Part shown: piece after piece, positions 1-64,000 of the stretch
Numbering within the stretch: position 1 is the stretch's first letter
How the letters are laid out: each line of letters starts with the position of its first letter
Origin: Chloroflexota bacterium
GTDB taxonomy: Bacteria; Chloroflexota; Anaerolineae; UBA1429
Assembly (NCBI GenBank): GCA_012729455.1
Contig: JAAYDC010000009.1
Coordinates: 1 to 64,000 of the forward strand
Reading direction: 5' to 3'
Length of the DNA: 64,000 nt
Notes under the pieces: generated by a model
Told to the model about the DNA's origin: nothing
Database searches by the model: none
What the model saw: only the letters and a program-made list of their open reading frames with translations
Made by a program: the position numbers and the translations under genes

Positions 1-346
1 TACTTTTCCCAGCAATACATGTCGGCAGTTTTACCAAGATTTAGTGAAATAAACAGACTGCGATCGAGCTTTCTGCTTCAAGGTATGTTGAGGTGGAAGA
101 AGGGCATGGCAGGTTTTTCCGCTGACGATAGACACAAGGATGCATCGCCCTTTATCTCGCAGCCATGCCTGCAGAGGCTCCATGCCAAGCCAATTACAAT
201 ATCCCTATACCAAGAGGCTTACACAATCATTTGAATTTGATTCTCTGACTTTTTGCTGATATTTAAATGTAAAAAACTATTGACATTTTAGTCGTTCATG
301 GTATAATACGAATGTAAAAAACATTTTACATTCAGGAGGGGTTACC
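1..346. other. AT-rich gene-free stretch before the XRE module
   Basis: No convincing gene is visible in the first part; the short open frame from about base 19 has no ribosome binding site and no recognisable composition. The last 80 bases hold the promoter and operator-like repeats described separately. The low GC matches the following 3.3 kb and contrasts with everything after about 3.7 kb. Confidence 0.5.
266..332 (+). promoter_or_regulatory. Promoter with flanking AATGTAAAA operator-like repeats
   Basis: TTGACA at 280-285 and TATAAT at 302-307 are separated by 16 bp, a near-consensus sigma-70 promoter. AATGTAAAAAAC occurs twice as a direct repeat, at 266-277 and 311-322, on either side of the promoter. 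The downstream copy is half of a perfect inverted repeat, AATGTAAAA (311-319) and TTTTACATT (324-332). This layout is what a small dimeric XRE repressor encoded in the same operon would be expected to bind; autoregulation is inferred. Confidence 0.75.
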
Positions 347-574
347 ATGAAAGGCTTTCTTAAAATGGATGAAATGGAGATGAGCATCACCACTAGGGCG
401 GTAAGGATCGCATGGATTTATGCCAGCATTTTCATAATAGTATGGATCTGGCATGATTGGATTAAGTTGGGACTGATCCAATGGGTGCCTTTAATTCTGA
501 TGGCGTCGCAGTTATTGGTATATTGGACCGTCCAACTTTATTTAAAGTGGAAGCTTGGCAAAGATGAAGAATAA
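347..574 (+). CDS. Small two-helix membrane protein
   Basis: A 75-residue protein with two hydrophobic segments (roughly residues 20-37 and 42-65) linked by a short loop, so probably an integral membrane hairpin. The start is supported by an AGGAGGGG ribosome site about 7 bases upstream. The family is not recognised beyond its position: small membrane proteins of this kind are often paired with a tiny XRE regulator in Firmicutes. The 3' end overlaps the regulator by 11 bases, implying translational coupling. Function unknown; the regulator may control or be controlled by the membrane protein. Confidence 0.8.
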   Translation: MKGFLKMDEMEMSITTRAVRIAWIYASIFIIVWIWHDWIKLGLIQWVPLILMASQLLVYWTVQLYLKWKLGKDEE

Positions 575-758
575 CATCAGGGAGCTGAGAAAAAAGCTTG
601 GCTTGAGACAAGAAGATGTAGCAACTACCCTTAACGTTACAAGGCAGACTATCAATGCTATCGAAAACGAAAAATATAGTCCGACCTTGGAACTGGCGAT
701 GAGATTGGCAAAACTGTTCGATACCACTGTCGAGGAGCTTTTTCACCTCGACGAATAG
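564..758 (+). CDS. Minimal XRE-family helix-turn-helix regulator
   Basis: A 64-residue protein that is essentially one HTH_3 domain: an N-terminal helix, then RQEDVATTLNVTRQTINAIE as the helix-turn-helix, then a dimerisation helix ending in VEELFHLDE. This is the YozG-like, DNA-binding-only class. I chose ATG 564 over the upstream TTG 555 because the family usually begins with a short M-K-N-x-I-R-E-L segment. It overlaps the upstream membrane-protein gene by 11 bases, so the two are almost certainly one operon. The AATGTAAAA repeats around the operon promoter are the natural candidate targets. Confidence 0.9.
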   Translation: MKNNIRELRKKLGLRQEDVATTLNVTRQTINAIENEKYSPTLELAMRLAKLFDTTVEELFHLDE

Positions 759-1100
759 CAGCATGTGACTCATGATATAAAGAGGTAAGGGTAGGCAGAT
801 AGAATAAAGTATGTATAGGGGAGCCCTGCGATCCAAGTTCGGTTTGGGTGGTAGGGCTCTCTTCTTGTACCTTGAACTATTCCTGCACGTATCCGATTCA
901 TCTTCCGCCTTATGAGAGGGGGTGCGAAATCCCAGGCCTTGATATATCAATAGTGTCGAGTGCGTGAAAACAGAAATAATTAACGATTGGAAAAAAGAGG
1001 CTACTATGCGGCGTTGAAAAATACGGGTTGCATATAAGGGAATACTTGCTACAATACAGAGACGTGTGAAAGATTCTTTTTGATGAAAGGGGGAGATGTA
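759..1100. other. Intergenic region with hairpin and promoter
   Basis: No gene is visible. GAGCCCT (about 823-829) can pair with AGGGCTC (about 852-859), giving a 7-bp stem with a long loop followed by a pyrimidine-rich run, a possible weak terminator for the XRE operon. A promoter for the next gene fits TTGCAT (1028-1033) and TACAAT (1050-1055) with a 16-bp spacer. Confidence 0.5.
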
Positions 1101-1643
1101 ATGAAAAAAACGATAGTCAGACTCTTATTGGTCATGCTCTGCGCAGCAGCTCTTACGGCCTGTGCCCAGCAGGCAACACCTTTGCCAAAGGAAGAGGCGA
1201 CTGTAGAAAGCAAGGCAACTGAAGCTAAACCGGCTGAAACAAAGATGCCTGCTACGGAAACACCCGAGGCTAAAACAGAAGAAAAACCAACGGCAGAGCC
1301 AGAGAAAACTGAAGAAAGCAAGCAAGTAATTCTTGAACCCGGAATTCAGGGGCCTGAAGGTTGGCCAGAGGATGTTCCTACTCCCTTGACAGGTGAATTC
1401 CTCTGGGGCGACTGGGCGCCAGATCAGAGCTTTTATACGGTGGACATCCGATATACACAAGCCGAAATCGACGCTTATGCAAAAAGACTGCAGGACGCAG
1501 GATTCACTAAAATCGACACCGATAAATATGAGGATATTTACGGTGATGCGGGTGTGTATGCCAATGACAATTGGGAAATCGTACTGGGGGATGAAGGGGT
1601 AAACGGGGACTATACCTATATGAGCCTTTATCCGGTTAAATAG
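1101..1643 (+). CDS. Small secreted lipoprotein with charged linker
   Basis: A 180-residue predicted lipoprotein. The signal peptide ends in a clear lipobox, L-T-A-C, with Cys21 as the lipidated residue. Residues 22-75 are a low-complexity linker of repeated E/K/T/P/A that would space the protein from the membrane. The C-terminal domain (about 85-180) is compact, acidic and aromatic-rich, and contains the amphipathic helix QAEIDAYAKRLQDAGF. ATG 1101 was chosen over ATG 1080 because AAAGGGGGAG lies just upstream and the signal peptide begins there. The family is not identified; similar one-domain lipoproteins occur in Clostridia. Base composition is AT-rich like its neighbours. Confidence 0.85.
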   Translation: MKKTIVRLLLVMLCAAALTACAQQATPLPKEEATVESKATEAKPAETKMPATETPEAKTEEKPTAEPEKTEESKQVILEPGIQGPEGWPEDVPTPLTGEFLWGDWAPDQSFYTVDIRYTQAEIDAYAKRLQDAGFTKIDTDKYEDIYGDAGVYANDNWEIVLGDEGVNGDYTYMSLYPVK

Positions 1644-1942
1644 GCTGGTAAGCGATGCGGATTATCGTAGGATGACTTGATTTTCGTAGTTCGTTAACTC
1701 CAATGCGGGGCAAGCGAATCTGTTTGACGGCACCCATTGGCAGGACGGTATTGCGTCATGGCCTGCCGATTGATGAGGTGAGGCAAGCTCAAAGTTAGCC
1801 CCACGGTCCAGGTTTAACTTGCCGTAGGGCTTTATCACTTGATCCTCTTAACAATTTACCTTGCGTCTTCCTGAGTTACGCATTATTACCCTCAGGATTG
1901 CCAGTTTCTAATAAGGAATCTCGAAGCTATCCACTTACTGGA
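1644..1942. other. Intergenic region between convergent genes
   Basis: About 300 bases without a gene. The one clear structure is the hairpin at 1798-1840, listed separately. The rest shows no open frame with a ribosome site. Confidence 0.5.
1798..1840 (+). terminator. Hairpin terminator-like element
   Basis: GCCCCACGG (1798-1806) pairs with CCGTAGGGC (1822-1830) with one internal mismatch, a 15-base loop, and the tail TTTATCACTT. It lies between the lipoprotein gene and the convergent hydrolase gene. A closely similar sequence recurs at 3647-3684 without as good a stem, so this may be a small repeated element rather than only a terminator. Confidence 0.55.
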
Positions 1943-2887
1943 TTAGTCCGATAAAAAGCGATCCAGTGCTTCCCTTATTTCCTGCTCATGTCCAGCCATC
2001 ATGTGCCCTCCATCCTCAAAAGCAATCAAGGTGCAGTTCGGAAACCGTGGAACAGCAAGCCTTATTTTCTCAAAGCTTGCGACAGAATCATCCTTGGCAT
2101 GGAGGATCAAGATCGGCATTTTGAGAGATTCGATAGGATATTGATCAAAATGTCTCTCCATGTCAGGATTGGTTAGTTCACCGTCCAGGATTGCTCCGAC
2201 TTTCCGCTCACTAATGGGCTGAATATCCGCTACCGTAGATGGAGGCAGCCCCATCAATGGCTCAAACAAAGGACTAATCAGATACATGGCAAAATCAGAT
2301 ATCAGGGCTTTGGGTGGTGCTTGGTACTGCAGGTAGCTTTCCGGCTTATAAGCTGGCGGCATTGCCGAGCAAAAGAGAATCAGACCCTTAACGCGCTCAG
2401 GATAATCAAGGGCGAAACGGATTGCCGGTGTACCACCTGCTGAGGTTGCGAGAACATATACACTGTCGATTTCCAAATAGTCGAGAAGCTCGGCAAAAGC
2501 ATCAGCCTGTGCTTTGGGAGATCCGTCGCCTTTAATATCCGATCCGAGATAGCCAAAACGAGAAGGTGCGATGAGACGGTTTGTTGACCTGAGCGTCTTT
2601 ACCGTCTCATAGGCCTGATCGTAGCCACCAAAAATCCCATGCACCGATAAGATAACCTCACCGCTGCCTTCATCAAGGTAAGTGATGTCGCCATAAGATA
2701 GTGTCGCTGTTTTTACATCATAGTTTGAGAGACGTTTTTGTGCTTTCGCAAGACCATGTGACGCGCGAATACCCTGAACAGCTGCGTATAGCAGAAACAG
2801 TAATAATAGAACGCCTGGGATTATCCAAATCATATAAACATTCTTTCTTTTTTGTTGAGTTGTTTTCGATTTGTTTTTGTGCAGCAT
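1943..2887 (-). CDS. Membrane-anchored alpha/beta hydrolase
   Basis: A 314-residue alpha/beta-hydrolase-fold protein with an N-terminal membrane anchor (about residues 19-38, after a lysine-rich cytoplasmic end), so the catalytic domain is expected outside the membrane. The oxyanion region is SVHGIFGGYD (81-90). The nucleophile elbow is ATSAGG with Ser149; the first position is Ala instead of the usual Gly. HAKDDSV supplies the acid and GGHMMAGHE the histidine. Substrate is unknown. It starts with AGAGGTAAGC upstream and lies 12 bases after the TetR gene, with which it forms an operon; the TetR protein is its likely regulator. Confidence 0.88.
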   Translation of the reverse strand: MLHKNKSKTTQQKRKNVYMIWIIPGVLLLLFLLYAAVQGIRASHGLAKAQKRLSNYDVKTATLSYGDITYLDEGSGEVILSVHGIFGGYDQAYETVKTLRSTNRLIAPSRFGYLGSDIKGDGSPKAQADAFAELLDYLEIDSVYVLATSAGGTPAIRFALDYPERVKGLILFCSAMPPAYKPESYLQYQAPPKALISDFAMYLISPLFEPLMGLPPSTVADIQPISERKVGAILDGELTNPDMERHFDQYPIESLKMPILILHAKDDSVASFEKIRLAVPRFPNCTLIAFEDGGHMMAGHEQEIREALDRFLSD

Positions 2888-2899
2888 GCTTACCTCTGT

Positions 2900-3499
2900 C
2901 TAATCATGTATTGAGTCAGGAGTAAAAAGCAGGTCGATTGCATATTTGAAAAAAGTATAGACACCTTCGTCAGAATATAGATCGAAATCAAGCAAATCAT
3001 TTGCAATAGTGCGATTCAAGAATGCTGATTGGATTGTGGATAGCAGCATGAAAGCGACGACCTTTTTTTTCTCCTCGGAAAAGCTATCCGGCAGTGCATT
3101 GAGAATTCCTTTGTAACTAGTGACGGAATTGGTATTCGTTTGAGGAGAAGAGAGGTCGCTTAGAATCGAAACCTTTGCAATCTCTGGATTCTCCTCAAGA
3201 AAGGCGAAAACACTGATTGCTCCGGAAAGAAGTCGGTCTTTTGGCTCGTTTATTCCCTGATTGAACTTGAACGAGCGAATGACTTGTCTGATAATGCGCT
3301 CTACGCATACTTCAATTAGTTGTTGTTTTGACATGAAATGGTAGTTAATCAAGCCGATACTCACGTCTGCTCGAAGGGCGATATTGCGTATGGTAACCTG
3401 ATTAAGGTTGCCATTTGATTCTCGGATCAGTTCAGTCGTCGCATCAATGATGCTCTCTTTTACATCGACATTCGCGTTTTGATTATTGTCTTGCTTCAT
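2900..3499 (-). CDS. TetR-family transcriptional regulator
   Basis: A 199-residue regulator. The N-terminal DNA-binding domain has the TetR pattern IIDATTELI...VTIRNIALRADVSIGLINYHF (about residues 15-60), where the last helix is the recognition helix. The remainder is an all-helical ligand-binding domain with no recognisable signature. ATG 3499 was chosen over the upstream frame start because CGGAGG sits at ideal spacing before it and because the upstream extension runs through the promoter. It is the first gene of a two-gene operon with the alpha/beta hydrolase. Two 13-bp palindromes in its promoter indicate self-repression (inference). Confidence 0.92.
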   Translation of the reverse strand: MKQDNNQNANVDVKESIIDATTELIRESNGNLNQVTIRNIALRADVSIGLINYHFMSKQQLIEVCVERIIRQVIRSFKFNQGINEPKDRLLSGAISVFAFLEENPEIAKVSILSDLSSPQTNTNSVTSYKGILNALPDSFSEEKKKVVAFMLLSTIQSAFLNRTIANDLLDFDLYSDEGVYTFFKYAIDLLFTPDSIHD

Positions 3500-3512
3500 A
3501 TATCCTCCGGGC

Positions 3513-3559
3513 TGAACAATGTTCAAAATGATAATACTGAACATTGTTCAATTTGTCAA
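3513..3559 (-). promoter_or_regulatory. TetR-hydrolase promoter with two palindromic operators
   Basis: On the minus strand TTGACA (3559-3554) and TATTAT (3536-3531) are 17 bp apart. The palindrome TGAACATTGTTCA (3538-3550) fills the spacer, and a near-identical palindrome TGAACAATGTTCA (3513-3525) lies just downstream of the -10 box. The centres are 25 bp apart. Occupancy of either site would block RNA polymerase, the classic TetR arrangement. Confidence 0.88.
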
Positions 3560-3675
3560 CGGACAGGTTTATAAAGAGTCCATAAATACAGAAAGAATAA
3601 ACCCATTTGCACTGTCGCAGTGACTGAACTCTAACTTGCCACATGCATCTATGGTTCAGGTTCAACTTGTCGTGA

Positions 3676-3855
3676 GGTTTATTATATGAGCTGCAGGACC
3701 TGGCCAACCCGATCGGTACCAATACCGATGCCCTGTATATCCTGCCAGAAGAGGCCCCTTGGCTGCTCTGGCCAGGCGCATCTGTAACGACGAGAGGCGC
3801 ATCCGACCAGGATGAGCGCCGTATCATGTGCGAATTGCGTATTACAGGATTTTAG
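3676..3855 (+). pseudogene. 3' remnant of an unidentified gene at the composition junction
   Basis: An open frame without a start codon runs from just after a stop at 3673-3675 to the TAG at 3853-3855. Its translation contains NPIGTNTDALYILPEEAPW and WPGASVTTRGASDQDERRI, which looks like real protein sequence. GC rises abruptly at about 3683. I read this as the surviving C-terminal end of a host gene whose front was lost when the AT-rich block arrived. Family not recognised. Confidence 0.45.
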
Positions 3856-3892
3856 TTTAAATTCTACTCAAGCAGTCTTTTACGAGGTCCCT

Positions 3893-4306
3893 ATGTCCAC
3901 TGTGGCGAACGAATTGGTGGTTTCGACACAGATTAATGCGTCGCCCGAGCGCGTTTGGCAAGTGCTCTTTACCGAGACGTCCTCCTGGTGGCCAGAGCTG
4001 AGCTTTGAACCGCATGTAGGGGGCAATCTTAAGGAGGTATGGCGCCATGAGGGCGCTACCTACCGCATCGACGGGCACATCTCGGGGATCGTGCCCAACA
4101 AGCGCTTGCAGTATGTCTGGCTTGAGCCGGGCTGGGAAGAACCGCTGCTGGTGTTTATCACCCTGGAGGTTAAAGGCGACGGCACGCTGGTGAGCGCCAC
4201 GGAGCGCGGCTTTGAGAGCCTGGGTGACGGCGCCGAGGTCTACAGCGACCATTACAAAGGATGGAAGTCTCTGCTGGCCAGCCTGAAGGAGCAAGTCGAG
4301 CGTTAG
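3893..4306 (+). CDS. SRPBCC-fold (Aha1/polyketide-cyclase-like) protein
   Basis: A 137-residue START-like protein. The pattern typical of the family is visible: an N-terminal strand, then ASPERVWQVLF (helix 1), SSWWPELSFEP, a basic LKEVWRHEGATYRIDGHI strand set, PNKRLQYVWLEPGW, and a long C-terminal helix HYKGWKSLLASLKEQV. Such proteins bind hydrophobic ligands; no catalytic residues can be assigned. ATG 3893 is preferred to the upstream in-frame start because ACGAGG precedes it and homologous proteins start close to the first strand. It is convergent with the radical SAM gene, 6 bases away. It is the first intact host-like gene after the foreign block. Confidence 0.85.
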   Translation: MSTVANELVVSTQINASPERVWQVLFTETSSWWPELSFEPHVGGNLKEVWRHEGATYRIDGHISGIVPNKRLQYVWLEPGWEEPLLVFITLEVKGDGTLVSATERGFESLGDGAEVYSDHYKGWKSLLASLKEQVER

Positions 4307-4312
4307 GTGCGG

Positions 4313-5395
4313 TCAGGCAACGGTGGAATGCTCCGCGCCCCATTGATGCAGCCACCGCGCGATCAGGTCGGAGCGCGTATAGAGCCGCGTGCTGGCTGGC
4401 TGGCCGTAGCGGCGCGCCAAGGCGCTCACCGGCAGCTCGCGCAGGATACGCATGCCCTCGGTCATCTCCTCACAGTAGGTTTGCATTACTCCTGCTACTC
4501 CGTCATGCTGCAGGTTGCCCAGCCGCCACCAGGGGGCCGGTTCGGCGACGTTGGGGTAGACGTCGAGTTTGGCGTTAACTGCCAGAGCGGGCTTTGGGGG
4601 CCAGATATCGGGCGGATGCGGGTCGGCTGCGAGCTCCGGCAGCCACACCGCCTCGGGCTGTCCGAGCGGATGCAGCCCCTCGCGGCACATCGCTTCAAGT
4701 TCTGGCGGAATGCGCGCCAGGTCGGCGGCCTCCAGACGCAGGGGTTCCAGCGCATAGGCGCTGCTCTCGGGAGTGATCGACCCCATAAAGAGCACAAATT
4801 CCTGGCCGATGGCGCGGCAGCGCTCGGCCAGCTCGAGGCGCTTGACCAATGCCGCAAACGCACCCAGATCATCTAGGCAGCGCTTGGTCACAAAAAGCTG
4901 CCAGCGCGGGGCAATGCCTACTTCCAGGCAGCGTTCGGTGGCGAGCAGCTGGTCGTGCCAGGCGCCGCGGCGGCGCATGCCCCAATCGGTATTGGCCTGC
5001 ATACCAAAGAAGGAAATCTGGCACGTTTTTGGGGGCAATGTAGCAGCCCAGCTGGCGTAGGTTGGATCGCGCGCCAGGCGCCAGGTCGAGAGCAACTCAA
5101 AGCGCTGGGCGCACCCCGGTGAGGATAGCTCCTGTTCGAGCAGCCAAAGCTCGCGGTAATCGTCGCAATAATCGGGCTCGCGCCACCAACTGAAAAATGC
5201 CAGCTCGCGGATACCGCGGCCGCTGCTATCGCGCCAGTCTTTGAACTCGGCAGCGATGGCGCGCATCTGATCCGTGGTCAGCTGACCGTTGGGCTGAGCG
5301 CCCAGCCAGCAATGCCGGCAACGATTGGGGCAGCCAGCCAAGTCAACCATCACGCCGAGAGCATCTGGCCCCGGGCGTGCGGACGTGTCAGTCAA
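4313..5395 (-). CDS. Radical SAM domain protein
   Basis: A 360-residue protein whose N-terminus carries the radical SAM cluster motif CPNRCRHCW, with Cys22, Cys26 and Cys29 as the three iron-sulfur ligands. Downstream are FFSWWREPDY and LLSTWRLARDP, consistent with the family's barrel strands. The C-terminal part has VYPNVAEPAPWWRLGNL, a segment resembling the product-reading end of radical SAM barrels. No second cysteine cluster (SPASM) is visible. The substrate is unknown. Its ATG overlaps the stop of the upstream solute-binding protein by 8 bases, so the two are translationally coupled; that pairing is unusual. Confidence 0.85.
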   Translation of the reverse strand: MTDTSARPGPDALGVMVDLAGCPNRCRHCWLGAQPNGQLTTDQMRAIAAEFKDWRDSSGRGIRELAFFSWWREPDYCDDYRELWLLEQELSSPGCAQRFELLSTWRLARDPTYASWAATLPPKTCQISFFGMQANTDWGMRRRGAWHDQLLATERCLEVGIAPRWQLFVTKRCLDDLGAFAALVKRLELAERCRAIGQEFVLFMGSITPESSAYALEPLRLEAADLARIPPELEAMCREGLHPLGQPEAVWLPELAADPHPPDIWPPKPALAVNAKLDVYPNVAEPAPWWRLGNLQHDGVAGVMQTYCEEMTEGMRILRELPVSALARRYGQPASTRLYTRSDLIARWLHQWGAEHSTVA

Positions 5396-6647
5396 AGAGC
5401 CCTATCAGGCGCTGCTGAGCATCATAGAGCGCCTCGCCGGCGTCCTTACCGCCGACCACCTGGCCAACAGTAAAGATAAAGGTATCCGCCAACTCGCCCA
5501 TCGCGGCGCCTCCCAAAATGGGGATTATCACCAGCGAATCCAGCGAGTTGAGCCCCGAGGCAGCTACCTGCTGGCCGACCGCTTCGACATAGCCGGGCGA
5601 AGAGATCACCGAACGGCGCGCCGGCAGCATGTTGCCGGATGATTCCCAGCGCGATGTCAGATACAGGATCAGCTTGAGCGCCTCTTCGGGATGCTCGGAT
5701 TCGGACGCCACATAGTAACCCTCGACGTCGCCAAAGCGGATCTGTTGCTCGCCGGCAGGCAGCGGCAGCATCGTCCACTGGAATTCCCACGGATGCGCCT
5801 TGCTGCCGCCGCGCACACTGTAGGCATTCAGCCAGGTGCCGCAGAATCCGCTGGCGGAGGCCTCGTTGAGCCCGCCGCGGAACAGGGCGCCCATCACGCC
5901 CGGTGAGGGCGCGATCTTGTAGATGTTGATCGCATCGGCATACCACTGCACTGCCGCGATGGTCTTAGGGTCGTCAAAAGTGGCGGTCGTGGGCTTGTTG
6001 ATGTCGTCGATCAGGCGGCCGCCCATCAGATAGACAAACAGCATCGGGTCAAAATTGCCGGCATCCGTGCACAGCCCCCAAAAGCGCTCACCGGGTGCGG
6101 CGTCGGGCTGGTTGAGGTTGTTGGCTAGGATCAAAAAGTCGTCCAGAGTCCAGTTGAGCGGCGGGGTTTCGAGGCCCAGCAGATCCATAGTGTCGCGGTT
6201 GATGTAAACCACAAACATGTCGAGGTTGCCGGGGATGCCCCACTGGCGCCCCTCGATCTGCAGGCCCTCGAAAGAGCCGGGCACAAAATCGGCGCGCGCT
6301 TCGGCCCAGACTGGGTCTTGCAGCAGATCCTCGAGCGGCAGCAGCTTGCCCTCCATCATATAGCGCAGGGCATTGCGGTTGCCATAAATGATGTCGAGGT
6401 TGTTCTCTGTCATGGCGCCCACCACGGCAGCCGAGTTGGGATTTCCGTCAACCACCTCAATCTTGATCCTCGGGTTTTCGCGCATGTAGGCATCCAGGAG
6501 CAGGGTGAGATCGATGTGATTTTTATCAAAGGAGATCCGCAGTGTGACGGGACCGCTCGAGGGGGCATTCACCAGGACACAACCGCTGCTGGCGATGAGC
6601 AGTGCCGCCATCAACAGGATGGTGCGGGTGATCAGCTTGATGCGCAT
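5388..6647 (-). CDS. Sugar-type ABC transporter solute-binding lipoprotein
   Basis: A 419-residue extracellular binding protein (family 1, as in UgpB/MalE relatives). It has a lipoprotein signal ending in A-S-S-G-C with Cys23. Landmarks are the first strand VTLRISFDKNHIDL, the region DIIYGNRNALRYMMEGKLLPLEDLL, NLDMFVVYINRDTMDLLGL and a GYYVASESEHPEEALKLILYL helix near the end. ATG 6647 was chosen because AAGGAG lies upstream; the in-frame ATG at 6665 is part of that ribosome site. No permease gene is adjacent; the only linked gene is the overlapping radical SAM gene. Either permeases lie elsewhere or the protein is a sensor. Confidence 0.9.
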   Translation of the reverse strand: MRIKLITRTILLMAALLIASSGCVLVNAPSSGPVTLRISFDKNHIDLTLLLDAYMRENPRIKIEVVDGNPNSAAVVGAMTENNLDIIYGNRNALRYMMEGKLLPLEDLLQDPVWAEARADFVPGSFEGLQIEGRQWGIPGNLDMFVVYINRDTMDLLGLETPPLNWTLDDFLILANNLNQPDAAPGERFWGLCTDAGNFDPMLFVYLMGGRLIDDINKPTTATFDDPKTIAAVQWYADAINIYKIAPSPGVMGALFRGGLNEASASGFCGTWLNAYSVRGGSKAHPWEFQWTMLPLPAGEQQIRFGDVEGYYVASESEHPEEALKLILYLTSRWESSGNMLPARRSVISSPGYVEAVGQQVAASGLNSLDSLVIIPILGGAAMGELADTFIFTVGQVVGGKDAGEALYDAQQRLIGLFD

Positions 6648-6702
6648 GCGCTTTTCTCCTTGCATCTGGATGCGAGTACATTACTCACCCGCCGGCAGCC
6701 TG

Positions 6703-7812
6703 TCAACCGCTGAGCGGGCGGGTCTCCATCACCACACGGCGCAGGCCCTGCATAAAGTAGGCATAGCTGGCATAGGTCACATCCGAGAGCACAAAGTGGT
6801 CGGGTCCCGGGATAAAGCGCCCGATGCGGATCAGCCCGCGTGCGCGCTCGAGTTCGGCATCGATGGCCGCGCGCCCCTGCGACATGACGCGTTTATCCAG
6901 CCCGCCGAGGGCTCCCAGCTGCGGGTAACGCTGCAGCAGGCCGGCCAGGTCGTTGCCGGATTGCACCTCAAAGGGATAGAGTGCGTTGACGCCGCTCTCG
7001 AGCATCAGGCCGGTAAGGGCATCGATCAGGCCGTCTGAATCGACCAGCACGATCGGGATGCGGTGGACATCCGCAAAGGCGCGGATGCGTCGGTAGTGCG
7101 GCTGCATGAAACGCCGAAAGACGGCCGGCGAGACCAGCGCCCCCGAGCGGTATGCCATATCTTCCCAGCATTCGATCAGGTCGAAATCGAGCTCGCTGAG
7201 CATGCGCTCCCACAGCGAGATCGCCACATCGGTATAAGTTGTCATAATGTCATCGACCAGGTCGGGGGTGTCGTAAAAGGCATAGGCGAGGGCCTCATCC
7301 CCCATCAGCTTGCGGATAAAGCCATAGATGCCCCAATGAGTCAGCTGCAGCGGATAGTCGCGCGCGCGCAGTCGCTCAACCTCGGCCGGCCAATCGGGGG
7401 CAAAACGGGTCGGGTCGTCGGCGCGCAGATGCAGGCTTCGAACACGGTCCCAGTCGTTGCGATCGGCCACGGCAAAGCGCAGCGGCTGGGTATGGTAATC
7501 GCCTGATTTGTTGTGGCGGCGGATCTCACCGTCGCCACGGCGCACCACCAGCTCGTCGGGAGTATCCGAGAGCACCTCGTCGGGACCGAGCGAACTGAGA
7601 TCCATGTTGACGGAGGCGATCTGCCAGCCGCGATAAGGTCCCTCGAACTGCAGCCACTCGTCGATGTGCGTGGAGACGCCCGGCGCCTCTGCTTCCCAGT
7701 CGCCTACATGCGCGTTGGTACCGCCAAAGAGCTTGATAAAGGGCACGCGGTCGGTGGGCTGGCCGGTGAGTACACGCACAAAGCGCTCGCGATGGGTGAG
7801 GGAGGCTGTCAT
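6703..7812 (-). CDS. Uroporphyrinogen-decarboxylase-family protein (non-heme branch)
   Basis: A 369-residue TIM-barrel protein of the URO-D/MtaA superfamily. It begins LTHRERFVRVLTGQPTDRVPF, the standard opening of this family, and has LIECWEDMAYRSGALVSP, VLVDSDGLIDAL and GVNALYPFEVQSGNDL in the expected order. The His-x-Cys zinc motif of corrinoid methyltransferases is absent; the equivalent position reads VDSDG. It is therefore unlikely to be a methylcobamide methyltransferase or a true HemE, and its substrate is unknown. GAAAGGATGCC precedes the ATG. It lies upstream of the solute-binding/radical SAM pair on the same strand and may share their transcript. Confidence 0.85.
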   Translation of the reverse strand: MTASLTHRERFVRVLTGQPTDRVPFIKLFGGTNAHVGDWEAEAPGVSTHIDEWLQFEGPYRGWQIASVNMDLSSLGPDEVLSDTPDELVVRRGDGEIRRHNKSGDYHTQPLRFAVADRNDWDRVRSLHLRADDPTRFAPDWPAEVERLRARDYPLQLTHWGIYGFIRKLMGDEALAYAFYDTPDLVDDIMTTYTDVAISLWERMLSELDFDLIECWEDMAYRSGALVSPAVFRRFMQPHYRRIRAFADVHRIPIVLVDSDGLIDALTGLMLESGVNALYPFEVQSGNDLAGLLQRYPQLGALGGLDKRVMSQGRAAIDAELERARGLIRIGRFIPGPDHFVLSDVTYASYAYFMQGLRRVVMETRPLSG

Positions 7813-7877
7813 GGCATCCTTTCAGATGGTTTGGTCTGCAAGTATAATAGCTGTGCAGCGAGCATCCCGCAAAGGTG

Positions 7878-7907
7878 TTGACACGCGGGCTGCCTCGGGC
7901 GTACACT
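7878..7907 (+). promoter_or_regulatory. Promoter placing the start site at the ATG (leaderless type)
   Basis: TTGACA (7878-7883) and TACACT (7902-7907) are 18 bp apart. The -10 box ends six bases before ATG 7914, so transcription would begin on or next to the A of the start codon. A leaderless mRNA is inferred. A second example with identical geometry precedes mnmA. Confidence 0.6.
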
Positions 7908-7913
7908 CGAGGT

Positions 7914-8669
7914 ATGGATAACGATTACGACGAACTCGAGCGCGCCCCGGCCGATCCTTTTGCCGGCGTGCTCTTTTCCGGCGTGATGCTGGTGCTGGGT
8001 GTGGGAGCCGGGCGGCAGGTGCCGATCCTGGCGGAGCGCTGCCAGGCTGCCGATGGCCTGCTGGTGGTGATGGATGGCGTCTACGAGCGCCTGGCACAGC
8101 TACAGCGGGACGACTTGCCCGGCGAGATCGCCTGGATGCAGGGGCGCCTGCGGCGTGTACCGCTCATGGCGGGCGTGTCCGACTTGGTGATGGTCAATGG
8201 CCTGCTGCGCGAGGTGCCGGGCGACCATTACCCCCAGGCAGCCGAGGAGCTGTGGCGCGTGATGAGCGCCAACGCGCAGCTGCGCATCGCCGATATCCTC
8301 GAGGCCGACGATGCCGACCCTGCTCAGGTGGCCTGGGCAGAGCGTAACCGCATCGTGCGGCGCCTGGGGCTGGCGCTCAACCGGCCCGTAGCAGTGGCGG
8401 TGGATCTGCGCACCGCTATTCAGGCTTTTCGCTCGGCCGGCTTTGAGGACGCCCAGGTAGCGCTATTGCCGGGGTATCACCTCACCGAGGATTGGCTGCA
8501 GGAGACCGCCCAGGCAATCTATGGCCTGGCCGGGCGCGTGGCCGATTGCGACATGCGCACCTATATCGTCCAGCATGATCTGCAGTACCTCGGCGAGGCC
8601 TTTATGGCGGGCGACCAGCGCGCACCGGGCCGCTTTGTGCTGCAGATGACCAAGCCGGGAGACCTCTAG
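7914..8669 (+). CDS. Methyltransferase-like Rossmann protein
   Basis: A 251-residue protein with a class I methyltransferase-like core. The glycine loop is VLGVGAGRQVPIL (residues about 29-41), followed by VMDGVYERLAQLQ at the acidic loop and by VMVNGLLREVPGDHYPQAAEELWRVM at the motif IV/V region. The chemistry is not certain because the glycine loop and motif IV are degenerate compared with active enzymes. ATG 7914 was chosen because it follows a strong promoter at leaderless distance; upstream in-frame starts lie inside that promoter. Its stop overlaps the convergent ridA stop within CTAG. Confidence 0.65.
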   Translation: MDNDYDELERAPADPFAGVLFSGVMLVLGVGAGRQVPILAERCQAADGLLVVMDGVYERLAQLQRDDLPGEIAWMQGRLRRVPLMAGVSDLVMVNGLLREVPGDHYPQAAEELWRVMSANAQLRIADILEADDADPAQVAWAERNRIVRRLGLALNRPVAVAVDLRTAIQAFRSAGFEDAQVALLPGYHLTEDWLQETAQAIYGLAGRVADCDMRTYIVQHDLQYLGEAFMAGDQRAPGRFVLQMTKPGDL

Positions 8670-9040
8670 TCGGGCAGCACCACCACGGCATCCACCTCGA
8701 TGGGGATGGTCATGTTGGATTGCACCGTGGTGCGCGCCGGATAGGGCGCACTGAAGGCAGCCTTGTACACCTCGTTAAAGACCGCGAAATCGGCCATATC
8801 CCTCAGGTAGGCGTTGACCTTGACCACGTCTGCCATGCTGGCGCCGGCGGCCTCGATGATGGTGCGCACGTTCGCCAGACACTGTTCGGCGGCGGCACGA
8901 AAGTCACTCGGTCCCTGGCCGGTGGCGGGGTTGGCAGGCCCCTGGCCTGAGACATAGAGAAAGGTGCCCGAGCAGCGGATGGCGTGCGAGTAGGGGCCAA
9001 CCGGTTTGGCGCCCTTTTCGGCAGTGATCGATTCACGCAT
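8666..9040 (-). CDS. ridA: RidA-family enamine/imine deaminase
   Basis: A 124-residue RidA/YER057c/UK114 protein. These trimers hydrolyse reactive 2-aminoacrylate and other enamines formed by PLP enzymes. The conserved GPYSHA (Tyr17), the arginine in PARTTVQ (Arg103) and the glutamate in IPIEVDAV (Glu115) are present, so the active site is intact. GGAGGT lies 8 bases upstream of the ATG. The length is standard for the family. The gene is single and convergent with the methyltransferase-like gene. Confidence 0.95.
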   Translation of the reverse strand: MRESITAEKGAKPVGPYSHAIRCSGTFLYVSGQGPANPATGQGPSDFRAAAEQCLANVRTIIEAAGASMADVVKVNAYLRDMADFAVFNEVYKAAFSAPYPARTTVQSNMTIPIEVDAVVVLPD

Positions 9041-9319
9041 GTGACTTTACCTCCAGAATTGGTTCGGGAAGATCCGTATACAGGCAATATCGCGCCGTTG
9101 GTGGCAGCAGTGCCTACACTGGCCAGCCATAGCATCACTTTGACCACCTGCGCTTTCCACAAGGGCAAGAGACCATTATCAAATCCTGCAAAAGTAGAGT
9201 TCTACTGTGTAACTTTAATTAAAGATCGCACCTGAAAACAAGGGGTGCGGTGGCTATTTGTTAGCTGCTGCATCCAGTGTTATTTATACCCACATCTCTC
9301 CGGCAAATTGGAGTCTGTC
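9041..9319. other. Start of AT-rich islet, no gene
   Basis: Composition drops from GC-rich to AT-rich within the first 140 bases. No coding frame with a start signal is visible. This marks the left side of a short foreign islet that includes the next lipoprotein gene. Confidence 0.4.
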
Positions 9320-9724
9320 TTAGTATCCATGGTCAATATGCTGCCACAGCCCGCCATTTGTCCTGACTAGTATCCAATTCCAATTATTGTATGTGCTGTT
9401 AGGATTCAAAGAACCATCTCCGCCAGATGAATCAACATCGAACGAAGATAATAAAACAATGACTTCATCCGCATTGTTCCTGTCAGCCCAATCCTGATGG
9501 TCTCGCGAACTGTCATCTCCGGCATAGTAAATCTCTGTGAGAGTACATCCGTTCCAATCGCTCTTGAACTCTTTCAGGATTGTGTCAATAGCAGACTTGA
9601 TGTCATCTTCAGAATACATTTCAGAATCTACATGATGCGTCTTTACACCACTGATATTTCCGCCACAAGCAATCAAACCAAATGCAAGCAGAATGCATAG
9701 CATTGTGCATACAGTTTTTTTCAT
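9320..9724 (-). CDS. Small lipoprotein of foreign composition
   Basis: A 134-residue predicted lipoprotein: MKKTVCTMLCILLAFGLIAC gives a lipobox with Cys20. The mature part has an amphipathic helix DDIKSAIDTILKEFKSDWNGC followed by strands and ends in WNWILVRTNGGLWQHIDHGY. It resembles short Firmicutes lipoproteins with a YSEDDI...F..GC.L layout, but I cannot name the family with certainty. An extended -10 element, TGGTATAAT (9778-9770 on the minus strand), lies about 46 bases upstream. Its AT-rich codons stand out sharply from ridA and the DUF362 gene on either side. Confidence 0.75.
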   Translation of the reverse strand: MKKTVCTMLCILLAFGLIACGGNISGVKTHHVDSEMYSEDDIKSAIDTILKEFKSDWNGCTLTEIYYAGDDSSRDHQDWADRNNADEVIVLLSSFDVDSSGGDGSLNPNSTYNNWNWILVRTNGGLWQHIDHGY

Positions 9725-9769
9725 AAACTAATCCCACAAACACAAATTCGTTGATAAGTGGATGCTTTT

Positions 9770-9778
9770 ATTATACCA
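9770..9778 (-). promoter_or_regulatory. Extended -10 promoter for the small lipoprotein
   Basis: TGGTATAAT read on the minus strand, with TATAAT at 9775-9770 preceded by TG. No good -35 hexamer is visible at 17 bp, which is typical of extended -10 promoters. Confidence 0.5.
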
Positions 9779-9949
9779 CACGCATACCCATTTAGCATGG
9801 CAGGCATTGGGCATTGCAGCGCGATTGGCAGGGGTATCCAGCGTACCAGGCAGCTCTTGCGCGATAGACTGCGTGCGCGCTAGTATACCGGCTTTGGCGA
9901 CCGGCTGCAGGGTGGTGTGCGCCTATCGAATCCTCCGGCCTTTGATGAA

Positions 9950-9978
9950 TTGACCCGTACTGCTCAGCCCGCTACAAT
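9950..9978 (+). promoter_or_regulatory. Promoter of the DUF362-MBL operon
   Basis: TTGACC (9950-9955) and TACAAT (9973-9978) are separated by 17 bp. Transcription would begin near 9985, downstream of the first in-frame ATG codons, which supports a start at 10016. Confidence 0.75.
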
Positions 9979-10015
9979 ACGTGACACCATAATGATACCC
10001 AGGGAGTACGCAAAC

Positions 10016-11125
10016 ATGCCCGGACAAGTAGCGGTGTTGTTTACCAGCCCCGAGACGATCATGACGGATTACGACCGCCTGCTGGACTTGGCAGACGTAT
10101 CACAAGCGCTGCCCTCTGGCGTGCCGGTGATCCTCAAAGACAATATCTCGTGGCATTACCCCTTCCCGGGTGCCAACACCACTCCCTGGCAGCTCGAGGG
10201 CACCATCCGTGCCCTGCGCGCACGCGGCTACCAGGAGCTCACCTGCGTGCAGAACAAGACCGTCGTCACCAACGCCTTTAAAGGCGAGGACCTCAACCAC
10301 TATGTACCGGTGCTCAAGCACTATGATGTGCCGATCCTCTACAACTTTCGCCCGAGCGACATGACCTGGGTGCCGTTCGAGAGCAAGCTGCCGCTGGAAG
10401 TGCTGCCGCGCATCTATCCTAAGGGGCTGTATATTCCCGATTACTTTGTAGGCAAGAGCATCGTGCATCTGCCGACGGTCAAGTGCCACATTTATACCAC
10501 CACCACCGGCGCGATGAAGAACGCCTTTGGCGGCTTGCTGGCCACCAACCGCCACTATACCCATTCGTGGATCCACGAGACCCTCGTCGATCTCTTAAAG
10601 GTGCAAAAGCAGATTCATCCGGGGCTCTTTGCGGTGATGGATGGCACCACTGCGGGCGACGGCACCGGCCCGCGGGTGATGAAGCCCAGGACCAAGAACG
10701 TGATCCTGGCCTCCAGCGACCAGGTGGCCATCGATGCCATCGCCGCCAAGATGATGGGCTTTGACCCATTGTCGATCGGCTATATCCGTATGGCGCACGA
10801 GCAGGGGCTCGGCGTGGGCGACCCGCGTGAGATCGAGGTAGTGGGCGACGACATTACCGGCATCGATTGGAATTTCGAAGTCGGCGTCAACCTGCATCGC
10901 GCGCTGGGGTGGCTCTCGTGGTACGGCCCGACCAAGTTCCTGCAGAAACTCTTGTTCCACACCCCGCTGGTGCATGTTGCCAGCCTGGTATCCGAAACTT
11001 ATCACGACTATTATCGCTGGCCATTCCGCGAAAAGCGCATCTTTGAGCGTTGGAAGCGCGACGTGCCCTGGGGCCAGCTGTTTGTGCGTTACGAACGCGA
11101 GGGTGTCCTACAGCGAGAGGAGTAA
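10016..11125 (+). CDS. DUF362-family protein
   Basis: A 369-residue protein of the DUF362 family, which often occurs as a putative iron-sulfur or flavin-linked oxidoreductase of unknown substrate. Family landmarks are VPVILKDNISW near the start, IVHLPTVKCHIYTTTTGAMKNAFGGL in the centre, FAVMDGTTAGDGTGPRV, and ILASSDQVAIDAIAAKMMGFDP. No CxxC ferredoxin cluster is present, so it lacks the C-terminal cluster domain seen in longer relatives. ATG 10016 follows AGGGAG by 9 bases and lies inside the predicted transcript. The MBL-fold gene begins 4 bases after its stop, so they form an operon. Confidence 0.85.
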   Translation: MPGQVAVLFTSPETIMTDYDRLLDLADVSQALPSGVPVILKDNISWHYPFPGANTTPWQLEGTIRALRARGYQELTCVQNKTVVTNAFKGEDLNHYVPVLKHYDVPILYNFRPSDMTWVPFESKLPLEVLPRIYPKGLYIPDYFVGKSIVHLPTVKCHIYTTTTGAMKNAFGGLLATNRHYTHSWIHETLVDLLKVQKQIHPGLFAVMDGTTAGDGTGPRVMKPRTKNVILASSDQVAIDAIAAKMMGFDPLSIGYIRMAHEQGLGVGDPREIEVVGDDITGIDWNFEVGVNLHRALGWLSWYGPTKFLQKLLFHTPLVHVASLVSETYHDYYRWPFREKRIFERWKRDVPWGQLFVRYEREGVLQREE

Positions 11126-11129
11126 GCCG

Positions 11130-11963
11130 ATGAGCCGCTTTGTCGAGTTCCAGGTTGGTGCGATCCCCTGCTGGGCCGTGAGCGATGCCGGTGCCCCCGA
11201 GCCGATGCATGTCGATGATTGGAAGCTGACCGCCGAGCCCGACGAGCTGCAAAGCTGGTTCGATGCGCGCGGCGAAGATCTCGGTGCGATTCCGCTCGAG
11301 TGGATCTGCCTGCTGGCCAGGCTGGGTGACAAATACCTGCTGGTGGAAGCCGGATCTGGCCCCAAAGGCAATGGCAATACTGGCTGTCTGGTGGCGCACC
11401 TGAGGGAGCTCGGGATCACGCCCGACCGTATCGACACTCTGGTGGTGACGCATACCCATTACGATCACATCGGCGGGACGCTGGATGCAGAGGGCCAGCC
11501 GGTGTTTCCCAACGCGCGCGTGGTGCTGTACGAGGGCGAACGCGAGCAGCTTGCGCTGACAGCGCCCGTCTCGTATGTCCTTTACGAGGCTGCTCAGGAT
11601 TACCTGCCCAAGCTGGGCGATGCGGTGCAATATCTGCCGGATGGCGGAGAAGTGCTTCCGGGAGTACGCTTGATGGCCTGCCCCGGGCATACCATCGGAC
11701 ATACCGGAGTGCTGCTGCGTTCCCAAGGCCAGCGTCTGCTCTTTACTGGCGATCTGTTCTACCATGCCCTGCAGGTCGAGCATCCCGGGTGGAATTCGCA
11801 GTACGACCTGTGCCCGGACCAGACGCCCCACTCCCGTGTCAAGGTCTACCAGTGGGCGGCACACGAGGGGGTTACAGTTCTGCCAGCGCATGTGCCGCTG
11901 CCGGGCCTTGGGCGTATTGTGCTTCGCGCCGATGGCGGCTACGGTTGGGAGCCGCTCACCTGA
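11130..11963 (+). CDS. Metallo-beta-lactamase-fold hydrolase
   Basis: A 277-residue MBL-fold protein with a complete metal motif HTHYDHIGG (His108, His110, Asp112, His113), the second histidine in PGHTIGHTG, the bridging aspartate in LFTGDLFYH and a late histidine in LPAHVPLPG. It is in the quorum-quenching lactonase / AttM-like size and style range, but the substrate is not determined. GAGAGGAGT precedes ATG 11130. It is the second gene of an operon with DUF362. Its TGA is contiguous with the TCA of the convergent membrane protein, forming the palindrome TGATCA. Confidence 0.9.
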   Translation: MSRFVEFQVGAIPCWAVSDAGAPEPMHVDDWKLTAEPDELQSWFDARGEDLGAIPLEWICLLARLGDKYLLVEAGSGPKGNGNTGCLVAHLRELGITPDRIDTLVVTHTHYDHIGGTLDAEGQPVFPNARVVLYEGEREQLALTAPVSYVLYEAAQDYLPKLGDAVQYLPDGGEVLPGVRLMACPGHTIGHTGVLLRSQGQRLLFTGDLFYHALQVEHPGWNSQYDLCPDQTPHSRVKVYQWAAHEGVTVLPAHVPLPGLGRIVLRADGGYGWEPLT

Positions 11964-12326
11964 TCAGGCGCGGCTGCGCAGCGAAATGAGCAGCTGCAGC
12001 AACAGGGTAACGCCCCCGAGCAGGAGCGCAGTGGTCAGGTTGAAGAGGCGCAGCAGATGGAGCGTCATCAGCGCAATCGCGAGCAGCCCAAACAGCAGGG
12101 CGCGCGTCAGGGCAGCGCGAAAGCGGGCCAGGGTAGAGCTCTCGGTGCGGCGGCTGGGGCGTATCGCCAGCAGGAGCGGAATGGTGGTGAGCGTCACCGT
12201 CAGGCCAAAGAGCAGCAGAAAGATGGCCTGGCCAGTCGCATCCGGCAGGCGAAGGTTCATCAGCACCAAGATGCCGATCCAGACGGCCAGAGCCGCTAAC
12301 CAGATGATCGTTACCAGACGCCGCAT
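11964..12326 (-). CDS. Four-helix membrane protein
   Basis: A 120-residue hydrophobic protein with four predicted membrane helices (about 4-24, 33-55, 72-90, 94-114) and a basic loop RPSRRTESSTLARFRAALTRA between helices 2 and 3. No family is recognised. It is transcribed alone and is exactly abutting and convergent with the MBL-fold gene. Confidence 0.75.
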   Translation of the reverse strand: MRRLVTIIWLAALAVWIGILVLMNLRLPDATGQAIFLLLFGLTVTLTTIPLLLAIRPSRRTESSTLARFRAALTRALLFGLLAIALMTLHLLRLFNLTTALLLGGVTLLLQLLISLRSRA

Positions 12327-12399
12327 CGTTTCTCCTGGCTGTGCAGAATAGCCGGGCGGGGCACGGTTGTCAAAGCAAACTGCAACGAGGGTGGATTAG

Positions 12400-13182
12400 A
12401 TGCAGGTAAGCCAGGGATCCAGCAGCAGGGTCAGGGTCAGTGAGATGGTGACGGCCGAAGAGCGCGACCGCGTCGAGCACTTCGAGACGGCCTATAACGC
12501 CATCAAGGAGGAGTTGGCACGCCTGACGGGCAAGCCGGAAAAGATCAGCCTGAAGGAGCTGGTAGCCGCCCTGGGGCGCGAGCGTAAGCGCTGGCGTCAG
12601 AGCGAGGGTGCCCAGCTGCTCGAGCTTGGTGAGCTGCGCAACCTGCTGGTGCACGACCGCAACGAACCCTACGAATACCTGATGGTGCCCACTACCTTGG
12701 CGGTCGAGCGCATCGAGCGCATTTTGGGGCATCTGCGCGATCCGCTGCGCATCAGCCGCGCCCTGCCCAACCGGGAGGTTGTGACCCTCGCGCCCATCAG
12801 CTCAGTGGCGAATGCCATCCGCATGGTGGCTGACTACGGCTATTCGCAGTTCCCGGTGTACCACGAGGGCAAGTTTGTAGGCTTGATAACCACCAGCCGC
12901 TTTGCGCACTGGCTGGCTGTGCATCTGACGCCGGAAGGCTCGCTGACAGACCTGAACGGGCTAACAGTGGCGGATGTGCTGGCCGAGGAACGCACCTCCT
13001 CGTATGACTTTATCAGCCCCAACGAGACCGTAGAAGAGGTCATCGAGCAGTTTTCGGCGCGCCCGAGGTTGCGCTGCCTGCTGGTGACCTATGACGGCAC
13101 GCCTGCCGGGGAGCTGCGTCAGATCGTCACGCGCTACGACGTGGCCGGCCTGCTGAGGCTGCTGGCAGAGCAAGGCGCCTGA
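12400..13182 (+). CDS. HEPN-like helical domain fused to paired CBS domains
   Basis: A 260-residue protein. Residues about 20-115 are all-helical and include ELRNLLVHDRN, which fits the R-x4-H signature of HEPN domains. Residues about 120-255 form a CBS pair: VVTLAPISSVANAIRMVADYGYSQFPVYHEGKFVGLIT and then SPNETVEEVIEQFSARPRLRCLLVTYDG. CBS pairs bind adenosine nucleotides, so this may be a nucleotide-regulated effector; RNase activity is not shown. GAGGGTGG precedes ATG 12400; ATG 12445 is an alternative start. The next gene begins 4 bases after its stop. Confidence 0.75.
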   Translation: MQVSQGSSSRVRVSEMVTAEERDRVEHFETAYNAIKEELARLTGKPEKISLKELVAALGRERKRWRQSEGAQLLELGELRNLLVHDRNEPYEYLMVPTTLAVERIERILGHLRDPLRISRALPNREVVTLAPISSVANAIRMVADYGYSQFPVYHEGKFVGLITTSRFAHWLAVHLTPEGSLTDLNGLTVADVLAEERTSSYDFISPNETVEEVIEQFSARPRLRCLLVTYDGTPAGELRQIVTRYDVAGLLRLLAEQGA

Positions 13183-13186
13183 GCAG

Positions 13187-13909
13187 ATGTCCTCGGTGCC
13201 GTTACTGCTCTTTCAGCAGGTGGCCGCACGTCTGCGCGCGCGCCTGAGCGACCCCTCCCTTTTTGATGACCTCTACCCCGTGCTGGAGCGCGCCATCGAG
13301 GTCATGATGCCCCTCACGAACGAGATCGACGCCCTGGTCGAGCTGCCCGAGACGCTCTACCTGGTGCTGCTAGCCTTGCCCAGCTGCCGGGTGGGGGAGG
13401 TGCGCCGCCACGAAGTGCTCTACGACCTGGCACCCCTTGAGCTTGCAGTGGCGCGCGTCAAGAGCCAATCCGAGCTGAGAGCGCAGTTCCTGCCGCGCCG
13501 TCTCCCCGAGCTCACCTGCTGGCTCTTGAGTGAGCGGCAGGGCGCGCGCATGCCCTATGGGGTGCCCGGCACGCTTTATAAAGTGCGCTTAAAGGAGCGC
13601 TCTTCGGCGTCAGCGCGCCGTACCTGTGCCAGTCTGGGGATGCTCAAAGCCCCCACCGACCTGACGCGCACCTTTATCGGGCGGATCGGCATGGCTGAGG
13701 CCTGGATGTGCCTCGAACAGGAGGACGAGGGCCTCGTGCTGGCGGCACAGATCTATGACCCCGAATCCGCCGGCGCGGCCGGACCGGCTACCTTTAGCCA
13801 GGTGTGTGTTGCTAACCGGGTTCTGGTGCGTCACGCACTCGGACACTTCCCCGCTTATTTGGGCCCATCCGAGGTCAACCACGTGCAAAAAAACGCCCAT
13901 TCGCTGTGA
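13187..13909 (+). CDS. Hypothetical protein coupled to the CBS gene
   Basis: A 240-residue protein I do not recognise. It is mostly helical at the N-terminus (LLLFQQVAARLRARLSDPSLFDDLYPVLERAIEVMMPL) and becomes mixed later, with no signal peptide, membrane helix or catalytic motif. The codon usage is host-like. It begins 4 bases after the HEPN-like/CBS gene, so the pair is co-transcribed, and it may be the partner or target of that protein. Confidence 0.65.
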   Translation: MSSVPLLLFQQVAARLRARLSDPSLFDDLYPVLERAIEVMMPLTNEIDALVELPETLYLVLLALPSCRVGEVRRHEVLYDLAPLELAVARVKSQSELRAQFLPRRLPELTCWLLSERQGARMPYGVPGTLYKVRLKERSSASARRTCASLGMLKAPTDLTRTFIGRIGMAEAWMCLEQEDEGLVLAAQIYDPESAGAAGPATFSQVCVANRVLVRHALGHFPAYLGPSEVNHVQKNAHSL

Positions 13910-13956
13910 CCATATAGCCTTCACGCGCGTTATACTCTGCAGAGAGGGATCATCCG

Positions 13957-14475
13957 ATGGACAAGCAACGAGCGGATGAGCGCTTTGAAGCGCTTTTCGC
14001 AGCCCAGCGACAACCGCTCTACCGCTATCTCTATCGGTTGACGGGTTCGCCGGATGCGGCTGAAGAGTTGGTGCAGGCATCATTTGTCAAAGCCTATGGA
14101 GCGATCGGCCGGCTGCCTCAGGATGCCAACGAGCGCGCCTGGCTGTACCGCATCGCCACCAACGCCGCCAACGACCGCTTTCGCCGCAACTGCCTGTGCG
14201 AGTGGCTGCCTCTGCGCGACGAATCCGACCAGGACGAAGTGCCCGACCACGGGGCCTATACCGGCGAATCGGGTCCAGCGATGCACGACCTGGGCCTCGA
14301 TGTACAAAAGGCGCTCAGCCAGCTGCCGGATAAATATCGCGCCCCGCTATTACTGTACGGGGCTGAGGAACTGAGTGTGAACGAGATCGCCCAAGTGCTG
14401 GGGATTGGTGTTTCGGCGGTAAAAATGCGCCTGTTGCGTGCCCGTGAGATGTTCAGGAAGGTGTACGATGTCTAG
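13957..14475 (+). CDS. ECF-family RNA polymerase sigma factor
   Basis: A 172-residue sigma factor. Region 2 (about 10-80) contains LYRYLYRLTGSPDAAEELVQASFVKAY and AWLYRIATNAANDRFRR for core binding and -10 recognition. Region 4 (about 115-170) contains LPDKYRAPLLLYGAEELSVNEIAQVLGIGVSAVKMRLLRAREMFRK for -35 recognition. AGAGAGGG precedes the ATG, and a -10 element TATACT (13931-13936) lies upstream. The gene overlaps the downstream DUF5667 gene by 8 bases, the usual sigma/anti-sigma coupling. Confidence 0.95.
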   Translation: MDKQRADERFEALFAAQRQPLYRYLYRLTGSPDAAEELVQASFVKAYGAIGRLPQDANERAWLYRIATNAANDRFRRNCLCEWLPLRDESDQDEVPDHGAYTGESGPAMHDLGLDVQKALSQLPDKYRAPLLLYGAEELSVNEIAQVLGIGVSAVKMRLLRAREMFRKVYDV

Positions 14476-15280
14476 AAAAGATGAAATCAAGCGCGCTGAT
14501 CTGGCTGCCCCGCGCGAGCTCTCCGAAGCAGAACGCGCCGCTGGGTCCGACGAGCTGCGTGCCTTCCAGGCGCAGGACGAGCTGCTGAAAAACCTTCCGG
14601 CGCCGGCACTGTCTTCGGCGGCAATCGGGCGCATCCTGCAGGCTACCACCCAAGCGCCGGCCAAACCCAGGCTATGGGCGCGCTGCTGGGTGTGGAGCGC
14701 TGCGGCCGTGGTGCTGGTGCTGGCGATCATGCTCTCGGGCACCGGCTATGCCGCCGCCCAGAGCCTGCCCGGCGAGACGCTCTATCCGATCAAGCGTGGT
14801 TACGAACAGGTGCGCCTGCGCCTGATGCTCAACCCTGCCGCGCGCCTGCGCTACCAGGGCGAGCTGGGTGCCGTGCGCCGCGCCGAAGTGCAGCGCCTGC
14901 TGATGATCGACCGGCAAGGCGTTCAAGTTGAGATGGATGGCGTGCTGGAATGTGACCAAACCGGAAGCTGGAGCGTTTCAGGAGTACCGCTGCAATTTGA
15001 AGGCGAGCACGAATGGCGCCCGGGCATGCAGGTACGCATCCAGGGTGAGCTCGAGGGCGGGCGGTTACGGGCACAGGGGGTTCGCGGGATCCATCAGGCG
15101 GGCCCAGAGGGCGAGGCAACACCGCCGGCAGCAGCGGAGGATGGTCAGGATCCGACCGCTGATCCCGAGGCAACTGCGGCTTGTGAAACGGATCCGCAAG
15201 GGCCGCAGGGCCCAGGCCCGGCAGCGGTGGCCACCCCGCAGCGCCAGAACAAGGGCGCCGAACGCGGACGCGACCAGTGA
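14468..15280 (+). CDS. Putative anti-sigma factor with DUF5667 domain
   Basis: A 270-residue protein in the anti-sigma position. A cytoplasmic N-terminus (1-65) is followed by one membrane helix (about 68-88) and then SLPGETLYPIKRGYEQVRLRLMLNPAARLRYQGEL, the DUF5667 signature, outside the membrane. Residues about 155-205 (GVLECDQTGSWSVSGVPLQF) look like a small OB-type DUF5666-like domain. The tail is disordered and rich in Pro, Ala, Gly and Gln. ATG 14468 overlaps the sigma gene and was preferred to the earlier in-frame start. It probably holds the sigma factor at the membrane until an envelope signal (inference). Confidence 0.85.
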   Translation: MSRKDEIKRADLAAPRELSEAERAAGSDELRAFQAQDELLKNLPAPALSSAAIGRILQATTQAPAKPRLWARCWVWSAAAVVLVLAIMLSGTGYAAAQSLPGETLYPIKRGYEQVRLRLMLNPAARLRYQGELGAVRRAEVQRLLMIDRQGVQVEMDGVLECDQTGSWSVSGVPLQFEGEHEWRPGMQVRIQGELEGGRLRAQGVRGIHQAGPEGEATPPAAAEDGQDPTADPEATAACETDPQGPQGPGPAAVATPQRQNKGAERGRDQ

Positions 15281-15365
15281 AGGAGGGTGTATCGTAAGGT
15301 TGATCGAGTGTTCTGATAGGGTTTTGACCAGGTATTGTAACAGGTTTTATAGATAAAGGAGTCGA

Positions 15366-15746
15366 ATGAAAAATAAGTTGTTTCTGAGTATTCTGATCGT
15401 TCTGGTTGTGATGGGTATGGTGCTGGCGGGCACGGCGTTGGCTCAGGGGCCCGCCGCAGGCGATAAAGACGGTGTGCGCAATCCGGTGGGCGGCGCATAT
15501 GGCCCTGCCAATGGCTGGGTGGATGCCGACAACGACGGCATCAATGATCGTTACGCCGACGGCACCTGCGATGGAACCGGACAGGCAGTGCACGCAGAGC
15601 GCATGGCTCGCCGCGGCGCCGGCTCGGCGATTGGCTCTGCTCTCCGTCAGCGCTTGATGGATGGAACCTGCGGCGCGGATTGCCTGGCGCAGATCCAAAA
15701 ACAGATCCAGCAGCGTCTCGGCACCCGCCGGGCGGCCGGCTCGTAA
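15366..15746 (+). CDS. Small secreted protein with Asp-rich calcium-type loop
   Basis: A 126-residue secreted protein with a clean signal peptide ending GTALAQG (about residue 27). The mature part contains DADNDGINDRYADGTCDG, an Asp/Asn-rich loop of the thrombospondin type 3/dockerin kind that binds calcium. Four cysteines could form two disulfides. The C-terminus is basic and helical (LAQIQKQIQQRLGTRRA). AAAGGAG precedes the ATG. It lies 85 bases after the DUF5667 gene and ends at a strong terminator, so it may be a member or target of the ECF regulon. Confidence 0.8.
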   Translation: MKNKLFLSILIVLVVMGMVLAGTALAQGPAAGDKDGVRNPVGGAYGPANGWVDADNDGINDRYADGTCDGTGQAVHAERMARRGAGSAIGSALRQRLMDGTCGADCLAQIQKQIQQRLGTRRAAGS

Positions 15747-15764
15747 GAAGCCTCTCAGATCAGC

Positions 15765-15804
15765 AAAACAGGTGGCAGGAATCCTCCCCAGCCACCTGTT
15801 TTTT
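15765..15804 (+). terminator. Strong intrinsic terminator
   Basis: AAAACAGGTGGC (15765-15776) pairs perfectly with GCCACCTGTTTT (15791-15802), a 12-bp stem with a 14-base loop, followed by T residues. It closes the sigma/anti-sigma/secreted protein unit. Confidence 0.9.
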
Positions 15805-15891
15805 GTGCCCCGTTTATCGCCTCCGGCTGTTTGCCGACAAGGACGTGAATGACCCCGAATCCAGGGCTCAGATCAATCCGACCGAGATCGA

Positions 15892-16962
15892 CTAAGTAGC
15901 TGATTCGGCGGGCATCTCTACCAGTTTGGAATCCAGCACCCGCGCGGGATTGTTGATCAGCATCTCCCAGACCTGGTCTTCGAGCACCCTTGCTTCGCGC
16001 AGCATCGGCACAATATGCGCGAGGATGTGGTCGTATCCCCAGCCGCCATAGGTGTGCAGCATCGACTTCAGGCAGATGTCGTTGCTGATCAGCAGCTGGT
16101 AGAGGTAGCCGTCGTCGATCAGCTTTTTAATCGTGCGCACGCGCTCGATATCGCGCGCAAAAATACCGCCGGCAAAGCCGCGGTCGGGTGCATCGATGTA
16201 AAACTCTTTGCCAAAGTTGTCGAACTCGACATACACCCCTTCGCGCAGCAGGTTGCGGATATAGTGCAGGTCGAGCGCTACATCGGCGTGGCAGATCACG
16301 ATTTTGTTGGCTTTGACGCCGGCGGTACACAGGATTTCGAGGGCCTGCAGGCCGCCGGTGCCCCAAGGGTAGCAATGCACATAGATGGCTGTGCCGGTCA
16401 CCAGCTGCACCTGCGCGGCTGCCTTCAGGCATTTGATCTCATTAGAGTGGATTGGCCAGGAGGTGCCGATCTCGCCGATCACACCGGCGCGTACGGTGGT
16501 GCCCTCCATGCCGCGCGTCAGGTCATAGTACATGTCCTGCGCCAGGTCGTCGAAATCCCACACGTTCATCTTGGGCGGATGGGTGTCGGCGGTGTAATAG
16601 CCGCAGCCGGCGATGATATTGATGTTGGTGGCTCTGGCCAGCAGCTTGAGCCCGAGCGGGTCGCGCCCGATCCCCAGCGAGGTGCAATCCACCAGCGAGC
16701 GCCCGCCGGCCTCGGCATAGAACTGCAGCTCGTTAGTGGCGACAGTGAGGTCCTCGAGCAGCAGGTTATCGCGCAGAGCGTAGGGGTTACGACGCAGGAT
16801 GCCCGCATTCGCCAGGCTCAGCTCGGAGCGCCCCAGCGCGCGCCGCTCGATATCGACCGGCTCGCTGTACTGGTTGCGCAGGTCAATAAAGCAATGCTCG
16901 TGGGCCAGCGTCACCCCCAGTTGGGCGGGGGCGATGGGGCCCAGCACCGTCATAATCGCCAT
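15892..16962 (-). CDS. Phosphotriesterase-family metal hydrolase
   Basis: A 356-residue amidohydrolase-superfamily protein of the PTE/PHP-like lactonase group. Metal ligands appear in order: AHEHCF (His21, His23), VIGEIGTS (Glu164 in place of the carboxylated lysine, as in the PHP/PLL branch), VHCYPW (His196), ICHAD (His225) and SNDICLK (Asp295). The active site is therefore complete, and lactones or similar esters are likely substrates. AAAGGAG precedes ATG 16962; the longer frame up to 17049 is rejected because it would overlap the mnmA promoter. Divergent from mnmA. Confidence 0.88.
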   Translation of the reverse strand: MAIMTVLGPIAPAQLGVTLAHEHCFIDLRNQYSEPVDIERRALGRSELSLANAGILRRNPYALRDNLLLEDLTVATNELQFYAEAGGRSLVDCTSLGIGRDPLGLKLLARATNINIIAGCGYYTADTHPPKMNVWDFDDLAQDMYYDLTRGMEGTTVRAGVIGEIGTSWPIHSNEIKCLKAAAQVQLVTGTAIYVHCYPWGTGGLQALEILCTAGVKANKIVICHADVALDLHYIRNLLREGVYVEFDNFGKEFYIDAPDRGFAGGIFARDIERVRTIKKLIDDGYLYQLLISNDICLKSMLHTYGGWGYDHILAHIVPMLREARVLEDQVWEMLINNPARVLDSKLVEMPAESAT

Positions 16963-17020
16963 ATTGTCTCCTTTATGCGCTGCCCCAGCATAAGCGCGAG
17001 TGCGATCAAACGCAAGCCGA

Positions 17021-17049
17021 TAGACAAAGCCGGCCGTGCGCGCTATCAT
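17021..17049 (+). promoter_or_regulatory. mnmA promoter at leaderless distance
   Basis: TAGACA (17021-17026) and TATCAT (17044-17049) are 17 bp apart, and the -10 box ends six bases before ATG 17056. No Shine-Dalgarno sequence is seen upstream of that ATG, which fits a leaderless transcript. Confidence 0.6.
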
Positions 17050-17055
17050 TGCGCC

Positions 17056-18093
17056 ATGAAAACGTCGGGCGTAGTTGCGGTGGCGCTCTCGGGCGGGGTC
17101 GATTCGGCCGTCGCGGCGTGGATCCTGCGCAAGCAGGGTGCCAGGGTGATCGGTGTAACGATGCGCCTGACGGATGGGGCCGACCCGTCCGCCGCCCAGC
17201 GCAGTGCCGAGGCGCTGGACATCCCTCTGCAGGTGCTTGACTGGCGCGAGCGCTTTGAGGAGGCGATCATCGCGCCCTTTTATGTCAGCTATGCCACCGG
17301 ACTAACCCCCAACCCGTGCGTGTGGTGTAATGAGCGGGTCAAATACGGCTGGCTGATGCAGGCCGCCGAGCAGCTTGGCGCCGAACGGCTGGCGACCGGC
17401 CACTATGCGCGCGTCATGCAGAGCGCCGACGGTGCGGTGTTGTATCAGGCGGAAGATGCCCGTCAGGACCAATCCTACTTTCTGAGCCGCGTGCCGCGCG
17501 CCCAACTTGAGCGGGTGGTATTGCCGCTCGGAGCCCTGAGCAAGGCCGAGGTGCGTGCATTGGCAATCCGTGCTGGCCTGCCGGCTGCTTCCGAGCGCGA
17601 TAGCCAGGATATCTGTTTTGTGGGCGCTGACGGGTACCGTGCCGAACTGGCACGCCGCTACCCGCAAGCGCTTGCGCCGGGGCCAATCGTCGATCAGAGC
17701 GGGCGGCAGTTGGGGGAGCACCGCGGGCTGGGGTGGTATACCCTCGGCCAGCGCGAGGGGCTGGGGATTGCCGCGAGCGAGCCGCTGTATGTGATGGCGC
17801 TCGATGCGGCGCACAACCGGCTGGTGGTGGGCACGCGCGCACAGGCGCAGACTAACCGCGTGCGGGTGAGCGCGCTCAACTGGCTGGTGCCGGTGGCGCC
17901 GGCTGCACCGTTTTCTGCCGAGGCGAGGGTTCGGTACCGCGCGCCGGCGGTAAAAGCCCGGCTGGTACCCCATGGCAATGGATACCTAGACATAACGTTT
18001 AAAGATGCTCAGCTGCCGGCTGCTCCGGGGCAAACTGCGGCCTTTTATGAGGGCACTCGCCTGTTGGGCAGCGGTACGATCGTGGCGGAATAG
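17056..18093 (+). CDS. mnmA: tRNA 2-thiouridylase MnmA
   Basis: A 345-residue tRNA-specific 2-thiouridylase, which makes s2U34 in tRNA-Lys, -Glu and -Gln. The PP-loop LSGGVDS (residues 11-17) binds ATP. NPCVWCNERVKYG supplies the first catalytic cysteine (Cys91) and DSQDICFVG the second (Cys187); RQDQSYFLSRV is the tRNA-interaction segment. The C-terminal barrel ends DITFKDAQLPAAPGQTAAFYEG. It is slightly shorter than E. coli MnmA but complete. ATG 17056 was chosen over a much longer open frame because that frame lies antisense to the phosphotriesterase gene. The carboxylesterase gene follows after 20 bases. Confidence 0.97.
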   Translation: MKTSGVVAVALSGGVDSAVAAWILRKQGARVIGVTMRLTDGADPSAAQRSAEALDIPLQVLDWRERFEEAIIAPFYVSYATGLTPNPCVWCNERVKYGWLMQAAEQLGAERLATGHYARVMQSADGAVLYQAEDARQDQSYFLSRVPRAQLERVVLPLGALSKAEVRALAIRAGLPAASERDSQDICFVGADGYRAELARRYPQALAPGPIVDQSGRQLGEHRGLGWYTLGQREGLGIAASEPLYVMALDAAHNRLVVGTRAQAQTNRVRVSALNWLVPVAPAAPFSAEARVRYRAPAVKARLVPHGNGYLDITFKDAQLPAAPGQTAAFYEGTRLLGSGTIVAE

Positions 18094-18113
18094 TTCAGGA
18101 AAGGAACAGCCTC

Positions 18114-19646
18114 ATGGCACAAACTCAACTCAAGACGGTCATGGCCGATACCCCCAGCGGCAAGGTGCGCGGCACCTGCAGCGAGGGGGTCGAGATTTAC
18201 CGCGGCATCCCCTACGGCGAGGCGGAGCGTTTTATGCCGCCGGCAGCCAAAACACCTTGGACTGGGGTGCATGATGGCACGGTGAACGGTACGCGTGCCC
18301 CGCAGGGCGGTGGCTCAATCTTTAGCGCGCCGGGGATCGGAGCTTATTTTTCGGGCGGACGCGCCGACGGGCCAGCCCAGACCGAGCAGGCCGACAGTGA
18401 GGATTGTCTGGTGCTGAACGTGCTGACGACCGGCACGGCTGGCCGGCGCCCGGTGATGGTATACATCCATGGCGGCGGTTATACGGGAGGATCCGGTGCG
18501 CTCACGCTGCTGAGCGATCGCTTTGTGCGCGAACAGGATGTGGTGCTGGTGGGCGTCAACCACCGCCTCAACGTGCTGGGTTACGTCTATCTGGGCGCGG
18601 ACGACCCCCGCTACCGCATTGGCAATGCGGGCCAGCTTGATCTGGTGCTGGCGCTGGAATGGGTGCGCGCCAACATCGCCGCGTTTGGCGGCGACCCGGA
18701 TAACGTGACCCTGTTCGGCGAATCTGGCGGGGGCGGCAAGATCAGCACACTCCTTGGCATGCCCGCCGCGCGCGGGTTGTTCAAGCGCGTGATCATCGAG
18801 AGCGGCTCGATTATGCATTCGCCCAGCGTTGCTGACCACAGCGAGATCGTTAGCCAGTTGCTGGAGGCGCTCGGCCTCGCGGCGGGGCAGTCGGCGGAGC
18901 TCGCCAAGATCACGCCAGAAGAGATTTTCAAGGCCATGACCAACCTGCCGACGCAGAGCCGGCGGCCCAGTGTGATGATGCACATGGGGCCGGTGGTGGA
19001 TGGCATCACGTTGCCCGAGCAGCCTTGGGAGCCCGCGGCGAGCCCTTGTGCAGCAGGTGTGCCGATGCTGGTGGGTTGCTGCAAGGACGAGGGCACGCTC
19101 TTTTGTGCCGGCAACCCCAAGGTCTATCGCCTGGATTGGCCCGGCCTGCAGCAGGCGCTGGAAGAAGACGCCCTTTCGTCGGCCGAGGCGGCCCATGTGG
19201 TCGATTATTATCGCAGCACTTATCAGCAGGAGAGCGCCAGCGACCTCTTCTTTCGCATCCGTACCGACCGTACCATGCGCCAAGCAGTGCGCCGTCAGGC
19301 AAGGCTCAAAATTGTCCAGGGCGACGCGGTCTGGATGTACCATTTCTGCTGGAACGTGCCCGACAAAGCGGGCCGGTTACGGGCTTTTCACACTGCCGAG
19401 TTGCCGCTGGCGATGCGTCTGGTGGCACATCCCGAGGCGGAGGGCCTCTCGCGTCAGCTCGCGGCGTCATGGGCAAGCTTTGCGCGCAGCGGTGATCCCA
19501 ATAACACCGAGACGCCCAAGTGGCCGTCCTATACCGATGATGCGCGCGTCACAATGATGTTTGACAGCACCAGCGCGGCGGTCGCCAACCCGGATGGCGC
19601 CATGCTCGACTATCTGTCTGAGCGCCGTTCGGAGGCTTTGCTCTAG
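18114..19646 (+). CDS. Type B carboxylesterase
   Basis: A 510-residue carboxylesterase of the alpha/beta-hydrolase fold. The oxyanion hole is VYIHGGGYTGGSG, the nucleophile elbow is FGESGGGGK, the acid lies in GCCKDEGTLF and the histidine in AFHTAELPLAM. No signal peptide is present, so it is predicted to be cytoplasmic. The length is that of the family. AGGAAAGGAAC precedes the ATG. It may be co-transcribed with mnmA, although no functional link is evident. A palindrome follows its stop. Confidence 0.92.
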   Translation: MAQTQLKTVMADTPSGKVRGTCSEGVEIYRGIPYGEAERFMPPAAKTPWTGVHDGTVNGTRAPQGGGSIFSAPGIGAYFSGGRADGPAQTEQADSEDCLVLNVLTTGTAGRRPVMVYIHGGGYTGGSGALTLLSDRFVREQDVVLVGVNHRLNVLGYVYLGADDPRYRIGNAGQLDLVLALEWVRANIAAFGGDPDNVTLFGESGGGGKISTLLGMPAARGLFKRVIIESGSIMHSPSVADHSEIVSQLLEALGLAAGQSAELAKITPEEIFKAMTNLPTQSRRPSVMMHMGPVVDGITLPEQPWEPAASPCAAGVPMLVGCCKDEGTLFCAGNPKVYRLDWPGLQQALEEDALSSAEAAHVVDYYRSTYQQESASDLFFRIRTDRTMRQAVRRQARLKIVQGDAVWMYHFCWNVPDKAGRLRAFHTAELPLAMRLVAHPEAEGLSRQLAASWASFARSGDPNNTETPKWPSYTDDARVTMMFDSTSAAVANPDGAMLDYLSERRSEALL

Positions 19647-19647
19647 T

Positions 19648-19685
19648 CTGCACAGCTTGAAGGGCTGTGCAGGGGCCGTTATAAT
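19648..19685 (+). promoter_or_regulatory. Promoter with palindrome over the -35 box
   Basis: TTGAAG (19657-19662) and TATAAT (19680-19685) are 17 bp apart. The -35 hexamer forms the loop of a perfect 9-bp inverted repeat, CTGCACAGC (19648-19656) and GCTGTGCAG (19664-19672). The palindrome could be an operator, or a hairpin ending the carboxylesterase transcript; there is no T-run after it. Confidence 0.6.
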
Positions 19686-19722
19686 TACCGTGTGAACCAG
19701 TTGCCATAAGGGGGGGTGTAAC

Positions 19723-21792
19723 ATGCCAAGGTATCGCGATGCCGCCTACGGCGGTGAGACGGTCGTACTCAAAAACGCCCATTTGCGCCTGGAGGTGCAC
19801 AAACGCATCACAGGATGGGGCTGGGGCGAGCTATATGTGCCGGATGGCAGCGGCGGGATGCGCTTTTTCGCGGTGCTCGAGCACCTCGGCGAGCTGAGCG
19901 CAGAAGGCCTGCCGCACGCTTTGCGCTTGGAATCCACCAGCTACACCAGTGAGCGCGAGGGTAACTGTACTCGGCTGCGTTTTGCCGTGCGCACCCAGGA
20001 GGTCGAGCCCTCCGGCAAGCACTTTGGCAACGAGTCGCCCATCGAGGGTGAAGTGGTGCTCTCCCTGGCCGACGACGAACCCTATGTGCGCTACCACATG
20101 CAGGTAACAGCCCAGTTTGGCTTTAAACTCAACTATCTGCGCGGCCCTTGGCTAAGGGTCGGCGCTGATTCGTTTGGCACCGACAAGGTCGATGCGATCT
20201 TCCCGGGAATCGAGTGGCTGCGCGGCGAGGAATGGTCATCCGGCACGGACTGGTTCGCGTATCCTGAGGCACTGCGGGTCACGCCGCATCCGCATAAAGT
20301 GTCCTTCCCGTGTCTGGCGATCTCTCACGGCGGGGTAGGGCTGGGACTGTGTTACCAGCCCGATTCGGTGCAGACCGTCTCGACCAGCGGTTATCCTTCC
20401 AACCTGCTGCGCTATGTGCAGCCGGTGTTTGCCTCGCCCAACTTTGTCGACCGGCGCAACGATCATCTGCTGGGGTTGATGTGGCCGAGTGTGCGCCAGG
20501 GCCTGGCCGAAAACGCCCTCTCTGCGGACGGCATGCCGATCGTCAGCCAGCAGCAGTTGGCTTTTGATGCACAGATTGCGGTGGTAAAGGGTGACAGCCT
20601 GGATGTCATCACCGAGTGGGTGAAAGAAACGGGCATGCCCGAGCCAGGTAAACCGCGCTGGCCCTGGGAAGAGGCCTATCAGCGCATCATCGAGGCCTAC
20701 GACACTCATCTGTGGCTGCCCGGCGAGGGATGGGCCACGGGCTCCTTTTACCGCGGCAAGGGCGATCTGTACGTGCCCGAGTGCGTGCGCGGCTATATCG
20801 ACAAGGGCGCCGATGCCGCCCTGGCGGCGCGCCTGAAGGAAAAGGTAACATGGGTGGAGGGCGAGCTGGCCAAACCCGAGAATGTGCGCGAGCCGGACCT
20901 CAACGGCATGCTGGCACGGCCGGAAGGTGCGATGATCCATCATCCCGAGCTGACCGAGCAGCTGGCCGACCAGCTGGTGGCGCTGCAGACCCCCGAAGGC
21001 GACTTTCCATACGACCCGAATGGCCGCCATACCACCGGGCTGATTTCGAGCGCTGCCTATTGGCGGCCGATCGGCCACGTGGGCGATTCGGCCATCGACC
21101 TGGTGGCAGTGGCCGTGCTGGGCCTGATCGAGGCGCACAAGCGCTTGCGCAAGGATAGCTACCTGACGGCCATCCGCCGAGGGCTCGAGTTTGGTCTGCG
21201 CTTTGATCGCCCCGAGGGCGGAGACTGGTGGGAGACGCCCCTCAACGCCCCCAACCTGCTGGCGGCCGGAAACGCTGCCATAGCCTATTACCTAGGCTAT
21301 GAGCTCTTTGATGAACCGGCTTACAAGGCGCGCGCGGTGCGCTGGATTCGCTCGGTGTTGCCATTCACCTATCTGTGGCAGCCGATCGACCAGCCGATGC
21401 TCTATAATACCAAGCCATGCCTGTGCTCGACAGCCTGGTTCCTGAGCGACTGGGTCAGCAAGTGCGTGCTGTGGGAAGTGCTCCGCGTGTTTGGCGATTC
21501 GTGGCGCCACGGCATCGACTGGGGTCTGGTGGATCCAGAACTTGACTGGCACACCTATCACCGCGGCATCCTCACCGCTGTGCTGCGCTGGATGGTCGAC
21601 CACAAGGATCCGGACTGGGTCTGGCGCAGCGAGTTCAGCGGCGATTGGATCGCCGATGGTTCATGGGATACGTTATGGTCCGACACCTTTGATCCCGTCA
21701 AGGGCTCATATGGCGGGGGACCGATCGGCGGATCGGCGATCGCAGAGGGCATCCACATCCTGATGCAATACGCCTACTCACCGCGCAGTTGA
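19723..21792 (+). CDS. Putative carbohydrate-active enzyme with alpha/alpha-toroid domain
   Basis: A 689-residue cytoplasmic protein whose family I do not recognise. The first ~310 residues are beta-rich (LRLEVHKRITGWGWGELYV, VRYHMQVTAQFGFKL) like the N-terminal sandwich of inverting glycosidases. Residues ~320-680 carry repeating helical pairs such as IDLVAVAVLGLIEAHKRLRKDSYLTAIRRGLEFGLRF and NAAIAYYLGYELFDEPAYKARAVRWIRS, the pattern of an (alpha/alpha)6 toroid. Trp, Tyr, Asp and Glu are abundant in the loops. GGGGGGGTG precedes the ATG. A lyase or glycosidase role is inferred. The glycosyltransferase gene starts 14 bases after its stop. Confidence 0.7.
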   Translation: MPRYRDAAYGGETVVLKNAHLRLEVHKRITGWGWGELYVPDGSGGMRFFAVLEHLGELSAEGLPHALRLESTSYTSEREGNCTRLRFAVRTQEVEPSGKHFGNESPIEGEVVLSLADDEPYVRYHMQVTAQFGFKLNYLRGPWLRVGADSFGTDKVDAIFPGIEWLRGEEWSSGTDWFAYPEALRVTPHPHKVSFPCLAISHGGVGLGLCYQPDSVQTVSTSGYPSNLLRYVQPVFASPNFVDRRNDHLLGLMWPSVRQGLAENALSADGMPIVSQQQLAFDAQIAVVKGDSLDVITEWVKETGMPEPGKPRWPWEEAYQRIIEAYDTHLWLPGEGWATGSFYRGKGDLYVPECVRGYIDKGADAALAARLKEKVTWVEGELAKPENVREPDLNGMLARPEGAMIHHPELTEQLADQLVALQTPEGDFPYDPNGRHTTGLISSAAYWRPIGHVGDSAIDLVAVAVLGLIEAHKRLRKDSYLTAIRRGLEFGLRFDRPEGGDWWETPLNAPNLLAAGNAAIAYYLGYELFDEPAYKARAVRWIRSVLPFTYLWQPIDQPMLYNTKPCLCSTAWFLSDWVSKCVLWEVLRVFGDSWRHGIDWGLVDPELDWHTYHRGILTAVLRWMVDHKDPDWVWRSEFSGDWIADGSWDTLWSDTFDPVKGSYGGGPIGGSAIAEGIHILMQYAYSPRS

Positions 21793-21806
21793 TGGAGTAA
21801 CGAGGT

Positions 21807-23000
21807 TTGACGCACTCGAAACTTGAACGCCCCTACCGCATCCTGGTGTTGACCGATACGATGCCGTGGGGGCACCGTTCGATCGCCCGCGCCATCTATG
21901 GGCATTTGGCGCGGGTGGCCCCTGAGCACCACTGGCAGGTGCACTTTACCGAGGTCAAGGCTGACCTGGGACCGGCGCCGGAGCTGTTCACCCTGATGAC
22001 GCGCTACTTTCCCGAGACATACAGCCTGGCTTACAAACTCTCGACCCAAAAGATCACCAACCAGCTGTTGAGCGACGTCTCGCTCAACGCGCTGGGGGCC
22101 ATGAAAGAGGCTGTCAACCAGATCGAGCCCGACCTGATCATTAGCACCTATTTTGTGCATTCGCACTGCCTGGGGCGCTGGAAGAACTCGGAGGGCATGC
22201 CGTTCAAGCTGTGGACGGTGGTCTCGGATCCCTGGTCGGTCAGTTCGCTGACCTTTGTGCCCAATGGCGCCGACCTGCACCTTGTCTATGACAAAGTTGG
22301 TGAAAAGGTGGGGCTGGATCTGGGACTGGCGCCCTCGCAGATCCTGAAGACGGGCTGGTGGGTACGCGAGGAGATGTATCAGCATTATGACCGCGCTGAG
22401 GCGCGTATCAAACTAGGCATCAGGGACAATCGCCCGGTAGTGTTTGTGGGCGGCGGGTCGCTTGGATCGAGCGCCATTCCGCGCGCCCTCCCGTTCCTGA
22501 TGGCCTCCAAGAAACCGCTGGCGGTGATCATCAATAACGGCACCGACAAGGTCTCGCTGCGGATGGTGGATGAATACGTTAACGCCTACCAGCTCTCCAA
22601 GCGCGAGCTGCCCGTGCAGGTGATCAACCTGGGCTGGATCGAAAACATAGCCGAGGTGCTGGCAGCCAGCGATATCGTACTGGGCAAGGCGGGGCCAAAC
22701 TTTATCTTTGAAGTCATCGCTCAGCGCAAGCCGTTCGTGGCGATCAGCCATATAGCCGGCAACGAGGATGGCAACCTTGACCTGATCCGCAAAGCCCAGC
22801 TGGGTTGGGTGCGCGAAAAGCCCAACAAACTGCGCGACTTTATCAAAGACTATTTGCAGCGCCCCAACGAATATCACGCCATGTTCCGCAGCTCGATTGC
22901 CCAGGAGGCCAACCGCAACCGCAAGAGCCTGCCGATGATCGCTGAGGCAATCGACGCGCTTCAGCGTCAGCAGCACGGTTTGCTGCAGCGCGCCGAATAA
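21807..23000 (+). CDS. MurG/MGDG-synthase-like glycosyltransferase
   Basis: A 397-residue GT-B glycosyltransferase of the GT28 kind. The N-terminal domain has MPWGHRSIARAIYGHL, the glycine/histidine loop found in monogalactosyl- and diglucosyl-diacylglycerol synthases, and DLIISTYFVHSHCLGRW. The C-terminal nucleotide-sugar domain has VVFVGGGSLGSS, INLGWIENIAEVLAASDIVLGKAGPNFIFEVIAQRKPFVAI, whose GKAG and E residues bind the donor. Membrane glycolipid synthesis is the likeliest role. The start is TTG 21807, preceded by GGAGTAACGAGG; no ATG suits the intact N-terminus. It follows the preceding enzyme by 14 bases. Confidence 0.85.
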   Translation: MTHSKLERPYRILVLTDTMPWGHRSIARAIYGHLARVAPEHHWQVHFTEVKADLGPAPELFTLMTRYFPETYSLAYKLSTQKITNQLLSDVSLNALGAMKEAVNQIEPDLIISTYFVHSHCLGRWKNSEGMPFKLWTVVSDPWSVSSLTFVPNGADLHLVYDKVGEKVGLDLGLAPSQILKTGWWVREEMYQHYDRAEARIKLGIRDNRPVVFVGGGSLGSSAIPRALPFLMASKKPLAVIINNGTDKVSLRMVDEYVNAYQLSKRELPVQVINLGWIENIAEVLAASDIVLGKAGPNFIFEVIAQRKPFVAISHIAGNEDGNLDLIRKAQLGWVREKPNKLRDFIKDYLQRPNEYHAMFRSSIAQEANRNRKSLPMIAEAIDALQRQQHGLLQRAE

Positions 23001-23003
23001 CCC

Positions 23004-23810
23004 TTAGAAGGGAAACAGCTTGCGCTGCAGTTCCGGTGTCATGCGCGGACCGTAGGCGCAAGGGATAAACGCCTCGGCATAGCGTACCTGTGCGCCCCGT
23101 TCGGCGCCGTAACGGCGCACGAGCGCCTCGCGCCAGGGAGCAGCCTCGGTGCGCGCCTCGCGCCATACCTGCAGCCAGGCGAAGCGTTCCTCGGCGCCGG
23201 CTGGCACCTGGTCGAGGATCCCCTGGTCGTAGGGGAGCCACTCATAGACCTGCGAGGCGTGGCAATCGAGCATGCGCATTTTCAGTTCATAGACCGGGTC
23301 GATATCGACGGCGATGAGCGCCTCATCCACAGCCGAAGCATAGCCGGCATAATGGCAGATCACCGGAGCAGGCGCGGTGATGGGAGTGAGGGGCACGATA
23401 TTAGGCACCCCCACAAGATATGAGGCGTCCTGCACGAGGACGCCGACCGCGCGGTGGTCGGGGTGATAGTCGTCGGCGCGGTGCGCCAGCACCAGGTCGG
23501 CCTGGAAAGAGCGCATCTCGGATATCACCCGTCGGCGCATCTCCAGGGTTGGCTCGAGTTCGCCGTCGTGGATATCCCACACGTGATACTCGACGCCGAT
23601 GACGACCGCGGCAGCCTGGGTCTCGTAGTAGCGCCGGCGCGCCAGCTCAATGCCGCCGATGGCATAGTGGCCGGCATCGCCGTTGGCGAGCGAGATCATG
23701 CGCACCTGATGGCCGGCGCGCGCATAGAGCGCGGCGAGTCCGCCGGTGGAAAAGTCGCAATCGTCGGGGTGGGCGCCAAAACACAAGATACGTAAGGGGT
23801 TAGTAGTCAT
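23004..23810 (-). CDS. PIG-L/LmbE-family deacetylase
   Basis: A 268-residue zinc deacetylase. CFGAHPDDCDFSTGG (His14, Asp16-Asp17) supplies the first metal ligand and the general base, and LAHRADDYHPDHRAVG the second histidine cluster. Members remove acetyl groups from N-acetylglucosamine conjugates, and the conjugate here is unknown. It is convergent with the glycosyltransferase, three bases apart, and is the last gene before the long leader of importer 1. Confidence 0.93.
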   Translation of the reverse strand: MTTNPLRILCFGAHPDDCDFSTGGLAALYARAGHQVRMISLANGDAGHYAIGGIELARRRYYETQAAAVVIGVEYHVWDIHDGELEPTLEMRRRVISEMRSFQADLVLAHRADDYHPDHRAVGVLVQDASYLVGVPNIVPLTPITAPAPVICHYAGYASAVDEALIAVDIDPVYELKMRMLDCHASQVYEWLPYDQGILDQVPAGAEERFAWLQVWREARTEAAPWREALVRRYGAERGAQVRYAEAFIPCAYGPRMTPELQRKLFPF

Positions 23811-24269
23811 AGTGTTTACCTCATTTCATCAAGGCACATTACGCGCATCATAACGCCGCTGTGTGACTTGTCAAAAGTTTGTTTGTGCATTATGATCAGC
23901 ATGCTAAGCACGTTGACAGGCTTTTAAGCTTGTGATAAGATCAGGTTAAGCCAAATGGCTTAGTGAAGATTGTTCGCTGGTGGTACGAAGTGGTACTACA
24001 GACGGGAGAGGATCGCTTGGCCGCCGATGACACGGCAACGGTTAGAAACCGCGCCAAACGCAAGCATACGCTCCAACCGAACAGCAACCCGAAGGCTCCC
24101 AAATGTTTGGGAGTTCGCCGCGTCTTGCAAGCCTCGCACGTTCATTCGCTCGCATAGCCAGTTTGTTTTACAGTAGCTATGAGAGATGTATATAATCTGA
24201 ATCAAGGAGGTCCCCCCGCCAAACGAACCAAGTGTCTGGTCTGTCAAATCTAGTTTTATGGAGGAAGAA
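23811..24269 (+). other. Long leader of importer 1 with two promoters and palindromes
   Basis: About 460 bases without a gene. TTGACA (23913-23918) and TAAGAT (23936-23941) with a 17-bp spacer, and TTTACA (24167-24172) and TATAAT (24191-24196) with an 18-bp spacer, are two promoters. TAAGCC-AAAT-GGCTTA (23947-23962) is a hairpin at the start of the long transcript. CTCCCAAATGTTTGGGAG (24096-24113) is a perfect palindrome with a TG centre and may be an operator. An unpaired strong Shine-Dalgarno sequence AAGGAGGT sits at 24204-24211. Nothing matches a known riboswitch class by eye. Confidence 0.6.
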
Positions 24270-26009
24270 ATGAAGCGATTCAAGTGGTTATGGCTGGTGC
24301 TGGCGATCGCCCTGGTGGTGTCGCCGGTGCTGGTCTCGTGCACGCCGGCGGCAACCGCGGTGCCAGAGGCTACTGCTGCCCCTAAAGAAGAGGCAACTAA
24401 GGCTCCCGATGCTGAACCGACGGCAGAGGAAGTTGTCGAGGTCGAAGTAACCGAGGAAGCTGCCAAGGAACTGGAAGGCACGATTGTGATCAGCTTCCAG
24501 TCGACCGACAAGCAGACCTGGGAAGCTGTGGCTGAGGCGTACGAAAAGCTCAACCCCAAGGTTGATGTACGCGTCGAGCTCAAACCCGGCGAGGGTTATC
24601 AGGAATGGATCCGCGCGCAGTTCGCCACCGGTGCCCCCGAGGCCAGCCTGGTGAACGCCAACGTGGTGGCTGACCTGCTCAACGCCAAAAAGTTCCTTGA
24701 CCTGGCTCCGTATCTGGACAAAATCAGCCCATATACCAACAAGCCGTGGCGCGAGGATATGGACGAGGGCGCGATCCGCAACATGACGGATCCGATCGAA
24801 GGCCGTATCAACGTGTTGAACCTGGAGACCGTACAGGTCCTTTGGTTCTATAACAAAGAGATCTTTGACAAGGTTGGCATCACCGACGTGCCGTCGCAGC
24901 CGACTTGGTCGCAGTTCATTGGCTGGTGCCAGACCCTCAAGGATGCTGGTTACATCCCGTTGGCTATCGAAGGTGACGCAAGAAGCTTCTGGGAAATGCG
25001 TGTTGGCTGGTTGATGCGTATGTACGCCGACCAGTACACCCGTCACGAGGCCGACTTGGTGCGCTGCCAGCCGGGCGACTATTGCTTCCGTGAGGGGATT
25101 GACGACAAGTGGGTGTACGACCCCACCGATCCTCATAACGACGACAACACCTTTATCACGTTCAACGGCGTGCGCCAGATGGCTGCCTTCTACAACGGCG
25201 AGCAGCGTGTTGATTCGCCGCAGTGGAAAGCCATCTATGAGAACCTGGCCCAACTGCTTGGCCCCATGACCGAGCCCGGCTGGATCGGCGTTACGGACGC
25301 CCAGCCGCTCTTCCTGACGCAGCAAGCTGCGATCTGGCTGGACGGCGCCTGGTTCTTTACCAGCTTTGAGAAAAACATCAAGCAGCTGGCCGAGGGCACC
25401 TATGGTGTCACCGAGGGCGAGCCCACCCCGACGCCAATCCCTGGCGCGGCGCAGGCGACCGTCTTTGAACTCGGTACATTTAACAACCCGTCGATGGAAG
25501 GCGAATTGGTAGATGCTCCGGCTCGTACCATCGAGGTCAACATCGGCTTCTGGGGTATCCCCAAGAAGGATCAGGCGCAGAACGACCTCGAAGTTGACTT
25601 TTTGATGTTTGTTACCAGCCCCGAAGGTTACTCGATCTATCTCCAGAACAAGCTGGATCCCGAGAACCTGAACGGCGGTATCTCTGGTCCTCCGATCGTC
25701 AAGAACGTCGACCTGCCCAGCCCGTACAAAGAGCGTTTCGCCAACGTCCAGCTGATCGGTAACACCGAAAAGGCTACCGCTGGCACCTATCGCTCCCGCG
25801 GTCTGAACGACTATCAGCCGATGGTGCGTGAGTGGACTGACCTCGCTCAGCAGTACTTCCAGGGCGAGATCACCATTGACAAGTTCCTGGCGGATTACCA
25901 GGCCTCCCTCACCAACCTGTTCCCGCAGATGGTTACCGACCACCTGCGTTGGCAGGGTGGGCTGGACGCCTTGAAGACGCCCGAAAAGAAACCCGAAGTT
26001 ATCGAGTAA
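24270..26009 (+). CDS. Importer 1 solute-binding lipoprotein A
   Basis: A 579-residue family 1 extracellular solute-binding protein, longer than the usual ~430. The lipobox L-V-S-C gives Cys24; residues 25-75 are an E/A/P/T-rich tether. The binding domain starts GTIVISFQSTDKQTWEAVAEAYEKLNP. DDKWVYDPTDPHNDD and GDARSFWEMRVGWLMRMYADQY form an extra insertion relative to shorter relatives. The final repeat of W/Y/F residues (DHLRWQGGLDAL) is typical. GGAGGAAG precedes ATG 24270; the ATG at 24258 is part of that site. The gene is followed by a perfect hairpin and then the permeases. It is closely similar to the protein encoded at 29243-30979. Confidence 0.93.
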   Translation: MKRFKWLWLVLAIALVVSPVLVSCTPAATAVPEATAAPKEEATKAPDAEPTAEEVVEVEVTEEAAKELEGTIVISFQSTDKQTWEAVAEAYEKLNPKVDVRVELKPGEGYQEWIRAQFATGAPEASLVNANVVADLLNAKKFLDLAPYLDKISPYTNKPWREDMDEGAIRNMTDPIEGRINVLNLETVQVLWFYNKEIFDKVGITDVPSQPTWSQFIGWCQTLKDAGYIPLAIEGDARSFWEMRVGWLMRMYADQYTRHEADLVRCQPGDYCFREGIDDKWVYDPTDPHNDDNTFITFNGVRQMAAFYNGEQRVDSPQWKAIYENLAQLLGPMTEPGWIGVTDAQPLFLTQQAAIWLDGAWFFTSFEKNIKQLAEGTYGVTEGEPTPTPIPGAAQATVFELGTFNNPSMEGELVDAPARTIEVNIGFWGIPKKDQAQNDLEVDFLMFVTSPEGYSIYLQNKLDPENLNGGISGPPIVKNVDLPSPYKERFANVQLIGNTEKATAGTYRSRGLNDYQPMVREWTDLAQQYFQGEITIDKFLADYQASLTNLFPQMVTDHLRWQGGLDALKTPEKKPEVIE

Positions 26010-26020
26010 CGAGTTATACG

Positions 26021-26050
26021 ATCGTCCGGAGCCATAAGGCTCCGGACGAT
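26021..26050 (+). terminator. Hairpin between binding protein and permeases
   Basis: ATCGTCCGGAGCC (26021-26033) pairs perfectly with GGCTCCGGACGAT (26038-26050) around an ATAA loop. The tail TTATCTATT is a weak U-tract. It probably acts as a partial terminator or mRNA-stabilising hairpin, giving more binding protein than permease. Confidence 0.75.
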
Positions 26051-26078
26051 TTATCTATTGAAGTAAGGGAGCTATGCG

Positions 26079-28091
26079 ATGCATCCAAAGACCCTGAAGC
26101 TAGGCAGCAAGCTGCTGGTGGTGCTGGTCAGTGCCGCTCTTGTACTCTTGTTGGTACTCCCCGTTGCAGCAGCCGGCCCCCTGGGTTGGACCCACGAGGC
26201 GAGCGATACGATCTTTACCATCTCGGGTTCAGCGGATGGCACGCGGGTCGTAGTTGGCTCGCGCGATAACGTGGTTACAGTGTATGACGAGGCCGGTAAC
26301 GAACTGTGGAACTTTACCGCAGGGAACTCGGTGACTGGGGTTGCCATGTCGGCCGACGGACAGTTTGTCGCGGTCGTCAGTATGGACCGCAACGCGCGAC
26401 TCTTTGACGCCGAAGGCAACATGCTGTGGGAATACCGTGCCAGCTTTCCCCTTTCGGCCACAGCCATTAGCGATGATGGCAGCTATGTGTCGGTAGCCTC
26501 GGTCGAAGGCCGCCATCTTCTCTTGATTGATAAAGAAGGCAAGCTCGTTTGGGATAAAAACTTGTCGGTGCCCATCGAGTCTACCGCTATGTATGGCACG
26601 GGCGAGAAAACCAGGGTGTTAGCCGGCACGCGTGACTCCAAGGTCTTTTTGTTCAATCTGGCTGGCGACGAGCTCTTTCGCAAGCAGCTTGACGATGTGG
26701 TCAATGGCATCAGCGTCAACCGCAGCGGTGCGACGATTGTTGCCGGTCTGGATGACGGCCGTGTGATTGCCATCAACGGCGGTAATGCTCAGGTCAAGTG
26801 GGAATATAACGCACGCGGCAGCCAGCTGGAGCGTATTCGCTCCGTCTCGATCAGTGCTGATGGCCAAGTGGTGGTCGCCGGCGTCTCTAACGGCGATGTG
26901 CTGGTGTTGACGGGTGATGGTACCCTCAAGCAGACTATCAAGAACGCCGGAGACGACACCAAAGCCGCTTACATCTCGCGCAACGGCGAGGTGCTCATGT
27001 ATGGCGGCAGCCTCAAAACCATGCACGTATCCAACCTTGCCGACCAGGCGGCAGCCGCTACCCAGAAACAGCAGACCTCGACAGTGCTTATCGTCGTTGC
27101 AGTTGTGATCGTGGTAGTGCTGCTGGTGGGAGGATACCTCGCAGTGCGCTACACCCCGTGGGGCGCCAAGCTCTGGCATACTACCAGCCAGCCAGCACGC
27201 CATCTGATCCGCGAAATATGGCGCGCCAAGACCTCTTATCTCTTTTTGGTGCCGACCTTTGCCCTGCTGGCGATTTTTAATTATTATCCGGCGTTTTCTG
27301 GGCTGTGGCACGGTTTTACGCGTTGGACGCCCGGTTTGCGCGCCCAATGGGTCGGTTTGGACAACTATATCGCAGCCTTCAAGAACCCTTATTTGCGCGT
27401 CGGCATTGGCAATGCTGTTATTCTGATCATCACCGGCTATTTAAAGCTGCTCATGCCGTTGACCGTAGCGGAGTTGATCTTTAACCTGCGTTCGGCCAAG
27501 CTGCAGTATTTCCTGCGCACGGCTTATGTGATCCCGCTGATTGTGCCGGGCGTAGTGGGCATCCTGATGTGGGTCAACATCTACGACCCGAACTATGGTC
27601 TGCTCAACAAGACGCTCGAGGCTTTGGGATTGGAGAGCTGGATCCGCGTCTGGTTGGGTGACCCGGAAATTGCGCTGCGTTCTATCATCTTTATGGGCTT
27701 TCCGTGGATCGGTGCCTTTCCGCTCCTGTTGTTCTATGGCGGGTTGATCACCATACCGACCGACCTGTTCGACGCCGCCAAAGTGGATGGCGCGAACTTT
27801 TGGCAGCGCTTTATCCACATCGACCTGCCGCTTTTGATGTCGCCGATCCGCACCCTGGTGATCCTCGGGTTTATCGGTGGTGTGCAGTCGTTCGAAAGCG
27901 TGTTTTTAACCACCATGGGCGGACCAGGGCATGTCACCTATGTGCCTGCCTTGGAGCTCTATTTCCAGGCGACCACCTTTAACCGCATGGGGATGGCATC
28001 GGCTATCGGTACTCTGCTCTTTATCGTGATTATGGCCGGCACGATCTTTAACCTGCGCTATGTGCGCGGTTCGACGGAATACCAGGCGTAA
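26079..28091 (+). CDS. Beta-propeller fused to ABC sugar permease
   Basis: A 670-residue fusion. Residues 11-31 are a signal/anchor helix. Residues ~34-325 form a seven-bladed WD40/PQQ-like propeller with repeats such as VVTVYDEAGNELWNF, NARLFDAEGNMLWEY, HLLLIDKEGKLVWDK, KVFLFNLAGDELF and RVIAINGGNAQVKWEY; the opening LGWTHEA strand would close the ring. A second helix (~336-358) returns to the cytoplasm, and residues ~385-670 are a MalF/UgpA-type permease with the EAA loop DLFDAAKVDGANFWQRFIHIDLPL near 560-585. The topology places the propeller outside, next to the binding proteins. Ordinary permeases of this family are about 300 residues. ATG 26079 follows AAGGGAG. The partner permease starts 9 bases after its stop. 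Confidence 0.9.
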   Translation: MHPKTLKLGSKLLVVLVSAALVLLLVLPVAAAGPLGWTHEASDTIFTISGSADGTRVVVGSRDNVVTVYDEAGNELWNFTAGNSVTGVAMSADGQFVAVVSMDRNARLFDAEGNMLWEYRASFPLSATAISDDGSYVSVASVEGRHLLLIDKEGKLVWDKNLSVPIESTAMYGTGEKTRVLAGTRDSKVFLFNLAGDELFRKQLDDVVNGISVNRSGATIVAGLDDGRVIAINGGNAQVKWEYNARGSQLERIRSVSISADGQVVVAGVSNGDVLVLTGDGTLKQTIKNAGDDTKAAYISRNGEVLMYGGSLKTMHVSNLADQAAAATQKQQTSTVLIVVAVVIVVVLLVGGYLAVRYTPWGAKLWHTTSQPARHLIREIWRAKTSYLFLVPTFALLAIFNYYPAFSGLWHGFTRWTPGLRAQWVGLDNYIAAFKNPYLRVGIGNAVILIITGYLKLLMPLTVAELIFNLRSAKLQYFLRTAYVIPLIVPGVVGILMWVNIYDPNYGLLNKTLEALGLESWIRVWLGDPEIALRSIIFMGFPWIGAFPLLLFYGGLITIPTDLFDAAKVDGANFWQRFIHIDLPLLMSPIRTLVILGFIGGVQSFESVFLTTMGGPGHVTYVPALELYFQATTFNRMGMASAIGTLLFIVIMAGTIFNLRYVRGSTEYQA

Positions 28092-28100
28092 GGAGGGATC

Positions 28101-28976
28101 ATGACAGAAGGTGTTTCACGCGCTGGGACGACGACGATCCGTTCAAGCAAAGTGCAGATCAAGCGAGCCATCGGGCAGGGGGTAATCCTGCTGGTGCTGG
28201 CAATCCTGCTGGCGCTCACCATGGTGCCGATCGTCAACATGCTGACAATGTCGCTCAAGGATAACGGCCAGATCTTCGCACGTTTTTGGGCAGCCCCCAA
28301 TCCCTACCGCTGGCGCAACTATGCAAAAGCCTGGGAGGTCATGCGCGGATACATTGCCAATTCGCTGTTGGTTTCGATAAGCGCCATGTTTGGGGTGGTT
28401 TTCCTGGCCTCGATATCGGGCTATGTCTTTGCGCGGCATCGCTTCCCGGGAAAGAACTTTTTATACCTGCTGATTTTGGCGCTGATGATGATCCCGGGCA
28501 TGCTCACGCTGATCCCGTCGTTCATGCTGATCAACGATTTGGGCCTCATCGATACGCGCTGGGCGCTGATCCTGCCGTGGATCTCGGGCGGCCAGGTGTT
28601 TGGTATCCTGATCTGCCGCGGATTTTTCGGCGGTTTGCCCGAGGAGCTCTTTGAGGCGGCGCGCATGGACGGCGCACGCGAGTTTGGGCTCTACTGGAAG
28701 ATCGCGGTGCCATTATCGTGGCCGATCATGGTCACCCTGGCGATCATGAACCTGGTGGGTACCTATAACGACTTTTTGTGGCCGCTCCTGGTGCTGACAA
28801 GCACCAGCAAGCAGGTGGTCTCGGTAGGCTTGCGCGAGTTTAACCAATCGGGTATGACCGACTGGGGACCCCGCATGGCGGCTTATACGATTGCCACTGT
28901 CCCGTTGTTGCTGCTGTTTGCCTTTGGTATGCGCTATTATATCCAGGGTATTACCTCGGGCGCTATCAAAGCCTAG
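28101..28976 (+). CDS. ABC sugar permease (MalG/UgpE type) of importer 1
   Basis: A 291-residue inner-membrane permease with six helices. The cytoplasmic EAA loop ELFEAARMDGAREFGLYWKIAVPLSWP couples to the ATPase. SGYVFARHRFPGKNFLY and MIPGMLTLIPSFMLINDLGLIDT are typical of the MalG branch. AAGGAGG precedes the ATG. It is the partner of the propeller-fused permease. No ATP-binding subunit is encoded nearby, so an MsmK/UgpC-type shared ATPase encoded elsewhere is inferred. Confidence 0.95.
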   Translation: MTEGVSRAGTTTIRSSKVQIKRAIGQGVILLVLAILLALTMVPIVNMLTMSLKDNGQIFARFWAAPNPYRWRNYAKAWEVMRGYIANSLLVSISAMFGVVFLASISGYVFARHRFPGKNFLYLLILALMMIPGMLTLIPSFMLINDLGLIDTRWALILPWISGGQVFGILICRGFFGGLPEELFEAARMDGAREFGLYWKIAVPLSWPIMVTLAIMNLVGTYNDFLWPLLVLTSTSKQVVSVGLREFNQSGMTDWGPRMAAYTIATVPLLLLFAFGMRYYIQGITSGAIKA

Positions 28977-28994
28977 ACTCATCCACAAACGTAC

Positions 28995-29030
28995 AACCCA
29001 GTGCGCTGTTCAAGGTGCACTGGGTTTTTT
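28995..29030 (+). terminator. Intrinsic terminator after importer 1 permeases
   Basis: AACCCAGTGC (28995-29004) pairs with GCACTGGGTT (29017-29026), a 10-bp stem followed by TTTT. It ends the permease transcript before the second binding-protein gene. Confidence 0.9.
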
Positions 29031-29242
29031 GTGCCAAGCCATACGTGTTAAGCCTGCCTGCAGGCCTGATGACGATGACGCCTTGACATCCCGAACATGT
29101 ATGACTAGCCTAGCTTCATCCGTGTTGAAGCTGTTGACACGGTACAACCGGAGAAGTGTACCCATCTGTCCAGATGGTGATAAGGAGGTGTTATAGAAAA
29201 ACGTGGCTCTTGAGTTGATCCTTTTAGTCATAAGGGGGAAAG
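29031..29242 (+). promoter_or_regulatory. Leader of the second binding-protein gene
   Basis: Two TTGACA hexamers lie at 29083-29088 and 29134-29139, 51 bases apart, but neither has a good -10 box at 17 bp. CCATCTG-TC-CAGATGG is a palindrome at about 29162-29177. A strong Shine-Dalgarno sequence AAGGAGGT (29182-29189) has no start codon after it, just as in the leader of the first copy. The true ribosome site, AAGGGGGAA, immediately precedes ATG 29243. Confidence 0.5.
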
Positions 29243-30979
29243 ATGAAACGGATCAAATGGTTATGGATTCTACTGGTCGTTGCCCTGGTAATATCGCCGA
29301 TGCTGGTCTCATGCAAGCCAACGGCAACCGCTGTACCGGAGGCTACTGCTGCCCCTAAAGAAGAGGCAACCAAGGCCCCCGATGCAGAACCGACTGAAGA
29401 AGAAGTTGTCGAAGTCGAAGTAACCGAGGAAGCTGCCAAGGAACTGGAAGGCACGATTGTGATCAGCTTCCAGTCGACCGACAAGCAAACCTGGGAAGCT
29501 GTGGCTGCGGCGTATGAAAAGCTCAACCCTAAGGTTGATGTGCGCGTCGAGCTCAAACCCGGTGAAGGCTATCAGGAGTGGATCCGCGCACAGTTTGCGA
29601 CGGGCAGCCCTGAGGCTAGTTTAGTCAACGCCAACGTGGTAGCCGACCTGATCAATGCCCGCAAATTCCTCGACCTAGCCCCGTATATGGACAAGATCAG
29701 CCCCTATACCAATAAACCATGGCGCGAAGACATGGAAGAGGGTGCAATCCGCAACATGACCGACCCTATAGAGGGGCGCATCGAGGTGTTGAACATTGAG
29801 ACCGTGCAGGTGCTGTGGTTTTATAACAAAGAGATCTTTGACAAGGTAGGGATCACGGATGTCCCGACCCAGCCCACCTGGTCGCAGTTTATCGGCTGGT
29901 GCCAAAAGATCAAAGATGCTGGGTACATCCCGGTAGCGATCGAGGGTGACGCAAGAAGCTTCTGGGAGATGCGCGTCGGCTGGATGATGCGCATGTACGC
30001 TGACCAGTACACCCGCAAGGAATCCGAACTGGTGCGCTGCCAGCCGGGTGACTATTGCTTCCGTGAGGGGATTGACGACAAGTGGGTGTACGACCCGACC
30101 GATCCTCACAACGACGATAGTAACATGATCACCTTTAACGGCGTACGCAAGATGGCGGCTTTTTACAATGGTGAACAGCGCGTCGACGGACCCGAGTTCA
30201 AGGCGATGTACGAAAACCTCGCCCAGCTACTGGGGCCGATGACCGAGCCTGGCTGGATCGGCGTGACGGACGCACTGCCGCTCTTTCTAACCCAACAGGC
30301 AGCCATGTGGCTGGATGGCGGCTGGTTCTTTACCAGCTTTGAGAAAAACATCAAGCAGTTGGCTGAGGGTACCTATGGAGTGACGGAAGGTGAAGCTACC
30401 CCCACTCCGGTGGCCGGTGCCGCTCAGGCGACCGTCTTTGAGCTGGGCACCTTTAACATCCCTTCGATGGAAGGCGAGCTGGTAGACGCACCGGCGCGCA
30501 CTATGGAAGGATACCTGGGCTTCTGGGGTATCCCGAAAAAGGACCAGGCGCAGAACGACCTGGAAGTGGATTTCCTCATGTTTGTAACCAGCCCGGAAGG
30601 GTTTGCCATCTATGTGCAGAACAAACTGGATCCTAATAACCTCAACGGCGGAATCTCTGGTCCGCCGGCGATCCTGAATGTCGAACTGCCAAGCCCCTAC
30701 AAGGAACGCTTCGCCAACATCAAGCTGATTGGCGCGGCCGACCAGGGCCCCGGCGGCTACCGTTCGCGCGGGCTCAACGACTATCAGCCGATGGTGCGCG
30801 AGTGGACCGACCTGGCGCAGCAGTATTTCCAGGGGACGATCACGATCGACGAGTTTCTGACCAAGTATCAGGCATCGCTGGAGAACCTCTTTCCACAGAT
30901 GGTCACCGACCACCTGCGCTGGCAGGGGGGCTTGGACGCTCTGAAGACGCCCGAAAAGAAACCCGAAGTTCTCGAGTAA
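29243..30979 (+). CDS. Importer 1 solute-binding lipoprotein B
   Basis: A 578-residue paralogue of the protein at 24270-26009. It has the same length, the same lipobox (Cys24), the same acidic tether and the same ending DHLRWQGGLDALKTPEKKPEV. Differences are scattered conservative changes (for example YLDKISPYT versus YMDKISPYT, and TIEVNIGFWG versus TMEGYLGFWG). It lies downstream of the permeases behind its own leader and terminator, so it is an independent unit. It probably serves the same permeases with a related or overlapping ligand range; this is inferred. Confidence 0.93.
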   Translation: MKRIKWLWILLVVALVISPMLVSCKPTATAVPEATAAPKEEATKAPDAEPTEEEVVEVEVTEEAAKELEGTIVISFQSTDKQTWEAVAAAYEKLNPKVDVRVELKPGEGYQEWIRAQFATGSPEASLVNANVVADLINARKFLDLAPYMDKISPYTNKPWREDMEEGAIRNMTDPIEGRIEVLNIETVQVLWFYNKEIFDKVGITDVPTQPTWSQFIGWCQKIKDAGYIPVAIEGDARSFWEMRVGWMMRMYADQYTRKESELVRCQPGDYCFREGIDDKWVYDPTDPHNDDSNMITFNGVRKMAAFYNGEQRVDGPEFKAMYENLAQLLGPMTEPGWIGVTDALPLFLTQQAAMWLDGGWFFTSFEKNIKQLAEGTYGVTEGEATPTPVAGAAQATVFELGTFNIPSMEGELVDAPARTMEGYLGFWGIPKKDQAQNDLEVDFLMFVTSPEGFAIYVQNKLDPNNLNGGISGPPAILNVELPSPYKERFANIKLIGAADQGPGGYRSRGLNDYQPMVREWTDLAQQYFQGTITIDEFLTKYQASLENLFPQMVTDHLRWQGGLDALKTPEKKPEVLE

Positions 30980-30990
30980 CCAAAACGAAA

Positions 30991-31022
30991 ACCACCGGAA
31001 TCAGTCGTCTGATTCCGGTGGT
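30991..31022 (+). terminator. Hairpin after second binding-protein gene
   Basis: ACCACCGGAATCAG (30991-31004) pairs perfectly with CTGATTCCGGTGGT (31009-31022) around TCGT. The tail CTTGTGTG is short in T. It separates the binding-protein gene from the convergent aldo/keto reductase gene. Confidence 0.8.
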
Positions 31023-31040
31023 CTTGTGTGCAACCTGCCG

Positions 31041-32147
31041 TTAGCGGGTCAGCGCCTCATCGGCTTCGGCCAGCTGCCGGATAATTTCGATGTTCTGCGG
31101 ACACTTTTGCTCGCACTCGCCGCACTCTAGGCAGGCATCCGCGCGCTTACCCGATACCCCGCGCCATTCATCGTAGGCCTTGCGCGCCACCTCCCACAGG
31201 CCATAGACCTTGGCCTCGTTATACAGCCGGAAGACGTGCGGGATATTGACCTCGTTGGGGCAGGGCATGCAATAGCCGCAGCCAGTACAATACAGGTTGG
31301 CGAGCTCCTTTAAGCGAACGAGGTGCTCGTCGATGACAGCGCGGTCGTCATCGGTAAGCGCCACTGGATCGGAGGCGGTCGCCAGGTTTTCTTCGACCTG
31401 CTGCATGGTGCTCATGCCCGAAAGGGCCACCCCGACGTTGGCATTGGATAGCACAAAGCGCAGCGCCAGCTCCGGCACGCGCTTGACTTGCGGCAACAGC
31501 TCTTCGAGTACCTCCGAGTTGGTGCCCAGGCGTCCGCCGGCGACCGGCCCCATCACCACGACCCCCACGCCCTTTTCGCGGGCATAGGCAATCCCCTCTT
31601 CGAGTGAGCGGTCGAGCATGTTGTACTGCAGGGTGATGCTATCGCCATAGCCGTAATCGATCAGCTTGATCAGGTTTTCGTTGCTATCGTGGAACGAAAA
31701 GCAGATGTGCTTGATCAGCCCCTGGTCCTTTGCGCGTCGCATCCACGTGGAGACGGTATCGCGTGCGTCGGTGGTAAAGCGCTCCCAGTTGAGACCGTGA
31801 TGGTTATAGATGTCGATATAGCTGATCTGCAGGCGCTCAAGAGAGTTCTCAAGGTTGGTCCACCAGGTCTTTTCATCCTTGTATTCGTGGTTTTTGGTCG
31901 AGACCACGATCTTGTCGCGCCAGCCCTTGAGCGCCTCGCCCACGGCGCGCTGACTATCGCCGTTGCAATAGCCCACAGCCGTGTCGATATAGGTGACGCC
32001 GCCTTCAAAGGCGCGGTGAATCATGGGGATTGCCAGCTCACGGTTGACGCGTGCGGCCTCGCCCTCGCCGACCATCGGCAACCTCATGGCGCCAAAGCCC
32101 AGGCGCGAGACGCGGTAACCAGTCTTGCCAAGTGTTGTGTATTGCAT
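31041..32147 (-). CDS. Aldo/keto reductase with C-terminal 4Fe-4S domain
   Basis: A 368-residue oxidoreductase. The N-terminal AKR barrel has the catalytic set Asp55 and Tyr60 (TYIDTAVGY), Lys85 (STKNHEY) and His117 (IYNHHG). The C-terminal 90 residues carry two clusters of cysteines, CTGCGYCMPCPNEV and CLECGECEQKCPQ, for two 4Fe-4S clusters. This is the widespread ferredoxin-type AKR of anaerobes. The substrate may be a sugar or polyol, given the surrounding transporters. CAGGAG lies 12 bases upstream of the ATG. Confidence 0.93.
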   Translation of the reverse strand: MQYTTLGKTGYRVSRLGFGAMRLPMVGEGEAARVNRELAIPMIHRAFEGGVTYIDTAVGYCNGDSQRAVGEALKGWRDKIVVSTKNHEYKDEKTWWTNLENSLERLQISYIDIYNHHGLNWERFTTDARDTVSTWMRRAKDQGLIKHICFSFHDSNENLIKLIDYGYGDSITLQYNMLDRSLEEGIAYAREKGVGVVVMGPVAGGRLGTNSEVLEELLPQVKRVPELALRFVLSNANVGVALSGMSTMQQVEENLATASDPVALTDDDRAVIDEHLVRLKELANLYCTGCGYCMPCPNEVNIPHVFRLYNEAKVYGLWEVARKAYDEWRGVSGKRADACLECGECEQKCPQNIEIIRQLAEADEALTR

Positions 32148-32202
32148 GCTATCAGTAACTCCTGTGGGATGCCGTCAGTATGCCCCAGAAAGACGGCGCT
32201 GG

Positions 32203-34383
32203 TCAAGCCTTCGCGCGCGCCGCGCTCAGGATGCCTTCCACCAGGCTGCCGGGTTGTTCAGCCTCGGCGAGGGTCAGCCCGGCGATAGCCAAGGGCAGGC
32301 TCCAGATGGCTTGCGGGTCGTTATAGTCGTGGCCATGGCCGATCCAGCCATCGTGGGCGTTTATATTGCAAGGCCAGCCCCACGGCATGGCGTTCGCCTG
32401 GTGGAAGAGCGTCCCAAGCACATCCTGGACGGCGGCGAGCCCCTCGGCTTTGGCAGCGCCGAGAAACTGGCAGGTGGCGGCATAGATAAAGTTAACCATC
32501 GGCCAGACATCGCGCGCAAAATCACACACGATCCCCTGGTTCGAGTAAACCGGTGCGCCATCGGCTGTCACGGCCAGCACAAGGCCATAAGGCGATTTAC
32601 CGCTGCACAACTCGGCCACGGCCTGCAGGGCACTGGCAGCCTGCTCGGGCGGCAACAGGCGCTCGAGCCCATACAGCGCAGCAGCCCATTCGCCCGTCAG
32701 CTGGGCACTCAGGCAGGTGCTGTCGGAGATACCATCGGCATCCAGCTGCAGGTTGAACCAACGGCCGTTCCACAGCTCCTGCGCACGCGCCTGCCCGCGC
32801 GCCAGGCGTGCCCGCCAATGCTCGGCGTTGTGAGCGTTCCCCTGGCGCTCGGCCATTGCCGCCAGCGCCGCAGCCGCGGAAAGGCTCTTGAGGCCGGTGT
32901 AGACCGAGGTGCCGTGCTGGGGCCACAGATCCCACGGCACGTTGGCTGGCCAGAATTCGCCCGGCAGTGCATGCGGGTGCTCTTCGACCATACCGTCGCC
33001 GTTATTATCCAGGAACTCAACATAACGACCGGCAGCCAGCACCGAAGGGTAGAATTCGCGCAGGAATTCCTCGTCGCCAGTGCGCAGGTAATAGCGGTAG
33101 ACCAGCTCGATATACTCGTTAATGCCGTTGGTGTGCTGGGTCTGGTAATTGGGAGCACGCGCGCCAAAACCCCTGTCCAGGCTAAAGGGGATCTCACCGC
33201 TGGCGAGTTGGTAATGCCGGTAGGCTTCCAGAGTGGTGCGTTCCAGCTCGGGGAAAAAGAAGAGGGTCGGCAGGCTGCCGAGGTAGTGACAGGGCAGTGT
33301 CTCGGAAAGCGGACAGGTGGTGTAACTCTCGTTGAGCAGGAACAGACCGTCGTCGCCGAACCAGTCGTCCGGGCGGGAGCGCGTAATCCAGTGGCTGTTC
33401 TTGCAGGTGGCGTAGAACGAGTTGACCAGCGCCTCGCGCAGCTCGGGCGAAAGCTCGTCACGCGCATAGATGGCGCTCTGCCAGGCGATGATGCGCTCCA
33501 GCCAGCTGGTGTGCCCGGCGATGGCGGCAGTGAGGACTGTTTTGGCATCGACAAAGCGGTCGGCATAGCGCAGGCGTTCGGCGCGGTTCCAGCTATCACG
33601 CAATGAGGGCTGGTACCAGACCAGGATGATCGTCTCCTCGCTGGCCTCATCCGCCGCTAGCTCGATGCTCAGCTCGCTTTGCAGCTGCGCACCGCAGCTT
33701 GAGACGCTGCCGTGGCGCGCTGCCAAGGCCAGCTCGTGTTCAAGCGCCTGCGCGCCCATGCGCGGGTTGGCCTGCGCCCAGATGTGGCGCTGACTTGAAC
33801 CCTGCCAGCCCTCGGCAAGCTCTAGCGTTTGGGTGTCTGTCACCGCTTTGGGGGGCTCGGGAGCATCGTAACGCAGCGTGCAGCGGTGCGGATGGGTATC
33901 CAGGTTGGTGAGCGTCACCTGGTAGACGATAGCTGGTGTGTTGGAGGTAACGGCATCCCCCGGGATAAACGGGCCATAGGCGCGTATCTCGATGCGTATC
34001 GGCGCCTCGATCTGCATGCTCAGATCCAGCAGCGGAAAGTGCCCAAAGTAGCGCAAATCGGTCAGATCGCCGCTGCCATCATCGCCGCGAACGGCCAGCG
34101 CAAAAGTACGCCCGTCCACATCCAGGCTAAAGGGGATTGTGCCGAGTACCGGCAAGGCGCTGATGTTGGGCAGCTGGTTAAAGAGGGTGCATTGGCTGTT
34201 GCGGCCATCCGTATCCCAGCACAAAAAGCCTGTACCGAGCCCGCCCAGTGGCACGCCATGCCAGCGCAGCGAGCTGCGCGGATAGACGGTACCGAAGACG
34301 GGCTGCTGGTATCCGCGGCAGCGAAACTGCTGGGTGCGGTTACGGTTGGCAAAGGCCTCGAAAAGGGCTGTAGAGTTTGACAT
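32203..34383 (-). CDS. GH116-family beta-glycosidase
   Basis: A 726-residue intracellular glycoside hydrolase of the GH116/DUF608 family (bile-acid beta-glucosidase, GBA2-like). The N-terminal domain has RWHGVPLGGLGTGFLCWDTDGR, the family's GVPLGGIG signature. NESYTTCP aligns with the nucleophile segment (Glu about 352), and DNNGDGMVEE...PWDLWPQHG with the acid/base segment (Asp about 485). No signal peptide is present. ATG 34383 was chosen because the upstream frame extension runs into the divergent permease promoter. It would hydrolyse beta-linked glucose, xylose or N-acetylglucosamine from glycans brought in by the adjacent importers. Confidence 0.85.
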   Translation of the reverse strand: MSNSTALFEAFANRNRTQQFRCRGYQQPVFGTVYPRSSLRWHGVPLGGLGTGFLCWDTDGRNSQCTLFNQLPNISALPVLGTIPFSLDVDGRTFALAVRGDDGSGDLTDLRYFGHFPLLDLSMQIEAPIRIEIRAYGPFIPGDAVTSNTPAIVYQVTLTNLDTHPHRCTLRYDAPEPPKAVTDTQTLELAEGWQGSSQRHIWAQANPRMGAQALEHELALAARHGSVSSCGAQLQSELSIELAADEASEETIILVWYQPSLRDSWNRAERLRYADRFVDAKTVLTAAIAGHTSWLERIIAWQSAIYARDELSPELREALVNSFYATCKNSHWITRSRPDDWFGDDGLFLLNESYTTCPLSETLPCHYLGSLPTLFFFPELERTTLEAYRHYQLASGEIPFSLDRGFGARAPNYQTQHTNGINEYIELVYRYYLRTGDEEFLREFYPSVLAAGRYVEFLDNNGDGMVEEHPHALPGEFWPANVPWDLWPQHGTSVYTGLKSLSAAAALAAMAERQGNAHNAEHWRARLARGQARAQELWNGRWFNLQLDADGISDSTCLSAQLTGEWAAALYGLERLLPPEQAASALQAVAELCSGKSPYGLVLAVTADGAPVYSNQGIVCDFARDVWPMVNFIYAATCQFLGAAKAEGLAAVQDVLGTLFHQANAMPWGWPCNINAHDGWIGHGHDYNDPQAIWSLPLAIAGLTLAEAEQPGSLVEGILSAARAKA

Positions 34384-34440
34384 GGCTGGCTCGCTTTGAA
34401 TGTTTAGCAAAATCTTAACAGATAATCGGGGTTGGCGCCA

Positions 34441-34469
34441 TTGTCTTGGCTTCGCAGATGTGATAGAGT
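34441..34469 (+). promoter_or_regulatory. Promoter of importer 2
   Basis: TTGTCT (34441-34446) and TAGAGT (34464-34469) are 17 bp apart, about 40 bases before the first permease ATG. It is moderately close to consensus. Confidence 0.5.
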
Positions 34470-34511
34470 GATTGTGATAAGAACTAGCCCTCACCATTGG
34501 AGAGCTGCCAG

Positions 34512-35522
34512 ATGGCCTTGAAAGTGCGTGCGGATCGCTGGTTCGGTAGGCTGCGGTCATTTCGCGAGTTGTCGACCGTGCGTCAACGTCGCCGCCTGAA
34601 CACCCTGCTCCTCGGCTATGGCCTGCTGGCACCGGCAGTGATCCTGCTAATTGTATTTGAGTTTTACCCCCTTTTCTCGGGGTTTTGGATCAGCCTGACT
34701 AACTGGCGCCTGGCCAAAGGTGATTATATCGGCTTTGCCAACTATGCGCGCGCCCTGTCGGACCCGGGCTTTTGGAAAGCGCTGGGCATCACCTTTACCT
34801 ACTCTATTATCTCAGTGCCTCTGCAGCTGGGCATCGCGCTCCTGCTGGCATATCTATTGTTCCAAAAGATCCACGCCATGAGCTTTTTTCGCATGCTCTA
34901 CTTTATGCCGTATGTGACATCAACGGTAGCCTCTGCGGCGATCTGGGCCTACCTGTTCAGCCCCGATATTGGACCGATCAACCGCCTGCTCCAGAGCATG
35001 GGCCTGGAGGGCTTGCGCTGGCTTTCTGAGACGCGCGGCATCTTTCAGATCATGGCGGCGCGCGTTGGGGTGGACCTGCCGGCTGCTCTGGCGGGGCCCA
35101 GCCTGGCGCTGATCTCACTGATCATTTATACCACCTGGGTTTTTGTGGGCTACGACACGGTGCTGTTTTTATCGGGATTATCGAACATCCCGGCTGAGCT
35201 TTACGACGCCGCCAAGGTCGATGGCGCCTCGGGCTGGAAGCTCTTTCGCCACATCACCTTTCCGTTATTATCGCCCACCACCTTTTTTGTGGTGCTGATC
35301 ACGATCATTGGCACGTTCAAGGCCTTTAACCACATTTATATCATGACACGCGGCGGACCCGGAGATGCCACCACCACCGCCAGCATCTATATCTTTAACC
35401 AAATGGTGACGTATAATCGCTACGGTTACAGTGCGGCGCTCTCCTTTCTGACGTTTATGGTAATATTGCTGCTTACCATCCTGCAGAACAAGATTGCCGG
35501 CAACAGGGTGGTCTATGATTAA
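34512..35522 (+). CDS. ABC sugar permease 1 (MalF/UgpA type) of importer 2
   Basis: A 336-residue permease without the propeller extension seen in importer 1. After a basic cytoplasmic N-terminus, helices begin at LLLGYGLLAPAVILLIVFEF. FFRMLYFMPYVTSTVASAAIWAYLF and the EAA loop ELYDAAKVDGASGWKLFRHITFPLL are standard. GGAGA precedes ATG 34512. Its 3' end overlaps the second permease by 8 bases, so the two are co-translated. Confidence 0.94.
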   Translation: MALKVRADRWFGRLRSFRELSTVRQRRRLNTLLLGYGLLAPAVILLIVFEFYPLFSGFWISLTNWRLAKGDYIGFANYARALSDPGFWKALGITFTYSIISVPLQLGIALLLAYLLFQKIHAMSFFRMLYFMPYVTSTVASAAIWAYLFSPDIGPINRLLQSMGLEGLRWLSETRGIFQIMAARVGVDLPAALAGPSLALISLIIYTTWVFVGYDTVLFLSGLSNIPAELYDAAKVDGASGWKLFRHITFPLLSPTTFFVVLITIIGTFKAFNHIYIMTRGGPGDATTTASIYIFNQMVTYNRYGYSAALSFLTFMVILLLTILQNKIAGNRVVYD

Positions 35523-36390
35523 GACACCCCGCATCCGTCTGGGGCGCCTGCTGATCTATCTTGTGCTGATCATCGGCGCGCTGATCTCGGTGCTGCCCTT
35601 TGTCTATATGATCACCTCGGCGCTCAAGAGTTATGGGGCGATCCTCACCAACCAGTTTTGGCCCTGGTGGCCGTTTGGCGACGAGCCGTTGCAGTGGCAG
35701 AACTATGCCCAGGCGATCAACGACATCGGCTTTGATCATACCTGGGGTATCCCGCTTTTTTACCGCTATCTGCTCAACAGCCTGATCGTCACCGGACTGA
35801 CGGTAGCGGGGACGCTCCTGATCTCGATCATGGCGGCTTATGCCCTGGCACTCATGGATCTGCCCGGCAAGAACGCCATCTTTATGCTCTTTTTAGCCAC
35901 CCTGATGATCCCCGGCGACCTGACGTTGGTGCCCAAAGTGGTGATGGTGTTTCGTCTGGGATGGTATAACACTTATGCGGCGCTGGTTGTGCCGTGGCTG
36001 GTGAGCGTTTTCGGCGTGTTTTTGCTGCGCCAGTTCTTTATGCAGGTCCCCAAAGACCTGTACGACGCCGCCCAGATCGATGGCGCGGGGCACATCCGCT
36101 TCATGTTTTCGATCGTCGTGCCGATCAGCCGCCCGGCGATCATCACTGTAGCGCTGCTCAACTTTATCTGGAGCTGGGATAACTTTCGCTGGCCGCTGCT
36201 GGTCACGCGGGATGCCAATATGCGCGTGCTGGCGGTGGGTATGCAGCAGTTTATGGCTGGTGAAGGCGGCACGCAGGTCCATCTGATGATGGCGTTTGCC
36301 AGCATGGTGGTGGTGCCGGTGCTGATTTTCTACTTTATCACACAAAGATACTTTACTGAAGGTATTGCCCGGACGGGCATCAAGGGTTAG
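35515..36390 (+). CDS. ABC sugar permease 2 (MalG/UgpE type) of importer 2
   Basis: A 291-residue permease with six helices and the EAA loop DLYDAAQIDGAGHIRFMFSIVVPISRP. ISIMAAYALALMDLPGKNAIFMLFLATLMIPGDLTLVPK is characteristic. ATG 35515 overlaps the end of the first permease gene. It heterodimerises with that protein. No ATPase gene is present. Confidence 0.94.
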   Translation: MIKTPRIRLGRLLIYLVLIIGALISVLPFVYMITSALKSYGAILTNQFWPWWPFGDEPLQWQNYAQAINDIGFDHTWGIPLFYRYLLNSLIVTGLTVAGTLLISIMAAYALALMDLPGKNAIFMLFLATLMIPGDLTLVPKVVMVFRLGWYNTYAALVVPWLVSVFGVFLLRQFFMQVPKDLYDAAQIDGAGHIRFMFSIVVPISRPAIITVALLNFIWSWDNFRWPLLVTRDANMRVLAVGMQQFMAGEGGTQVHLMMAFASMVVVPVLIFYFITQRYFTEGIARTGIKG

Positions 36391-36457
36391 TGCGGGTTTT
36401 AGAGGGCAACACATATCCGCCCCAAACCATATCAGATCATTCAACAGGAGGAATGAG

Positions 36458-37834
36458 ATGCAATTGCGAACCTTACCCCGTGTGCTGGTGCTGTTGCTGG
36501 TGCTGGCGCTCGCGCTGACGGCCTGTCAGCCGACTGCCCCCAAGGGCCCGGATGCCGAAGGCGGATCAGAGATCGATGCCATCGACCTGACGGGCAAGAA
36601 TATCGAAGTGGTGCTGTGGCACAACCGCTCGCAGTCGGATCAGGACCTGCTGCAGGAAATGCTGGACGAGTTCAACGCCAGCAACCCCTACGGCATCACA
36701 GCCCGCGCCGAGATCGGCGGTGCCAGCTATAACGACGTCTACAACAAGATCAACGCGGCTATCCAGGGCGGCACCCCGCCCAACATCGCGGTGGCTTATC
36801 AGAACCAGGCCGCGTTGTACCGCTCGCAGGATGCCGTGATCGACCTGACGCCCTATATCAACAGCACCAAATATGGGCTGAGCGCTGAAGACAGGGCCGA
36901 CTACTTTCAGGCTTTTCTGGATAGCGACGCCAACCCGCAGTTCCAGGGCGAAGTGCTGGGCTTTCCGACGCAGCGCTCGCTGGAAGTGATGTACTATAAC
37001 CAGGACTGGCTGACTGAGCTCGGTTACGACGCCCCGCCAACCACCTGGGAAGAGTTTGAAGAGATCGCCTGCAAGGCTGCTCAGGAGGATGATAAAGCCG
37101 GCTGGGCGCTCCTGCATGAGGCCTCGAACTTTGCCTCGCAGGTATTTGCGCGCGGCGGTCGCATCCTGTCGGAAGACGGCACCAGATACGTCTTTAACGA
37201 GCAGGCCGGCCAGGACGCCCTGGCAATGATCCAGCGCATGGCTGCCAACAAGTGCCTGGTCGAGATCCCCGTCTCCGAGCGCTATGGCGAGCAGAATCGC
37301 TTTGCCAATGGCGACATCCTGTTCGTGTTTGCCTCGTCGTCGGGCATGAACTATTACGCCGACGCCGTGGCCAAGGCTGGCGGCTTTAAGTGGGCCGTGG
37401 CGCCTCTGCCGCAGAGCGGCGAGCTGCATATGAACCTGTACGGCGCCAGCATGTCGGTGTTCAAGACCACCCCCGAGCAGCAACTGGCCTCCTGGCTGGT
37501 GATCAAGTTCCTGGGTGAGAAAGAACAGACCACGCGTTGGGCGGCCAAGACTGGCTACCTGCCGGTGCGTGCCAGTGCCAAAGACGACGTGATCGCGGCC
37601 CTCAAAGCCAACGAAAAGTGGGCTTCGGCGGCCGATAGCTATGCCATGCTCTTTGACTGGGCGAATGCCGGAATGGTTGAATCGCCGGTGGCCGGTTACG
37701 ACGGCGTGCGTGCGCTGATCGATACCGACCTGATCTCCAAGGTGATCAACGACCCGAATGCTGATGTCAAGGCCCTGCTGGATGCCGCGGTTGTAAAGGC
37801 CGATGAGATCCTGAAGGAAAATGCTCCGCAGTAA
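36458..37834 (+). CDS. Importer 2 solute-binding lipoprotein
   Basis: A 458-residue UgpB-like binding protein. The lipobox L-T-A-C gives Cys23. VVLWHNRSQSDQDLLQEMLDEFNASNPYGI is the first strand and helix, followed by AIQGGTPPNIAVAYQNQAALY, QRSLEVMYYNQDWLTELGYDAPPTTWEEFEEIA and WLVIKFLGEKEQTTRWAAKTGYLPVR, all family landmarks. CAGGAGGAA precedes the ATG. It ends at a strong bidirectional terminator. Ligand is inferred to be an oligosaccharide or glycerophosphodiester; the adjacent mannosidase favours the former. Confidence 0.95.
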   Translation: MQLRTLPRVLVLLLVLALALTACQPTAPKGPDAEGGSEIDAIDLTGKNIEVVLWHNRSQSDQDLLQEMLDEFNASNPYGITARAEIGGASYNDVYNKINAAIQGGTPPNIAVAYQNQAALYRSQDAVIDLTPYINSTKYGLSAEDRADYFQAFLDSDANPQFQGEVLGFPTQRSLEVMYYNQDWLTELGYDAPPTTWEEFEEIACKAAQEDDKAGWALLHEASNFASQVFARGGRILSEDGTRYVFNEQAGQDALAMIQRMAANKCLVEIPVSERYGEQNRFANGDILFVFASSSGMNYYADAVAKAGGFKWAVAPLPQSGELHMNLYGASMSVFKTTPEQQLASWLVIKFLGEKEQTTRWAAKTGYLPVRASAKDDVIAALKANEKWASAADSYAMLFDWANAGMVESPVAGYDGVRALIDTDLISKVINDPNADVKALLDAAVVKADEILKENAPQ

Positions 37835-37859
37835 AGCGATGCCCTGATCCGTTTGGATC

Positions 37860-37894
37860 AACACCCCCGCACTGGGCTGGTGCGGGGGTGTTTT
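37860..37894. terminator. Strong bidirectional terminator
   Basis: AACACCCCCGCAC (37860-37872) pairs with GTGCGGGGGTGTT (37880-37892), a 13-bp stem with a 7-base loop and a TTTATT tail. A smaller hairpin, TGATCC-GTTT-GGATCA, precedes it (37844-37859). The stem overlaps the end of the convergent URO-D-like gene. Confidence 0.92.
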
Positions 37895-39104
37895 ATTCCG
37901 CCGCGCGGTAGAGTGCGATCACTTTCTCGGCCGAAACCTCTGCCAGCAGGTTGTGGATGTTGGCAAACACGTATCCACCGCCCTCAGCCAGAGCGCGGCT
38001 GACGCGTTTCGCTTCGGCGCGCACCTGCGCCACCGTGCCGTGCTGCAGCGTGTGCTGGGCATTGACTCCGCCGCCCCACAGCGCCAGGCGTCCGCCTGCC
38101 GCCGCTTTCCATTCGCTGTACGAGTGTCCTCCTGCGGGCCATTGCACCGGGTTGAGGATATCAAAGCCACTCTCAATGATCGGCTCGATTAGATCATAGA
38201 TGGCGCCGCACGAGTGCAAAAAGAGCTTGGTATTGGGCGCGAGGGCGTGGCAGGCATCGTTAATGGCGCGCCGATAGGGCAAAAAGAGGTCGCGATAGAC
38301 CTGCGGCGAGGCAAAGGTCGTATTTTGTGTGCCCCAGTCGTCGGAGGCGATCATGATCACATCCACATACTTTTCGATTTCCGGCAGCAGCGCGCGGATG
38401 TTGTACAGGGTGTGCTCGACAGCGATCGCATGCAGCTCGGCGACGTAATCGGGCTCGAGCAGGCACAACAGCGGAAAGACCGCCAGCCCGCCGTAAGCGT
38501 GGATCGAGATCGGCGCGTTGAGGGCGCCCTCGTTGAGAAACACGGCACGATCGGTGCTCTCGCGCACCTGGCGGCACAACTCATGCAGACGCACCACATC
38601 GGCATCCTTGATGCGCTGGCGTGCCAGCCGGCGGCGCATCGCTTTGAGGTTGACCATCGGCAGCTCGGTGTCGAGGTGGAGCGGCTGTCCGCCGTGCGGC
38701 TCGTCAAAAACATAGCTGGCGCTGACCATCTTGCGCCCGCTGAGCATGATGGCCCCATCCTCGACCACGCGGTAGCGGCGCGGATGCTGCACCAGGGCAT
38801 CCAGCCGCCCGTTGAAGCGATAGCGGTGCCAGCGCTCGGGCTGCGGGATGGCGTTGGTGACGCCGTCCGCGATCGTGACCACGTCGCAGCCCAGGGCGTC
38901 CAGCACGTCCAGATCGGGCAAGGCCAGCATCTGGAAGGCGTCCTCAATGCGCGGCAGCCGCGGCGGGAGTCCGAGAGCGGCCACCAGGCTGGGATACGAA
39001 AAGGCACTGATGCTGGTGGAGCGCATCCCGCCCAGGTCTTTGGGGATGCGGTCGGTAGCCTGAAAGTTGAGCGCGTTCATCACACGCTGGCGGGATGTCA
39101 GCAT
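37893..39104 (-). CDS. URO-D/MtaA-family protein with zinc motif
   Basis: A 403-residue TIM-barrel protein. It starts LTSRQRVMNALNFQATDRIP and carries the His-x-Cys-Gly motif FLHSCGAIYDLIEPIIESGFDILNPVQ, the zinc site of corrinoid-dependent methyltransferases such as MtaA and MtbA. A second ligand is likely in the ASDDWGTQ region. A methyltransferase or demethylase role is more likely than heme synthesis. It is the third gene of an operon after lyxose isomerase and alpha-mannosidase, 16 bases after the latter. It is distinct from the URO-D-like protein at 6703-7812, which lacks the motif. Confidence 0.86.
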   Translation of the reverse strand: MLTSRQRVMNALNFQATDRIPKDLGGMRSTSISAFSYPSLVAALGLPPRLPRIEDAFQMLALPDLDVLDALGCDVVTIADGVTNAIPQPERWHRYRFNGRLDALVQHPRRYRVVEDGAIMLSGRKMVSASYVFDEPHGGQPLHLDTELPMVNLKAMRRRLARQRIKDADVVRLHELCRQVRESTDRAVFLNEGALNAPISIHAYGGLAVFPLLCLLEPDYVAELHAIAVEHTLYNIRALLPEIEKYVDVIMIASDDWGTQNTTFASPQVYRDLFLPYRRAINDACHALAPNTKLFLHSCGAIYDLIEPIIESGFDILNPVQWPAGGHSYSEWKAAAGGRLALWGGGVNAQHTLQHGTVAQVRAEAKRVSRALAEGGGYVFANIHNLLAEVSAEKVIALYRAAE

Positions 39105-39120
39105 ATGTTCTCCTCGTGCA

Positions 39121-41766
39121 TCAATCGCTAAAGCGCAGGGTCACGATCTCGTGCGCATCAACCTGCAGCCGCACGCGTCCGGGTGCGAGCAGCTCGGGTG
39201 TGCGTGTACCGGTGGGCTCTTCAGAGAGCATCACCCTTTGGCAGCGTTCAGCCGGCAAACCCAGGTCGACCTCTGTCACGAGCGCTTTATCCGAGGCGTT
39301 CCAGAAGCGTACGATCCAGGCGCGGTTGTCATCGGAGCGCTTGAGTGCCGAGAGCACCAGTGCGGGATGTTCAAGCTGCGCGAGAGCCTGCGGCAATGCG
39401 GGCATTGGCGCAGGACTGCCGTGTGCCAGCACCGGGCTCAGGTAACTGGCAGCCCAACGGGCAGCCGCAGCAGCGCAATCGCTGAACCCAAAGGCGTAGC
39501 GCAGTTCATGCGGGCCCAGCGCCAGCGGACTGCGCAGGTCCTCGAAATTGACTCCCGCGGCCGGGCCAAGGCAATCGCACGAGCGCAGCAGCGTCACCAG
39601 CACCTCGCTCGAAGGGGCACGCGCCTCGTATTCGTAGAGTCCTGCTCCGCTGAAAGTAAAGCCATCGCCCAGACGCAGCCAGTCGGTCATCGGCCGGGTG
39701 GGGCCGCCCCACGGGCGTGTCATGGCGGAAAAGTGTCCGCCCGCGACCACGTCCTCGCGGCTGGCGCTGTACATCCCCAGCCTTAGCCGATGCAGCCGGG
39801 CATTGTTGTCGAGCCTGGTCACCGCCTCCAGCCGTTCGGAGCCGGCCGCCAGGCGCAGGAGGGTCTCGATCTCGAGGGTCACCAGCTCACTCGAGCGCTG
39901 CGCCGCCACCTCTGCGGGCGGCCAGACCCGCCTGGCCGGCCAATCCCAACCCACCAGGTCAGCCGGCAGCTGCCAGCGGGTCGTTACCAGCAGTTCCTGG
40001 GCGACCGCATCGCAGCGGACAAGCCGGCTGGTCACGCGCGCCTCGTCGAACGAGTAGCGCGGCTGATCCCCCGCGACCCGCAGGCTGTCGTAGGCGTTGC
40101 CGGCCTCAGCCATGTCTTCGAACCAGCCGAACGGCTCAGAGATCCGACCGCTGGGTTTGTGGGTGAGCATCAGTCGGCCATCCTGCGCCACATCGAGCGC
40201 CAACAGGTCATTCTCTAGATGGGTGTCGTCAGCAGGGAACTGGCTGGGGTTGGCGTGGGCATCCTCCAGCTGCAGGGTGTGAAAGCCCAGACTGGCCGCG
40301 GGCAGGTTTACTTCGAGGCGCGCCAAGGTGTACGTGGCAGTGTCTGCCTTGGCTGTGTTTTCCTTGACGTTTAGCCGCAGCAGCGTGCGGTCGGCGGCGT
40401 AATAGGTCTCGAGGTCCATCTGGCGTTCGGCGAGCACGCTCAAGGCTCCCACCGCGTTGCCGTTGTTATTGAGCACAGTGTAGCGCGCCGCGCCGAGGCG
40501 CTGCGGCAGGCGCACCAAGGTATCAGCCGTGAGTGTTCCGCCGCCGGGCCAGCCGCCGAAAAGAACCAGCTCGGGCAGAGCAGGGGGGGCGGCGGAAACC
40601 TCAGGCAGGGCCTCGTGCAGCAACCGCTCGCTGGCCAGTTGAGCCAGCTCGTTCACCGAGCGCACCCTGGCATGGATATCCTGCATGGTCGAGTCGTCGT
40701 TGGTGGCGCAGATGCTGTCGTGCGGCTGCGACTGCAGCACCATCTTCCAGGCATGCCGGATCACGTCGGCGTGGTCATATGCGCGTCCATACAGCGCCGC
40801 ATTGAGCGGCTCGAGCAGCCTCGTGAGGGCCAACTCGGCGCGGCGGTTGCCGATTTTAAGGTGCATGTCGGTCGATAGTACTCCCTGCAGCGACATGGGC
40901 GAGATCTCGTCGCCGCGCATCTCGCCGGCCACCGTCTCGAGCTGGATGTCCTGCGCCTCAACCTCACCGCGCGCGGCATCCAGGAAGCGTGCCGGAGTGG
41001 AGGCAAAGAACGTATCCGGCAGTGCCTGGTTAAGGTGTGCCAGGATGGCGCCCATCCCCGGGCGCAGCTCCATATGGTCGACCCCTGCCGAGGCATACAC
41101 CGCGTTGGTTGGAAAGCCCGGCGCCTGGTGCGCAAGGATGGCCTCGGCGGCCTCCAGGGCCAGTGCGGGAGTAGCGGGGGTATGCGCGATGTTGGCCCAG
41201 ATATCCGGGTAGCTCAAAGCCAGGCCGTTGCCATAGCCGATATCGAGCGCCAGCACCCTGGAGCCATCTGCGGACTGCCACCAGAAGAGATGCTGGCTGC
41301 GATCCTGCCGGCCGGTCTGGCTGCCGCGCCCGAGGTTGGCGGAGGTGATCCCAAAACCGTTCAGGATCGCCGGCAGGGCAGCCACCGAGCCGAACGAATC
41401 GGGCACGTAACCCTCGCGCATGGCGCCGCCATAATCGGCAGCTTGCGCAAAACCGATCGCGAGGTTGCGCACCAGGGCCTCGTCGCAGGCCAGGAACTGG
41501 TCGCCCAGGACATACCACGGCCCAAACACCAGCCGCCCGGCGCGCGTCAGAGCTTGCAGACGTTCGCGGTTGGCGGGGCGCACCGCCAGGTAATCGTCGA
41601 TCAGGACCGTCTGGCCATCCGCCACAAAGCACAGCTCGGGCTCGGCCTCGAGGATATCGAGGGCTTTGTCAAAGAGGCGCACCAAGCGGTAGCGGTATTC
41701 CTCGTAACTCTGGATCCACTCGCGGTCCCAATGGGTTGTCAGGATCACATGCACGTCACGCGGCAT
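39121..41766 (-). CDS. GH38 alpha-mannosidase
   Basis: An 881-residue alpha-mannosidase without a signal peptide, so cytoplasmic. LTTHWDREW (His12, Asp14) and YVPDSFG (Asp123, nucleophile and zinc ligand) are in the N-terminal barrel; SQPHDSICATNDDSTMQDIHARV (His349) completes the zinc site. The rest is the large beta-sandwich region typical of GH38. It retains mannosyl groups and releases D-mannose. AGGAACCAGCT precedes the ATG. It lies 11 bases after the isomerase gene in the same operon, so released mannose could be isomerised directly. Confidence 0.95.
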   Translation of the reverse strand: MPRDVHVILTTHWDREWIQSYEEYRYRLVRLFDKALDILEAEPELCFVADGQTVLIDDYLAVRPANRERLQALTRAGRLVFGPWYVLGDQFLACDEALVRNLAIGFAQAADYGGAMREGYVPDSFGSVAALPAILNGFGITSANLGRGSQTGRQDRSQHLFWWQSADGSRVLALDIGYGNGLALSYPDIWANIAHTPATPALALEAAEAILAHQAPGFPTNAVYASAGVDHMELRPGMGAILAHLNQALPDTFFASTPARFLDAARGEVEAQDIQLETVAGEMRGDEISPMSLQGVLSTDMHLKIGNRRAELALTRLLEPLNAALYGRAYDHADVIRHAWKMVLQSQPHDSICATNDDSTMQDIHARVRSVNELAQLASERLLHEALPEVSAAPPALPELVLFGGWPGGGTLTADTLVRLPQRLGAARYTVLNNNGNAVGALSVLAERQMDLETYYAADRTLLRLNVKENTAKADTATYTLARLEVNLPAASLGFHTLQLEDAHANPSQFPADDTHLENDLLALDVAQDGRLMLTHKPSGRISEPFGWFEDMAEAGNAYDSLRVAGDQPRYSFDEARVTSRLVRCDAVAQELLVTTRWQLPADLVGWDWPARRVWPPAEVAAQRSSELVTLEIETLLRLAAGSERLEAVTRLDNNARLHRLRLGMYSASREDVVAGGHFSAMTRPWGGPTRPMTDWLRLGDGFTFSGAGLYEYEARAPSSEVLVTLLRSCDCLGPAAGVNFEDLRSPLALGPHELRYAFGFSDCAAAAARWAASYLSPVLAHGSPAPMPALPQALAQLEHPALVLSALKRSDDNRAWIVRFWNASDKALVTEVDLGLPAERCQRVMLSEEPTGTRTPELLAPGRVRLQVDAHEIVTLRFSD

Positions 41767-41777
41767 AGCTGGTTCCT

Positions 41778-42467
41778 TTACGGGCGATAGTAGCGCGGAT
41801 AGTCTTTACATAACAGATATAGCGGTTCCTCGTCCTCATCGATCTGCGGAAAGCGTCCGACGGGAGTGTAAAAGCGGTTGTCGGTGTTGTCGTTGTTGGC
41901 CTGCGAGACTTCGCCCACCAACACCCTGGACCCTTCGCCCCAAAAGGTGTGGTACAGGCGGTTGGTGATGGTGATGCTCTCGCCGGGCTGCAGCCTCAGG
42001 AGTTCGCCGGGCGCAAAGGTCTTTTGTGTGCCATCGATGTTGACGCTGACCGGTGTGCTTTCATCGAAGGCGTCATCGTCGGTGGCGTTATAGCACTTGA
42101 CCACGAGGGTGCCGCCGCCGCGGTTGATGATGTCCTCGCATTTGAACCAGTGATAATGCAGCGGCGTTTTCTGGTTGGGGTCGCAGATCAGCACCTTTTC
42201 GGCATACAGGCGGTTCTTGATAGCCCGGTCCGGCGAGGGATCCGAGTTGCGGATGGTAAAAATAAAGAGGCCGGTATCGGCGTAATTGCCCGAGCCAAAG
42301 TCGGTGATATCCCAGCCCAGCTCGCGATCGACGATCTCGCGCACTTCTTCGCCCTTGGTCGCCCAGTCAGCCGGGCTCCAGTAGGCAAAGGGCGGCAGGT
42401 GGAATTGTTGCGCACGCAAAAAGGCGTCGGCGTCGCGGATGATAGCGTTAATTTCGGAGCGTTTCAT
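41778..42467 (-). CDS. D-lyxose/D-mannose-type ketol isomerase (cupin)
   Basis: A 229-residue cupin isomerase of the D-lyxose isomerase family (PF07385). Metal ligands are PLHYHWFKCED (His104, His106, Glu111) and RLYHTFWG (His173), matching the E. coli O157 enzyme. The family converts D-lyxose to D-xylulose and, usually better, D-mannose to D-fructose. ATG 42467 was chosen because ACGGAGGAAAG precedes it and the upstream frame is GC-rich noise. It is the first gene of the operon with alpha-mannosidase and the URO-D-like gene. Confidence 0.92.
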   Translation of the reverse strand: MKRSEINAIIRDADAFLRAQQFHLPPFAYWSPADWATKGEEVREIVDRELGWDITDFGSGNYADTGLFIFTIRNSDPSPDRAIKNRLYAEKVLICDPNQKTPLHYHWFKCEDIINRGGGTLVVKCYNATDDDAFDESTPVSVNIDGTQKTFAPGELLRLQPGESITITNRLYHTFWGEGSRVLVGEVSQANNDNTDNRFYTPVGRFPQIDEDEEPLYLLCKDYPRYYRP

Positions 42468-42497
42468 GCTCTTTCCTCCGTGTGGTTGATACAAAGG

Positions 42498-42527
42498 ATT
42501 GTACAACGCGCGTGCCGGTGCGGTCAA
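42498..42527 (-). promoter_or_regulatory. Promoter of the mannose operon
   Basis: On the minus strand TTGACC (42527-42522) and TACAAT (42503-42498) are 18 bp apart, about 30 bases upstream of the isomerase start. It is divergent from the promoter of the SDR gene. Confidence 0.75.
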
Positions 42528-42596
42528 TCGTTGCGGCGGGTTGCGGCGCTCTGCCGCCGCCATATAATGGCGCCATCAGCACAGCAGGGGGTTCGT

Positions 42597-43328
42597 ATGG
42601 ATACAACCAGCCTGGCAGACAAAGTTGCGATCATCACCGGCGCCAGTTCGGGGATCGGCGCGGCCACCGCCCGCCTGCTGGCGGCAGAGGGCTGCCGCGT
42701 GATGCTGACGGCGCGCTCGCAGGCGAAAATCGAGGCACTTGCCGATGAGTTGGGTACCGCAGCCTGCGCCTTTACCGCCGATCTGACCGACCCGGCCACC
42801 GGCCCGCGCCTGGCCGAGTGCGCCCTGGGGATGTTTGGGCGTATCGATATTTTGCTCGCCAACGCCGGCATCTATATCCCCGGCGAGTTCACAGAAGGCC
42901 ATCCCGACGACTATGCCACCCTGATCGATACGAACGTCACGGGGGTGATGCGCTGCATCCACGCCGTGCTGCCGGCCATGCGCGATCAGCACAGCGGTGA
43001 TATCCTGATCACCTCGTCGATCTCGGGGCACGTCGATATCCACTGGGAGCCGGTCTACTCGGCCTCCAAGCATGCCGTCGAGAGCCTGGCGCACACCCTG
43101 CGGCGCCAGCTGCTGGGCGATAACATCCGCGTGGGCACCGTGGCGCCCGGCATGGTGGCCAACGAGCTGTGGGGCATCACCGAAGAGGCTGCCATCGCCA
43201 GACATGTGGCCGAGCACACCGCCCTGCGCTCTGTAGATGTGGCGCGCGCGATCGTATTTATGCTCACCCAGCCGCCGCACATCACCATCCGCGACCTGGT
43301 GATGGTGCCGCAGCGCCAGGATCTGTAA
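42597..43328 (+). CDS. Short-chain dehydrogenase/reductase
   Basis: A 243-residue SDR. ITGASSGIGAATA binds NAD(P); LANAGIYIPG is the structural NAG motif; the Ser/Tyr/Lys active site is ITSSISGH and VYSASKHAVES. It is closest in style to the YdfG/serine 3-dehydrogenase (classical) group. The substrate is unknown. ATG 42597 follows AGCAGGGGG; TATAAT lies at 42563-42568. Divergent from the mannose operon. Confidence 0.93.
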   Translation: MDTTSLADKVAIITGASSGIGAATARLLAAEGCRVMLTARSQAKIEALADELGTAACAFTADLTDPATGPRLAECALGMFGRIDILLANAGIYIPGEFTEGHPDDYATLIDTNVTGVMRCIHAVLPAMRDQHSGDILITSSISGHVDIHWEPVYSASKHAVESLAHTLRRQLLGDNIRVGTVAPGMVANELWGITEEAAIARHVAEHTALRSVDVARAIVFMLTQPPHITIRDLVMVPQRQDL

Positions 43329-43344
43329 GCTCGCAAAGATAGGG

Positions 43345-43373
43345 TTGACTTTTGCCGTACGGCGGGCTATACA
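43345..43373 (+). promoter_or_regulatory. Promoter of the ABC exporter operon
   Basis: TTGACT (43345-43350) and TATACA (43368-43373) are separated by 17 bp. Confidence 0.75.
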
Positions 43374-43420
43374 GAATGGATACCAATCCACCAAGGACGA
43401 ACCACTGATAGGATCTGCAA

Positions 43421-44410
43421 ATGCCGCTCGTACAAGCACGCGACCTCCGTAAAGTCTTTATCCGCCACACGCACGGCCCGGGCATCCGCGGGGCGCTGCA
43501 GGGGCTCTTCCGGCGCCAGAGCGAGCCGGTGGTGGCGGTGGATGGCATCGATTTCGACATTGAAGCCGGCGAGTTTATCGGCTTCATCGGGCCGAATGGC
43601 GCCGGCAAATCCACCACCATCAAGATGCTCTCGGGCATTCTCGTGCCGACTTCGGGCGAGCTGAAGGTCGACGGCCTGGTGCCGCACCGCGACCGGCGCA
43701 TTAACGCCCGCAAAATCGGGGTGGTCTTTGGGCAGCGCTCGCAGCTGTGGTGGGATTTACCGATCCCCGAAAGCTACAACCTGCTGCGCTATATCTATGG
43801 CATCCCGCAGGCCGATTACGACGAGCGCATCGCCTACTTTCGCGACCTGCTGGGCCTGGACGAGTTCTGGACCCAGCCAGTGCGCGAATTATCGCTGGGG
43901 CAGCGCATGCGTGGTGAGGTGGGGGCGGCGCTCCTGCATCGCCCCAAGCTGCTTTACCTGGATGAGCCCACCATCGGCATGGACGCGCTCGTCAAGGAGC
44001 GCCTGCGCCACTTTTTGGTGGATACCAACCGCCGCGACGGCGTCACCATCCTGCTGACGACCCACGACCTGGACGAGATCGAGCGCTCCTGCCGGCGCGT
44101 GATGCTGATCAACCGAGGCAAGCTCCTGTTTGACGGCCAACTCGAGAACCTGCGCGCCGAATGCAGCGCCGATACCGTCATGACGGTACTCTTTGGCGAA
44201 GAGCCCCCCGCGGACGCCTTTGAAGGCCTGCAGGTGCTAGAGCGTGACGGCGCGCGCGTGACGTTTGGCTTCCGGCGCGGCACCACCGCCTCGGGCGATC
44301 TGATCAACGCGCTGATGAGCCGTTATACTGTGCGCGATATCAAACTCACCGAGCCATCCGTGGATGTGGTGGTCAGCAGCCTGTACGGCGGCGGGGAGGG
44401 CAGCGCATGA
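43421..44410 (+). CDS. ABC-2 exporter ATP-binding subunit
   Basis: A 329-residue ATPase of the COG4586 group. Walker A is GPNGAGKST, the signature is LSLGQRMR, Walker B is LLYLDEPTIGMD and the H-loop is TTHDLDE. The C-terminal ~80 residues form a small regulatory domain. These ATPases pair with two distinct DUF990/ABC-2 family membrane proteins, both present immediately downstream. The substrate is unknown. Its 3' end overlaps the next gene by four bases (ATGA). Confidence 0.95.
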   Translation: MPLVQARDLRKVFIRHTHGPGIRGALQGLFRRQSEPVVAVDGIDFDIEAGEFIGFIGPNGAGKSTTIKMLSGILVPTSGELKVDGLVPHRDRRINARKIGVVFGQRSQLWWDLPIPESYNLLRYIYGIPQADYDERIAYFRDLLGLDEFWTQPVRELSLGQRMRGEVGAALLHRPKLLYLDEPTIGMDALVKERLRHFLVDTNRRDGVTILLTTHDLDEIERSCRRVMLINRGKLLFDGQLENLRAECSADTVMTVLFGEEPPADAFEGLQVLERDGARVTFGFRRGTTASGDLINALMSRYTVRDIKLTEPSVDVVVSSLYGGGEGSA

Positions 44411-45207
44411 ACCTGCGCCCTTACCTGGCACAGATGCGCGGGGTTATCCGCGTTAACTTTGCCTATCCGGCGCGCGTCTGGACTGGCCTGCTTTATGGCT
44501 TCTTTCACATCATTCCGCAGGTCTTTGTCTGGCGGGCACTGTATGCCGGTAAAGACGCGGTTGCCGGCGCCACCCTGCCCGAGATGCTCACCTATGTGGT
44601 GCTCTCCAACCTGGTCGGCTTTGTGACCTGGTTCAATGGCGCATCATATATCGAGCAGCGTATGAAGGATGGCAGCATTGGGCTCGACCTGCTGCGCCCG
44701 GTGAGCATGCGCGGGCTGTTTGTGGCCGCCAACCTGGGCGATGTTGCCACCAGTCTGGTGATGTATGGCCTGCCGCAAACCCTTCTGGCAATCGTCCTCG
44801 TGGGCGGCATCGTGGCGCCCGTCTCGTGGGAGGCATTCGGCCTGTTTTTGCTGACGACGCTTCTGGGCATGGGGGTGCAGATCTGCTGGATGCTCTTTCT
44901 GGGCACCTTTTCGTACTGGTTTATCAATACCTGGCTGATGCAGTGGCTGCTGCAGGCCTCATGGAAGCTGCTCTCGGGCGCGCTGGTGCCGCTGTGGCTG
45001 CTGCCGAAATGGATGCTGACGATTGCCAGGCTGCTGCCCTTTCAGGCCTCACAGTATACCCCGGTTGCCGTGTATCTCGGGCGCATTCCCGTCAGCGACG
45101 TGCCGCGCGCTATCCTGGTGCAGGTGGGCTGGATTATCGGCCTGCTGGCACTGCACTCGCTGATGTGGCACCGCGGGATACGGCGCATCGTGGTGCTGGG
45201 GGGCTGA
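44407..45207 (+). CDS. ABC-2 exporter membrane subunit 1 (COG4587-like)
   Basis: A 266-residue protein with six membrane helices. ARVWTGLLYGFFHIIPQVFVWRALYAG and RMKDGSIGLDLLRPVSM are typical of the DUF990-type ABC-2 permeases. It starts within the stop of the ATPase gene, implying strict coupling. Confidence 0.9.
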   Translation: MNLRPYLAQMRGVIRVNFAYPARVWTGLLYGFFHIIPQVFVWRALYAGKDAVAGATLPEMLTYVVLSNLVGFVTWFNGASYIEQRMKDGSIGLDLLRPVSMRGLFVAANLGDVATSLVMYGLPQTLLAIVLVGGIVAPVSWEAFGLFLLTTLLGMGVQICWMLFLGTFSYWFINTWLMQWLLQASWKLLSGALVPLWLLPKWMLTIARLLPFQASQYTPVAVYLGRIPVSDVPRAILVQVGWIIGLLALHSLMWHRGIRRIVVLGG

Positions 45208-45208
45208 G

Positions 45209-46012
45209 ATGTTAAACAGCGCCAAATGGTGGCTGGGCCTGGGCTGGATGAGCCTGAAGATGCGCGTGGCCAGCCAGATCAGCTACAATCGCTGGTCCTA
45301 TTTCTCGCTCTTTATCGCCCAGATGCTCTCGTATCTCTCCGACATGGCGCTGGTGTGGGCCATGTTCCGCGCCTTCCAGGGCGTCGATGGATGGAGCCTG
45401 TATCAGGTGATTCTGTTGAATGCCATCTACCTGATGAGCTATGGCATCTCGCAGGCTTTTACCGTTGGCTTGTGGGACTCTAATGACCTGGTGGCCAATG
45501 GCACTCTGGATGACTATCTGATCCGCCCGCTCAACCCGCTGGTGCACCTGATGGCGCGCAACTTTAACGTGGGGTATCTGTCGCATCTCACGACCGCGAT
45601 CATCACCATCGCCGTGATCTATCCGCATTTGGGCGTCGCGTGGGGGGTGCTGCATTGGGTGTTCCTGGCAGTGTCGATCATCGGCGCGAGCCTGATCAAT
45701 GCCGCACTGACGATCTTTCCCGCCGCCACCAGCTTTATCTGGACGCGCCAATCGCTCCTCAGCCTGATTCAGTCGATACGCTTCTCGTTCAATAAATACC
45801 CGCTGGGGATTTATCCGACTGTGGTGCGTATTTTCCTTACCGTAGTGATACCCATTGCGTTCCTCAACTATTATCCGGCCGCGTCGCTCTTGGGCAAGGC
45901 ACCGTTGGCACTCTGGCCGCTGATAACGCTGGCGGTTGGGGTGCTGATGATGACCGCCGCACTGGCTTTTTGGCGCTGGGGCCTCGCGCGTTATTCCTCA
46001 AGCGGCAGCTGA
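45209..46012 (+). CDS. ABC-2 exporter membrane subunit 2 (COG3694-like)
   Basis: A 267-residue protein with six helices and the motif LVANGTLDDYLIRPLNPLVHLMARNFN, the counterpart of the D-G-S/T-L-D/L-RP motif in subunit 1. It begins one base after the stop of the previous gene. The three genes form one exporter operon. Confidence 0.9.
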   Translation: MLNSAKWWLGLGWMSLKMRVASQISYNRWSYFSLFIAQMLSYLSDMALVWAMFRAFQGVDGWSLYQVILLNAIYLMSYGISQAFTVGLWDSNDLVANGTLDDYLIRPLNPLVHLMARNFNVGYLSHLTTAIITIAVIYPHLGVAWGVLHWVFLAVSIIGASLINAALTIFPAATSFIWTRQSLLSLIQSIRFSFNKYPLGIYPTVVRIFLTVVIPIAFLNYYPAASLLGKAPLALWPLITLAVGVLMMTAALAFWRWGLARYSSSGS

Positions 46013-46019
46013 ACTGCTC

Positions 46020-46047
46020 TTGCCGGTGTGCGCGCCTGTGCTAGAAT
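46020..46047 (+). promoter_or_regulatory. Promoter of the FAD oxidoreductase gene
   Basis: TTGCCG (46020-46025) and TAGAAT (46042-46047) are separated by 16 bp, about 30 bases before ATG 46076. Confidence 0.55.
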
Positions 46048-46075
46048 AGCCTCATTACCAGTTATGAGGTGCCGC

Positions 46076-47362
46076 ATGAGCAACAGCAACCATTATGACG
46101 TATTCATCGCCGGCGGGGGACCCTCCGGCATTGCCGCAGCCCTGGCTGCCAGCCGAGCGGGTGCGCGTACCATCCTGGTCGAAAAGAACCCCTATTTCGG
46201 CGGCACCTGGACGGCCGGCGGTATGTCGCTGATCATCGACTACAACAACAAGTGCGGTATCCTGGCAGAGATCAAGCAGTGCCTGAGTGCCCGCGGTGCC
46301 TTTAAGCGCAGGCACGGCAATTCGGGCATCTTTACCGTCGAGCCGATGAAACTGCTCCTCGACGAACTGCTCAGTGCCAGCGATTGTACGCTCAAGCTGC
46401 ACACCATCCTGCTGGATGCCGAGGTGCGCGACGGGCGCATCGCCGCGGTGCGTACTGCCGGCAAGTCGGGGATCGAGCGCTATACTGCAGAGGTCTACAT
46501 CGACGCGACCGGCGATGGCGACCTGGCCGCCCGCGCCGGCTGCGGATTTGACATGGGCGACCCCGAACAGGGCAAGCTGCAGCCCGGCACCATGTTTGGC
46601 CTGGTGGGCGGCTGGCCCGATCCGCTGCCGGATGCCATGCAGGTCAAGGCCGACCTTTTAGCCGGCGGACATGCCCTCACCTATACCGGCGTGACCCTCT
46701 TTACTCAGCCGGGCCAGCCCGGGCTGGCCTTTATAATGCAGTCGCACCTTTACGACCTCGACCCGACCGACACCGACTCGCTGACGCGCGCCGAAATTGA
46801 GGGGCGTGCCGATGTGGCGCGCGCCGTTGAAACCCTCGTCGCCAGCGGCAAACCCGAATACGCCGGGCTGTTCCTGATCACTGCCGGCCCGTCGGCCTCG
46901 ATCCGCGAGGGACGCCGCATCCACGGCCGCTACACCCTCACGGCTGAGGATTGCCGGCGCGGGCGGCGCTTTGAGGATGCTGTTACGACGGCGACGTTCA
47001 ACTTTGATGTTCATCACGTCGACCCGACCAAACCGAACCCCTATGACGCCTATGGCACGCGCAACAAGGTGCTCAAGGATGTGCCCGGCGAGCTGTATGG
47101 CGAGTATGTGCCGCCCTACGATATTCCTTACCGCAGCCTGCTGGCGCGCGATGTCGACAACCTCTTTATGACGGGGCGCTGCATCTCGGGCGACTTTTTG
47201 GCGCATTCAAGCTACCGGGTGACGGGCAACGCTGTGCCGATCGGCGAGGCAGCCGGCAAGGCGGCAGCCCTGTGCGTCGCTCAGCACAAGCTGCCCGCGG
47301 ATGTGAGCGTGGCTGAGGTTCAGGCGATCGTGCGGGAGATGTCCGCTACCAGCATGGAGTAG
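46076..47362 (+). CDS. FAD-dependent oxidoreductase (FAD_oxidored family)
   Basis: A 428-residue flavoprotein. VFIAGGGPSGIAAALAASRAGARTILVEK is the dinucleotide-binding fold at the N-terminus, YFGGTWTAGGMSLII and VYIDATGDGDLAARAG are PF12831 landmarks, and GRCISGDFLAHSSYRVTGNAVPIGEAAGKAAAL binds FAD near the C-terminus. Family members oxidise or reduce unknown small molecules, often beside carbohydrate genes. ATG 46076 follows GAGGTG. It is the last intact gene before the accessory region. Confidence 0.88.
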   Translation: MSNSNHYDVFIAGGGPSGIAAALAASRAGARTILVEKNPYFGGTWTAGGMSLIIDYNNKCGILAEIKQCLSARGAFKRRHGNSGIFTVEPMKLLLDELLSASDCTLKLHTILLDAEVRDGRIAAVRTAGKSGIERYTAEVYIDATGDGDLAARAGCGFDMGDPEQGKLQPGTMFGLVGGWPDPLPDAMQVKADLLAGGHALTYTGVTLFTQPGQPGLAFIMQSHLYDLDPTDTDSLTRAEIEGRADVARAVETLVASGKPEYAGLFLITAGPSASIREGRRIHGRYTLTAEDCRRGRRFEDAVTTATFNFDVHHVDPTKPNPYDAYGTRNKVLKDVPGELYGEYVPPYDIPYRSLLARDVDNLFMTGRCISGDFLAHSSYRVTGNAVPIGEAAGKAAALCVAQHKLPADVSVAEVQAIVREMSATSME

Positions 47363-47661
47363 CATCAACACAGAACGGTGTGGATTGCGCCGCTTTAGCG
47401 ATTCTGACTATGACGCGGTCAAGCGCCTGAGCGACGACTATCGGCAGGATCCCAGCTATGGCGATGATCACCCTGGCCAGTGTACTGCTGAACCATACCA
47501 TGTCGGTGCGCGATGCCCGGCGCATCGTCAGAGGCACGGGAGAGGGCAATGCCCGCTGCACCCGCATGGACCGGCGCTTGACACCGTGTACCGCTGCCAA
47601 GTAGACTAGCCAAGACAAAAGCGGCGTATAACGCGCCCAACGCTTGTGGAAGCAGGTGTGT
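47363..47661. other. Gene debris at the left edge of the defence region
   Basis: About 300 bases without an intact gene. A frame near 47385-47460 reads CGLRRFSDSDYDAVKRLSDDY, which resembles the opening of a GNAT acetyltransferase, but it decays after ~25 residues. This is consistent with a gene broken when the following genes were inserted; the match is tentative. Confidence 0.35.
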
Positions 47662-50600
47662 ATGTCATTGAACCTTGAGCAGGGCGTCTGCGGTTTACTG
47701 AAGGCGATGGCGCGGGGCAATTACGATGCCATGCTCACCCTCTTTTGCCGCGAGCTGAGCTATCCGTGGGCCAATACCCCTGTCTCAACGCGTCATTGGC
47801 CCAAGGCGGCCGTCGATGTCCTGCAAGATGAACCCAAGCTGGTGGCGGCAACCCAGGCTGACGGCAAAACCGGTTTCTGTATCGTGCATGCCCGGCTGGC
47901 ACCAGGGAGCCAGTCGTCGCCGCTCTCGCTGGCGGCTGAACGGCAGGTTGTCAATCAGCTCTTGGGCGACTATCCCTTTGGCCTCTATCTCTTTTCCACG
48001 GCCAGTGATACTCACTGGCACCTGGTCAATGTGCGCTTGGAGCTCGAGTCAGAAGCCTCAGACGCTGACAAGCGGCCTGCCAGGCGCCGTACACTGCGCC
48101 GCATCGCGCTGGGCCCGCACGAGCGCCTGCGTACCGCAACCGAGCGAGTGGCCATGCTCGATCTGGCCAGCATCGGCGACCCTGACCAGGTATCGCCTCT
48201 GGCCGTACAGCAGCGGCACGATGAGGCGTTCGATGTCGAGCAGGTCACCAAGCAGTTCTATGAAGAATATGTGACCGTGTTCCGCCAGCTCGAGGACGAG
48301 CTCCAGACACAGACGGGCGATCGTACCTGGGCCCACGACTATGCTCTGCAGTTTCACAACCGGCTCATGTTCCTCTGCTATGTGCAGCGCAAGGGCTGGC
48401 TAGGCGACGATCCCGAGTTTCTGACCAAGCTCTGGCAGGCTTATCAAGACACGTCGCAACCGGCTGATACTTTTGTAGAACGATGGCTGCAGGTGCTCTT
48501 TTTCGAGGCCTTTAACCATGGCTTTCAGGCTGGCCGCGCCGACCGCTCCTATCTTCCCGAAGAGATCCGCAACGCTCTGCAGGTTGCGCCCTGGCTGAAT
48601 GGCGGTCTGTTCGAGCGCAACGAGCTGGATAGACAGTATGCTTTCAAGGTGACCGATCAGGCCTTTGAGCACAGTCTCAAGCTGCTGAATCACTACAATT
48701 TCACCGTGGCCGAGGACACGCCGCTCGACCAGGAGGTGGCCGTCGATCCTGAGATGCTCGGCCGGGTCTATGAGAGTCTGGTGAACGTCAGCGATACGGA
48801 CGATGAACGGGGGCAAGCAGGCATCTTTTACACGCCCCGCGTCGAGATCGACCTGATGTGTCGGCTGGCGCTGATCGACTGGCTCTGCAACCACCTCGGC
48901 CGCGAGCGGTTTGAACTGGTCAGCGAGCTGGTCTTTGCCCTGGAGCCCGACGAGCAGGCACAGGCCGATAAGCGCATCTCGAACGAAAACCTCTGGCCCG
49001 ATATCCACCGCTTGCTGCAAAGTGTCACCGTGTGCGACCCGGCCTGCGGCTCGGGCTCGTTTCTGGTGGGCGCGCTCAACGTGCTCGACGATCTGCTGGC
49101 CCGCGCGCAGAGGCAGGTGGGCCAGCTCGAGCGCCCCTATGACCGCAAAAAACGCATCGTCGAGCGCAGCCTCTATGGTGTCGATGTAAAAGGCTGGGCC
49201 GTGCGGGTGGCCGAGCTGCGGCTCTGGCTGCAGCTGCTCATCGACACCGAAATCGACGTGAACGAGCTGCGCGTTCAGCCGGTGCTGCCCAACCTCAGCT
49301 TCAAGGTGCGGGTGGGCGACAGCCTGGTGCAGCGCATCGGGAACGTCGATATGGCCCACCTTGGCCGTGGCAGGCTATCAGTACCCCTCAAGGGGCGCAT
49401 TACCCGCCTTAAAGCGGCGAAATCCGGTTATTTTTACAACCAGCCCGATGCTATTCTCAACACCCCAGCCAAGCTGCAGCACGAAGAGCTGAGCATCTTT
49501 CGCACCATCATTGATGAAGAGCTGATCCGCATCGACGCCCGCCTGATAGAGCTGCGCCAGAGCCTGACGTCTCAGGCCACCTTCGATGGCATGGCCCCGG
49601 CCGCTGGTACACCCGAAAAGAGACAGATCGAGGCTCAGCAGGCCGAACTGGAAGCGCATCGCACGCAGTTGGCCGCCGCCCGCAACAGCCTGAAGCAGGC
49701 CCAGGATGTGCCCTTTGTGTGGGATATCGCCTTTGTCGAGGTGTTTTCAGGTGAGCGGCAGGGCTTTGATCTGGTGCTGGGCAACCCGCCCTATGTGCGC
49801 CAGGAGAGCATCCGCAACCCGCTGTCTGCCCGCGATGAGGCTGCCGAAAGAGCAGCTGTCGCCGCTTACAAGGCCGCGCTGGCCGATGCGGTCTATGCCC
49901 GCTGGCCCAAGACCTTTGGCGATGGGAGCGGCAAGCAGACGTTCAAGCTCGATGGCCGCAGCGACCTCTACATCTACTTTTATCTGGTGGGGCTGAGCCT
50001 GCTCAACCGGCAGGGCGCCTTTTGCTTTGTCACCTCGAACGCCTGGCTCGACGTGGGCTATGGCGCTGCCCTGCAGCGTTTTTTACTGACCCGCGGGCTG
50101 GTCAGGCTGGTGATCGACAACCAGATCAGGCGCTCGTTCAAAGAGGCCGATGTCAATACTGTCATCACCCTGCTGGGGCCGGCGGTGGATGACCGCCGTG
50201 ACCGTGCTGCCAGCCTTGACCACGTGGCACGCTTTGTGATGTTCACTGTGCCCTACGAGCAGGGCCTCTCGGCGGTGCTGTGGCAAGAGGTTGGCGAGGC
50301 CCAAGAGCGCCTTGCCAGGCCCGAGTTTCGCGTGCACCCGCTGATGCAGCGCGACGCGCTGGCGGCCGGCAGCGACCAGGCCAGCCTCTATGCCGGCGAC
50401 AAGTGGGGCGGAAAATACCTGCGGGCTCCCGATATCTACTGGGAGATTCTGCGCCGGGCTGGCGACAGGCTGGTGCGCCTGGGCGATGTAGCCGATGTGC
50501 GGCGCGGTATCACGACTGGAGCGAATGAGTTCTTCCAGATAGATGCCCAACAAGCAGATACATGGGGAATAGAAGCCGAGTTCTTGGTTCCGTTCCTGTT

Positions 50601-51282
50601 CTCGCTGAAGGAAGTGAAGGGCTATCAGGTAAAGCCAGAAGGCCTTAAACGTAGGTTGCTCGTATGTCGTGAATCGAAGGCCGAGTTGCGCCTTCAAAGG
50701 AAGGATGGTGTTCTGCGCTATATCGAATGGGGTGAGGAGTCTGGCTATTCGATGCGCCCTTCGGTTCGTGGTCGTAGTCAGTGGTATACCCTGCCAGACC
50801 AAGAGTCGGCTGACTTTGTGTCAAATCGCTTTCTAGGCGAGCGAGTGGGCTTTCCAGTGATAGACGGAATCGCTGTTTGTGATGTCTTCTTTATTGGGTC
50901 ATTCCGTGGAGTCGATGGTGTTTTGGGGACAGCGTTGCTCAACAGCGTGATCTGCTTGATGGTTGCAGAGGTCGTCGCCCGCAAGACCTATGGGACAGGG
51001 GTAGCCTACATGTATGGGCCTGAGATCAGAGGCTTATTGATGCCCAGCCCGTACATAATGACTTCGGTCGGTACTGCGCTACATGAGGCATTCGGGGCGA
51101 TGAGACGTCGGCGAATTCTTCCGCTGGAACAGGAACTAGTCCAGTCGGACCGTCAGGCACTTGATGAAGTTGTTCTGGCTGCGCTGGGGCTGCAAGGTAA
51201 ATACCGGGCTCTCATCTATGAATCACTTCTCGAGATGGTTCAGGCTCGTCTGGCCAAGGCCAGCAGCCTAGAAAGAATGTAG
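47662..51282 (+). CDS. Large N6-adenine DNA methyltransferase (Eco57I superfamily)
   Basis: A 1206-residue class I DNA methyltransferase. Motif I is DPACGSGSF (from Asp459) and motif IV is NPPYVR (Asn708), diagnostic of N6-adenine methylation. The ~250 residues between them contain a coiled coil (LEAHRTQLAAARNSLKQ). GIFYTPRVEIDLMCRLAL introduces the methylase core. RRGITTGANEFFQI marks the TaqI/PglX-like target recognition domain. No PD-ExK or other nuclease motif is evident. ATG 47662 is preferred to the upstream TTG 47644. With the following gene it forms a modification/restriction-like pair. Confidence 0.9.
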   Translation: MSLNLEQGVCGLLKAMARGNYDAMLTLFCRELSYPWANTPVSTRHWPKAAVDVLQDEPKLVAATQADGKTGFCIVHARLAPGSQSSPLSLAAERQVVNQLLGDYPFGLYLFSTASDTHWHLVNVRLELESEASDADKRPARRRTLRRIALGPHERLRTATERVAMLDLASIGDPDQVSPLAVQQRHDEAFDVEQVTKQFYEEYVTVFRQLEDELQTQTGDRTWAHDYALQFHNRLMFLCYVQRKGWLGDDPEFLTKLWQAYQDTSQPADTFVERWLQVLFFEAFNHGFQAGRADRSYLPEEIRNALQVAPWLNGGLFERNELDRQYAFKVTDQAFEHSLKLLNHYNFTVAEDTPLDQEVAVDPEMLGRVYESLVNVSDTDDERGQAGIFYTPRVEIDLMCRLALIDWLCNHLGRERFELVSELVFALEPDEQAQADKRISNENLWPDIHRLLQSVTVCDPACGSGSFLVGALNVLDDLLARAQRQVGQLERPYDRKKRIVERSLYGVDVKGWAVRVAELRLWLQLLIDTEIDVNELRVQPVLPNLSFKVRVGDSLVQRIGNVDMAHLGRGRLSVPLKGRITRLKAAKSGYFYNQPDAILNTPAKLQHEELSIFRTIIDEELIRIDARLIELRQSLTSQATFDGMAPAAGTPEKRQIEAQQAELEAHRTQLAAARNSLKQAQDVPFVWDIAFVEVFSGERQGFDLVLGNPPYVRQESIRNPLSARDEAAERAAVAAYKAALADAVYARWPKTFGDGSGKQTFKLDGRSDLYIYFYLVGLSLLNRQGAFCFVTSNAWLDVGYGAALQRFLLTRGLVRLVIDNQIRRSFKEADVNTVITLLGPAVDDRRDRAASLDHVARFVMFTVPYEQGLSAVLWQEVGEAQERLARPEFRVHPLMQRDALAAGSDQASLYAGDKWGGKYLRAPDIYWEILRRAGDRLVRLGDVADVRRGITTGANEFFQIDAQQADTWGIEAEFLVPFLFSLKEVKGYQVKPEGLKRRLLVCRESKAELRLQRKDGVLRYIEWGEESGYSMRPSVRGRSQWYTLPDQESADFVSNRFLGERVGFPVIDGIAVCDVFFIGSFRGVDGVLGTALLNSVICLMVAEVVARKTYGTGVAYMYGPEIRGLLMPSPYIMTSVGTALHEAFGAMRRRRILPLEQELVQSDRQALDEVVLAALGLQGKYRALIYESLLEMVQARLAKASSLERM

Positions 51283-51617
51283 GCTCATATGCAGTTCTGG
51301 CAGCTAGTGCCGGTGATGGTGATCAATGTTCGGTCCAAGGAGTCCCCTATGTCCGCAAACGTCAGTACAATATCTACTATAGCGAGGTGCCCTGCTACCG
51401 TGATAGGCTGGCGGTGCCGAGATCATTGACGGTCACAGCGGTGCTGGTGGCCGGCGGCCTCCACCGGGAGGCACGCGCCGCAAGGCACAGGGCCGCCAGC
51501 CTGCGCTGACGGCGACAGAGCGGACGCCCTTGAGCTGTAGTTGCTGGCTGCTTGAGTTCACCTGAAGGCCGGTGAGCCGGCGTTCTATGGCCTTAATTGC
51601 ATGAAAGCGGAGCGAAC
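51283..51617. other. Gap between methyltransferase and helicase genes
   Basis: A frame from about 51285 to 51509 is open and reads SVQGVPYVRKRQYNIYYSEV, which looks protein-like but has no start signal. An overlapping 26-codon ORF (51349-51429) is preceded by AAGGAG at good spacing. GGCGGCC (about 51456-51462) could pair with GGCCGCC (about 51491-51497). The gap is larger than expected for a tight two-gene unit. Confidence 0.3.
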
Positions 51618-54600
51618 ATGCAACACGATATCATCGATAACCGCACCGAGAAACTGGCCGACCACATCCGCACGATTCTGCCGGGCACGGCGCGGGCGCG
51701 CTTTGCTGTGGGCTACTTTTTCCTCTCCGGCCTCGAGCATGTGGCCGACGTGCTCGACGGCGTATCTGAGCTGCGCCTGCTGATCGGCAACACCACCAAC
51801 CGCGAGACGCTCGAGCAGCTCGCCGAGGGCTATCGCCGGCTGGAACGGGTTGAGGTCGAGCTGGACGCGCAGCGCTACACCTCGCGGGTGCGCTCCAGCC
51901 AGGCGGCCGATGCCACCGAGGGCGATATCGCCGACAGCGCGGCTGTGCTCGATCAGACCGATCGTACTGAGCAAATGATCGTCTCGCTGGCCGAGCTGAT
52001 CGCACAAGGCAGGATCAAGGTGCGCGTCTACACCAGGGGCAGGCTGCACGCCAAGGCTTATATCTTTGACTATGGCGAGGTGATGAACCTTCAGGGAGAG
52101 ATCATCCCGCGGGCGGAGGCGGGCATCGGCATCGTGGGCTCCAGCAACCTCTCGCTGGCCGGCATCAGCAGCAACACCGAGCTCAATGTGCTGGTGCACG
52201 GCAACGCCAACCATGAGCAACTGGTGAACTGGTTCGACGCGCTGTGGGATGAATCAGAGGACTTTGACGAGCACCTGATGCGTGTGCTGCGGGCGTCGTG
52301 GGCGCTGGCCGAGGTGACGCCCTACGAGATCTACCTGAAGACGCTCTACGAGCTCACCAAAGACGGACTGGATGAGGATGTCGGGCAGCTCTCTCTGTGG
52401 GGCGGCGACATTCAGGAGCAGTTGGCCGATTTCCAACGACACGCCGTGCAGCGGGCGATCCGGATGATCGACCGCCACTCGGGATGCTTTGTGGCCGATG
52501 TGGTGGGGTTGGGCAAGACCTATATCGGCGCCGCCATCCTCAAGCACTTTGTCGAACGCGATCGGGCTCGGCCATTGATCATCTGCCCGGCGCCGCTGGT
52601 GAGCATGTGGGAGGAATTCAACGAAGATTATGACCTCAATGCCCGGGTGGTCTCGATGAGCATGTTGACCGAGGACGAGGTGATGGGGTCTGAATGGATG
52701 CTCACCGATCCCTTCTACCGCAACCGCGATCTGGTGTTGATCGACGAGAGCCACAACTTTCGCCACACCAATAACCAGCGCTACCGCGTGCTGTCATCCT
52801 ACCTCGCCACACACGAGCGGCGATGCGTGCTGCTTACCGCCACGCCGCGCAACAGTTCACTATGGGATATCCACAACCAGATTCGGCTGTTTCACCCCGA
52901 AGAGGTGACCGGGCTGCCCATCGATCCCCCGAACCTGCGCGAGTTTTTCGGTTGTGTCGAGCGCAACGAGCGCCGGCTGCCGGAGCTCCTCTCGCATTTG
53001 CTCATCCGTCGAACGCGCCAGCACGTCCTGCGCTGGTATGGATATGATGACGAGACCGATCAGCCGGTGGACCCCGCGCACTTTGAGCCCTATCGAGCGG
53101 GGCGCAGACGGGCCTACATCAAGGTGGCTGGCGGCAAGCAGTACTTTCCCGGGCGAGAGCTGAACACGGTGCGGTACAGCATTGAAGATACCTATGCTGG
53201 GCTCTATGACAAGATTAAAGACCTGCTGGATGGCGACGGCGACGCCCTGCGCTATGCGCGCTACGGCCTGCATGAGTTTGTCAAGCCGGGCAAGCAGCGG
53301 GTCGATCCCTACCACTCGCTGAGCACCGCCGGGCGCAACCTGCGCGGACTGATGCGGGTGATGCTGTTCAAGCGGCTGGAGTCCAGCGTGCAGGCCTTTC
53401 GCCTGACCGTTAACCGCATGCTCGATAGCCATTGCGCCTTTCTTCAGGCCCTCGACCATGGCATTGTGGCGGTCGGCGATAATGCCAGCGACCTGCTGCG
53501 AGGGACTGGGGAACTCACCGACCGTGAACTGATCAAGGCGCTCGAGCAGGTGACCGGTGAGTATAACATCGATGATTTCCATGCAGAGGCGCTGCGCGAT
53601 GCCATTGCCTATGACATCGCGATCCTGGAACGGCTGCTCGAGCTGACTCTCCCAATCGGCCCGCAAGAGGACGACAAGCTCCAGACCCTCTTGGGCATGC
53701 TCCGTCAGCCGCAGTTCCAGACCAAGTGCCTGATCTTTACGCAATTTGCCGACACGGCCGATTATCTCTACGAGCATGTGAGTGTCGAATACGCCGACAG
53801 CGAGGTTGTGTCATCGGCCAGCAACAGCAAAGGCGAGATCGTGGCGCGCTTTGCCCCCAAAGCCAATCGCTCCGCAGACCGGTTGCGCAGCACAGGCGCA
53901 GAGATTCGCCTGCTGGTCACCACCGATGTGCTCTCTGAAGGGTTGAACCTGCAAGACTGCAACATCATCATCAACTATGATCTGCACTGGAACCCGGTGC
54001 GTTTGATCCAGCGGCTGGGCCGAATCGACCGGATCGGCTCCGAGCACGACACCATCATCGCGCACAACTTTTTACCAGAGCTGGGCATTGAAGAGCATCT
54101 CGGACTGCATCAGACCCTGCGCAACCGCATCGCAGAGATCCATCGAACGATAGGCGAGGATGCCGCTATCCTCGATCCTGACGAGCAGCTCAACGAAGAT
54201 GCAATGTACGCGATCTATGACGCTGGTGATCTGGGGCCTTTAGAAGAGGCAGAAGATACAGATACCTACGTTGATCTGCACGATGCAGAGGAGACGATTC
54301 GCCAGTTGCGCGAGCAGCAGCCCGATCTGTACCAACGCATCGTCGCCATGCCCAATGGTGTGCGTTGCGGGCGAAGCTGCGATGACGGCTACACCTATGT
54401 CTACTGCCGCGCAGGTGACTATTACCGGCTGGTGCTGCTCGATGGCAACGGCACCGAGCTGACACGGCAGACTCCAGCGGTGCTCAACTGGCTCAAGTGC
54501 GCTCCAGACGAGCCGGCCGTCGCTCTGCCGGCGGGCCACAATGAGCGGGTTATGGACTTCAAGCGTGACTTTACCTACGAGGTAAAACGTCGAGCATCCG

Positions 54601-54929
54601 AACGAACACGCGCTCCGCGGAGCACAAGGGCTCAGACGTACGTTCTGGATGAGATGCGGCGCCTTTACAGTGAGACGCGAAATGAGCAATTTAGGCAATC
54701 CATCGACCTGTTGGTGAGAACTTTCAGTCGGCCCGTGGTTCGCATAGCCGTGCGCCAAGCGCTCAACCGCCTGTGGCGCGATCAGGTCGTGGGCCTCGAG
54801 CTGGTGCGGGCGCTGAGGCAGATCCACAACCAGTTCCGTCTGGACATGGACAGCCACCCGAATAAGGCCGATGATGGCCAGGATGACCTGCCGATCATCG
54901 TGTGTTCTGAGGGCGGTTCAGCTCAGTGA
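51618..54929 (+). CDS. PLD nuclease fused to SNF2-type helicase
   Basis: An 1103-residue fusion. The N-terminal domain has one PLD half-site, RLHAKAYIF (His144, Lys146) with GSSNLS (Asn177), which would act as a dimeric nuclease. The SF2/SNF2 motor follows: VVGLGKTYIG (Lys300), LIDESHNFR (Asp376), LLTATPRN, and LNLQDCNIIINYDLHWNPVRLIQRLGRIDRIG with the arginine finger near 802. The C-terminal ~250 residues are not assigned. ATG 51618 is preferred to TTG 51597. Such helicases occur in defence islands with N6 methyltransferases, as here. A DNA-translocating nuclease restrained by methylation is inferred. Confidence 0.92.
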   Translation: MQHDIIDNRTEKLADHIRTILPGTARARFAVGYFFLSGLEHVADVLDGVSELRLLIGNTTNRETLEQLAEGYRRLERVEVELDAQRYTSRVRSSQAADATEGDIADSAAVLDQTDRTEQMIVSLAELIAQGRIKVRVYTRGRLHAKAYIFDYGEVMNLQGEIIPRAEAGIGIVGSSNLSLAGISSNTELNVLVHGNANHEQLVNWFDALWDESEDFDEHLMRVLRASWALAEVTPYEIYLKTLYELTKDGLDEDVGQLSLWGGDIQEQLADFQRHAVQRAIRMIDRHSGCFVADVVGLGKTYIGAAILKHFVERDRARPLIICPAPLVSMWEEFNEDYDLNARVVSMSMLTEDEVMGSEWMLTDPFYRNRDLVLIDESHNFRHTNNQRYRVLSSYLATHERRCVLLTATPRNSSLWDIHNQIRLFHPEEVTGLPIDPPNLREFFGCVERNERRLPELLSHLLIRRTRQHVLRWYGYDDETDQPVDPAHFEPYRAGRRRAYIKVAGGKQYFPGRELNTVRYSIEDTYAGLYDKIKDLLDGDGDALRYARYGLHEFVKPGKQRVDPYHSLSTAGRNLRGLMRVMLFKRLESSVQAFRLTVNRMLDSHCAFLQALDHGIVAVGDNASDLLRGTGELTDRELIKALEQVTGEYNIDDFHAEALRDAIAYDIAILERLLELTLPIGPQEDDKLQTLLGMLRQPQFQTKCLIFTQFADTADYLYEHVSVEYADSEVVSSASNSKGEIVARFAPKANRSADRLRSTGAEIRLLVTTDVLSEGLNLQDCNIIINYDLHWNPVRLIQRLGRIDRIGSEHDTIIAHNFLPELGIEEHLGLHQTLRNRIAEIHRTIGEDAAILDPDEQLNEDAMYAIYDAGDLGPLEEAEDTDTYVDLHDAEETIRQLREQQPDLYQRIVAMPNGVRCGRSCDDGYTYVYCRAGDYYRLVLLDGNGTELTRQTPAVLNWLKCAPDEPAVALPAGHNERVMDFKRDFTYEVKRRASERTRAPRSTRAQTYVLDEMRRLYSETRNEQFRQSIDLLVRTFSRPVVRIAVRQALNRLWRDQVVGLELVRALRQIHNQFRLDMDSHPNKADDGQDDLPIIVCSEGGSAQ

Positions 54930-55148
54930 TGTCTGCTGGATCAGGCTCGCGCACCGGCGCAGGTCGAACGCGCAGCCAGCCCGAGGAAAAGTCAGGTGCT
55001 GCCGTTAGCGCGGCAGCACGACCGCGTAGACCCTTCCGAAATGGGCGGGGTCAGTGTTATGAGCTAACGGTATGAGGCGGCGAAAACGCCCTTGTCCGCC
55101 GTCTCATACTGGTGTTTATACCGAACGCTCTATCGCACGCGCGCCTGC
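54930..55148. terminator. Region of hairpins after the helicase gene
   Basis: GTGCTGCCG (54996-55004) and CGGCAGCAC (55011-55019) form a perfect 9-bp stem. TATGAGGCGGC (55071-55081) and GCCGTCTCATA (55098-55108) form an 11-bp stem with one mismatch. No T-run follows either; they may still end the helicase and HEAT-gene transcripts, which converge here. Confidence 0.45.
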
Positions 55149-55862
55149 TCAGTGTCTTTCAGCCCACCAGTTCAGCACGGACTTGCCCGTCCAGAACATG
55201 ACCACGATGAGCCCGATACCGGTGAAAGAGATCGCCATGACAATGCCGAATTTATAGATCTTGTCGCGAGAGCCGCTCTTATCCACAAAGGTCACATTCC
55301 AGCCGGGCATGGCGATGATATACAGGGCCACGACCGCTGCGAGACCCAGCCACATAAAGCCCATCCACCACTTGGTAAGGATAAAGAACAGGAGAGGAAC
55401 CAGCCAAAGCACAAAGCCGATGAGAAAGCAGATAAGGTAGGCGGTAAATGTACTGGTGCCGGCCGCCTTTTGCGGGTTGGGCGCTGCTGCCTTTGGCGCG
55501 TCAGACTCTGCCGGCTGCGTGCTTGCGCCCTTGGTGTTGGCCATACGATTGAGCGTCGCATAGATGGCCGCCTCCTGTACGCCCGGGTCGGGGTCCTCGA
55601 GCATACCGCGAAGCTCCCTGGTGGTGGCGTCGTCGCCGCAGGGGCCCAACGCCTGCGCGGCAGCCGTGCGCACCTCCTTTACCGGGTCGCGCAGCGCCGC
55701 CAGCAACCCTGGCGCCGCGCTCACGTCGCCCAACTTTTCCAGGGCCTCCGCCGCCGCCTGGCGTACAGCTGCATCCGGCGAAGACTGCAGGAGTTCGATC
55801 AGACCCGTTACATTCCCAGCCGCTGCCAGCGCCGCAACCTCACTATCCGCAGTCTGCTCCAT
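55149..55862 (-). CDS. HEAT-repeat membrane protein
   Basis: A 237-residue protein. Residues 1-115 contain three HEAT-type repeats, each like DAAVRQAAAEALEKLGD and DPVKEVRTAAAQALGPCGD, a helical protein-binding scaffold. A disordered Ala/Pro linker (120-140) leads to three to four membrane helices (FTAYLICFLIGFVLWLVPLLFFIL, FMWLGLAAVVALYIIAM, FGIVMAISFTGIGLIVVMFW). AGGAGG precedes ATG 55862. The function is unknown; HEAT proteins often bind phosphoproteins or bilin-type cofactors. A decayed copy of its 5' end lies immediately upstream. Confidence 0.88.
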   Translation of the reverse strand: MEQTADSEVAALAAAGNVTGLIELLQSSPDAAVRQAAAEALEKLGDVSAAPGLLAALRDPVKEVRTAAAQALGPCGDDATTRELRGMLEDPDPGVQEAAIYATLNRMANTKGASTQPAESDAPKAAAPNPQKAAGTSTFTAYLICFLIGFVLWLVPLLFFILTKWWMGFMWLGLAAVVALYIIAMPGWNVTFVDKSGSRDKIYKFGIVMAISFTGIGLIVVMFWTGKSVLNWWAERH

Positions 55863-55939
55863 GTTAACCTCCTGGTTACCTATACTAAAGTACAGTCGGA
55901 GCGTTACGTGCAGAGATGTGACAGACGGTGCGGCAGAGA

Positions 55940-56215
55940 TCAACTGCCCACGCGGCGGCCATGCGCTTGCCCTATACCGGGCCGCGCAGCGCCGCCAACA
56001 ATCCTGGCTCTGTGCTCAAGCCGCCCAGCTTGCCCAGAGCCGCCGCCTGGCGACCAGCCGCGCCCGGCGAATACCGCAGGAGTTCGATCAGACCTGTTGC
56101 GTCCCCAGCCGCTGCCCACTGCAACCTCACTGCCCGCAGTTAACTCTATTTTAACCTCATATTTTCAAACACAAAAGTACAGTCAGAGTGTCGCTTGCAG
56201 GGATGCGGCAGATAG
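55940..56215 (-). pseudogene. Decayed tandem copy of the HEAT gene 5' end
   Basis: This block aligns with about 55650-55918, i.e. the HEAT-coding start plus its upstream region; for example CAGGAGTTCGATCAGACC occurs in both, and ACCGGG(C/T)CGCGCAGCGCCGCC matches. The position of the start codon reads ATA instead of ATG, and the AGGAGG site has become ATGAGG. It is therefore a non-coding remnant of a tandem duplication, about 270 bp. Confidence 0.8.
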
Positions 56216-56257
56216 CGCCAGGCGCGATGCGTGGGGGGAGCTCAGCCAGCGCCTGAG

Positions 56258-56479
56258 CTGCTGGTGCGCGGCATATTCTTTACCGTCTTGTCGATCATCA
56301 CGACAACCGGTTACGCAGCCGTTGATTTTGCTCAGCGGCCGCTTGCTTCACACGCCTTTTTGCTGACGCTCATGTTCGCGGGAGAGATGGCCGGATCAAC
56401 CGGTGGTGGAAATAGGGTATCGCACGCGATCCTACAAGGTCTTTCCGGCAGGAATGGCAGCGAGTTCAAGGCATATCGA
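56258..56479 (+). pseudogene. TrkH/KtrB potassium transporter fragment
   Basis: The frame reads RGIFFTVLSIITTTGYAAVDF and LMFAGEMAGSTGGGNRVSHAI, matching the last selectivity-filter region (TTTGY/F and AGSTGGG) of TrkH/KtrB potassium channels. Neither the rest of the ~480-residue protein nor a start codon with a ribosome site is present, and the frame ends soon after. It is a remnant. Confidence 0.75.
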
Positions 56480-56493
56480 TGTTTGACCGCAGT

Positions 56494-57243
56494 TCAGGCG
56501 TTGTTGAGCAATGCACGACCGCCATCGATCAGATAATGGGCGCCGGTAATGAACGCGGCATCATCCGAACAAAGATACATAACCAGTTTAACGATTTCAA
56601 TCGGTTCAGCAGCGCGCCCCAGCGCGGTTTTCATGCGGCTCATCGCCGGGCGGGTTAGCACCGGTCCGGGGGAGACACTGCAGCACCGAACGCCGTAAGG
56701 TGCGCCGATGCGCGCCAGGGCCTTGGTCATCCCTTCGGATATACCGCTCTTTTCAGCAGAATAATCCACCGCGCCGCCGGTCACACCGTCTATGGAGCCG
56801 ATATTGATAATCACGCCTCGCTTCTGGTTGATCATGTGTTCCATCACCGCGCGCGCAAACAGCATCGGTGCACGAAAGTTGACCTGTATTCCCCAATCCA
56901 GCACTTCCAGCGGCAGGCGGGTAAACGATCCGTCTTCCAGGCCCCATACCCTTGCCGCACAGCCGCCGGCAAAGTTGATGACAATATCCACCCGACCCTG
57001 CTCGCCCATGCACTGCCCGACGACGGCCCGGATCTGCTCATACTCACGGACATCACAGACACAGGGAACCGCCCTGCCGCCATGGCTGCAGATTGCCTGC
57101 GCCGATTCGTGCAGGGGCGCTTCGTTGATGTCCACCATGTAGACGACGGCGCCTTCCTTTGCCATCTCCTGTGAAGTCAGCAATCCCATACCGGAAGCAG
57201 CGCCGGTGATGATCGCCGTGCGATCCTGAAAACGCATGTCCAT
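56494..57243 (-). CDS. SDR-family oxidoreductase
   Basis: A 249-residue short-chain dehydrogenase. ITGAASGMGLLTS binds NAD(P), NFAGG replaces NNAG, SIDGVTGG supplies the serine, and VDYSAEKSGISEGM supplies Tyr and Lys. AHYLIDGGRALLNNA is the usual C-terminal end. AAGAAGGGAAGG precedes the ATG. It is the third gene of an operon after MDR and dehydroquinase-like genes (13 bases from the latter). The codon usage is slightly less GC-rich than in the host region. Confidence 0.92.
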   Translation of the reverse strand: MDMRFQDRTAIITGAASGMGLLTSQEMAKEGAVVYMVDINEAPLHESAQAICSHGGRAVPCVCDVREYEQIRAVVGQCMGEQGRVDIVINFAGGCAARVWGLEDGSFTRLPLEVLDWGIQVNFRAPMLFARAVMEHMINQKRGVIINIGSIDGVTGGAVDYSAEKSGISEGMTKALARIGAPYGVRCCSVSPGPVLTRPAMSRMKTALGRAAEPIEIVKLVMYLCSDDAAFITGAHYLIDGGRALLNNA

Positions 57244-57256
57244 GGCCTTCCCTTCT

Positions 57257-58033
57257 TTATACAGTTAAGTCAATGTGCCAGGGATTCTTGTTCAGCACCG
57301 TCAGCATGTTTGTCAGATGAGGCTGTGCAGTGGTGAAACACTCGGTGTAGCGGCTGACGCAGAACGTTACCGCGTTGCCCAACTTGGGGCTGAGGAACCG
57401 ATGAGCCAGCCCGAACTTGCCGCTGCAGAGGTGAATAAAGGGGATCTTCATCTCCCGACGCAGCGCCAGTGTGGTTTTCACTGCCTCAACAAAGTCCTCT
57501 TCCGTATCGGTCATGGTCACGATCTTGGCAAAATCCACACCGCGCTTTTCCACGGCTTTCATTTGCTCCAGCACCTGCTCGCACGTCCGAGGGGCAGAGA
57601 TATGAGAAGACATGACAACTTCTGCGCCAAGGGCGTGAGCACGGTCAATAGCGCGCAGCTGCTTGTCAACAATGTCAGGCTTGTCAGAAAACTCCAGCGG
57701 AGAAGGGTCAAATGTATCGGCGGGAAAGTCAATTGCCGCTGCCCCGTGCCTGGCGCAGCGCAGCAGCAATTCGACGCGCCCTTCCTCCGTGAACGGGCAT
57801 GGATTCGGACGGTAGTACAGCGCCATTACCGGCCGATTTGTTGCCTGTATCAGCCGGACAAGATTCTCATCGGTGAGGTTGTCTTTTCCAAGCGCTTCCA
57901 GATGGATAGCAAATGCCGGAGCCCCTTCATATTCGCCGTTTTTAATGGTTGCCACCATGTTGGCAATCGTCCGATCTGAAAGAATGCAGGCAACAATCGG
58001 CCGCGGCAGGTTCAAAAAAGAGGGTCTCTTCAC
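57257..58033 (-). CDS. Type I 3-dehydroquinate dehydratase-like protein
   Basis: A 258-residue TIM barrel resembling type I dehydroquinases. The Schiff-base lysine lies in DFAKIVTM (Lys170), the catalytic histidine in SSHISAPRT (His144), and the substrate arginine and glutamine equivalents in AHRFLSPK (Arg212) and TTAQPH (Gln237). The N-terminal E-x-R-x-D motif is changed to LEALGKD, so the usual carboxylate-binding arginine is missing. The protein probably dehydrates a related cyclic or sugar acid rather than 3-dehydroquinate. It lies between two oxidoreductase genes in one operon. Confidence 0.75.
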   Translation of the reverse strand: MKRPSFLNLPRPIVACILSDRTIANMVATIKNGEYEGAPAFAIHLEALGKDNLTDENLVRLIQATNRPVMALYYRPNPCPFTEEGRVELLLRCARHGAAAIDFPADTFDPSPLEFSDKPDIVDKQLRAIDRAHALGAEVVMSSHISAPRTCEQVLEQMKAVEKRGVDFAKIVTMTDTEEDFVEAVKTTLALRREMKIPFIHLCSGKFGLAHRFLSPKLGNAVTFCVSRYTECFTTAQPHLTNMLTVLNKNPWHIDLTV

Positions 58034-58066
58034 TGTTCTTCTCCTTCTCGAGGAGTGACCTATCGG

Positions 58067-59062
58067 TCAGATTCCGGTCGATTTCGTTGTCAGAACGATT
58101 TTCCCCACGTGCTTGCCGGAAGCCATGATCGCATGTGCTTCCTCGGCTTGCTGGATAGGCAGCACCTTGAAGATTGCAGGGTGGATGCTGCCGTTTTCCA
58201 GCATCGGCCAGATCTCCCGCACCATGCGGGCAAGGATATCGGACTTTTGTTCCGGCGTGCGGCTTCTGAGCGTTGTGCCGATCAGGCGTGTGCGGCGCAC
58301 ATACATGCTGCGCAGGTCAACATTGGTATAGTCCCCGGCCAGCGTTGCGATCATGATCCACCGGCCGCCAACGTTCATGTACGGCAGGCATTCACCAACA
58401 GGGGCATCGCCCAGGCAATCGATGGCGATGTCCACACCATGGCCTGCTTCCAGCTCCGCCTTGAAAACGTCAGCCAGTTTTTGCCGTGTTGAATTCACGA
58501 CAATATCTGCTTTCAGATACGCGATTGCTTTGGCTTGGTCATCTGAAATCACGGTTGTAATCACACGAGCTCCGTAGGCCTTTGCCACCGGGATCACAGC
58601 ACTTGCAAGGCCGCTGGCGCCTGCCTGCATCAGCAGCGTCTCACCTTTTTGCAGGTTGCCATCATAAAACAAAAACAGACACGCTGCGCCAAAAACCTCA
58701 GGAAGCGCTGCCGCTTCTATCATGCTCAATCCCCGGGGAATCGGCATCAGCATACCGGAAGGTACCGCCACATATTCAGCATAACCGCCGCCGCCAAGGA
58801 GCGCGCAGACCTGGTCGCCCACATGCCACTTGCCTTCCTCTTCAACCCTGGGACCAACGGCTTGGATGACGCCTGCCGCTTCCAGACCGAACCATTCCGG
58901 CCAACCAGCAGGCGGCGGATATTGTCCCGCTCTTTGCAAAAGATCGGCGCGATTCAGCGCGGTTGCATGAATTTCAAGCAGAACCTCATCCTCTTTGGGC
59001 TCTGGATCCGGAACAACGCTCCAGTGCAGTTTTCCATCGTCACCAACTAATACCGCATGCAT
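58067..59062 (-). CDS. Quinone oxidoreductase-like MDR (PIG3 type)
   Basis: A 331-residue medium-chain dehydrogenase/reductase without structural zinc cysteines. The N-terminal GroES-like domain has ATALNRADLLQRAGQYPPPAGWPEWFGLEAAGVI, the PIG3/quinone reductase signature. The Rossmann domain has LLMQAGASGLASAVIPVAKAYGARVITTV. GGGAGGAAG precedes ATG 59062; the longer open frame is rejected. It is the first gene of the operon and may feed the dehydratase-like step. Confidence 0.92.
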   Translation of the reverse strand: MHAVLVGDDGKLHWSVVPDPEPKEDEVLLEIHATALNRADLLQRAGQYPPPAGWPEWFGLEAAGVIQAVGPRVEEEGKWHVGDQVCALLGGGGYAEYVAVPSGMLMPIPRGLSMIEAAALPEVFGAACLFLFYDGNLQKGETLLMQAGASGLASAVIPVAKAYGARVITTVISDDQAKAIAYLKADIVVNSTRQKLADVFKAELEAGHGVDIAIDCLGDAPVGECLPYMNVGGRWIMIATLAGDYTNVDLRSMYVRRTRLIGTTLRSRTPEQKSDILARMVREIWPMLENGSIHPAIFKVLPIQQAEEAHAIMASGKHVGKIVLTTKSTGI

Positions 59063-59167
59063 ATAGGTTCTTCCTCCCGCTTCTATATACCCGGCACACT
59101 GATTCAGCATCAGCGATTGCCGTATTCATCCGCCGGTTCGCCCATCCGCCGAATGCGCACTTATCCT

Positions 59168-59237
59168 GGGCCCAACAGGGGGCGGGCCTGTTGCATACGA
59201 AAAAAGTCCGGTGCTCTGGCCATTGAGCGGTGGGCAT
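59168..59237 (-). pseudogene. Degenerate tRNA-like sequence
   Basis: The minus strand resembles a tRNA: CCGCTCAATGGCCAGAGC gives a D-arm and CACCGGACTTTT the start of a Lys(TTT)-like anticodon arm. The 3' anticodon strand, T-loop (AGGCCCGCCCCCT) and 5' acceptor end are all damaged. It directly follows the intact tRNA-Arg and is likely a decayed relative of it or of a tRNA-Lys. Confidence 0.65.
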
Positions 59238-59245
59238 GCTCCAGC

Positions 59246-59317
59246 GCGCCCAACAGGGGTCGAACCTGTAACCTACGGATTCGAAGTCCGGCACTCTATC
59301 CATTGAGCTATGGGCGC
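59246..59317 (-). tRNA. tRNA-Arg (anticodon TCG)
   Basis: A 72-nt cloverleaf on the minus strand. The acceptor stem is GCGCCCA/TGGGCGC, the D-arm GCTC-AATGGATA-GAGT, the anticodon loop CTTCGAA with anticodon TCG, and the T-arm ACAGG-TTCGACC-CCTGT. The first pair of the anticodon stem is a C-T mismatch. CCA is not encoded. A promoter with TTGACG (59355-59350) and TAGAAT (59333-59328) and a 16-bp spacer lies just upstream. It reads the CGA and probably other CGN codons. Confidence 0.9.
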
Positions 59318-59327
59318 GGTTAAATCC

Positions 59328-59355
59328 ATTCTAGACACACCCAACGGGGCGTCAA
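59328..59355 (-). promoter_or_regulatory. tRNA-Arg promoter
   Basis: TTGACG and TAGAAT on the minus strand are 16 bp apart, with the -10 box 10 bases before the tRNA. The same block recurs beside the tRNA-like sequence at 63405-63476. Confidence 0.7.
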
Positions 59356-59514
59356 CCTGGCGGGTCATTTCTGGTCTTGTGTATTGAGGGGGTTGTCGCA
59401 GCTCGGCAAACGTAAAAAATGCCGTTGGCCGGTCTTAACATACATGCTAAAATATCAATATACGGCTCACAGGTAAACCGACAACTACATCATTAAAGTG
59501 AGAGGTACTTGGAA

Positions 59515-60555
59515 ATGGGCATCAAAAGAACCATAACCGAACGGGAGATTTTCGTAAATCATCAGGCGAACCGCCGCAGCGGTCACATGGGTCACGCCCT
59601 GCTTGACTGCGGAGAGGGCAAGATCCTTGACTTTTACTCAAACTGCGACGGCGAGCGGGTAGAAGGCCACAGCGGCTACGGCTGGATGGAATACAAGGTC
59701 AGCCGCGACTATGGCAGGACCTTTGGCGAGGCAAAGGTTCTGGAGTGCTCCCGCAAGGTCTATGATGAGGGAATACACACGGCACTCTGCGAGAAGGCAA
59801 TCAAGGCGCCCAACGGCGATATCCTGCTGTTCTTTCAGATTACAGACGCCTCAAAGCCCATTTCCTGCGAGCCTTGGTCCTCCCCTGGCATAGCTATCAG
59901 CAAGGACAACGGCGAGACTTTCTCGGATATCATGCCCACCGGCATGGACGCGGGACGCGTCTACGACGTGGTAAGCGACGGCAAGAGCATCTATGTCATT
60001 ATGCAGTCAAACGACGCGGCGGTGGTTTTCATTGGCAACCGTCCGGAGCACTGCTATAAACTGTACCGGAGTGACGACTGCGGTAAGAGTTTCACGTCCT
60101 ATGTCATCTCCATCGACGCCCAGGGCAAGGGCTATGGTGCACTAGAGTTTATGGAGGACGGCGCACTCATAGCATACGTGTACGATGCAAATCACGAAGA
60201 CGCGCCGGTGTATGCTATTTCCCGCGACCGGGGCGTCACCTGGTCAGAGCCTGCTCGCGCCAGCACTCAAAAGCTGATCCGCAATCCCCAGCTTGTACGG
60301 GTGGACAATGTCTGGTTCCTGCTTGGACGCAATGGCGGCGCCGGGGATGGTCTGGTGCTCTATACATCGAATGACGGCATCAGTTGGGACGACGGCGAAA
60401 TGCTGGACAAGCGCCCCGAGGGCGGCGGCACCGGCTATTACAGCAACATGCTTGTGATACGCGAGCCGGGTGAGAAACCCCGGGTGCTGATGCAGTATTC
60501 CCACGTCTATGACAAGAACCGGGTGAATATCGCCCATCGTTATATTCTGCTGTAG
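59515..60555 (+). CDS. Sialidase/BNR-repeat protein without signal peptide
   Basis: A 346-residue beta-propeller of the sialidase superfamily. Five Asp-box-like motifs are visible: SRDYGRTF, SKDNGETF, SDDCGKSF, SRDRGVTW and SNDGISW. No secretion signal is present. The arginine triad of true sialidases cannot be confirmed, so a different glycoside activity or none is possible. ATG 59515 follows AGAGG. A promoter with TTAACA (59435-59440) and TATACG (59459-59464) fits. The GC content is lower than in the host region. Confidence 0.85.
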   Translation: MGIKRTITEREIFVNHQANRRSGHMGHALLDCGEGKILDFYSNCDGERVEGHSGYGWMEYKVSRDYGRTFGEAKVLECSRKVYDEGIHTALCEKAIKAPNGDILLFFQITDASKPISCEPWSSPGIAISKDNGETFSDIMPTGMDAGRVYDVVSDGKSIYVIMQSNDAAVVFIGNRPEHCYKLYRSDDCGKSFTSYVISIDAQGKGYGALEFMEDGALIAYVYDANHEDAPVYAISRDRGVTWSEPARASTQKLIRNPQLVRVDNVWFLLGRNGGAGDGLVLYTSNDGISWDDGEMLDKRPEGGGTGYYSNMLVIREPGEKPRVLMQYSHVYDKNRVNIAHRYILL

Positions 60556-61314
60556 AGTTTAACCTGCTTAAAAAGACGTCGATTTTTCAGCGCTTAACAC
60601 AGGTCGGTCGGCGAATATCGAATATTATCGGGTTTTCGACACGGTGCGCGAGACGGCCGCACACCTTGAATAAATCAAGCCCATTGGTACGCTTCCGGGT
60701 CAGATATCAGCTGACGAGGTCACACCTTCACTGCCACAGGCGTGGAGAGCGGCGTGATCCGGCTGAGCTATGAGGTAGAACTGGCCCATACCAATTCTGA
60801 GGGCGAGACGTACCAGACCGGCGGCGCCTGATGAACAGGAGCAGGCGCCGCCAGCTTGAGTTACCGGATGACGGCCGCCAATCCTGCTCCGTGTATTCCG
60901 AGTACGCCCTCAACCCCTTGACAAATCTGCGGGCTTGTTGGAGAATGCCAACAGGTCTCTGAATCCTGAGGGAAGCGCTATTCACCCGCAGAAGGTCAGA
61001 GTCCTTCCTCTGCGGTCTCGCCAACCGAATATAAAGCCGATTCCACAGCCTTCCAAAGGAGGGAGCAGTAAGGCGGCGTGTTTATGAGAATCGCCGGTTA
61101 AGCTACAACTGCTTCAGGGACATTCCTCTCATACATATTACGGCGAGACATACACGCTGCCGCACGTTACAAAATCACTTTCCGAACGACCGCCTGTGTT
61201 TACTGACGCTGATACCAGATTCGCTGTCCTGGCACAACGCCGAAATGCAGGCCAGCGAGCACATGCTCCAAAGGTTGCGATTTGTTGCTGTCATTTCACG
61301 CTGGAGGATTGATC
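60556..61314. other. Gene graveyard between sialidase and protease genes
   Basis: About 760 bases with no intact gene. It contains the broken duplicate described next (60676-60833). The remainder (60840-61270) shows no frame with a start signal. Confidence 0.5.
60676..60833 (+). pseudogene. Broken copy of the protease-lipoprotein 3' end
   Basis: This segment is closely similar to 63169-63326, the last coding part of the lipoprotein gene; for example CTGAGCTATGAGGTAGAACT and GAGGGCGAGACGTACCAGAC occur in both. An extra C near the start (CTTCCGGG versus CTTCGGG) and a lost C before the end (GGCGCCTGA versus GGCGCCCTG) break the frame. It lies upstream of the intact gene in the same orientation. 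Confidence 0.85.
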
Positions 61315-63348
61315 ATGGTGCTCTCTGCATTCTCCGCACGTCTCCGACGCCTGGTCGTTTATGTCTGTGTCCTAGCGCTCCTGATAGGCTGCGGATTACC
61401 GCTGGCTGGCCCGAGACGGGCTGCCCCTAAACGGGCCCTCGTCTCGGCTACCGGTACCAGCAGCCTTGCCACCGACGACGACCTCTTTGTTTTGGAGGTC
61501 CCCGAGGGCGCCGCACCGGCCGGGACGCAGATGGAAATTCAGCCCGTTTCTAATCCCGAACCGCACGCCTTTTCAGGCCTGGCGTCGCTCGCCGCTTACA
61601 GGGTGACCGTCGGGGATCAGCGGTCTTTTGACCAACCCCTGACTCTGCGCTTTGGCTACGACCCGGAATCACTGCGGGATGACATCGATCCCGCTGCCCA
61701 GCTTACGGTGGCCTATCTGGATGAGGGCACGCAGCGCTGGGTGCCTGCCGATCCAGTGATCGATACCGCAGCAAAGCAGGTGGTGGTGACGACGGACCAC
61801 CTGTCATTCTGGTCTCTCTTTGGCCTGGAAGACAACATTGTGCATTCTACGCACCCAAACTTTGATATTTACTTTAATCAGAACCTCAACGCCCCCAATC
61901 TCACTGGAGATCTCGGCGGTGATGATAATATTTATCGTTTTGCCTCGCTCGTGCGCAGTGCCCTGGTCACCGCCCGCGAGGGCTACGCCGGCACGGACGA
62001 CAGCGGGTTCATTGTTCCGGCAAGGTCCACGGTCTATATCGATGACTGGGGGCCGGACAAGACCGCCGAGTGGGGCTGGCTTTCCAAAGATATCGAGATT
62101 CCGACCAGTTACTCTTCGCTGGAAGAGCTCGAGCACGACGCGGCCCACGAGTTGTTCCATGCTGTGCAGAACGAGTACTATAGCGTGGCCGGCATGATCA
62201 CCAATCGCTGGTGGATGGAGGCGACGGCTGACTATGCTGCGGCCTCCATGGGGACAGGACACGGGCTTACCGGCCGCCTCCCGCTAAAGTTCTTAACCCT
62301 GCCCCTCGACTCGGCTGAAGACGATATCCACATGTACCAGGTTGCCTATTTCCTAGACTATCTGTCGAGTCGGGGGATCGCCTTCCCCGCGCTCTTCAAG
62401 GCGGTAGCGGCTTCTGACAAGGATACCCTGGACGCGATCGCCGAACACGTGGCCGCGAACGGTGCTTTCCTGCCCCAACTCTATAACAAGTTCGCCTATG
62501 AGATGCTCTTTGGCGGCGGCGTGCCGCGCGAATCCGTATCTGGCCCAGTGGCCGAAGCAATGGGCCAATCACATGTGGAATATACCGATCCAACAGCCCA
62601 GGTGGTGCACGAGCTCAGTGTTCCCGGGCCCTATGCGACCTCCCTGGCAGCCTATACCGTCAAGACGGACAGCAATGCCAGCTACAAGGTGGCCCTCTCT
62701 GCTATCGAGCCCACGGCTGGCGTAATGGTGCGTTACGTGATCAACGGACCCCGCGGCGCCAGCGACGTGTTGGATACAGGCGTGCTGGAGCCCGGCGTGT
62801 CGGTTCCCATCCAGATCGTGGACGGCCAGACGATCACTTTTATAGCAACCAACAGCGCGCCAAAGACCGGCTATGTGACGGTCGTTATCGATGTACAGCA
62901 GGGTGAAACGTCGATTGAGCGCAACCGCCTGGCCACGATGTACAACAAAGACTATGAGGCCAACATTGCCTTTTCGCTGCAGAGCTCACACCCCTTTGAG
63001 ATAACGAACGAGCTCATATCACCCAACGGTGAGACCTTGGTGCTGATCCTGCGTCTTCTGGCGCCGGTCACCAAAGAAAAGCCTGCGACCTTTACCGCCA
63101 AGTGCGAAGTGACCGATCTGGCCTTTGCCGACCCCGGTGACGGCGTCGGCCGCACACCTTTTATAAAACAAGCCTATTGGTACGCTTCGGGTCAGGTGTT
63201 AGCTGACGAGGTCACCGTCACCGCCACAGGAGTGGACACCGACGTGAGCCGGCTGAGCTATGAGGTAGAACTGGCCTATACCAACTCTGAGGGCGAGACG
63301 TACCAGACCGGCGGCGCCCTGCTTGTGTCGATAATAATCGAATACTAG
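61315..63348 (+). CDS. Lipoprotein with ZU5-like and zinc-protease domains
   Basis: A 677-residue predicted lipoprotein; the lipobox L-I-G-C gives Cys26. Residues ~50-180 (VLEVPEGAAPAGTQMEIQPV and VVVTTDHLSFWSLFG) look like a ZU5-type beta domain. Residues ~190-440 contain a HExxH zinc motif, AAHELFHAVQNEYY (His278, Glu279, His282), with WWMEATADYAA 20 residues later supplying Glu302, the gluzincin arrangement. The last ~230 residues are beta-rich. GGAGGATTGATC precedes ATG 61315. A surface-attached protease is likely, but the specificity is unknown. A broken 3' copy lies just upstream. Confidence 0.82.
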   Translation: MVLSAFSARLRRLVVYVCVLALLIGCGLPLAGPRRAAPKRALVSATGTSSLATDDDLFVLEVPEGAAPAGTQMEIQPVSNPEPHAFSGLASLAAYRVTVGDQRSFDQPLTLRFGYDPESLRDDIDPAAQLTVAYLDEGTQRWVPADPVIDTAAKQVVVTTDHLSFWSLFGLEDNIVHSTHPNFDIYFNQNLNAPNLTGDLGGDDNIYRFASLVRSALVTAREGYAGTDDSGFIVPARSTVYIDDWGPDKTAEWGWLSKDIEIPTSYSSLEELEHDAAHELFHAVQNEYYSVAGMITNRWWMEATADYAAASMGTGHGLTGRLPLKFLTLPLDSAEDDIHMYQVAYFLDYLSSRGIAFPALFKAVAASDKDTLDAIAEHVAANGAFLPQLYNKFAYEMLFGGGVPRESVSGPVAEAMGQSHVEYTDPTAQVVHELSVPGPYATSLAAYTVKTDSNASYKVALSAIEPTAGVMVRYVINGPRGASDVLDTGVLEPGVSVPIQIVDGQTITFIATNSAPKTGYVTVVIDVQQGETSIERNRLATMYNKDYEANIAFSLQSSHPFEITNELISPNGETLVLILRLLAPVTKEKPATFTAKCEVTDLAFADPGDGVGRTPFIKQAYWYASGQVLADEVTVTATGVDTDVSRLSYEVELAYTNSEGETYQTGGALLVSIIIEY

Positions 63349-63404
63349 GCCCGGATCTGGGCGATGTGGGTTTAGGGGGGTATCCCGGTCAGATACTCTC
63401 TGGT

Positions 63405-63476
63405 GCGCCCAACAGGTGGCGGACCTGTAGCCTATGGATTTAAAGACCGGTGCTTTATCCATTGAGCGGTGGGCGC
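63405..63476 (-). pseudogene. Decayed copy of tRNA-Arg with TTA anticodon
   Basis: The minus strand is 72 nt, as is the tRNA-Arg at 59246-59317, and matches it at most positions. The acceptor (GCGCCCA/TGGGCGC) and T stem (ACAGG/CCTGT) are intact. The T-loop reads TCCGCCA, one D-stem pair is lost, and three of five anticodon-stem pairs are broken. The anticodon position is TTA, which would read the stop codon UAA. It retains a copy of the tRNA-Arg promoter (TAGAAT and TTGACG, about 63487-63514). Probably non-functional. Confidence 0.75.
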
Positions 63477-63646
63477 AGTTAAATCCATTCTAGGCACACC
63501 CAACGGGGCGTCAACCTTGCGGGTCTTTTCCGGTTCTGTACATGACAGGTGGGTGCGGGAGAACGTTTAGGAGATCAAGCCCGAGTTGATATCCATCGAG
63601 TTGCGAGCGCGAGAGTAATAGTCCGAGCTGGATAGCCCTCAACCCA
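63477..63646. other. Duplicated upstream flank of the tRNA copy
   Basis: Bases 63478-63530 repeat 59319-59371 closely, for example TTAAATCCATTCTAG and CACACCCAACGGGGCGTCAA. After about 63545 nothing further is recognised until the YibE/F-like gene. Confidence 0.6.
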
Positions 63647-64000
63647 TCAACTTTTTTGCCTCGTAAACCACCCATAACGCGAAACCCACGCCGCCAGGGC
63701 GGTGGTGATCGGCACGGCAATGATCAGGCCGATGCTGCCCACCAGGGTGCGCACGATCTCTTCCACCAGGATCTCGTAATTCAGCACCTCGAGCATCGGG
63801 CGCGAGCGGTCGACGAACAGGAGCAGGAGCGGCAGCGCCGCGCCGGCATAGACCAGCACGAGGGTGTTGACCATTGAGGCGATGTGGTCGCGGCCGATCG
63901 ACATCGCCTGCCGGTAAAGCTGCCAGCTGGAGAGGCTGGGGTTGGCCAGCTTGAGCTGCTGGATGACGGCCGCCTGCGAGATCGTCACGTCATCCAGCAC
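63647..64000 (-). CDS. YibE/F-family membrane protein (C-terminal part)
   Basis: The last 117 residues of a larger protein that continues beyond the right edge. VLDDVTISQ-like MLDDVTISQAAVIQQLKLANP, IGRDHIASMVNTLVLVYAGAALPLLLLF and VEEIVRTLVGSIGLIIAVPITTALAAW are the conserved end of the YibE/F family. Three membrane helices are visible here. The start lies outside the window. Confidence 0.85.
   Translation of the reverse strand: MLDDVTISQAAVIQQLKLANPSLSSWQLYRQAMSIGRDHIASMVNTLVLVYAGAALPLLLLFVDRSRPMLEVLNYEILVEEIVRTLVGSIGLIIAVPITTALAAWVSRYGWFTRQKS

Follow-up and report, generated by a model that had tools for sequence, protein, structure and literature searches.

The window, by which we mean the whole 64,000-nucleotide stretch of Chloroflexota DNA that was analysed, carries on its plus strand a sugar ABC importer operon in which one permease gene (26079-28091) encodes a propeller domain ahead of the permease itself. 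The operon is preceded by a promoter-like site, TTTACA-18-TATAAT, at 24167-24196 (11 of 12 matches, from a consensus scan only), and opens with SBP1 (24258-26009), a large lipid-anchored substrate-binding protein of 583 aa with the lipobox LVSC and a Pfam SBP_bac_1 match of 1.2e-18, whose place upstream of the fusion is kept across the loci read. In the gap between these two genes, a hairpin scan and the sequence itself reveal a 14-bp hairpin without a T run (26020-26051), which possibly sets a high ratio of binding protein to permease, and the fusion gene has the ribosome-binding site AAGGGAG at about 26066-26071. Downstream lies a partner permease of the MalG/UgpE type (28101-28976; 291 aa; Pfam BPD_transp_1, 2.1e-19; NCBIfam GlcU/UgpE/MalG), and 3′ of it a consensus scan places a terminator-like hairpin with a T run (28995-29026). 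Behind this hairpin lies SBP2 (29243-30979), a second binding protein recognized by Pfam and by its 88% identity to SBP1, of which it is a duplicate; its gene is probably a separate transcription unit. All of these features are on the plus strand. Elsewhere in the window, a 689-residue protein encoded upstream of the operon (19723-21792) has no Pfam match, and 47644-54929 resembles a defence locus, of the restriction type or another, with two long genes that encode an Eco57I/MmeI-like methylase of 1212 aa and a PLD-SNF2 helicase of 1110 aa.

The fusion gene is one open frame of 670 codons without interruption, from an ATG at 26079 to a stop at 28089-28091, and Pfam and NCBIfam divide its 670-aa product into a propeller of the PQQ/WD40 type followed by a permease of the MalF/UgpA type. 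Residues 30-330 match both PQQ_2 (66.6 bits against a cut-off of 27.6) and WD40 (46 bits, cut-off 27), residues 469-652 match BPD_transp_1 (44.9 bits, cut-off 26.4), and the top NCBIfam matches of the C-terminal half are UgpA and MalF. A first-pass annotation of this DNA had described such a protein in one uninterrupted frame, and had named beforehand a frameshift or assembly error, or a cytoplasmic propeller, as grounds for abandoning that description; both were examined, and we found an intact frame and, as set out below, a propeller predicted on the outside. The frame is not a sequencing accident, because full-length homologues are found in a second genome of the family, in the class and in other phyla. 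That an assembly artefact, a frameshift or a chance fusion might explain the protein is a negligible prospect, given that the identical architecture recurs across dozens of independently assembled genomes, closed chromosomes and isolates included; with homologues in so many assemblies this explanation was ruled out, and the propeller-permease fusion is a real, intact protein. An internal start giving a propeller-less permease was also rejected, since no suitable ATG, that is, none in frame with a ribosome-binding site, was seen at the junction (27020-27260), as was a read-through stop in the Paenibacillus copies, since in the one copy checked (L126) the TAG is an ordinary gene end followed by MalG.

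Structure prediction, which the first-pass annotation had proposed, gave a propeller at residues 37-319 (26187-27035) with a pLDDT of about 95. In this AlphaFold2 model, built on an 18-sequence alignment, the domain comprises 28 strands in seven blades of four, exactly seven where about seven had been estimated, and strand 37-40 closes blade 7 (296-319) in a velcro closure. Foldseek searches with the propeller returned 7-bladed WD40 structures with target TM-scores of up to 0.91; the propellers of 7big, 7bie and PkwA (5yzv) have the same fold and blade number (TM-scores of 0.88-0.91) but, unlike the fusion, no membrane transporter attached. A second model, of the Paenibacillus sacheonensis homologue that is 34% identical to the window protein, again contains 28 strands in seven blades, and in it blade 7 is joined by two helices, the N-terminal anchor (18-45) and the stalk (329-367). 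The permease half has a pLDDT mostly of 35-65 in both models, from which the placement of the propeller relative to the core should not be read. On the Pfam scores and the seven velcro-closed blades of the models, the domain is assigned to the WD40/PQQ-type 7-bladed propellers.

Within that fold, a PQQ-dependent dehydrogenase model is matched weakly in NCBIfam (18.9 bits against a cut-off of 480). The blades are 11-39% identical to one another, with a mean of 0.23, and a recent local repeat expansion was rejected because these identities are so low. Membership of BamB was rejected on the seven blades and on an NCBIfam score of 64.1 bits against a cut-off of 285.2, and membership of the AztD-like chaperones on the seven blades of the model, where eight would be needed; a zinc-ligand pattern was not found, since 0 of the 45 most conserved propeller positions are predominantly His or Cys. 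The BamB match, as a fold-level resemblance at 64 bits, could nevertheless be taken to mean that the propeller serves assembly or stability, as a folding or envelope-spacing scaffold with no direct role in transport. BamB, however, is 8-bladed and works in outer-membrane assembly, whereas the fusion model has seven blades and most of its holders belong to monoderm lineages. With a score far under the cut-off of 285, and with blades that are mutually diverged (the mean identity of 0.23) and conserved by position, unlike those of a plain spacer, a mere scaffold appears quite improbable.

Hydropathy analysis of the fusion protein gave eight hydrophobic segments. The first, at residues 12-32 (26112-26174), has a basic N-flank and an AxA-like end and coincides with a modelled helix at 6-26; as in the first-pass annotation, it is predicted to be a signal peptide or anchor. 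In the near relatives an AxA motif terminates this segment, which may be cleaved off as a signal peptide, while in Paenibacillus and the distant fused group described below it mostly looks like a retained anchor. At the far end of the propeller, the final strand of blade 7 itself (314-319) continues in the model straight into a long helix at 320-358 (27036-27152), which model and hydropathy together describe as a stalk and an extra transmembrane helix with a hydrophobic core at 336-354, in line with the return helix noted earlier. A cytoplasmic linker helix follows at residues 360-384 (27156-27230), modelled as a helix at 360-382 and containing basic residues. Basic residues lie on the inner side of the first segment, and several K/R residues follow the transmembrane helix at 336-354; the propeller is therefore predicted to lie outside the membrane, and its earlier placement as extracytoplasmic gains support from this distribution. 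In effect, it is mounted on an N-terminal transmembrane hairpin ahead of a six-helix permease core. From the models and standard propeller geometry, the chain would enter and exit at the bottom face, and since both ends would thus lie by the membrane, the top face would be directed away from it. The connector (residues 320-384) is 65 residues long in 33 of 35 near relatives and is at the same time the least conserved part of the protein (score 0.40 over 22 non-redundant near relatives), a constancy of length despite variable sequence that one would expect if spacing from the core is important.

The permease core occupies residues 385-670 (27231-28088; Pfam BPD_transp_1, NCBIfam UgpA/MalF). It includes at residues 562-586 (27762-27836) the EAA loop DLFDAAKVDGANFWQRFIHIDLPLL, recognized from the sequence and from invariant alignment positions as the predicted ATPase-coupling segment, in which the EAA-x3-G ... 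I-x-LP pattern is present as DAAKVDG...IDLP (residues 565-584); a full MalF-type permease with its EAA loop, as first described, is thus borne out. With this domain and loop, a MalG partner and a binding protein in the operon, and a MalK-type ATPase available elsewhere in the genome, the fusion protein is a CUT1 / MalF-type binding-protein-dependent permease. It is not MalF proper, as it scores 76.6 bits against the cut-off of 392 of the NCBIfam MalF equivalog and has no P2 domain, the core containing no P2-size loop after core TM1. By Pfam, there is also no substrate-binding domain within the fusion protein, whose SBP is encoded separately.

Ordinary permeases of the family had been said to have no such domain, and this holds for all 45 plain relatives that we compared; the window's own genome has four other MalF-type relatives, all of them plain. 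The fusion itself also occurs in other genomes. Another genome of the family contains a 72% identical full-length orthologue together with a second, more distant copy, and a survey of the class found a near-full-length match in 25 of 396 genomes, the window's genome counted. A single-sequence scan of the genome collection gave no match, whereas an alignment-based scan of GTDB genomes found holders: many Caldilineaceae and Anaerolineae, two Thermomicrobiales, three Paenibacillus isolates and one Spirochaetes MAG. The homologues in the Thermomicrobiales, the Paenibacillus isolates and the Spirochaetes genome are full-length, those of Paenibacillus with 34-38% identity to the window protein, and 27 of 297 Paenibacillaceae genomes gave a match at 1e-85, every one in an open frame of at least 590 residues and, in the matches fetched, with the propeller present; cultured holders include Paenibacillus nasutitermitis, P. 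psychroresistens and P. sacheonensis. A broader phylum sample searched at 1e-70 yielded no fusion outside the window's own genome, and the plasmid records yielded no match over most of the protein, only permease-half matches being present among those listed. In a distant fused subgroup, drawn from Chloroflexota, one Paenibacillus and a Spirochaetes genome (L065 5704-7728, L066 6171-8162, L067 5653-7815 and L113 2790-4766), the propeller has diverged and the N-terminal anchor is retained.

Across 112 distinct permease cores, the number of residues before the core is bimodal, at about 336-462 with the propeller (leaving aside two contigs cut at their ends) and nearly always below 80 without it. 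In a tree of 108 permease cores, from which the propeller columns were excluded, one gain or loss separates the 63 fused from the 45 plain sequences, a number as low as this being reached in 0 of 500 shuffles. The branch that separates fused from plain has weak support (28/1), and at the base of the well-supported clade (98/98) stand two plain sequences; a single origin is neither rejected nor proven by these sequences. On sequence comparison, the fusion is an old one, common to Chloroflexota, Thermomicrobiota and Paenibacillus relatives. The open-access literature that we searched yielded no description of a sugar ABC permease bearing a propeller.

The gene order SBP - fusion - MalG is retained in the complete loci read, and the fused operons draw their SBPs, SBP1 included, from a single coherent family of large proteins, whose mature length is about 517-573 in those with a plausible lipobox; the SBP of a plain operon in the nearest genome (L054) has a mature length of 432. 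This co-conservation of SBP and fusion may be mere shared operon inheritance. The first-pass annotation had envisaged the docking of two binding proteins. SBP2 is absent beside the orthologous operon of L054, and serving two binding proteins is therefore not a conserved role; the docking of one is the part of that proposal that we favour, as argued below. No ABC ATPase gene was found beside 61 long fused loci, save an exporter gene on one contig (present twice). The window's genome has one MalK-type ATPase (OB_MalK) above the cut-off, encoded outside the operon at G000:C29, and this ATPase would serve the fusion importer; from established knowledge, the arrangement fits the use of a shared MsmX-like ATPase by the fused importers.

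Five kilobases downstream of the operon lies a second sugar importer operon without a propeller (34497-37834; two permeases and an SBP_bac_8 binding protein), and the two importer operons are adjoined by GH116 and GH38 glycoside hydrolase genes on the minus strand (32203-34632 and 39121-41766). Other fused operons are adjoined by Caldilineaceae oxidoreductases and xylose-isomerase-like genes, by an alpha-L-rhamnosidase in the case of one Paenibacillus fusion, and by a sulfatase and a GH141-like gene. Propellers frequently bind glycans, and this, with the GH116, GH38, rhamnosidase, sulfatase and GH141-like neighbours, could suggest that the domain concentrates a polysaccharide or long oligosaccharide at the importer by binding it, as a built-in carbohydrate-binding module would. 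The neighbouring enzymes, however, vary between fused loci, and therefore no single substrate or glycan can be named. Because the importer already has an SBP of its own, and because the conserved top-face residues described next are charged or polar, not aromatic, we consider glycan capture rather unlikely.

Conservation was scored over 22 non-redundant near relatives, a small number. The mean score of the propeller (0.47) is lower than that of the permease core (0.60). In a ranking of loop positions that set aside Gly, Asp, Pro and Asn as blade-shaping residues, the most conserved positions were those of the top-face BC loops, at R62 and in E102-D103-R104, with R62 present in 21, E102 in 20 and R104 in all 22 of the near relatives, and N64, beside them, in 19; the window protein itself has Met at position 102. 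Of the Paenibacillus sequences 15 of 16 have R104, against just 3 of 8 in the distant fused group. The conserved top-face loops belong to blades 1-4, and their conservation is a hint of a functional top face. A charged and conserved face, carried on a connector of fixed length, might also serve regulation or tethering: the propeller would bind an external ligand or protein and open or block the permease, or would hold a surface hydrolase that feeds it, and the occurrence of fused and plain importers in the same genome, which implies that the domain is not required for transport as such, agrees with a role of this kind. Since no partner gene other than the SBP and MalG is conserved beside the fused operons in the loci read, we regard such a role as improbable.

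Comparison with known systems helps to frame the remaining interpretation. E. coli MalF, in MalFGK2E, shares with the fusion protein a CUT1 core containing the EAA loop and a total of eight hydrophobic segments; both proteins also pair with a MalG partner, and in both importers the MalF-side subunit bears a large extracytoplasmic domain. In MalF that domain, P2, consists of about 180 residues between TM3 and TM4 (PMC2246101) and is in direct contact with MalE (PMC3150292). P2 is not a propeller, whereas the fusion has as its outside domain a propeller of seven blades, placed between hydrophobic segments one and two, and the fusion operon, in contrast to the MalFGK2E system, is without malK; with P2 between TM3 and TM4 and the propeller before the core, the positions of these domains differ. 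The closest described oddity is MalG1/MalG2 of the Thermotogales, a sugar permease with a large N-terminal domain, but on MalG, not MalF: a hydrophilic N-terminal region of roughly 500 residues, of unknown function, lies between TM1 and TM2 and reportedly has no similarity to any known protein (PMC2246101). AztD is an extracytoplasmic propeller tied to an ABC importer with a binding protein, as in the fusion, and delivers zinc to the AztABC importer's own binding protein (PMC6689063); unlike the fusion propeller it is free and 8-bladed, has two zinc sites and handles zinc, not sugar. In OpuA and GlnPQ an extra extracytoplasmic domain is covalently joined to the permease, as here, but it is the substrate-binding domain, while the binding protein of the fusion importer is a separate lipoprotein.

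Tentatively, and at somewhat less than an even chance, we favour the reading that the propeller is a built-in docking platform for the large lipid-anchored SBP, doing the job of MalF P2 from another position. The fusion protein would be the MalF-side subunit of a CUT1-type importer, with the propeller inserted in an N-terminal transmembrane hairpin and lying outside the membrane. Its top face, with the conserved loops of blades 1-4 turned outward, would contact SBP1, encoded directly upstream, and would keep it at the MalFG core or orient it onto the core, much as P2 holds MalE. Transport of the sugar would then use the ordinary core, with energy from an ATPase of the MalK/MsmX type whose gene lies elsewhere in the genome. 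The idea has precedents, since MalF P2 contacts MalE and AztD acts on the binding protein of its own importer. It is favoured by a fusion that is intact across phyla with one gain or loss on the core-only tree, by a propeller modelled with high confidence both in the window protein and in its 34% identical Paenibacillus homologue, by the kept SBP - fusion - MalG order with one family of large SBPs, by the fixed connector length and conserved top-face BC loops, and by the lack of an ABC ATPase beside the fused loci when one MalK-type ATPase is encoded elsewhere in the genome. It is weakened by the poorer retention of the top-face residues in the distant fused group (R104 in 3 of 8), and by the position of the propeller before core TM1, where MalF P2 sits between core TM1 and TM2. 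The fusion, the fold model, the predicted membrane side, the lineage and the operon order are what the analysis establishes; the orientation of the top face, the contact with SBP1 and a benefit to transport are inferred.

In type I importers, a mobile binding protein must reach the permease and stay long enough for the sugar to be transferred, and how this delivery works without a periplasm, in monoderm bacteria, has been little studied. In broader terms, the chances seem to us evenly balanced that these proteins define a sugar ABC importer lineage of their own, whose permease bears an outward propeller as a permanent receptor for a lipid-anchored SBP or for polysaccharide. If so, capture or docking would be built into the membrane subunit, and the encounter of SBP and permease would have a third arrangement, beside MalF P2 and fused binding domains. 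A whole lineage has fixed a protein-interaction fold onto its permease at one place, and the cultured holders would allow this to be tested by deletion of a single domain. The fusion also gives reason to re-examine other sugar permeases whose large outside domains lack an explanation, among them the MalG proteins of the Thermotogales.

Follow-up and report, generated by a model that had tools for sequence, protein, structure and literature searches.

The UroD superfamily is known to include corrinoid-dependent O-, S- and halogen-demethylases (PMC10418091), and members that methylate corrinoid proteins have been described (PMC10418091, PMC13222342). MtvB, OdmB and VdmB demethylate methoxylated aromatics, and CdmB and a Moorella enzyme are without zinc (PMC13222342). 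The MtaA-like proteins (Mlp) are defined by an identity of more than 25% to a characterised SCMT (PMC10418091). Within the accessible portions of the open-licence PMC literature, neither a corrinoid system for sugar demethylation nor a description of UroD genes in sugar gene clusters was found.

Here, we have analyzed a window of a Chloroflexota genome (the whole stretch of 64,000 nucleotides at positions 1 to 64,000 of contig JAAYDC010000009.1), in which a UroD-superfamily gene forms the end of a probable operon for mannoside breakdown. Like the substrate-side (MT-I) demethylases MtvB, OdmB, VdmB, MtoB and CdmB, to which it is likened by superfamily and context, its product belongs to the UroD superfamily and is proposed to transfer methyl groups to a corrinoid protein, and relatives in its clade adjoin a corrinoid protein; unlike them, it and these relatives are found in sugar operons rather than being linked to aromatic ethers or haloalkanes, and the host has no corrinoid gene near it. 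We propose that the UroD protein may be a corrinoid-linked demethylase of methylated sugars that works with a shared carrier in a mannoside-catabolic operon, a reading that we consider to have about an even chance of being correct. It is favoured because sister UroDs adjoin corrinoid proteins in sugar operons and because UroD-rich genomes usually keep the corrinoid activator RACo.

The probable mannoside operon and the converging ABC transporter

The sequence-only reading had described an operon of a mannosidase, a cupin isomerase and a UroD gene, and this operon is real and tight: coordinates, strands and Pfam families were all confirmed for three minus-strand open reading frames, which are separated by gaps of 11 and 16 bases (Table 1). 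On the opposite strand, an ABC transporter cassette (34512-37834) converges on the operon, with 58 bases between its own end and that of the UroD gene. A scan for sigma-70-like promoters gave 3 sites versus 1.2 in shuffled sequences, and the site upstream of the isomerase gene is therefore weak.

Table 1. Features of the operon and of the converging transporter cassette (positions in the window)
Feature	Position	Strand	Remarks
Sugar ABC transporter permease 1	34512..35522	+	PF00528; 76% identical and syntenic in G010
Sugar ABC transporter permease 2	35515..36390	+	PF00528; 83% identical and syntenic in G010
Sugar ABC solute-binding protein, convergent with the UroD gene	36458..37834	+	PF13416, 127.7 bits; 80% identical and syntenic in G010
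UroD-superfamily protein, proposed substrate methyltransferase (operon gene 3)	37893..39104	-	403 aa; PF01208
His384 codon, third putative ligand	37953..37955	-	at least 90% conserved in 55 sequences; aligned with Cys of L009_9
H297-x-C299 motif codons, putative metal ligands	38208..38216	-	invariant in the alignment of 55
Cytoplasmic GH38 alpha-mannosidase (operon gene 2)	39121..41766	-	881 aa; PF01074, PF09261, PF17677
D-lyxose/D-mannose-type cupin isomerase, Lyx_isomer (operon gene 1)	41778..42467	-	229 aa; PF07385
Promoter-like site upstream of the isomerase gene, weak	42498..42527	-	consensus match only; sigma-70-like 10/12, spacer 18

The reading of the first two genes as a GH38 mannosidase and a cupin isomerase is supported by Pfam domains, motifs and nearest structures. 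The mannosidase contains the N-terminal, middle and C-terminal domains of GH38 (Glyco_hydro_38N with 96.6 bits against a cut-off of 25, and two further GH38 domains, of which the middle domain Alpha-mann_mid scores exactly at its cut-off) as well as the catalytic motifs HWDREW at residue 12, PDSFG at 122 and PHDSICA at 348. Its nearest solved structures are the bacterial alpha-mannosidases 2wyh (the closest), 5kbp and 3lvt. The mannosylglycerate hydrolase MngB was considered as a more specific identity and rejected: the protein has GH38 domains and catalytic motifs in common with MngB and other bacterial GH38 mannosidases, but its score of 300.3 bits on PRK09819 is under the equivalog cut-off of 1138, and its closest solved structure is 2wyh. 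In the case of the isomerase, Lyx_isomer (PF07385) scores 323.6 bits (cut-off 20.8), and the D-lyxose isomerase 3kmh is the nearest solved structure, matching over the full length with the metal-site motifs (HxHW and cupin) aligned; unlike established D-lyxose/D-mannose isomerases, the protein reaches only 266.3 bits on the NCBIfam equivalog NF051472, below the cut-off of 350.

Since the translations of the isomerase, GH38 and UroD genes show, by eye, no N-terminal signal sequence, release of mannose inside the cell followed by isomerisation is a reasonable interpretation of the sequences, and the gene set probably frees mannose in the cytoplasm. The operon would be a catabolic unit for an alpha-mannoside imported by the ABC transporter, from which the cytoplasmic GH38 would free mannose and LyxI would convert it to fructose; the import and the specificity of hydrolysis are what we infer here.

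The UroD protein compared with HemE and MtaA

Membership of the third protein in the UroD superfamily is evident from PF01208 (URO-D, 53.2 bits against a cut-off of 23.9). Its AlphaFold model (pLDDT 92.4, pTM 0.92) aligns with HemE and MtaA structures at Z 21.6-23.4 and is about equally close to both, and Foldseek and VIA-align did not distinguish between a HemE-like and an MtaA-like protein. HemE requires no cofactor and has a His at the third-ligand place, and the zinc triad of the MtaA type consists of H-x-C plus a third Cys. With HemE (uroporphyrinogen decarboxylase), the UroD protein shares the fold (Z up to 23.4) and the His at the third-ligand place, but it gives no match to the hemE profile (TIGR01464) at E 0.001 and it sits in a sugar operon. 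With the soluble CoM methyltransferases MtaA and MtbA and the Mlp proteins, it shares the fold (Z 22.1 to 4ay7) and the HxC motif, and M. mazei MtaA (4ay7) matches it at E=0.0029 by sequence; in contrast to them, it carries His384 at the position of the third Cys, scores 39 bits on the MtaA/CmuA family profile TIGR01463, far below the cut-off of 235.4, and is only 17-19% identical to M. mazei MtaA (4ay7/4ay8) in structural alignments. The resemblance is therefore distant only and the family name "MtaA-like" that had been given to the protein should be dropped; with M. mazei MtaA as the sole SCMT compared, it also falls short of the 25% that defines an Mlp.

When the window protein was aligned with 54 others at 45-72% identity to it (55 sequences in all), H297, C299, D256, Q260, N318 and Q321 proved invariant, with H384 at least 90% conserved. 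The latter aligns with a Cys of L009_9, an MtaA-like paralogue from the same genome, and H297, C299 and H384 may be regarded as putative metal ligands. The shared fold and HxC motif might be taken as signs of a classical MtaA-type methyl-corrinoid:thiol methyltransferase or of a true HemE, but considering the profile results on both sides, the low identity to 4ay7/4ay8 and the His rather than Cys as third ligand, we regard this as highly improbable; judged by its sequence, the protein is neither HemE nor MtaA.

Genomic linkage of UroD genes to GH38 and corrinoid proteins

A scan of GTDB, from which 80 contigs were kept, gave orthologues of the UroD protein (at least 44% identity) on 43 of them, the closest being on contigs titled Chloroflexi, Anaerolineae or Thermoflexus, and 17 of the 396 genomes in a sample of the class, host included, have an orthologue at E 1e-65. 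Most orthologues have no adjacent GH38 or LyxI, and many are alone amid unrelated genes; GH38 was present in the fetched flank of three of the 43 loci and LyxI in none, many of these flanks being short. One relative (G010) was the only other genome in which the exact trio turned up, split over two contigs that are not joined: one contains the UroD gene (72% identity), the solute-binding protein (80%), the permeases (76-83%) and the end of a GH38 gene (53%), and the other contains the isomerase (75%) and the remainder of a GH38 (61%). A GH38-LyxI-UroD trio as a widespread module was therefore rejected, considering that LyxI occurs at 0 of the 43 UroD-orthologue loci and UroD on the same strand near 0 of 20 LyxI genes.

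Such a distribution might indicate that the UroD gene is a passenger, that is, a member of a conserved subfamily with a general function unrelated to mannosides, which joined the operon in this lineage only. The very different contexts of the orthologues on the 43 contigs, whose neighbours are often on the other strand, the position of Clostridia orthologues beside DnaJ-like and other housekeeping genes (assigned by eye) and the scarcity of GH38 and LyxI at these loci would all be expected in that case. However, G010 keeps GH38 and UroD together with the converging ABC genes at 72% UroD identity, GH38 follows the orthologue directly in G329 and three genes later in G187, and the linkage of GH38 with other UroD groups is far above what gene density predicts. 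A passenger is thus rather improbable in our assessment.

This linkage was quantified in 20 window-like GH38 loci, a set without the window copy or its counterpart in G010 but with the host's second GH38 beside a 62-aa UroD fragment (L261). A UroD gene is located no more than two genes away on the same strand in 8 of these 20 loci versus 0.24 expected (P ~2e-11, or ~1e-9 without the fragment), and it is directly adjacent in 6 versus 0.12 expected, the expectation being calculated from first-look candidate counts and rounded genome sizes, with 1.1 kb taken for each gene. These loci, as well as the 18 long GH38 and 20 corrinoid loci below, were hand-picked among the matches listed, avoiding most matches at contig ends, and are not a random sample; some neighbour annotations were made by eye. 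The eight linked loci are spread over six families of the class. The GH38-linked UroDs fall into several groups that are at most 35% identical to each other and stand apart on the tree, and the linkage has therefore probably arisen more than once; their putative metal sites do not all have the same residues. Both L249 and L251 have permease-permease-UroD-(403/409 aa)-GH38 as gene order, with the middle protein of L249 matching DUF455, and in L223 and L224 UroD is followed by GH38, with LyxI close by on the other strand.

Among the 18 long, high-scoring GH38 loci, a UroD gene lies within two same-strand genes in 2, adjacent in 1 (Fisher test versus 8/20, p=0.07). One further locus of this kind has a UroD gene three genes away. 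As a control, the 20 best-ranked LyxI loci after the window's own had no UroD gene within two genes on the same strand (Fisher test versus GH38, p=0.003) and two on any strand; a PfkB-like kinase motif was found beside LyxI in 11 of them. With regard to the linkage that the sequence-only reading expected to recur in other genomes, its GH38-UroD part thus holds (8/20 loci), whereas the exact trio was seen elsewhere in G010 only and the LyxI loci had no UroD within two genes on the same strand (0/20).

In the UroD tree (drawn with a midpoint root), a branch with values 98/87 has on one side the window protein (window_33) and its orthologues, L014_5/L154_10, L272_3/L273_11/L255_6 and L018_15, of which L014_5 and L018_15 are paralogues from the host and L255_6 is GH38-linked. 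L272_3 and L273_11 share the active-site signature HxCG..H, DD..Q and NPVQ with the window UroD and are located in sugar operons that also encode a corrinoid protein, which supports a corrinoid link for this UroD clade. L267, L272 and L273 represent a single operon type from one family of the class, and Pfam domains in L272 include FGGY kinase, xylose-isomerase-like TIM barrel, galactokinase, Gfo/Idh and HUMPS-family domains. L154_10, in which HxD replaces HxC, comes from Anaerolineae bacterium isolate co234_bin11, where a LacI-like regulator, a solute-binding protein, two permeases, a nucleoside hydrolase-like gene and two UroD genes are followed, in this order, by a corrinoid protein that is 60% identical to that of the host genome. 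Three genes beyond this corrinoid protein is a gene similar to methyl-H4folate:corrinoid methyltransferases (307.6 bits versus 259), followed by a gene of unknown kind and by RACo-type and MetF-like genes (both below cut-offs), and on the other side are ribose-5-phosphate isomerase B (over its cut-off) and a transketolase; the regulator, permeases and transketolase were assigned by eye. A corrinoid protein in the same gene cluster is therefore seen for the relatives L272_3, L273_11 and L154_10, but not for the window UroD.

Overall, a UroD gene is next to the carrier in 6 of the 20 chosen corrinoid loci, which are mostly from UroD-rich genomes, and the other 14 have none; the six are L267, L272, L273, L275, L279 and L282. 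Both DxD..H-type and HxC-type UroDs occur in operons with a corrinoid protein, as does the L010_5 group. L279 and L282, from one genus, encode a 743-aa UroD protein, which in L279 is a LacI-UroD fusion by Pfam; in L123, behind a UroD gene (E 5e-79), a corrinoid-protein-like gene (43% over 58 aa) begins just before the fetched piece ends. The corrinoid locus L275 has a mannitol dehydrogenase-like gene and LyxI on the opposite strand.

UroD radiation and a proposed shared corrinoid carrier

The host genome (2.64 Mb, 30 contigs) contains 41 PF01208 matches, 38 of them above the cut-off, which correspond to 41 called genes including some fragments; among the 37 paralogues of more than 300 aa, the median pairwise identity is 19%. 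None of them looks like a HemE, the best PF01208 match (194 bits) scoring 86.8 on TIGR01464 versus a cut-off of 302.95, and other genomes of the class have PF01208 matches of more than 400 bits, which are presumably HemE. Only one methyltransferase-type corrinoid protein (B12-binding_2, PF02607) was found beside these 41 matches; it resembles MtgC/MtbC-type corrinoid proteins below their cut-offs, and two other PF02310 matches, one of which is weak, belong to longer frames (500 and 634 aa). The genome has one RACo activator, and the genes for RACo and the corrinoid protein stand amid housekeeping genes (by eye); by tblastn at E 1e-5, neither has a homologue in the window or in the regions retrieved around the UroD paralogues. 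A one-to-one arrangement, with a separate corrinoid protein for every UroD, was therefore rejected for this genome.

Given such numbers, the UroD protein could alternatively act on a sugar or sugar acid without any corrinoid, its putative metal site performing decarboxylation, C-C cleavage or isomerisation. In addition to the single methyltransferase-type carrier, this possibility draws on the many invariant polar residues of the orthologues, which would fit a polar substrate, and on the variation at the ligand positions, where HxC is present in 17 of the 37 full-length paralogues, DxD..H in 10 and HxC..C in only two. It also draws on the gene neighbourhoods: among 81 co-directional neighbours of the host's UroD genes (at least 100 aa, no more than four genes away in either direction, with gaps not exceeding 150 bases), there were six Gfo/Idh, two GH38 and two enolase-superfamily proteins, as well as single GH2, GH42 and fucosidase domains, whereas neither Gfo/Idh nor enolase-superfamily proteins reached two members among 81 control genes drawn randomly from the other genes on the same stretches. 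On the other hand, DxD..H-type and HxC-type UroDs are both found in the corrinoid-protein operons mentioned above, and RACo is usually kept in UroD-rich genomes. Taking both sides together, a reaction without corrinoid is unlikely, but it is the alternative that we take most seriously.

The co-occurrence with RACo was examined in 239 genomes of the class, UroD-rich genomes being those with at least 8 scored matches, which is about the number scored per genome in the large search. RACo is present in 74 of the 77 UroD-rich and 99 of the 162 other genomes (Fisher test, 1e-9), and PF02607 in 77 of 77 and 145 of 162 (0.002); with one genome per family, the association is weak for RACo (16/17 versus 26/39, p=0.04) and not significant for PF02607 (17/17 versus 32/39, p=0.09). 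RACo and PF02607 proteins serve other pathways too, and this association is confounded by phylogeny, anaerobic life, MetH and the Wood-Ljungdahl pathway. All 27 genomes with at least 40 first-look UroD candidates have both RACo and PF02607, yet the number of PF02607 proteins ranges from 1 to 10 with a median of 2, and is one in 9 genomes; thus, what accompanies the UroD radiation is a corrinoid methyl-transfer apparatus as such, not a large number of carriers, and one-to-one pairing in UroD-rich genomes is unlikely.

For the demethylase reading, these observations suggest the following route. The UroD protein would be the substrate-side methyltransferase (an MT-I-type demethylase), taking the methyl group most likely from an O-methyl ether of the mannoside or of a partner sugar and handing it to the Co(I) form of a corrinoid protein that is encoded elsewhere and is common to many UroD paralogues. 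A RACo-type activator would keep this carrier reduced, and the methyl group would be drained to tetrahydrofolate. From known chemistry and gene context, we infer that methyl transfer takes place, that a sugar is the donor, that UroDs share the carrier and that folate receives the methyl group; on this basis, a sugar-side UroD demethylase with a shared carrier appears evenly poised between right and wrong. A wider form of this proposal, in which dozens of divergent UroDs, many of them in different sugar operons, are substrate-specific demethylases of methyl sugars that feed one or a few RACo-kept corrinoid proteins like spokes on a hub, is more tentative, and we would lean somewhat against it at present.

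If the demethylase reading is true, it would name an enzyme family for the anaerobic removal of methyl ethers from sugars, explain the dozens of UroD genes in some bacteria and give a function to many proteins that are annotated as uroporphyrinogen decarboxylase, and the neighbouring glycosidases would point to substrates for assays. If the hub-and-spoke arrangement is also true, anaerobic Chloroflexota would have a corrinoid route to methyl-ether sugars.

Other genes of the window

Apart from the mannosidase operon, the window holds a second UroD-superfamily gene, which adjoins a gene resembling the window's sugar-binding protein and also lies beside a gene that, judged by eye, looks like a radical-SAM gene. 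Elsewhere in the window are two very large genes, the first of which encodes a protein with an NPPY motif. This motif is like that of DNA adenine methyltransferases, and the protein is perhaps a restriction-modification enzyme.

Positions of UroD-related and other features in the window and in further loci
Locus	Position (strand)	Feature	Basis
Window	6703-7812 (-)	UroD-superfamily gene, DxD..H type (by residues at putative metal-ligand positions)	
Window	47662-54929 (+)	Two very large genes, 1206 aa and 1103 aa	
L009	16363-17293	Split-looking or fragmentary UroD paralogue	
L027		As L009	
L040		As L009	
L261	8838-9026	As L009	
L014	3514-5190	UroD gene, then 203-aa gene	
L265	3598-5297	UroD gene, then 203-aa gene	
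L249	5088-6299	DUF455-like protein, ~404 aa	Scan
L251	4830-6059	As L249	
L223	9115-10329	As L249	
L123	6-1394	UroD gene, then start of corrinoid-protein-like gene at edge of fetched piece	
L279	5707-7938	LacI-type regulator-UroD domain fusion, 743 aa	Pfam scan
L282		As L279	
L154	340-19588	ABC cassette of the sugar type, a nucleoside hydrolase-like gene, a pair of UroD genes and a corrinoid-protein gene; methyl-H4folate methyltransferase-like, RACo-type and MetF-like genes; RpiB and transketolase alongside	

UroD paralogues and the heme pathway

The split or fragmentary UroD paralogues of the genome that holds the window (G000) are possibly decaying genes or sequence errors. No HemE-like gene was found among the 41 URO-D matches in the whole of G000 (PF01208 scores and one TIGR01464 scan), and because of this the usual UroD step of heme synthesis seems to be absent from this genome. 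With regard to the 203-aa genes that follow UroD genes, the one in L265 is IMP cyclohydrolase-like (PF07826), and the protein of its counterpart in L014, a G000 locus, resembles it by eye.

UroD genes near GH38 and corrinoid-protein genes

In two GH38 loci (L249 and L251), the DUF455-like gene is placed between the UroD gene and GH38, and in L223 a similar gene lies on the opposite strand, immediately ahead of the UroD-GH38 pair. A corrinoid protein adjoins the LacI-UroD fusion gene in both L279 and L282, which belong to one genus. In L154, from Anaerolineae bacterium isolate co234_bin11, 2'-O-methyl nucleosides may be the substrates of this gene set.
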